Source: Monosiga brevicollis MX1 (lineage: Eukaryota > Opisthokonta > Choanoflagellata > Craspedida > Salpingoecidae). From it: a DNA stretch of 30,534 bases. Location of the stretch: positions 424,941-455,474 of the forward strand of contig NW_001865059.1 of NCBI RefSeq assembly GCF_000002865.3. Direction: 5' to 3'. The translations under genes and the position numbers were made by a program. The notes beneath the pieces are model-generated. The model had not been told where the DNA came from and made no database searches. It worked only from the letters and a program-made list of their open reading frames with translations. Positions 1 to 30,534 of this stretch are shown here, in pieces (the first letter of the stretch is position 1; each line of letters starts with the position of its first letter).

Positions 1-3000
1 AAACCGTCCTCGACCCGAGGAACGCTTGAAAGCTTTGGTGGCTATCGTAACAGCCGTGATGCTGCACTAGCGGATTCGTTTGGTCGCGCTCGCCAACCAC
101 GTGAACGCACTGGCAGCTCCCGCTACGACGATCGCTCCGCCTTTGATGCTGATCTTTGGGATGATGTCAATGAACAGGGTGATTTTGATGCCAATGGTAA
201 TTTCCGACCCACTCGTGCCCAAGAGGCTGAGCGTGCGGCTGCCGGCGCTCCGGCACCCCCACCCGGCCTTCGGCCCTCAGCTCCCACTCTGAGCCTACAG
301 GATGTCAAGTGGGTTTACCTTGATGATCAATTCCAAAAGCAAGGACCGTTTGAAGGCGCGCGCATGCAAGACTGGTTCAACAACAACTACCTGCGCGACG
401 ACCTCATCTTGCAACGCGAGAGCGACACAATGTACACCACCCTGGGTGCTATCCGCGACATCTCCGACGCTCACAAAACGAATCCTTTTAGTCTGCCCGT
501 GCCCGACACTCTTTTCAACATGCCCGACCCCAATATCAACGAAGCCAAACGCCTTGAGCAGGAACGCCTCGAGCAACAGGAACGCCTGCAACAGGAACGT
601 CTCGAACAAGAGCGCCTCGATCGGGAGCGTCAGGCTACGGCTGCCGCCGAGGCGGCCGCCCGGGAAGAGGCTGAACGCGAACGCAAGCGCCTGGTTGAGC
701 AAGAGCAGCAGCGCCTGGTTGAGCAAGAGCGTCTCCAAAAGCAACTCGAACAGCAGCGTGCTGAGCAAGCTTGGGCGGAGCAGGAGCGTGCTCGCGTGGA
801 CCGTGAAGATCTCGAGCGTGAACGCATTCGCGCCGAGCAGGAGGCCAAGGCCAAGGCCGCTGCTGCGGCTCAGGCTGCTGCCGTCAACATTCGCCCCATG
901 GGCGGTGACTCACCCAATCTCATGCCAATGGATCCGGCCCAAGCAGTGTTGCGCGAGCGACTTAGTATTCTTGAGCAGCAGAAAACCCAGCTGGCCAGTG
1001 AACGTCAGGAGCTTCATCGCCTCGCCGGTCAATACCAGGAGCGCATGGGAATGTTGAAGAACATGTACCACCAGGTGCGCGCGCATCTGGAAGCGGCTCA
1101 GGCCCGTCAGGATGCCAATGAAATCCAGCAACTCCACGAACGCGCCACCCAAATCAGCGAGCAGGCCAATCAAATCCGCTCCCAATACACCCAACTGCAG
1201 GAGCGCGACGACAACATTCTTCAACGCTCCCGTCAACTTGAGGAAGAGGAGGCCCGTTTGCGCATGGGCACGGTGTCATTGCCCTCATCGGCAGCTCCGG
1301 CTCGCACCCCAAGCCCCGAGCCCCCAGCTTCAGCCCCAGTTGGCGTTTCTGATTCAAAGTCGACTGCTCCGGTTGGTCAGAACCCGGGCGAAGCGGCCGC
1401 TGCAGGCGAGCCGACTGAGAAGAAGGCAGGTGGCAAGTCTGGCCCCGCCAAGGGCAAGGATAAGGATGCCAAGGTGGCCGCCAAGGGTAAAGACAAGGAT
1501 GCCAAGTCCACTAAGACCAAGGCCAAGGCCAAGGTTGAGAAGGAGGAGGCTAAGAGCAGTGCTTCTGCGTCCAAGTCCAAGTTCTCGCTCTTGGATATTC
1601 AAGCCGAGCAGATGGAGGCCTCGCGCCAGGAGCAGGAGCTTCGCGCAAAGGAAGAGGCCGAGCGTCGTGCTCAGGATGCCTTGGTCAAGACTGTGTCCTC
1701 CAAAACCACGCCTACAAAGGCCCGACACTCCAGCTGGGGGGCTCCCCCCACTCCCTCTTCCGCGGCCAGCCTTCGCGACATTGAGGAGCAGGAACAGCGT
1801 GTAAGTGGTCTATCGTGATCTGCCCGAAAGCCGATGAGCGCCTCTTTTTGCACACACTCCATGTTGGATAGTGTTGCAAGTACACGTCCTTTCTCTGTGG
1901 ATAGTCGTGGGTCCGCTCACTGTGTCTTACCCTTGCTCCTTTGATGAACATAGCGTCTGGCTGAGCGCCGCAAACAAGAGGATGTCATTACGCAACAACA
2001 CATTGCGGCTCGCAATGCCGCTCTTGCCTCAGCGGCCAGCCAGCAAGCCACTTTGCCCAAAGTGTGTTGGTGGTCGTGCTTGGCCTCTGCTTCGCGTGCA
2101 CACTACTTCGTGCAACTCATGTATCACCGCTGCTTTATAGGGTGGTTGGGCCTCAAACCCTGGTTCCGCACCTTCTTCCCCTGCAGCCTTCAACACCAAG
2201 GTGAGTGGCACACGGATTATATCTATACCAGTGCTCGTGCCGATAGCTCATGATATGCGGGTTTGGGGCTTGGGTTTATGCTGTTGTTGTTGTTGTTGTT
2301 CTTTTAAACTTTTAGCCCAAGTCGTTGGCCGAAATTGCCGAGGAGGAAGAAGCTGCCCTCCGCAAGCGTCAAGCGCAAGAGCAAAAGCGTATGCAGCAGC
2401 TGCAACAGCAGCAGCAAGCGGTGGCAGCGGCCACGCCTCGCTCTCCGGCTCCAGCCAAGCTCCCTCCGTCCTCTGGATGGGCTCAAAAGGCTTCCGCTGG
2501 TGGCTCACGCGCCTGGGGAGGTGCTGCCCCTGTGGCCACAACTGCTCGTCCCGCGGCCGCTAGTGCCGCGGCACCCAAGAAGGCCGTTAAGGTGCATAAG
2601 GATGACGCAGATTCCTTCTGGATGTCTGCTGGCCAAGACTCGGCCGCAACGAGTGGCAAACCCAAGGGCTCCAAGTGCGTGTGCTTTCCTGTACTTTGCT
2701 CAACCTAACCCTCGTTGTTGATTCTTGTTTGCCGAACCGACGTGGCTCCGGCATCAGCTGTTGCGGCTCACACTTTTTTTTTTCTGCTGCCGGTCCATCT
2801 ATAGGTCGTCAGCGGCTCCTGTGGCTGCCGGCATGCAGGTTGGCACAAGTTTGGCCCAGGTCCAGCCCTCTTTTTTGGCTTGGTGCAAGAAGGAGCTTGT
2901 CAAGATTGTCAACACGGAGGTGGATCCGGAGACCTTTGTATCCTTCCTCCTAGATATCGGCTCAACATCCGAGGTGATTGATTATCTGTCGGAAATGTCG

Positions 3001-3255
3001 AGCAAGCCCGACCAAGTTCGCAAGTTTGCCCATGAGTTCATGAAGAACCGTGTGTCCGCCATGAGCGGCACCGTCGCCAAGGGCATTGTCAAGCCCAAGC
3101 CGCCCATGGACGACAGCTGGGAGCAGCAGGCCAAGGCTAAGAAGAAAACCAAGAAGAAAAAGCAGTTCCAGAAGCTTGACAACAGCCTGCTTGGCTACAA
3201 CGTGACGGCCGGCTCCGCCCCCAACCGTGGCGAGATTGACTTTGACTACAAGTAA
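1..3255 (+). CDS. GIGYF/PERQ-like GYF-domain protein (5' partial)
   Basis: Exons: <1-1800, 1954-2061, 2141-2200, 2316-2674, 2805-3255 (stop TAA); about 925 residues are visible and the frame is open at base 1. A GYF domain lies at visible residues ~102-160, with WVYLDD, the GPF core and a following M-x-x-W. Long Glu/Gln/Arg-rich coiled coils (~180-420), a Lys/Ala-rich low-complexity stretch and a Gln-rich helix follow. The C-terminal exon matches the conserved GIGYF tail: a helical block starting FLAWCKKELVK and a basic run leading into NSLLGYNV and GEIDFDYK. In animals GIGYF proteins bind Pro-rich ligands through the GYF domain and, with 4EHP, repress translation and support mRNA decay in the cytoplasm; that role is transferred from the family. 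The 4EHP-binding segment would be N-terminal, outside the window. All donors are GT and phases agree. Identity is strong because both ends of the protein match. Confidence 0.92.
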
Positions 3256-3548
3256 ATGCTGCTATGGCATGCTGTATGGCCGGTTGTGTGCAGATCAATC
3301 ATTCATTTCGGGACAAGTATCGATGGGCATGGTTCCACCATCCATCCTGTAAAGTTTGCCCTTTCCCTCCCCGCTGATTGGTGGCTGTGCGTGCTTCGTC
3401 ACGATACACGGTGGCGTCAATTATTCTTGATTCTCGACAAGAAGAGAGGCAGATCAAAGGTGACACAGAATTGAAATCAAATTCCAACTTTCTTTTCTTT
3501 TTGCATTCACTCTCTCCAACAGGAATGAGTTTAGAATGGCATGATGCC

Positions 3549-6500
3549 TCAAAACTCGCTTCCCTCTAATCGCAGGACAAAACGTGTCAGCTCTTCGGGA
3601 GCACCAGCACGCGGGGGTGCCACTCCCCCAACAAACACGTCATAGACACCTTCGGGATATTCAAGCTCGCCGTGGGCGTTCGCCAATTGCAGGGGGCTGA
3701 GCACAATCTCAAGCTTGATGCGCTCCTCCGCACTGGTCTTCAATTCACCTGTGGAACCCATCGGCGATCTCACAATGAGTTCTTATAACATTCATTCAGC
3801 ACGCCAAGATGGAAGGCATGAGCTTCAACAAACAAACCGGTTTTGGTAAAGGCCAGGAGCTGGCGCAAGGGGATCGAGGGATAGCGCTCTTGAAGAGCCG
3901 TGGTTTGGCGCAGACGAGCATACACTTGCACAACCTCCTTGCCGGCCCGTTTTCCGACATTGCGCACGGTCACCTCAAGCTTGAGTTGCGGCTTCAGGTT
4001 CTCGGTCAGGTTGAACGTGAGCGGTGCCATGGTAGCCGCCGCATATTCAAAGCGGGTGTAACTCAGGCCAAACCCAAAGTCGTGCAATGGGTCGTTTTGA
4101 AAGTATCTGCCAGCCAGGGAGCAACGTCCGCCAATTCAGATTGCAAGAGATCGGGCAGTCGACGGGAAAACCATCGAGTACGCAAACAAGTGAGAGCGGG
4201 GCCAGAGATATCGCCAAGTGATTGCGTACCGATACGTGCGTCCCGGGAAATCGGACATTGTCATGGACAAAATGTCAGGTAGGTCCTCGTCAGAAGGAGG
4301 TACGAGATATGGCAAGCGACCCGAAGGCGAAACCTTGCCAAATATGATATTCGAAACGGCCGTGCCTGCATGTTGGCCGCCATACCTATTGTCAACATCA
4401 CGTTTTAAGTGAGGGCAGCGGACCTGGAATTGGTGAAGCTGGCGGTTTCCAAGGAGTGCCCAGGGCCGTGCAGGGCGGTGCCTTTGCGCATATCCTACCA
4501 GGCTTCGAGCAATGCTGCAGAGCGCTCCGCTACGATGGGGCTGGCGACAGGGCCGCCATTGACATAAATGGTGATGACGCGCGTGTGAGCTGAGAAAATG
4601 CTCTCCGCCAGCTCTTTTTGAACGCCTGCCGTGCAAAGTAACCATGATCCGCCCAAGCATCAGATGAGGTTGGGCACTTTGTGGCCGACCAAGGCGCTGT
4701 CCGCATCTGAATCAAAGATATCGAGGTCAAGGCGGGAAGTACGGCGTATGATACCCGGAAGGCCGATAGATTCTCGGTCGTGGCCTTCGCATTCAGCGTT
4801 GTGGTAAGGCGTGTTGGCATGCTCCGTACACACGTGCAAGCCCAAGACCAGGAACACCACATCTGCTTGACGCGCCGCCTCAACGGCAGCCTGTGGATTT
4901 ACGAACACGCGAGTTATAAGTGGTGGGCCGCAAAATGAAGGGTTGCTACACGAACGCCATCTAAAGCATTTGCAGCACACCATCACATAGCACGGACCGG
5001 GATGCGTGATGTGTCGTTGCTTTCAATGTCGCAGCCCTCCTCAAAAGTGAACGTCACGTTGTTGGTGGCGAGCGTTGTGGACAGGCCTGCCACATGCCAG
5101 CACAAACTGAGTTTTGAACGATGTACCAAGCCAGCCGTGTTGCCAGAAAACGCCATGCCACATTGTTGCAGATTGGCACGCTCAAGGGGCACGCCCGTGT
5201 GATACCTTCGAGAATATTGACGAAACGGCATTGGGAAGAACCAGCGGGGACGTCGTTGCATGCAAAATAGTTTCCAAACAGGTCCTACACAAACCAGATA
5301 CAAGCAAGCGCCCGGACTCGTTAAAGAAGGTGAGCGGGCGAGAAGAGATAAATTACCAATCGCTTGCCTGCGTATCGTTGGCACTCGGACCGATGATTGC
5401 CACGTGCTTCAGCGAGGCCAGATCCAAGGGCAACACGTCTTGCGAGTTCTTGAGCAGCACGAGCGATTCCTACAAGGCACGTTCATGTTAATCGCAGCGC
5501 GACCTCAGGTGAGTTTGACTACAGGAACGCCGCCGCAGGCTGTATCGAAAAGGGCAGACACCACGCCCACCTCGGCCACGCGTAGATTGAGAGCCTGATG
5601 CACCGGTGAGGAGATGTTGCGCTCGTCATATGAGGAGAATGGCACGAGCTCATCCGGATCAAACTCGCCGGTGCGAAGACGAAAGGTGAAGAGCCGTTCT
5701 GCGGAGGTACGCAGGGCCTGTTCAGTGACAAGGCCATGCTCGTAGGCGTCGTGCAGCTCCAAGTAAGCCGGTCCAGAATTCAGGTCAACACCGGCGTTCA
5801 ATGCCGCTGCAGCGGCGTGAATCGTGTTGGTTGAGTAGTTTTGCTCCGAAACGAAGAAGACAATGGCGTCCGAGTCTGAAGTGAAGAATCCATCAAAGCC
5901 CCACTCATTGCGCACAATCAGATCCAGCATGGGACTGGCGCACATGGGATAGCCGTTGACACCATTGTAGCTGTGGGGCAGTGTGCGTGATGCAAGCGCC
6001 GACGTCATGGAAAGCGGTTTGCACACGTTGGTCGCACGTGCACGCAGACATGCGATCCAGCAGATGTGAACCGCCTTGTGAGTTGTAAGAATGACAAACC
6101 TGCACATCAAGCTAGTAGCGCGGCCCTCCTGCACCACGGCCTTGAAGGCAGGGAAATATGTTTGACGCAGATCCACCATGCTGATGGTTGGATCAAACGA
6201 CAAGCGTGGCGGCGTCTTGTCCAACGAGTATGCGACGAAATGCTAGCAGCCGCATGCAAAACACAGAGGCTGATGATCAGCAGATGTCGCCATGGCTCGG
6301 CCGCCTGCGAGCACTGTCAAACCTTGGGGGTGGCGCCCAAAGCGAGGTAGTCGGCGCTATCCGGCAACGTTTGTAGGCCTATGATCAGGCGGAAAGTTGC
6401 AGGCGCAATGGCCCGTTGTTGACACGACGATGAAAAAGGCATGCGATTGCCGGGAGCCACCGAGGGTGGGGCGATTTTTAAACGCATCGTGAGACATACC

Positions 6501-7783
6501 CTTGACAATGGCAACGCCAAGCGTGCCGGTCAGCACCGGATCTTCACCATAGGTCTCTTGTCCGCTATAGAAAGTCCGCACGCCGTTGTTGTGAAAAGAC
6601 GAGATTACATTGATTGATCATGCAAATGTCGGTGGGCACAGCTACTTAACGACCAGACGAGAAGCCTTACCGCCCCCAACGAGGATCACTACGGCCAAAG
6701 TGGGCAACAAAAACAGGCAGATGTTGCCACCCATAGGCGAACGCGATGGGCATCGAGAGATGTTAGCCGAGGAAGCATGAGAGCATCCAACATTGTCAAG
6801 ATCAAGTCTGAAGCTAGCATGGGCGGGGGGAGGGGGTTGGTGTGCAGAGTAACATGCCCATACCGAAAGATGTTGATATTTGGACCCCTATGCGTTGGTA
6901 GAGCGTGCGTAGCAGACAGCACCGACATGCATTAGACGAACGATTTGGCTTGACTAATGTGCTAGACTCGTGACCAGCGACTTGCCAAACGTTGAGGCCG
7001 TAATTCATTGGCACATCGCCGTTTGCGGTTTTGTTGATGTTGTATTTAGCCCGCTGTTCCACGGCACCGACGCGGCCTGTGCAGCGTAAAACCGGTCAAA
7101 AGTGAGGAGACCGTAGCCACCAGAGAAACAAGGACTGAGCCTGCCGTGAGACACTCGCATGCATCTTACCGATGGCAGTCAGCAGCTCGGTGCTCCAAGT
7201 TGCGGCCAAGCCTAAAAGCCCATCGTCGGTGAAGCAGGACAACAAGTACATGGTCGCAGTAAAAGAAACGGCACAGCCCACGAAGAGCACATCAGACCAA
7301 GACGAAATCTGTGCACGATTTATCTGGGAAATGGGCCAAGACTAAGGCGGCTACTACCGACCGATGGCCTGGGGAAACATGGTGGCAATGCCGTTGTCCA
7401 CCAGCCCGTGCAAAAAGTTGTTGCGCCAATCATAAGAAGGAACCCCCAGCCGCTCAATGGCTGGCGCTGCCGTGTCAAAGTTTGTCGAGAGCTGCATGGA
7501 CACCTCCTTGATTGTCATGTTCTATCCACAAGCCAGCACATCAGAGCCACGTCCGCGTTGAGCCGGCCAGCTCGCCCACAATGCTGAATAATTCGGCTGG
7601 GAGGGCCATGGGAAGGTGCAGAGTCGCGCTGCGTTGACGTACGTTCACGAGCAGGGCCACACGCTCGCTCAAGGGAAGGGTTGGATCAAACCATGGCAGA
7701 TCGTGCTTGGCCGTGGCTCGTCGCTGCGCCCGGCAGCAGGCCACCAACAGCGCCACGACGGCGAGGCCACACAGCGCACGCAT
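3549..7783 (-). CDS. Secreted GH3 family beta-xylosidase/beta-glucosidase-like enzyme
   Basis: Eighteen exons, in sense order: 7783-7643, 7521-7362, 7211-7170, 7076-6986, 6887-6864, 6688-6671, 6564-6500, 6378-6323, 6242-6100, 5970-5571, 5469-5368, 5284-5206, 5086-4998, 4890-4755, 4625-4499, 4385-4230, 4106-3838, 3748-3549; 765 residues, the usual size for plant/fungal beta-xylosidases. The ATG is followed by a hydrophobic signal peptide (MRALCGLAVVALLVACC). Motifs in order: PNINIFRDPRWGRG then GQETYGEDP (~146-167), PKHFVAYSLD (~198), SYNGVNGYPMC (~247), FTSDSDAI with nucleophile Asp ~279, ECEGHDR with the candidate acid/base Glu ~503-505, GFGLSYTRF (~620), and a C-terminal Fn3-like domain ending VYDVFVGG. 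It should hydrolyse beta-linked xylosides or glucosides outside the cell or in the food vacuole; the exact substrate cannot be read. Introns 4 and 11 need GC donors. Strong family call. Confidence 0.93.
5285..5367 (-). other. Second GC-AG intron in the GH3 gene
   Basis: The sense donor is CAG|GCAAGC. It joins SANDTQ to DLFGNYFACND in phase 0, as expected for the GH3 C-terminal domain. The nearby GT donor (TTG|GTAATT) shifts the frame. Confidence 0.75.
6888..6985 (-). other. GC-AG intron in the GH3 gene
   Basis: On the sense strand the exon ends GTTTG and the intron starts GCAAGT, the classic GC donor. Joining to the acceptor at 6888 restores W-G-P-N-I-N-I-F-R, the expected GH3 motif, in phase. 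The GT seven bases from this exon end does not give the right phase. Confidence 0.85.
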
Positions 7784-7888
7784 CCTTTTCGTTCCCGACT
7801 GTCTCAGCCCTAGTCCCCAAGCCCACCCAGACGGCCGAGCAAGCTCCTCTCCCTGCCAAGCGACGCGTCCTGGCCTTGCCTTCGCGCT

Positions 7889-7957
7889 CTCGATCTCGAT
7901 CTCTCTCTCTCTCGCGCGCGCGCACACACACACTGAGCCGGGTTCTCACACACACAC
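7889..7957. repeat. Composite microsatellite (TC)n-(CG)n-(CA)n
   Basis: A CT run is followed by about 20 bases of alternating CG then CA (7913-7932), and another CA run after a short break. It lies 105-175 bp upstream of the GH3 start codon. Confidence 0.85.
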
Positions 7958-8134
7958 TTGTTGTTGACAACAGGCGCAAGATCAACAACTACAATAACTC
8001 TCTACATTTCAGCATCAACTATACCCGACTTTGTAGCCAATTGTTAAGCCTTGCTGTGGAAAACGACATAAACTTCAAAGAAAGCGACAATAACCATTTT
8101 TCTCAATCTTAAAAGGTGTCCGCCGTTATGCTGA

Positions 8135-8140
8135 TTTATT
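8135..8140 (-). promoter_or_regulatory. Possible poly(A) signal AATAAA for the SAM/SH2 gene
   Basis: TTTATT on the plus strand gives AATAAA on the minus strand about 210 bp past the TAA at 8348-8350. It lies between that gene and the start of the GH3 gene, both on the minus strand. Confidence 0.4.
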
Positions 8141-8347
8141 GCTGGAGCCATTTATGATGGGAGGGTGGTGGTGGTGGTGGTGGTGCCTGGCTGTGTCCAG
8201 TGTCCGGTTGACTCGGTTGGAAGAGGAGGAGGGAGGTATGTCGGAAGAAGAAGAGGGAGTCTTGTCTTGAATGAAACAAACCGTAAAAGGAAAAATAAAT
8301 GGGAGAGAGGACGTGCGCCGCAAACAGGTTATTTGCTCCGCTCTTGT

Positions 8348-11300
8348 TTACTGCCGCAGGACCACGGGCAGGCTCGTGTTGGCGGGACGACTGTGGTAGT
8401 TGATGAGCTCGGAAAGGGTTTGGCACACAGGGCTGCCTGGAATATAGATACCTAATGGCGCCCGCAACCACAAGAACCCCCCAAATCATGACTCGTGATG
8501 GCCGAGTTGTCTCAATGGTGGCCTTCTGTATTTCACTGTGGACGCATCTTGACTGCCGACCCAATCACGTACCTTTTTTATGTTGCTGCAACACTGGAAA
8601 GTAGAGGAGCTCACGCGCCGTGCGAAGCACCAACGTCGCTACATGCACGGATGACATGCCTTGGGGTTGGGTTTGCAGATCGGGGTCGCGCACGATAAAA
8701 CTCCCCTCTGGTGAAAGTGCCAGCATGGCCTCATGATCGTGGGACGGCTGATGAATACGACACCAAGACTGGTTTTTGGCTTTGCCATCCAGCCATTTGG
8801 CCTCGGCAGAAGCCAGTGAAGGTTTCAGATCTGGTGCCGAGTACCGATGATACGATTGCAGCCGTGGGGCTAGCAACACCGGCTGCACTAATGCAGTGCC
8901 ATGGCTCGAGCGGCGCCGGCGCGCCGGCCGCGGTGCAGCCTGTCGCGGGACACGCACAACCCGTGCTGCGGGCCTGTTCTTCTTCAGTGCCAAACGCTGT
9001 GTACCCAGCTCAAAGTTGGACGCCCTTCGCGGCTCGCGTGGAGGCTCAACTCGTGCCGCGCTCTCATATAGGCTATGCGTGGAGCCAGTGTTCAAGGTGT
9101 TGAGTCGAGTCAGCGACGAACTCGTGCTGCTTGGCCCGCTGGTCAGCCCCTGCCGTGCGTGATTCAAGGTCTCGTAAGTGGATGAGGAAGGCACGCGGCC
9201 TCGAGGCTGGAGCACCACGCTGGCGAAGGGGGCCGGTGAGCTACGCGAGGACGAGTCGAAGAACGAGTCGGGCACAATGAGAGGCGAGATGAGAGGCGAA
9301 GACGGCTGGGCGTAATACTGCACAAGCTCCTCAAGACTGCGAAAGCGCAATCGCGGATCAGAGTCAAAGTGAATGCCAGGTCCATAGAGCGAGCCCGAGG
9401 GAACGACCACCAGCTCATCCCAGAAGCGGCCGAGGGCCTTGTAAGTGAGGGCAAAGCAGGCTGGATTGGACTCGCTGCGTCGAATGATAAAGGCACCGTC
9501 CGGACAGTGATCCAGCTCTTGAATGGCCGCGCTGCGTGGCTTGCCGGCCTGATACCAATACCAATCACTGACAGCCGGTATTTCCACCCGCTCGACACTG
9601 TTGGCAAAGGCGACGCTCCGTTCAATCCGCGCAGGGTCGGTTTTTGAACGCTTCTGAAAGAATGGATGGCGAGTGTTTTTGAGAATTGGCTTGATTTCGC
9701 GCACCGTGAGTGGTGCCTCGCCGGCTCCATTCGTTGTGCCGTGCAAAGAAGTGGAGCGCTGAATGTCACGCCCCCCTCCAGGCTGACCCGGGCCCACCAT
9801 GCTTGATCGACCCGCCGCTGAGGCGGTTCCGTGCATGGAGCTGCTCCGCCGGGCTGGATCAGCGCGCACGAACAACGATGGGGCTGAGACTGCCTTGATA
9901 TCCTGTAGGCGAGCCGGACGGTTGGTGGCCCGGGTAGGTAGGTCAGCCGGATCGTTGCTCTGGCTACGTGAACGGCGCCGAGCGCCGCGTCGCCGCGCCA
10001 TGGGCGAGTGTGGGGGCGTTGAAGTTGCCGTAGCCGGTGCAGAGTGCCCAGGCTCTGCGGCGAGCACGGCATTGCTGTCCGATCGTTCCCTTTCTTGGGA
10101 TGGGTGAGGCTCGAGCCGCTCGTCCGAAGGAGGCTGTAACAGGGGGCGCTGAGTTTGTTTTCGAGACACCGGCTGCTGCAAAACGTTGCTCACGCCCGGC
10201 GGCGTGAGCTGGACGGCTTCGAGACGCGCCGGCATGAGACAGTCGTTGCGGGCCAGCGGGCAGAGCAGCAGTTGTCGAGCCCGGCTTGAAGGCTGGGACA
10301 AGGTCTGGACAAGGCGTGACAAGGTCTTGTAGTGTTGGCTGCTCGCACGCACCACGCACACCGCTGGGCGGGGGCGACTACGAGAAGCGCTAAAAGCCAT
10401 GATGGATTCGGTCTCCAGCCGGCCGTGGACGACGTAGGTCAGAACAAAATACCCCAGCTGGGCGCCGTGTCGGATGAAAAAGGTGCCATCTGGGCACTTG
10501 CGCAACAAGGCCGTAGCGCGCTGCACTGCAAGGGGTGCCTCCAGCCACCAGCGAGCGCGCCAGCCCTCGGGGATCAGTGTGCTGAGGAGCTGTGGCATGT
10601 CCTGTGGAGACAGCTGCAGGGAGTGTTGGCCTCGATCCGAAAAGCCCAGATCAACAGACCCGCGCCGCGCGCGCTCATCCACCAAAGTAGTGAGATCCCC
10701 TGGCGTGTAGGTCAGCTTGACCGGCAGTTCCTCGGCGCGGGCGCGCAACTGCTCGAGGAGCGCGGCCAGCGATTCATGGTAATTCTCGTGACCGTGCAAG
10801 CAAATGCCCAGCGGGCTCATGTCAATCAGGGCAAAGCCGACTTGACCACCGTTCAGATAGACCACCTCACAGGGCTCACGTCCGGCATCGTCTGCACGAC
10901 GGGAAGTGACTTGGTGCAGGCGTGCGGCGGGGTCCTTGACCTCGAGATGCCAGGGCGGCCGCAGTCGCACAAAGTAGCAACCATCCCGTTCGTAGCGCAA
11001 GACGGCCTGACAGCTCTCCGTGTCCAGTTCGCCCACAAACCATGCTGGCGGGGAGTCGCCAGATCCGGTTTGCCGGTGAGAGGCATCGGCATCGAGCGTC
11101 AAGGAGTCGGCCAAGGCCGCGTGGTCAAAGGCACCCACTGAGAGGCACACATCTTCAGCCACGTCGGACAAGGGCAAGGGATGGTGGCGATAATATTCAA
11201 CCAAGACCGCAAGGCGACTGAAGGCGGGGCCATCTGCATAAAGACGAAGACCTTGGAATGCGACAAAGATGGGAAGCTGTTCGATGCGCTCTTCGGCCAC

Positions 11301-13066
11301 GGCCACGGTGAGAAGGAGGCGGCTACTACGGGCACCACTCGAGCCCGGTACAGTGATGCCAAAGGCACCACGCTGGGCTCGCTGGCGGACAAGATCTTGC
11401 ACCACGTGCCGCGACGCCTGATCGTTAAAGTAGTTGCCCCGAAGAGCCTCCTCGTCAATAAAGGGCACGTAAGAGGATTCGTCCGCTTGGGCCCCCTCGG
11501 CGGCCTGGAGCAGGGTTTTGGTATGCCGATTCGCTGATTGCAGACTATCAATGAGCAGATCGTGTTTGCGCTCGTGCTCTCCCAGGTTGTTGGGGTCGGT
11601 GGGCAGTGAGGCTCTGGGCCGGCTGACAAAGTCGGGATCCGTGTCCAGACGTCGACGACTAGCGCCATTCAATGGGGCTGGGGAGTGCCGGCCCACCTGT
11701 TGAGCGTTGAAGTTGTGACTGTTCTTGTTGTAGGTGGAGAGATCAGCAGTGTCAAAAGTGGTGCGTCGGGCGCGTGGGCCTTTGGAAACGGTGCTGTACA
11801 GCGCGTGCAGATCGCGGACCGATGGGGATGGGCTCGAGTCGGAGCTGCGGTTGATATCCTGATACGAATCGACGTCACCGCTTTCAACGCTGCTGTAGCG
11901 GGGACGCCGGCCACGTGATGAGTTGTCTTGAAGAACTTTGGCCTCGCCAGGGCGTTGGCTTTCTAGGCCGGGCGCCACCTCATGGATCTGGGCGTAGACC
12001 GGGTCAAAGTCCAGCATGTCACGAGAGTTTTGCGAAGGTTCCAAAGGGTTTGGTGCGTTATTGAGCAGGGGCGAACTTTGCGAGGCGTGCAGAACCGGCA
12101 CACGCTGCTGAGCGGCTACTATGGATACGCGCGGGCCGTGGTCGGGCGAGGATTGGACAACAATGCGCAACTGCTGGATGTTGTGCAGGAGCAGCCGCTG
12201 CTGGGATGGAGACTGGAAAGTGAGGGGGGGGGGGGGGGGGGGGGGAAAAAAAACCCCGAACCCCAGGAAAAATGACTTTTTGCCNNNNNNNNNNNNNNNN
12301 NNNNNNNNNNNNNNNNNNNNNNNNNNNNNNNNNNAGGAACACGGAACGCGAGGAAAAGTGACTTTGTGCATTGGCAGTGATACAAGGCACCGAGCCGGCT
12401 GGACGAGCACGTAACAAGCATGCCTTGAAAGAGCAAACCAACCTCGAGGCCCAGCCGCGTGAGGTCATCGGCGTGCAGCGCCAGCAGCCGATTACCATCG
12501 ATGCGATGCGCCTTGAAGGAGCGCTTGAGCTCGGACATGTGCACAGACTCGAGCCATCGACCCACGTCCCGCGTTGACCACTGTGATATATGTCATGAAA
12601 GGAGGGACAAGCATGCGAGTAAGGCATCGGCTTTGAGATCGTGCAAGCACGTTGACAGAGATATGGGTGCGCCGGCGCTGCCGCTTACGGTGACATGGGG
12701 TGTTTGCTATGATGGCAGACGAGATATAATTCAAGGGCCACATGGAAGCGGTCAGGGTGAGGCTGGGTTTGCATACGAGTGCCACTGGTGGGCATGCCGA
12801 GCATGAGCAAGGCTGAGGGGCACACACACCTTGTCTTGGGTGGAGATGCTTGCGGCTGAAGGCTGCGAGTAGCAAAGCGCATGCAGCCATGGAGGCGTGG
12901 TGAGATGAGCAGCAATGTGTGGTGCAATGTGCACCACAAACAACATCAAGCTAGATCATGGCATGTGTGTTACCTTGGCGGCGCCGGTGCGAGCCTCGGG
13001 ACTCTCGGGACGCGGCGGGGCAATGACGGCTGGCGAGGAATGGCGCGCTCGCCACCGCCGAAACAT
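8348..13066 (-). CDS. SAM domain plus five SH2 domains, adaptor-like protein
   Basis: Exons in sense order: 13066-12974, 12862-12830, 12580-12443, 12212-8573, 8451-8348 (TAA); about 1335 residues. The first two exons are less certain; the start is the first true ATG in the frame, with G at -3. A SAM domain (WSTRDVGRWLESV to the helix LLLHNIQQL, ~43-105) is split by the intron holding the assembly gap. SH2-like units lie near 340-450, 479-590, 636-730, 970-1068 and 1238-1335. Units 2-5 keep the phosphotyrosine-binding Arg (YFVRL, FFIRH, FIIRRS, FIVRD); unit 1 reads GAFGITVPG and lacks it. The last SH2 domain is finished by the final exon (YIPGSPVCQTLSELINYHSR). Linkers are basic and Ser/Pro-rich with many Tyr (YAQI, YSTV, YETL). 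No kinase domain is present, so a scaffold that binds phosphotyrosine proteins is inferred. Confidence 0.85.
12224..12245 (-). repeat. 22-base C homopolymer (sense strand) at a 3' splice site
   Basis: Read on the coding strand this is a C run ending 11 bases before the acceptor CAG of the fourth SAM/SH2 exon, so it forms most of that intron's polypyrimidine tract. Confidence 0.9.
12285..12334. other. Assembly gap (50 N)
   Basis: Fifty N lie inside the intron that splits the SAM domain. Fifty is a placeholder length. The gap follows a run of 22 G at 12224-12245 (C on the sense strand). The bases before and after the N are near-copies of each other, see findings. Confidence 0.98.
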
Positions 13067-13279
13067 GGCGGTGGACGGACAGCCCGAGAGCAGGGTGAGG
13101 ACACCTAAGATGGGCCGCTGGGGTCCTGATTTTGACAAGGAAGGAAGTGTGCGGCGAGAAGAGGGCCGGCAGCTGGCGAAAGAGCAGATCAGCCAGCTGA
13201 AGAGGTGACTGCGCGGAGGGGACCATCGACTTGTGCGGGCTGTGCGAGGCGCTGCGGATGGCGGGGTGAATGATAGGTT

Positions 13280-13305
13280 TGTGTGTGTGTGTGTCTGCGT
13301 GTGTC
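13280..13305. repeat. GT microsatellite
   Basis: An imperfect (GT)n tract with one CTGC interruption, about 215 bp upstream of the SAM/SH2 start codon. Confidence 0.85.
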
Positions 13306-14106
13306 AGCAATCTGGGTGCTTGAATGATTCGGTGCAAACCGAGAGAGGAGTGCTGGGGTGGCGAATGCTCTGGCTGGTAGGGAGGATGAATGACTCAAGG
13401 GCTGAGATCCGTGCACGGCTGGAAAGATAAAAGGTATCGGGAAGGGCTGCTCGTTTGGAGCTGAATGGCAGCCCGCTCTGGGCTATATGGCTGATGGGGC
13501 ACACCAAGGTCGTGGTGGCTGCGGGAAGTGGTGAAGCTTCCTCCGAGCAAGGATGGACGGGGGGGAGGTAAGGATTGGGCACTCGCTTTCCGTTTCCATG
13601 AACGATGACCCTTGTGAGGGGGACAGTAGGCTGTGTGGCCTTGACACGGGATTGCCGCGCAACGGGCGCCGTTGGTAGGCAAGCGTTGCGTGAGTCAGGG
13701 ATTCGGGAGGGACGGAGAGGTGCGCTGGGTTGATGGGACAATACAAAAAAAGGCTTAGTTGAGCTTGGGGCAAGAACATGGGCAAAGCACGACTCCGACC
13801 ACAGTTGCTGTTCAGCAATCGTCGGGTCGCTCCACCCGAGGGAACGGCACAGCCCCCCGTTTCCTGTTTCCTGTTGTGGGGAGTGGGCTATGGTTGCGCT
13901 TGCATCTCTTGATGTGTCGTGAGTGGTTCAGGTGATGATGATGCCCGCCAGCGCCAGGCACGACCAGGCGCCACTGCATGCAGGCAAGCAAATGAAAGCC
14001 GTTGTAGACAGGTGTTGAGAAGATCTGTTGTATTTGGTTGTTGTTAACACCTGTTGTTGAATTGTCAATTCAGTTGGGGGCGCCAAACGAGTCACTCAAC
14101 AGCAAA

Positions 14107-14150
14107 CCACGATCTTTCTAAGTTCCTTCACAAACCAAAATAGATCGTGG
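14107..14150. repeat. Perfect 9-bp inverted repeat
   Basis: CCACGATCT and AGATCGTGG are separated by 26 AT-rich bases, about 315 bp upstream of the RUN/DysF/RH start. It may be a hairpin or a pair of opposed protein-binding sites; chance is also possible in 1.4 kb. Confidence 0.5.
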
Positions 14151-14464
14151 CATGTGTACTGCAATAAGTCGTATTTTTGCTTCATCAGCTCTTTCATCTT
14201 GCTCTTTTAAAAAATCATGACAGCAGTTTCAAACCGACAAACGTAGCGTCAACGTCGTCGCCCTCTCTCTCTGTGACGAGCGCGCGCAACCTGGACGGAG
14301 CTCATTTTTGGGCTGTCGAGTCAGGAGCGGCACTATACCGGCCATGGCAGGGGTGGAAGGGGTGGCATCATCATCATCGGTAGCAAGACCGGGCAGTGGC
14401 CATGAACGTGGCAGCTTGCGCGTCATGCACCCGGGTGACGAGATAGCCTCGTCCCTGTAAGTTG

Positions 14465-17400
14465 ATGGATGGACGGCAGTGCTGGCATGCTTTCGATGGC
14501 AACGCAAGCGCTAGAGCGGGCATGCCGGCCGATGCGCGTCAGAATACCCTTGTATTGAAGCCACTTAACTCACCTGGCGCCCCTTACATGACCTTGCGTA
14601 GGGCGGGTGCTGCCGCGGTCGAGCCGCTGGATCCCCGCGACCCCTTGAACCGAATTCGCGAGCTGGTTCGTCTTGCAAGCAGCCGGAAGAAGAAAAAAAA
14701 AGTCGTCAACCCGTGGAACCTCACTCGTGCGCTCTGGTTTACCCCTGTCCTAGGAGCCGCAATATCGACAGCTGGTCATCGACCTCACGTCCTCCGTGGG
14801 AGCGGTAAGCTGCAACCGCTCACTTCACGTCTCCCATGCGGGAGATGGAAAAGAAGAATGCTCAACGCAGACCTGCACCTCCTCACGCGGGTTTCTTAAA
14901 TGACGATTCGCTTGCAGTATGCGCAAGCCATCAAGAATCCCAGTGCAGCTTTGCGCATGGATCATTTCCTGCACAATGACGGGCGCATCCAAGGCAATCT
15001 CCTCAAGATTTGTATGCATGGCATCATTTACCCCAAGCCTCTCTGGGGTGCAGGCCACAAGGCCGCCAGTAAAGCCTTTATCGCGGTTCTCAAAACTGTA
15101 CCTGCTCTTGCAGAACCTTTGTCTGAACCAAACCCATGCAAGGTCTGTGATGGGGCTGCTCTGCAACAGCCCAAGTTCACTTTGGCTCGCTCATCTCAGT
15201 CTCTCTCACCTTGTTGGAGCTTAGGCGTGTGCATCGCTGATGCTCCAAAAGTATGAAGTCCTGTCCCCGGTCTTCGCCGCCATTGAAGACTCGAGGGCCT
15301 ATTCACCCAAGGCCTTTTTAAAACAGCAAACTGCCCGTGAAATGATCCTGCACTGGCTCGTCGAAGGTACCTCTTCCCGTCCGTTTGGCTGACTGCTTGA
15401 CCTTCCCACGCCGACCTAGCAAGGGACGATCAACGGTGCTTGGCCTCACCTCCGCCCTGCTGGATGGCCCACAGTTGTTTTTTCCATGGCGGCGCACCGT
15501 CATGCCTTGGCACGAGTCACCGACCAGCCACCGACAGCCGCCCCGATTGACATGCCCGCTGTAGCTGAAATGCGCGACACGAGACTTCAGCCCCAACTCT
15601 CAGACGAACCCCTTTTCAATCGGCGTCGCGAGGACACCTTGCTGCCCGGCCAACCGCAACTACTCAAGCTCAAGAAGAAAGACAAGGGACGGAAGGCAAA
15701 GCGTTCTTCGGCCCCGCACCGCAAGCCAAAGGCTGACAGCGCCACCGCTAGTCCCTCCAGCCCAGCGCTGATTCATACCCCATTGTCTGAGCCTCAACCC
15801 GCAGCCTCAGCAACCACGCCTGCTTCAGAGGTGACCACAGTGGTGGCACCTGAGCAGACCTCATTGTTCTCATGCCCCGACAGCACAGCAATGCCCACCG
15901 ACGTGACAACCGATGAGAACTCGACAGCCGATGAGAACTTGACGGCAACCGAACCCAGTGTTGGCCATGTCGCCGCAGTCTCCGATTCAATTGTCCCGGC
16001 AGCCGCCGAGCTCCTCATGGATAACGTTCACAGTCTCAGTGCAGCACGAGATGATTCAGAGGTCGATCGAGATTCGCTGTGCCCGCCGTGCTCATTAATG
16101 TCGGCAGGACCCCCTGACAACATGGTTGCGTCTGATGCCATGGAACAAACCACACCTCGAGATGAGGCTCAGACTGTGGCTTCCGCTGAGGAGCCTGCCG
16201 AAACTTCCGAACATGCTCCCGAGGCTCTTGAAGGCCCTGAAGTACCGTACGAAGAGGAGCCCGTCGTAGCTTCCGAGGATCTTGCCAGCGCCGACACTTC
16301 TGTCCTGGAAGACAACAAAGTCGTTTCCGGTGCGCTCATTGACGAAGCTTTGACAGCCACCGAGCAAGACTCTGAAGTATTGGCACCGGAGGAGAAGTCG
16401 GATGCTCTATCAACTGCATTTGTTGCCATCACCAGCGAAGACCTGGAGCGCTTGACTGCTCGACAGCGGGAGGTCCAACAATGGGTTGAACAAAAAAACT
16501 TGGAGGTCAAGGTGAGATCGTTTACCCATTTGCCGTCCCTTTCTACGAAGGCTCGTGCACCCGACTACAACCTCACCTGCCCTGGACTCACACGCGCTTT
16601 GTTTGCTCGCTGGCTGCGCTGTTATACCCATGTTTAGACGATTGTCGTTGTCGAGAACCAGCGGCGTCGTCCTTTATGCACCGTTTACAGCTCGAAGCAT
16701 CTTGTTTTTCACGATCCGCCACCGTTTGCAACGATCCAAGGTTTATTTTGTGGTCAATCCCTTTCTGAGGTCTGTCTTGAAACAATTGTTGTTTGTTGCA
16801 CGCGACAAGAGATGCTATCGTTGAGCTTGAAGTCGTCAGCGTTGGTGTGACCCACCCTCATTTCGCGATTCGCTTGGGTGTGTGAAAGGTGGCGCCTGAC
16901 TTGCACTATGAGTGGTGCGATGACTGGAAGGTGGACTATACACATGCTGCCGTCGATGATGAGGTTGGTACGAATAGTATGGCCGTGATTATTTAGACCG
17001 ACCTCATCGCTCCCCCGGAACTGTGCAGGGCTGGCAATACAGCTACTCTTTCCGCGGGGACTTTGTCGATCAACGCACATACATGCGTTTTGTCCGCACC
17101 CGCCGCTGGAAGCGCCAGTGTGCGCGCACAGGCAAGGCTTCCTGTCCAACCGCTCCAGGCTGGCACCGAGCTTGTTCCATTTGTTTTTGTTTTGCTTTGT
17201 TTCGTTTTGTTTTTATTTGTTTTTTGTTTTCGTCACGATTATTGAACGACGGGCACTCCTTTGCTTACAAGATGCATCACCCCTTTGGGCGCCAAATTTG
17301 ACTCAAAAATAGGCGAGGGGGAGATGGCTATGCGCTCGCATAGCCTGTCTCGGACATTGTTCACCACTCACGTCGTGGAAACCTTGACTGATGCGTTCAA

Positions 17401-19198
17401 CTCTGTATTCCAATATCTGCTGGATCTGCCAGCCACACTCGAGAAGTACGAGCTCTATAACCCTCGCCACGGCACCTATCTTAACGGCCAGGCTGTCATG
17501 GATGCTGGCGTGGCTGATGCTATGACTCCGGCACATTTGGATGCGGAACTACTGGCCTTCTTACATGAAAACAACGACTCAAACTCAGAGCCAAATTCAG
17601 AGCCTTCAGGTAGGCAGCGGCGCCACGCTTCTTGCCTGTGCATGAATGAGTGATGATGACTTGTAAAATGGCGCGCCACTCCTAGTCCATCGCACCGTGT
17701 CCTTTGGCGTGGATGACCATGAGAACGAGGCAGAGGACGAGATGTTTTGCGACATTGACATCGACGTACTGTGTAAATGGGCCGACGCTCAAGTGCCCCA
17801 CCTAGCCAAGTCGCTGCTCCATGTCAAGGTATTCGGGCCCGTAGCCCTGTCGCAACCGTTGCCAGGCCGCCAGCGGTTGCTCATGGGGCGTCAATGTAAT
17901 TTGTGCAGGACGAAAAGCAGCTCGATTTTGAGGCAGTGAATCAACTGTTGGAAGCCCAAGACCGACGCTGCGCTGCCTGTCGCAACGACATTGTGGCCAC
18001 CGACAATGATTGGCAGCAATCTGCCCAAGTGTGCTTTTTTACTGGGCGCATTTATTGTCATGTGTGCCAGCGTGGCAACCGGGAGGTAAATTGGCTGACA
18101 CCAACCCAGCTTGCAATCAGACTTGCCAACGCCCCATCGTTATTTTGCCAAGCCATCCACTCACAAAGTTGCTGGCGTGCCTTGCCGATATCGTCTCCAC
18201 CTTCAAGATCATTCCGGCACGTGCGATCAATCTCTGTGACTTCACTTCGTTACCCGTGTCCGACAAAGCTGCTGCCGCTCTGGGCTTGCTCCAAATGGTT
18301 TGTGCTCTTCCTCGCTGATATGGGAAGATTCTGGGTTTATGACTCTCTTTTTTTTTTTTTTTTTTTTTGCTGAAGGAGGCTGCTGACATCATTGTGGGCT
18401 TGGTTTTCTTCACAGAAAAAGTTCTACGACGTAGATGACATCAACAAATCGCCTGGTCTGAAAGAACTCAACTCTGTGCAGGTCGGGGTCGCGTCTATTC
18501 TGCTTTGTGTCTAGTTTGTTGCTTTTAGGTTTATTTTTGGGTTTCGTTTGGAATTTTTTTGGCTTTTTGCTCAGCGTCGTCCGCATGTGGTCTTTGATGG
18601 TATCATATAGTTGCCAGAGTGGATTCTTCAACAATTGGCCCAATCCAAAGAAAAGATGCTGCCAGCCTTGGAAGAATGTGTACGCCTACGCAAACAGCTC
18701 TACGACCTTCTTGACCAGGTGAGCACGCAACTCGGAAATGAAACAGCCGACGCACTTGTTTCTCTAAGGTTTTGTAGGCGCATTTGGGTAGCTGCCCAAA
18801 AGCATGGTCTCAGTTGAGGTTGATTGGTGTGTCGATGGCTGCACCGATTCAAAACAGCTCATCTCCTACTCCCAACAGGCAAAATCAAAGGGGCAACTGA
18901 TCAAGGCGCAAGACGAACTCGCGCATGACCGTGCTTTTTATGGCCATGAGTACCTCTTTGACCTTGAAAAAAAGCCTAGTTGCTTTACTTTGAGCGATTT
19001 TGCGGAGCTTGGCAAGGCCCAGTCAGCCCAACACAGCAATCTCATGCATTTGTTGCGGAGTGCAAATGCCAAGGTAAACACAGTCTATGCAGACTCTGGC
19101 TTTTGTTTGCATGCTTGTTTTACGCTTCTCATCTTCGTTTTCAACCCTTTTGCGCTTGTTTTGAACGGCAGATCCAGGCTTGGATGCCCTCTCCGTGA
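14465..19198 (+). CDS. RUN - dysferlin (DysF) - Rubicon-homology domain protein
   Basis: Exons: 14465-14665, 14754-14804, 14918-15142, 15225-15366, 15424-16511, 16638-16769, 16889-16963, 17029-17119, 17313-17609, 17686-17828, 17909-18085, 18208-18297, 18416-18481, 18611-18718, 18879-19073, 19172-19198; about 1035 residues, all phases consistent. A RUN domain (~65-220) shows QLVIDLTSSVGA, LLKICMHGIIYPK and YSPKAFLKQQTAREMIL. A long acidic Ser/Thr/Glu linker follows (~240-555), then a DysF region (~570-670): VVENQRRRP, DDWKVDY, DDEGWQYSYSF and FVRTRRWKR. The RH domain (~815-1030) has CAAC, CFFTGRIYCHVCQ and IIPARAINLCDF. RUN domains bind small GTPases, RH domains bind Rab7, and the DysF domain of TECPR1 binds sphingomyelin, so endolysosomal or autophagy work is inferred. 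ATG 14522 has a better -3 base and is an alternative start. Exon 8 could instead end at 17131 with a GC donor, same phase. The usual last RH zinc cluster is absent. Confidence 0.83.
18348..18368 (+). repeat. 21-base T homopolymer in an intron
   Basis: It lies in the intron 18298-18415 of the RUN/DysF/RH gene, 47 bp before the acceptor CAG. Confidence 0.9.
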
Positions 19199-19309
19199 GT
19201 GAGTTGACCAATCATGGGAGCCTCGAGTTGTCACGGATGAATTGTTGCGCTGCGCGCACTGGCTCTTTTACCTTGTTGTTGGTAGCATGTTAATCAATCG
19301 AGTTTTTCT

Positions 19310-21628
19310 TCATGTGTTTCCAGGCCTCAAAGCCTGGGCCTTCAGCTTGATGACGCCTGATTTGGCAATATGTTTCACTGATAGCGTCGTCGCGTCCATA
19401 CCCAGGGCTTTGGCATCTAGCACTAGGGGGCTGCGCGTGCTCAAAGTTCCTGGTGCTTGAGATTTGACGGTTATAGATATATACTGCTCGTTGTCCACAT
19501 GAACCTCAACGGGCAAACCATCGGTGTCCACGCGCACAATGAGGGCGTCGTCGCTTTTTTGCACGCGATGGGACCAGGCTGTCGGAGTGTGCCCCGGACT
19601 GTCCGATGCGCTTTCGATAGGGCTGCCAACCGGGGCGGACACGGGTGTGGCTTCGTCGCGGCCGCTGTCAGACGTCATACCCAAATCTGCGGTGGTGGAT
19701 GCTGCTGCCGTAGTCGCGGCAGTCATGGCTGGCTTATTATGAGACGCGCCGCCTGTGGCAGCGGCAGCAATGACGTCACTGGCCATTGGCTCGTCTCTTG
19801 GGCTGTTCACCTGATTTTTCGCAGGAACCATCTGGGCCTGTGCCTGAGTGGCCTCGAACTTTTCAATCTCACGTCGAATTCGCTCTTCTTCAATCTGTTC
19901 TCACAACCATCATAAAAGCAGGCATTATTTCAAGAAAGTGAGGCCCAGGCCGTCTGTTGTATGAATACGCGCGCACTGGCCCATGCGATCGTTTGAGGGT
20001 AGGGCAAGAAGCCATGGGAGCGGGAATGACGGCTTGATTGGCGATGGATTTGTGGGACACGACATATGGTACCTGTTGATCCAACTCAAACGCTGTGCCG
20101 GCCGAAGCTTCGGCCTCTGCGCGTTCATCAGCATCATAGAACCAATGCGTGGCAGCAAACCTTGGCACGTTTGTTGGTAGCACCTCATGAGGTACGCGGC
20201 GGTCCGAAAAAAATATGACCATGGTGTTGGCTCGAGGAGGGATGGTGACGGCCTGCTCCACACTACCAGAGGGAGTGGGAGATGCCGAGGCTTCCGTCTC
20301 ATCGTCACTATCTGCGGGGGCTGCAGCGTGTTGATGTTCGTCCGGGGTCACAAAGAGGCGCACTTCACCACCATCCCCGGGTTGCCACTCTTCGTTGAGA
20401 TAAAAGAGGACGGTAAGCTTGCGGCCATTACGGTGCGGGTTGTCGCAGTGGCGAATGTAGCGGGTGCTGTTGCCGGGATAGCAAGTAATCATGGCTTCGG
20501 AACGCGACTCGATTCGCTGAAGCTCGGGTACGAACGCGGCAATGAGCTGCACGAGCGTGTTCATGCGACTGGTGAAGGCGCGGAGACCGGATCCCTGCCA
20601 GCAGCGTGGTTGACTACGGTCGGCTTGAGCGCTTTCTGTTGTGGGCGTGGGATCGGAAGCCGTCTCTTCTGTGATGGCGAGTTCAGCGCGCCCAGAACTT
20701 GAATCGTGACAGGGATCCTGATTGAACCATCCAACCTAAAAGCGTGCCGCAGTTCAAGCGAAGGAAGCAGGGGCAATTAGTCCTGAGCATTCCTTCGGGC
20801 CATGATGGCATGCCACACGGCAGTGCGTCACGTGTGTGGTAGAATTTTTGTCGGCTTGCAGGGCTAATCACAAACCTGATCACCGCGAACATGCCCGAGG
20901 ACATATTTGGTGTTTGCACCCGCTCGTCCACCTGCCAGCTGCCCCGGCTTGAGGTTGCCGTCACGGTGAGCAGATTTGACCTGCGGCCACGTGACCGAGG
21001 GAGCGTTAATGCGAATGAGCACCAGATGTACACCAGGGAAAAGGAAAGTGCTCAACCGACTGCACACCTCGTGAATGAATTGGCGCAGCACATGATCATC
21101 AAGGACGCGGTCAACAACAACGTAGTGCTGGCGTTGGAGCGTCAGCGCTAGGCCGTGGGCGTATTCCGCTACGTCAGGAGCTTCTGTCAGGAGCTGGGAG
21201 ACGTGGGCGTAGCGAGGACTAGTCGGCAACAAAGGCAAAATTTAAAAAAAAAAAAAAAAAAGTTGTTTGTGTGGTGGATGGTGCGTGTGCCAACTAGCGG
21301 GATGAGGGGCCGGGAGCTCAGTGGGGGAAGTGCGCACACACTTGGTACTGTCCAAGGCCAGGTCGTGTTGCCAGTGGGGCTGCTGCTTTGCTGCAGCGGC
21401 AGCAGCGGCAGCAGAGGAGGCCACGGGTGCTGGCTGAGTGCCTTGAAAGGCTTGTGCAATTTCAGTCAGCGCTGCAGCCATTTCTTCAACACAGCCCAGT
21501 TGTTGCCCCAGCTCCACGCACTGCAAGCCCCGACGCGAGCCAATTCGCACCGGGGGTGAGCACGCGATAGGTTTTCCATCGTGTTGTCTGGGAGCCCTAA
21601 TCGAGAGGATTTTTGCAGCCATGGACAT
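19310..21628 (-). CDS. EGLN/PHD-type prolyl 4-hydroxylase (Fe(II)/2-oxoglutarate dioxygenase)
   Basis: Exons in sense order: 21628-21342, 21218-21068, 20980-20876, 20735-20073, 19894-19310 (TGA); 596 residues. The catalytic core begins near HYVVVDRVLDDHV, reads RGDQVGWF across an intron, and has EAMITCYPGNSTRYIRHCDNP with the iron ligands His ~277 and Asp ~279. FFSDRRVPHEV gives the distal His ~364, and RFAATHWFYDADERA gives the 2-oxoglutarate-binding Arg ~373. This matches HIF prolyl hydroxylases (EGLN/PHD) closely. Animal PHDs mark HIF-alpha for degradation in oxygen, while the Dictyostelium relative PhyA hydroxylates Skp1; which substrate applies here is not visible. An acidic Ser/Asp/Glu insert sits inside the fold (~318-342). 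The first ~95 residues are Ala/Gln-rich and show no MYND finger. The last exon adds a ~195-residue extension: a charged helix, an Ala/Thr-rich spacer and a beta-rich segment I cannot assign. Confidence 0.9.
21244..21261 (-). repeat. 18-base T homopolymer (sense strand) in an intron
   Basis: Eighteen A on the plus strand are T in the sense of the hydroxylase gene, inside intron 21219-21341 and about 25 bp before its acceptor. Confidence 0.9.
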
Positions 21629-21779
21629 GAACGTACTCGCTTTAACGCAGTATCCGGTGTTGATGATTTCGGCTGTGTCAGCGCCCTCTCGACCCCATCG
21701 AGTGCTTTTTTAAGCGCCTTGCGGTGTCGCTGGACCGATCAAGAGGTAGATCCAACGATGAGCCAAACACTCACTGCCA

Positions 21780-21808
21780 CGCACGCACACGCACACACAC
21801 ACACACAT
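21780..21808. repeat. CA microsatellite
   Basis: An imperfect (CA)n tract with CG interruptions, about 150 bp upstream of the hydroxylase start codon. Confidence 0.85.
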
Positions 21809-21959
21809 ATGTACACCACATGCATGCCAATCCCTCATCCAGGAGTGCGATCGTGACGGCCCAGCCCACCCTGACCTCGCCCCCAAGACCCACCTGACCA
21901 CACGCCTTGATCAAGGCACTCCGTGCCTCGCGCCCCTCGCCCATTCTCCTTGCCAGCAG

Positions 21960-21961
<2 letters not shown>

Positions 21962-22019
<58 letters not shown>
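21962..22019. repeat. (GA)29 microsatellite
   Basis: A perfect 58-base GA repeat. A CT-rich tract at 22121-22154 is its complement, so the two form an inverted pair about 100 bp apart. Confidence 0.95.
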
Positions 22020-22022
<3 letters not shown>

Positions 22023-22120
22023 CGAGAGAGAAGAAAGAGAATAATGTCAGACCAATACATGTCAGACAAATCTATTGTCAGCATGTACCTGCAATGCATG
22101 CCTGCTTGCATACAATGGCT

Positions 22121-22154
22121 CTTCTTCTCTCTCTGACTCTCTCTCTCTCTCTCT
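22121..22154. repeat. CT-rich microsatellite
   Basis: Imperfect CT repeats, complementary to the GA run at 21962-22019. Confidence 0.85.
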
Positions 22155-22660
22155 TGTTGCCGATGCTGGTGAATCATGCTGTGACTCTTCTCACAAAACA
22201 AACCGAGCAGTGTGCATTGCAAGTGGCACACCCTGACACCCTGTTGCTACTTGTCGCTGTCACCAGATGCCCAGCCGTCCCCGTGCAACGTCGCAAAGAG
22301 CCTGGATCTGTTCTTGATAGATTAGCCCTCCTTTTCCATGGCCACTTCCCTCTTCCCTTTCTCCACTTGCCTCTGCCTGTCCAGAACATGAACCATAGAG
22401 CAAACGCCACGTCGGCGAGACTTGTCCGAGACCTTGATTAGAGTGTGCGCCCAACCTTGCCTTGCTCGCCAGCCTCTCTCTTCTTCCTGTGCTTCTTCTT
22501 TCTCGGCTCCCTTCCTCCGTCTGACCATCCGAGCTGCGACCAAGGTACGCGTCAGATTTGCATGACTTTCAAGTGGCCATGCCTGCACAAGTTGTCCATG
22601 TGACAGGCCTTGCACTCAATCCCACTGTACCACTTCACCGACGCGCACAAACACGCCAGA

Positions 22661-24177
22661 ATGGCTTTGCCAAAGCGTCGCCTCTCGACTGTTTCGCAGC
22701 TCTTCTCCGCGGCCGACCTCCATGAGGATCAAATTTTAGATTGCAATGCCCTGGCAGCGCTGCTCGTTCAGACAGGCACAGCCAATGCTGCGGTCAGTCC
22801 GCTGTACCAACGGCCCCTCTTCATCTGTCGCTACCCAGTTCTCCCAGCTCAACAACTTGCCCTGGTGCACTTGCCGCCCATCCTTTGGACCCATTCCATG
22901 GCATGAATTGTAGAATGCAGTCGACTTGGCAGCGGAAATTTTGGCCGACCTCGACGTCACACACCAGGGGCATGTGTCTGCGCGAGACTTTCTGAACAGC
23001 GCCGCTCAAAACTTGCCCCACATGGTCTCCGCGGTACGAACGCCCGCCCTCCCAAACACCTTGTCCACCTCGCCACCCCGGGCCCCTCCCCTTCCGCCTG
23101 CCTCGATGTAAATCTCAGCATACCTCGCAGCGCTCCTCTCGTCGCAGCTCGGCCACAAGGGGCGAGGCGCGTTCGACCTTTTTGTCAAGAGCCGACAGCG
23201 AATCGAGCACTTCTGCTCATGCTCGCCTTTTTAGCCGCCGCTCCAGTCATGGTCTGCTGCCCCCCGCCCCCCAACCGGATGCACCTCCAGAAGTGCACGC
23301 CATGGACTTTGATAAGCGACGGGTATGTCTTGAAAACACGCTGGCACCTACCTGCGCACCATCTCTTTTGTTTGCTACTTTATCGCCATCATCCCACGAT
23401 CTACCTTCGGGATCATCCCGTCTAACCCCGGCATCCCAACTCTTCCACGATCCTAGGCCATGTGGGAGATTTTTCTGCAAGCAGCGCATGAATCTCAGCC
23501 CAATCGCATCAGTCGTGCTGACATATATCGCCTCATCAACGACCATAGCCTGCTTGCTGCTTATGGTCTCAGCCCTTCCCAGACCAAGCATTTTGAGTTT
23601 GCCCCAATCGCCGTTGATGATATCTTTGCTCAGCTTGGCAAAAGGTGAGCCCTGCAACGAATCGTCATTGCCCTTCCTAACATTGCCCTCACCCGGCCCT
23701 TGCTTTCCGCTCCTCGGGACGGTCTGTTGCAGTGAAGAGGCAGATCTCGACTTTGATTGCTTCTGTGCCGCCTTTGCATCCCACTTTACCGTTCACGGCA
23801 ACGTGGTCTCGCCCGATCTGCTGGTTCGCGCGGAAATTCGAGCCCTTGTCAGCGCCAATTCCTCCCTTCAAGACCAAGTCTTGGACATGCGGAAGGACCT
23901 GGAACAGATTGCACATCAGGCTGAAACTCGAGAACTCGCTATTCGAGAGCAAACTGATCACCTCGAGGATACATATTCACAAGATGTCGAGGATTTGCAA
24001 AAGGAAAACCAAGTCCTCCGCTCAGAGAATGCGCGTTTGCGCCAGGTCTTAAAGGGTGCTGTTGCTTCCAGTGCCGCTCTTGACCAAGACATGAAGAACT
24101 ATAATCACCGCCTATCCACCCTGCACGTGAGTCAAGCTTGGTCATCGCCTGATCACCCTTTATTCCATGCTCGTTGT

Positions 24178-24219
<42 letters not shown>

Positions 24220-27095
24220 ACACGCCAATGGCATTGCGGGGCCATGGCGGCAAACTGAACCCAAACCCCACCTCACTGTTTGAGTCATCCACACAGGATC
24301 AATATGTGCACCGGTTGGATCACCCCTTGGCCTCCCCACATGGACACGACGCCTTTGGTCGCCTTCGTGATTGGTGTCGCCGGTCATCCAACCTGTTCCA
24401 AGACGGACACTGTGACTCGGCCGCCACACATGAATTGCTGGATGAGTTGGATGCCATTGAGCAAGACATTGGGCGTTGCCAATATGCCGGCTCGCCAGTC
24501 TTTGAGCGACAGAACAGTGGTCGCTTGCCCAGTATCAGCGAAGGTCGGGTTTCAGAGGCCCTTCCCGACCAGCTGGAGCGACTGGCTCACGACTACCGTG
24601 AACTGCAGGCTTGCAGCGAGCGCGACTTGCGTGACCTCTCTGCTCGCTATTCTATGGAGCTTCAGGAATTGCGCCACGAGCGCGACATGCTTCAAGAGCA
24701 ACTTGCTGACCTCAATGGTGAGACCATGCCGGCTGTGGCCCCGAGCACTGAGACTGATATGTTGGCCGCCGCGCAAGCGAATCTGGATGCTGTCATATTG
24801 GAACGGGACAAGGCCCAGGGTGACCTCCACGATGCCCAGCAACAAATATGTGACTTAGAAGAGCAGCTGAGGAGCTTACAGGCCGTACACCAGCAGGTCT
24901 TGGCTGACCATACAGAAGAGGATCGCGCTGCGTTGGAGCAAGTCGAGCAGCTTGAAGCTCTTTTGCAACAGGCACGCCGCGAGCTGCGCGAAAATCAGGA
25001 AGCTCACCGCCGGGAGATCGATATGTTAAAATTGGCACATGAGCACGCCCGTCGTCAATTAACCGATGAGTGGAGCCGCCGTATTCGAGAACTTGAAACG
25101 CAGCGTGCTCAGCAGCAACGGCTCGCGCAAAGTCGCCCATCCTCGGCCGCAACGAACTTGACCGCCAGCTCCTCATCGACTGGTGTGTATGGCCAGGTTA
25201 TTATCCTCCAGAAGGCTCGCGTCAACCTTAACGCCCTCTCCACCGTGGCCGCCCAACTGCAAGCCGATGTGCTGGACTGGCAGTCAACAACCCGTGAACT
25301 GATGGAACAAGCCATACAGAAGCTGGAGCATCGGGCGGCACTCGCACGTTCCACAGACGCGAGTGCCTTGGTCTGGCCGGCGTATGGTTTGGACTTGCTG
25401 GCGGAGCTGCAGCGCGAGCGCGAAGCACGATATCGCTTGGAACGACAACTGACGCAATTAGATACGGAGCATCGGCCAAGGAAGAATTTGACTGCGACCT
25501 TCACTGACCCCGTACCAAAACGCGCCGAGCCATTTGACGACTCTGCAACCCAGGCTGTGCGCATGAAGTCAGAAGATGGCAACCTCAATATCAATTTAGA
25601 GCAGAAAGATCTGGCTCTGGAGCTTCAACGAGACATTGAGCGGCATGCTACGCGGGAAGGCGAGCTGCTCCATCAATTGGCGAATGCAGACGATGCGCTG
25701 TCAACAGCGATTGCTTCTCAACCTGGCACGTCTCGTGCACCATCTATGACATCCGTGCCCAGCCTTAGCCAGCTTTCCTCGGCTCGCCCATCGCTCTCAG
25801 AAGCAATCGTCAACTCTGAGAGTAGAGGTGCCCTTACACAGCGGCTTTCACGCAGCTCCATGGCGCAGCAAGGCGAGCACATCATTGAGCTTTATAACCA
25901 GCTCAGAGAATCTCAAGGAGAAGTACAAGCCTTGCGTGCCGCACTGCAACGCATGGAACAAATGGGTTCGCAGAAGCAGCTGCACCAACAACAACATTCT
26001 CCTTCGCGGCAGCGTACAGGCAGCCTTCAGAAACACCAGGGCTCTGCACAGGACATCCCAAACGCTGTGGCTCGTGTTGGCGAACAAGTGCCACAAGCCT
26101 CAAGGAGTGAGTGGACGACCGTGGTGACACCCACAGAGTGGTATGTTCCTCAAAAAACGTGTGCAAAGGGCATCATAACTAGTCATGGTAGTTCAGCAGC
26201 AACGATTCGCCTTCCCTCCAGGGCGCTGGCCTCTGCTCAGGAAGGAGAAGTTGAGATCCAGCCCACGGACGCCCATAGTCAGCGTGCTACGTCGCCATTG
26301 AACGACAGACCCCGGGTGCCTGGAGCTCGATCCCACCCAAGAGACAAGACCACAGCAAAGCCTAGTCAATTCAACACGTCGGATTCTTACGTTGAGCCGG
26401 AATGGTCATCCACTTTGCTTCGTTCTGACAAGCGGCGTCTTCTTGACTTGATTGCGGAGCTGCGCGCTGAGCTTCACGACGCACGCACACGCGCACTGCA
26501 CGAGCAACAGCGTGCCGTGCGGCTTGAAGATGCAATGGACCGACAACACCGACGTCGGACGTCAAAAGAGGCTCGAGAACAAGGCACATTGCCTCACTTT
26601 CTGCAAGTCAACAGCAGTTCTAGGCCTCTCGACTGGTATGCTCTGCCACCAGGCTCGAGCCAGCGCTTCCAGAGTCCCGTCCGAAAGCGCAGCGTCAGCA
26701 GTGACAGACTCAAGGCACCCGGACAGCCCGTTAGGTCGCTCGCTGAACGCTCCTCAGCCGCCAATATCTACGGAGCCTGTCATTCAGTCGGCAATGTACA
26801 CAGGCAACCCGATGCCATTGGCAAGTCATCACAATACGAGCACGCATTTGATGCTTCCACGCCTCGACGTGCTCACACCTTGTCTCGTCTTCACAAGGGG
26901 GAGTTGCTCACCGCAGAGCAGCTTGACTTTGAAGGATGGGATGATGCGTCAGATGGTCATGGGCCAATAGAGTCGCCCGTGTCGCAGACAGCATCTTCAT
27001 CCGCATCGTTCGTTCCAGGTAGCAGCGAGGGTCTCATGCCACAATATCCAAAGCACACACTTGTGCAGCCTCGTCCCTCAAATACATGTAGATGA
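22661..27095 (+). CDS. EF-hand-like and coiled-coil protein, family not recognised
   Basis: Exons: 22661-22792, 22914-23033, 23131-23322, 23457-23644, 23733-24126, 24297-27095 (TGA); 1274 residues with consistent phases. The ATG has A at -3 and G at +4. The N-terminus looks like paired degenerate EF-hands: a helix-loop-helix around residues 12-40, a better loop DVTHQGHVSARD (~58-69), and two weaker units in exons 4 and 5 (NRISRADIYRLI; ADLDFDCFCAAF) separated by a basic Ser/Arg-rich linker. From ~225 on most of the protein is Glu/Gln/Leu/Arg-rich coiled coil (for example QDVEDLQKENQVLRSENARL), with Ser-rich disordered gaps and a disordered tail. The layout resembles EF-hand/coiled-coil trafficking or centrosomal proteins such as Rab11-FIP3, RASEF or ninein, but no diagnostic Rab-binding or GTPase domain was seen. 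No function is assigned. The neighbouring hydroxylase gene diverges from the same 1-kb spacer. Confidence 0.8.
24179..24217 (+). repeat. 39-base T homopolymer in an intron
   Basis: It lies in the last intron (24127-24296) of the EF-hand/coiled-coil gene, about 80 bp before the acceptor. Its true length is probably polymorphic or uncertain. Confidence 0.9.
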
Positions 27096-27126
27096 TCCTC
27101 GATACCATCCTATGTGGGAATGTGGG

Positions 27127-27174
27127 GTGTGTGTGTGTGTGTGTGTGTGCGTGTGTGCGTGTGTGCGTGGGTGT
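27127..27174. repeat. GT microsatellite
   Basis: An imperfect (GT)n tract with GC interruptions, just past the stop codon of the EF-hand/coiled-coil gene and so probably in its 3' UTR. Confidence 0.9.
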
Positions 27175-27403
27175 AAATGGTCGTGTGAATTGCGGGGCTG
27201 GTCGATGCTAAAACTGACTGATTGGACATGGCGCATTAAAAATTCATTCATCAATTACGCTGGCTCTCTGACTGATACAACCTGTCTGCTTATCCGCTCG
27301 TCGGGGGCGCGTGTTCACGCCGCACCCAGATGAGAGGGGAAAAAATTCAGTACATTAAGAACAACAAAGAAAAAAAAGAAAATGTTGACGAGATTGCTTG
27401 AGC

Positions 27404-27409
27404 TTTATT
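27404..27409 (-). promoter_or_regulatory. Poly(A) signal AATAAA for the Thr-rich L-domain gene
   Basis: TTTATT on the plus strand reads AATAAA on the minus strand, about 80 bp downstream of the stop codon of the gene that ends at 27488. Position and motif fit a polyadenylation signal. Confidence 0.55.
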
Positions 27410-27487
27410 CAGGTACTTTGGAAAGAGAATATACAACACTGCAGAGCCTCGAACAGGCTCGGCAACAAGTACAGTGAATGAAATAGC

Positions 27488-30400
27488 CTAGGCAAAGCCA
27501 AGGTCAGCGCAAGTGCACTTGTGTGTTACCGAATCGCAGGCGTTGTCGAGGGCAATGTAGCAGTCAGTAACACCAGCAGCATTGACCAAGCCATCCACGT
27601 GGGCCAATTGGCTGTTGCCAAAGATGTACACAGTATTAAGTTGAGTCAGCGAAGAGAGTGCATCAATCTCGGTCAAAAGTGGGTTGTTGGTGATGAGCAA
27701 AAAGTCAACGCTGGTGAGGCCTTCTGTGCCAGCAAAGGTCGTCAATGCATTGTTGGACTGGACCGCCAGCTGGCCCCCGACAGAGGTAAGCCCACCCAGG
27801 CCGGTCAAACTCGTCAACATGGCATTGCTTTGAACTGTCATGTCCCCGCCGACGCTGGAGAGCAGGTCCAGACCGCTCAGATTCTTCAGAACAGAGTTGC
27901 CGCGGATGGTAAGTCCAAAGTCAACAGTTGTTAAAACGTCAGGCCCGTCCATCGTCTCCAAGTTGGTGCTGCCGCGAATCTCGAGCGATTGAACTTGACC
28001 CACGGTCGTCATGGAGGCAAGAGAAGACTCATCCACATCACAGGTATAGCCTGAGTAGCCGTTGGAAAAGGCAACGAAACCATCAATGTGGTAACGGCCG
28101 GCAATGGTCGCAGCAGCTTCGCTGAGTTGTGTGCTAGACCGACACAGGACATCACCGGTGTACGTCGGGTTGAGAGTGGTGGTTGAGGTGGTCGACGTGC
28201 TGGTCGTTGAGGTCGTCGAGGTTGTTGAGGTCGTTGAGGTCGTTGAAGTGCTCGTGGTAAACTCTGCAAGCCCAATGCTACCGCAGGTACATCCAACGCA
28301 GGCAGGATTGTTGGCGATCATGCAAGTTCCGGTAATGACCACACCGTTGAGCGCGGCAATTGACTCAAGATTCTGGTTATTGGTGATCTTCAAGTCGCCA
28401 TCAATGACCAAACGAGTTGCATCCAAGCCACTCAGATTGGTAAGCCCAGCCATGTCGGAGATGGTGAGAGTTTGAGTGCTGCTGAGCGCTGCGAGGGGCT
28501 CAAGACTGGTGATGCTCGGCTGGCCGTTGAGAGTCATGTAGCTCCCGACGTGCTTCAAATCTTGGAAGTACGAAAACACTGTGTCGGTCATTTCGCAGCC
28601 TGAAACAAGGCGCACGTAGCTGTCAATCACCTCAACATTCGTAACCAGGTACTGCACGGCGGGATGAGATGCAGGGTCGTTGCAAAATACTGGACCAGCG
28701 CGGGCCAACAGACTCGTAGTAGTTGTGCTCGTTGTCGTGGTGGAAGTGGTGCTCGTGGATGTGGTCGTGGTGACGGTTGTGGTGGTGGTAGGATCGGACA
28801 AGCCGATGCTGGCGCAGTCACAAGAGCCAACACAAGAAGGAAGAGTAGCAGGATCAATCAAGCATTGACCGTTAACTGTGATACCGTTCAAAGCCGCAAG
28901 AGAAGTCAACAATGGAAGGCCACTGATAGTCAAATCTCCAGTCACAGTGAGCATACTTCCGTTGAAGCCGTCCAGTGTCTCAAGGCTGTTCATTGACTCG
29001 ATGCTGAATGAACCAGCAATGTACTCAAGGCTTTCAAAGCCGCTGAAGTTTGACACAAGGTGGTTACGATCAAAGCTAACGTCACCCAGGACATCTCGAA
29101 GGTCGTGGAACTCGGCCAGAAAGCTTGGTGTAGCCTTGCAACCAGAAGTGATTGACAAAAAGCCATCCAGGATGTACATGCCGGGAATAACAGATCGGAG
29201 TGCATCTTGATTGGTGGGGTGGTAACAAATGATGTCCAGGTCAACGCGGGTGGACGTTCGGCTGGTAGACGATGTCGAGGAAGTCGAGGAGGTCGAGGAG
29301 GTCGAGGAGGTTGATGAGGTTGATGAGGTCGAGGAGGTCGAGGAGGTCGACGTAAACGTAGTAGTGGTGGGCTCAGCAGTGGTCGTGGTGGGCTCAGCAG
29401 TGGTAGTGGTGGTGGGCTCAGCAGTAGTGGTAGTGGTGGTAGGCTCAGCAGTAGTGGTGGTGGTAGGCTCAGCAGTAGTAGTGGTGGGCTCAGCAGTGGT
29501 GGTCGTGGTGGGCGCCACAGTAGTAGTGGTAGGCTCAGCAGTAGTAGTGGTAGTGGGCGCCACAGTAGTAGTGGTGGGCTCAGCAGTAGTGGTCGTGGTG
29601 GGCGCCACAGTAGTAGTGGTAGGCTCAGCAGTGGTGGTCGTGGTGGGCTCAGCAGTGGTGGTCGTGGGCTCAGCAGTGGTAGTGGTGGTGGGCTCAGCAG
29701 TAGTGGTAGTGGTGGTAGGCTCAGCAGTAGTGGTGGTGGTAGGCTCAGCAGTGGTGGTGGTGGTGGGCTCAGCAGTGGTGGTCGTGGTGGGCGCCACAGT
29801 AGTAGTGGTAGGCTCAGCAGTAGTGTGGTAGTGGGCGCACAGTAGTAGTGGTGCTCAGCAGTGGTGGTCGTGGTGGGCGCCACAGTAGTAGTGGTGGGCT
29901 CAGCAGTAGTGGTCGTGGGCTCAGCAGTCGTAGTGGTGGTGGGCGCCACAGTAGTAGTGGTGGGCTCAGCAGTAGTGGTGGTGGGCTCAGCAGTGGTGGT
30001 CGTGGTGGGCGCCACAGTAGTAGTGGTGGGCTCAGCAGTAGTGGTGGTGGGCTCAGCAGTCGTGGTGGTGGTGGGCTCAGCAGTAGTGGTCGTGGTGGGC
30101 TCAGCAGTAGTAGTGGTGGTGGGCGCCACAGTAGTAGTGGTAGGCTCAGCAGTGGTGGTCGTGGTGGGCTCAGCAGTGGTGGTCGTGGGCTCAGCAGTGG
30201 TAGTCGTGGTGGGCGCCACAGTAGTAGTGGTAGGCTCAGCAGTGGTGGTGGTGGTAGGCTCAGCAGTGGTGGTGGTGGTAGGCTCAGCAGTGGTGGTCGT
30301 GGTGGGCTCAGCAGTGGTGGTCGTGGTGGGCGCCACAGTAGTAGTGGTGGGCTCAGCAGTAGTAGTGGTAGGCTCAGCAGTGGTGGTCGTAGTGGGCTCA

Positions 30401-30534
30401 GCAGTAGTGGTGGTGGGCTCAGCAGTCGTAGTGGTGGTGGGCGCCACAGTAGTAGTGGTGGGCTCACCAGTGGTGGTGGTAGTGGGAGCCACAGTAGTAG
30501 TGGTGGGCTCAGCAGTAGTAGTGATGGTAGGGTC
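27488..30534 (-). CDS. Thr-rich extracellular protein with three L-domain-like modules (5' partial, frame broken once)
   Basis: The frame that ends at the TAG at 27488 is open without introns back to about 29820. Upstream of a small indel cluster the same PTTTTTAE coding continues one frame over and stays open to the window edge. After the long Thr/Pro array come three homologous modules (approx. 29246-28790, 28710-28260, 28172-27488). Each has short beta-strand repeats (LTISGLPLLTSL, LKITNNQNLESI, LTIRGNSVLKNL) like receptor L-domains and ends in a small Cys cluster followed by a SIGL or DLGF motif. TST linkers separate them. N-glycosylation sites such as NFS, NGS and NLS are present. No membrane segment is visible and the protein stops straight after the third module. 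A mucin-like secreted or cell-surface protein is inferred; the signal peptide would lie outside the window. An AATAAA lies about 80 bp past the stop. Confidence 0.8.
28175..28258 (-). repeat. Ser/Thr linker between modules two and three
   Basis: Simple-sequence GTTGAGGTCGTTGAGG-type DNA on the plus strand codes on the minus strand for TSTTSTT repeats joining two L-domain-like modules. A similar linker lies at about 28718-28790 and a third, coding for STSSTSST, at about 29262-29350. Confidence 0.8.
29350..30534 (-). repeat. Thr/Pro-coding tandem array
   Basis: About 1.2 kb of imperfect 21-24-bp units on the minus strand code for alternating EPTTTT and VAPTTTTTA blocks; the array runs off the right edge of the window. 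Codon wobble (ACC/ACT/ACG) varies between units, so the repeat is conserved more as protein than as DNA. Such Ser/Thr/Pro tracts are usually heavily O-glycosylated stalks. The plus-strand reading (Val/Gly/Ser-rich) is a shadow. Confidence 0.9.
29815..29862 (-). other. Cluster of small deletions breaking the Thr-repeat frame
   Basis: Compared with every neighbouring repeat unit, this stretch lacks about four bases in three places: a shortened GTAGTAGTGG, GCGCACAG instead of GCGCCACAG, and GTGCTCAGC instead of GTGGGCTCAGC. The net change moves the PTTTT frame by one. Both sides are otherwise cleanly open, so low-quality sequence is more likely than a decayed gene, but a real frameshift allele cannot be excluded. 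Confidence 0.7.

Follow-up and report, generated by a model that had tools for sequence, protein, structure and literature searches.

A DysF domain joined to a shortened Rubicon homology domain in a predicted protein of Monosiga brevicollis

The window analysed here is the whole stretch of 30,534 nucleotides of the Monosiga brevicollis MX1 genome at C36:424941-455474, in an assembly of 39.47 Mb and 57 contigs. From three-frame translations we assembled a gene model of 16 exons at 14465-19198, which encodes a protein of 1028 residues with no internal stop. All 15 introns are of the GT-AG type, measure 65 to 160 bases each and keep consistent phases, so that the phase-consistent 16-exon gene described in an earlier note on this DNA was borne out, with the qualification that the splice sites were picked by eye, using homology and frame, and the phase agreement is therefore partly a matter of construction. 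A partly independent check was provided by codon usage, trained on a pair of open frames from the C54 locus, which favoured the chosen frame in 12 of the 16 exons and failed for exons 3, 6, 8 and 16. Two of the exons that failed this check, 6 and 8, belong to the DysF domain. The exons of the model are as follows.

14465..14665, + strand: exon 1, N-terminal region; the putative start is the first ATG to follow an in-frame stop; codon usage favours this frame
14754..14804, + strand: exon 2, where the RUN-like region begins; exon model
14918..15142, + strand: exon 3, RUN-like region (LLKICMHGIIY), by eye and weak profile evidence only; codon frame not best
15225..15366, + strand: exon 4, RUN-like region (AYSPKAFLKQQTAREMILHWLVE); the alignment to the RUN profile falls here
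15475..16511, + strand: exon 5, end of the RUN-like region, then a linker of ~330 residues with no Pfam match
16638..16769, + strand: exon 6, first part of DysF (VENQRRRP); Pfam and 8p5p match; codon frame not best
16889..16963, + strand: exon 7, middle of DysF (HYEWCDDWKVDY); Pfam and 8p5p match
17029..17117, + strand: exon 8, last part of DysF (GWQYSYSF, RTRRWKR); Pfam and 8p5p match; codon frame not best
17272..17609, + strand: exon 9, between DysF and RH; no family match above cut-off
17686..17828, + strand: exon 10, between DysF and RH; exon model
17909..18085, + strand: exon 11, RH, first cysteine cluster; PF13901 and Rubicon match
18208..18297, + strand: exon 12, RH (IPARAINLCDF); PF13901 and pairwise comparison
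18416..18481, + strand: exon 13, RH (VDDINKS); PF13901 and pairwise comparison
18620..18718, + strand: exon 14, RH; the Rubicon 6wcw match stops in this exon
18879..19073, + strand: exon 15, tentative; the Pfam RH stretch enters its start, ending at residue 984; no significant pairwise homology
19172..19198, + strand: exon 16, tentative terminal exon; codon frame not best

The DysF domain spans residues 553-650 and is encoded by exons 6, 7 and 8. A scan of the whole protein with PF06398 (Pex24p), a peroxin family that we take to be the Pex23/Pex30 group, gave 28.5 bits over residues 525-650 (curated cut-off 26.8, E 1e-6), and a scan of the 100-residue DysF piece gave 29.1 bits. Likeness to the peroxin family is confined to the C-terminal part of its profile, since the best stretch covers positions 205-358 of 358 only. 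The margin over the cut-off in the whole protein is modest, at 1.7 bits. Among solved structures, the closest DysF was the N-terminal domain of TECPR1 (8p5p, E 1.4e-5); the DysF domains of dysferlin and myoferlin were found at E 0.63 and 0.69, ranking behind unrelated chance matches to GID4 (0.31 to 0.42). The DysF region that had been proposed around the motifs ENQR, GWQYSYSF and RTRRWKR is thus upheld. Other Pfam matches in the whole-protein scan (Endonuclease_7, tRNA_bind_3 and Cadherin_3) fell under their cut-offs at chance level and were not used, and the scan showed neither a tectonin nor a PH family, a difference from TECPR1.

The Rubicon homology (RH) domain lies further downstream. 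PF13901 matched residues 852-984 well above its cut-off (46.1 versus 28.1 bits, E 6.8e-12), and Rubicon (6wcw) was the closest solved RH domain (residues 827-955, E 4.8e-7). Pairwise comparison of the first part of the domain gave scores of 115 with Rubicon and 91 with the RH domain of the C54 gene, and neither score was reached by any of 1000 shuffles. The RH zinc domain claimed in the earlier note therefore stands as a family assignment, but the domain is incomplete, as the match covers positions 2-125 of the 206 in the profile, or up to 127 when the fragment was scanned alone.

We also asked whether the two domains belong to one product. Without splicing, the DysF frame crosses a T-rich tract and runs into a stop that ends at 17301, and the first ATG in the frame of exon 9 is at 17324, 22 bases past it. 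It is therefore implausible that DysF and RH belong to separate genes, and the presence of both domains in one product is well supported.

Alignment with the Rubicon and C54 RH domains showed which parts of the domain are present. Cysteines occupy the positions of Rubicon C721, C724, C739, C747 and C750, and are not kept at C749, C817 and C826; from C881 onward a single cysteine aligns (C884), within a stretch that has no supported homology. The WDF motif of Rubicon reads CDF. The predicted protein resembles Rubicon (RUBCN) in the first cysteine cluster, in the IPxR and DIN motifs, in the position of the RH domain near the C-terminus behind a long linker and, possibly, in an N-terminal RUN domain, and differs from it in having a DysF domain, in lacking the later RH cysteine clusters and in that its RUN domain is not confirmed. 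As predicted from the sequence, then, the RH domain is truncated, with the first cysteine cluster retained and the later clusters absent, in a model whose 3' end is tentative. Complete RH domains do exist in the same genome, since that of C54 covers profile positions 2-205 of 206 (E 1.6e-59). The C54 gene, presumably PLEKHM-like, shares the RH domain with the window gene, and RUN matches precede that domain on its strand in C54, but the C54 gene differs in its complete RH domain and C1-like stretch (under cut-off) and in showing no significant DysF signal.

The missing part of the domain bears on Rab7. Excerpts of PMC8102471 name Rubicon M822, T825, N821 and K887 as Rab7 contacts, and excerpts of PMC11090050 equate the basic triad of Pacer with Rubicon N821, T911 and K916. 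Because five of these six residues fall on gaps, and K887 lies opposite a Leu where the alignment is uncertain, canonical Rab7 binding by the window RH domain would not be expected.

A shortened domain of this kind could also mark a degenerating gene, in which the C-terminal part has been lost, WDF has changed to CDF and the RH domain persists as a remnant with no function of its own. The limited coverage of PF13901 and the absence of cysteines past the first cluster are consistent with such decay, as is the failure to see a second copy in the genome. The search for further copies, with a query that left out the first 67 residues of the protein, ~325 linker residues and the final 8, yielded 15 matches, of which 14 were the locus itself and the other was the C54 RH gene at 24.6 bits, and hence no second copy was seen. 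However, the chosen exons are open, their splice dinucleotides are intact and the first RH cysteine cluster is fully retained, and we regard degeneration as unlikely.

The N-terminal region was more difficult to assign. The earlier note had reported a RUN domain here, which the databases did not confirm: Pfam gave no match to RUN (PF02759) in the whole protein at E up to 1, nor in four shorter pieces at E up to 10, where the sole match, at chance level and not used, was to a transposase family that stayed below its cut-off (best E 0.034), and a PDB search with the RUN-like region returned no chain at E up to 10. As a positive control, the C54 RUN domain, roughly joined, scored 57.3 bits in the Pfam scan of the pieces. 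A weak signal was obtained with custom profiles only. The profile, which combined the C54 RUN domain with four RUN domains of solved structure, two of which are partial, scored 7.3 bits over only 25 aligned residues of the window protein, a score that none of 1000 shuffles reached and that was unchanged when a Rubicon RUN sequence was added to the profile. In a natural null of 689 open frames and their 689 reversed counterparts (1378), which omits 11 loci around RUN matches (L009-L018, L020) and includes frames of the window gene and some duplicates from overlapping loci, one frame scored higher. This frame, on C52, contains the RUN-like motif RCRAWIR and is followed downstream by an RH match; a rough join of the C52 RUN-like region had no Pfam match at 0.01. 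Profile comparison by hhalign gave the window a probability of 6.7% (P 0.0054, 25 aligned residues). Pairwise scores of the N-terminal region, in SD over 500 shuffles, were 2.6 with FYCO1, 2.4 with Rubicon, 2.05 with PLEKHM1, 1.4 with R6IP1, 1.3 with C54 RUN and -0.3 with RUFY3, whereas genuine RUN pairs gave 10.1 (Rubicon and RUFY3), 12.6 (C54 and RUFY3) and 3.2 (C54 and Rubicon), all above the best score of the window. Mostly because the genome has two further loci where RUN or RUN-like exons precede an RH domain on the same strand, we consider a divergent RUN domain in the N-terminal region somewhat more likely than its absence.

The same arrangement at these two places argues against a reading in which the model joins two adjacent genes, a RUN-like gene that ends at a stop at 15392 and a DysF-RH gene that starts at an ATG at 15486. 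Unspliced read-through of exon 4 does end in HWLVEGTSSRPFG-stop, exon 5 has an early ATG, and the genome is possibly compact, with an open frame on the opposite strand ending at 19310, ~110 bases from the end of the model. Two genes would, however, leave 93 bases (15392 to 15486) for both a 3' end and a promoter, and the spliced version of exons 4 and 5 is phase-consistent and GT-AG. We therefore find two genes quite unlikely, although a split between the RUN-like region and the linker is harder to dismiss than one between DysF and RH. The match to RUN is so weak that it does not discriminate between one gene and two.

We then compared the DysF domain with that of TECPR1 at the level of single residues, in a two-sequence alignment with 8p5p in which 29 of 91 residues are identical; a check of the 8p5p numbering (27 residue numbers tried) found the letters to fit at all 25 that lie inside the aligned stretch. 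According to excerpts of Boyle et al., 2023 (PMC10476172), the fold of the TECPR1 DysF domain is held by eight Trp/Arg residues, and mutating any of 12 listed residues abolished recruitment to damaged vacuoles. Six of seven residues of the Trp/Arg stacking core are identical in the window protein, W116 being replaced by Tyr, and the eighth, R167, lies outside the aligned stretch. Only R76 is identical among the 12 residues for sphingomyelin recruitment; the substitutions are W77 to R, C84 to S, L88 to V, L89 to F, S90 to H, I142 to Y, D143 to S, K152 to R, K153 to T, W154 to Y and C157 to F. Since the core is kept and the recruitment residues are not, the fold is likely intact and the TECPR1-type sphingomyelin site is thus likely not retained.

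Other DysF domains bind other lipids. Excerpts of PMC12101078 report that the DysF domains of Pex30, Pex31 and human dysferlin bind phosphatidic acid liposomes and that, by simulation, Pex30 contacts phosphatidic acid through aromatic and basic residues at one tip. Because the corresponding tip of the window DysF domain is basic and aromatic (RRR at 561-563, Y627, R637, Y639 and F642), our preferred guess, which is based on the two-sequence alignment, is that an anionic lipid such as phosphatidic acid would be a more likely ligand than sphingomyelin.

These residues also speak to the function that the earlier note had inferred, namely damage sensing with a link to Rab7. On that view, a single chain would use its DysF domain to recognise sphingomyelin exposed on damaged endolysosomes and its RH domain to pass the signal on to Rab7 traffic or LC3 lipidation. 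A sensor of this kind would fit with the sphingomyelin-binding N-terminal domain of TECPR1 and the RH domain of Rubicon being the closest solved relatives, and with a tip that keeps R76 and carries conservative changes at K152 and W154. The rest of the sphingomyelin site is altered, however, with W77 to R, D143 to S and C157 to F among the changes, and the RH domain has no C-terminal part: the named Rab7-contact residues are unaligned, and the stretch that holds K887, T911 and K916 in Rubicon is lacking. The residues do not support such a sensor, and we hold it to be very doubtful.

The 3' end of the model is uncertain, because exon 16 is outside the best codon frame and neither exon 15 nor exon 16 had supported homology in pairwise comparison with RH sequences (for exon 15, the score was reached by 66 of 1000 shuffles with C54, 758 with Rubicon and 580 with C53). 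A missed 3' exon or a local assembly error, with a complete RH domain in the true protein, is nevertheless highly improbable despite this weak support, as a + strand pattern scan of 17000-24000 found no later RH cysteine cluster (one match lay in intron 8, with strays at 22350 and 22578) and the open frames from 19310 onward, among them one that carries an oxygenase domain, are on the other strand.

The RH and DysF exons of the window were missing from the results of the genome-wide family scans, so that the silence of these scans elsewhere means little; the RUN scan listed no match in the window. No DysF relatives were found in viral contigs or in prokaryote genome contigs, where 18 and 41 pattern matches, respectively, were unsupported by tblastn. 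The FerI family had no match in the genome, its control being likewise unmatched anywhere, and around a tectonin-type match on C54 there was no DysF among the matches listed for the surrounding 9.9 kb.

The RH domains of Rubicon and PLEKHM1 are recognised Rab7 binders, and DysF domains are coming to be seen as readers of lipids. Since the DysF core residues are kept, the sphingomyelin site is probably lost, the tip is basic and aromatic and the Rab7-contact residues are unaligned, the reading that we prefer, tentatively and at a little short of an even chance, is that the gene encodes one endomembrane adaptor of ~1000 residues, a member of the RH family that would be addressed by DysF-lipid binding, with no canonical Rab7 binding, behind a probable divergent RUN-like region. 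Such a protein would carry, in a single chain, a TECPR1/peroxin-type DysF domain and the N-terminal portion of an RH domain, and may act as a peripheral adaptor of the Rubicon/PLEKHM kind. Its membrane address would come from the DysF finger binding a lipid, anionic rather than sphingomyelin, the lipid, membrane and partners all being putative, and the shortened RH domain could serve as a protein-binding or structural module that has lost the known mode of Rab7 binding. It is a more speculative and somewhat unlikely extension that a Rubicon-type regulator gave up the Rab7-reading part of RH and gained a lipid-reading DysF finger, becoming an adaptor addressed by lipid state and not by a GTPase.

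In line with the earlier note, which knew of no described protein with all three domains, we found no description of DysF combined with RUN or RH in one protein in the excerpts of the literature searched. The families themselves are known; the combination of DysF with RH, and the half RH domain, look new. The unusual pairing of DysF with a shortened RH domain hints at a lipid-steered regulator of membrane traffic. A protein that carries DysF and only the first RH part would let the role of that part be asked about in a setting without Rab7, and would offer a natural test of whether lipid recognition can replace GTPase recognition in the RH family.

Three frames on the minus strand lie in the window alongside the DysF-RH gene:

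Window 8565-12464, minus strand: open frame of 1299 aa with an SH2 domain (55.3 bits)
Window 19893-20735, minus strand: open frame with a 2OG-Fe(II) oxygenase domain (PF13640, 73.3 bits)
Window 27491-29854, minus strand: frame in which Thr-rich repeats occur together with a match to the receptor L domain (38.4 bits; cut-off 21.8)

The oxygenase frame faces the DysF-RH gene and presumably resembles HIF-type prolyl hydroxylases. The SH2 frame includes a run of N, and its score covers the scanned part (8568-11900); more SH2-like stretches were seen in it by eye.

Matches to RUN, RH, DysF or tectonin domains were found at four other loci in the assembly (G000):

C54, 1613500-1620500 (L020): RUN matches, a C1-like stretch and a complete RH domain
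C52, 151500-158500 (L022), minus strand: RUN-like exon with the motif RCRAWIR, and an RH match (50.1 bits)
C54, 1196364-1196447 (L024): tectonin-propeller repeat match (21.5 bits; cut-off 21)
C38, 583500-592500 (L027), at about 1600-4440 within the locus: DysF-like gene end, found with a home-made DysF profile

In L020, the RUN matches are followed downstream by the C1-like stretch (24.2 bits, below the cut-off of 26.5) and the RH domain (E 1.6e-59), an arrangement that we take to resemble PLEKHM-type proteins. The RUN-like exon in L022 starts about 1.9 kb upstream of the RH match, and this order suggests that C52 holds a further RUN-RH gene. When the region was roughly joined, Pfam gave no match at 0.01.

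The tectonin-type match in L024 falls inside a 525-aa open frame, and DysF was absent among the matches listed for the surrounding 9.9 kb. A second DysF-like gene end in the genome was seen in L027, where the frames carry EGYEWTSDWSL and GGWSYTRNF...VRRRMWSR (E 0.0079 and 1.1e-5, respectively). Roughly joined, these two DysF exons matched no Pfam family at 0.01. The VPS13 C-terminal domain (PF25037, 25.7 bits; cut-off 21) is present in a frame upstream of them, and it is possible that VPS13 and DysF domains are combined in one predicted protein through putative joining exons.
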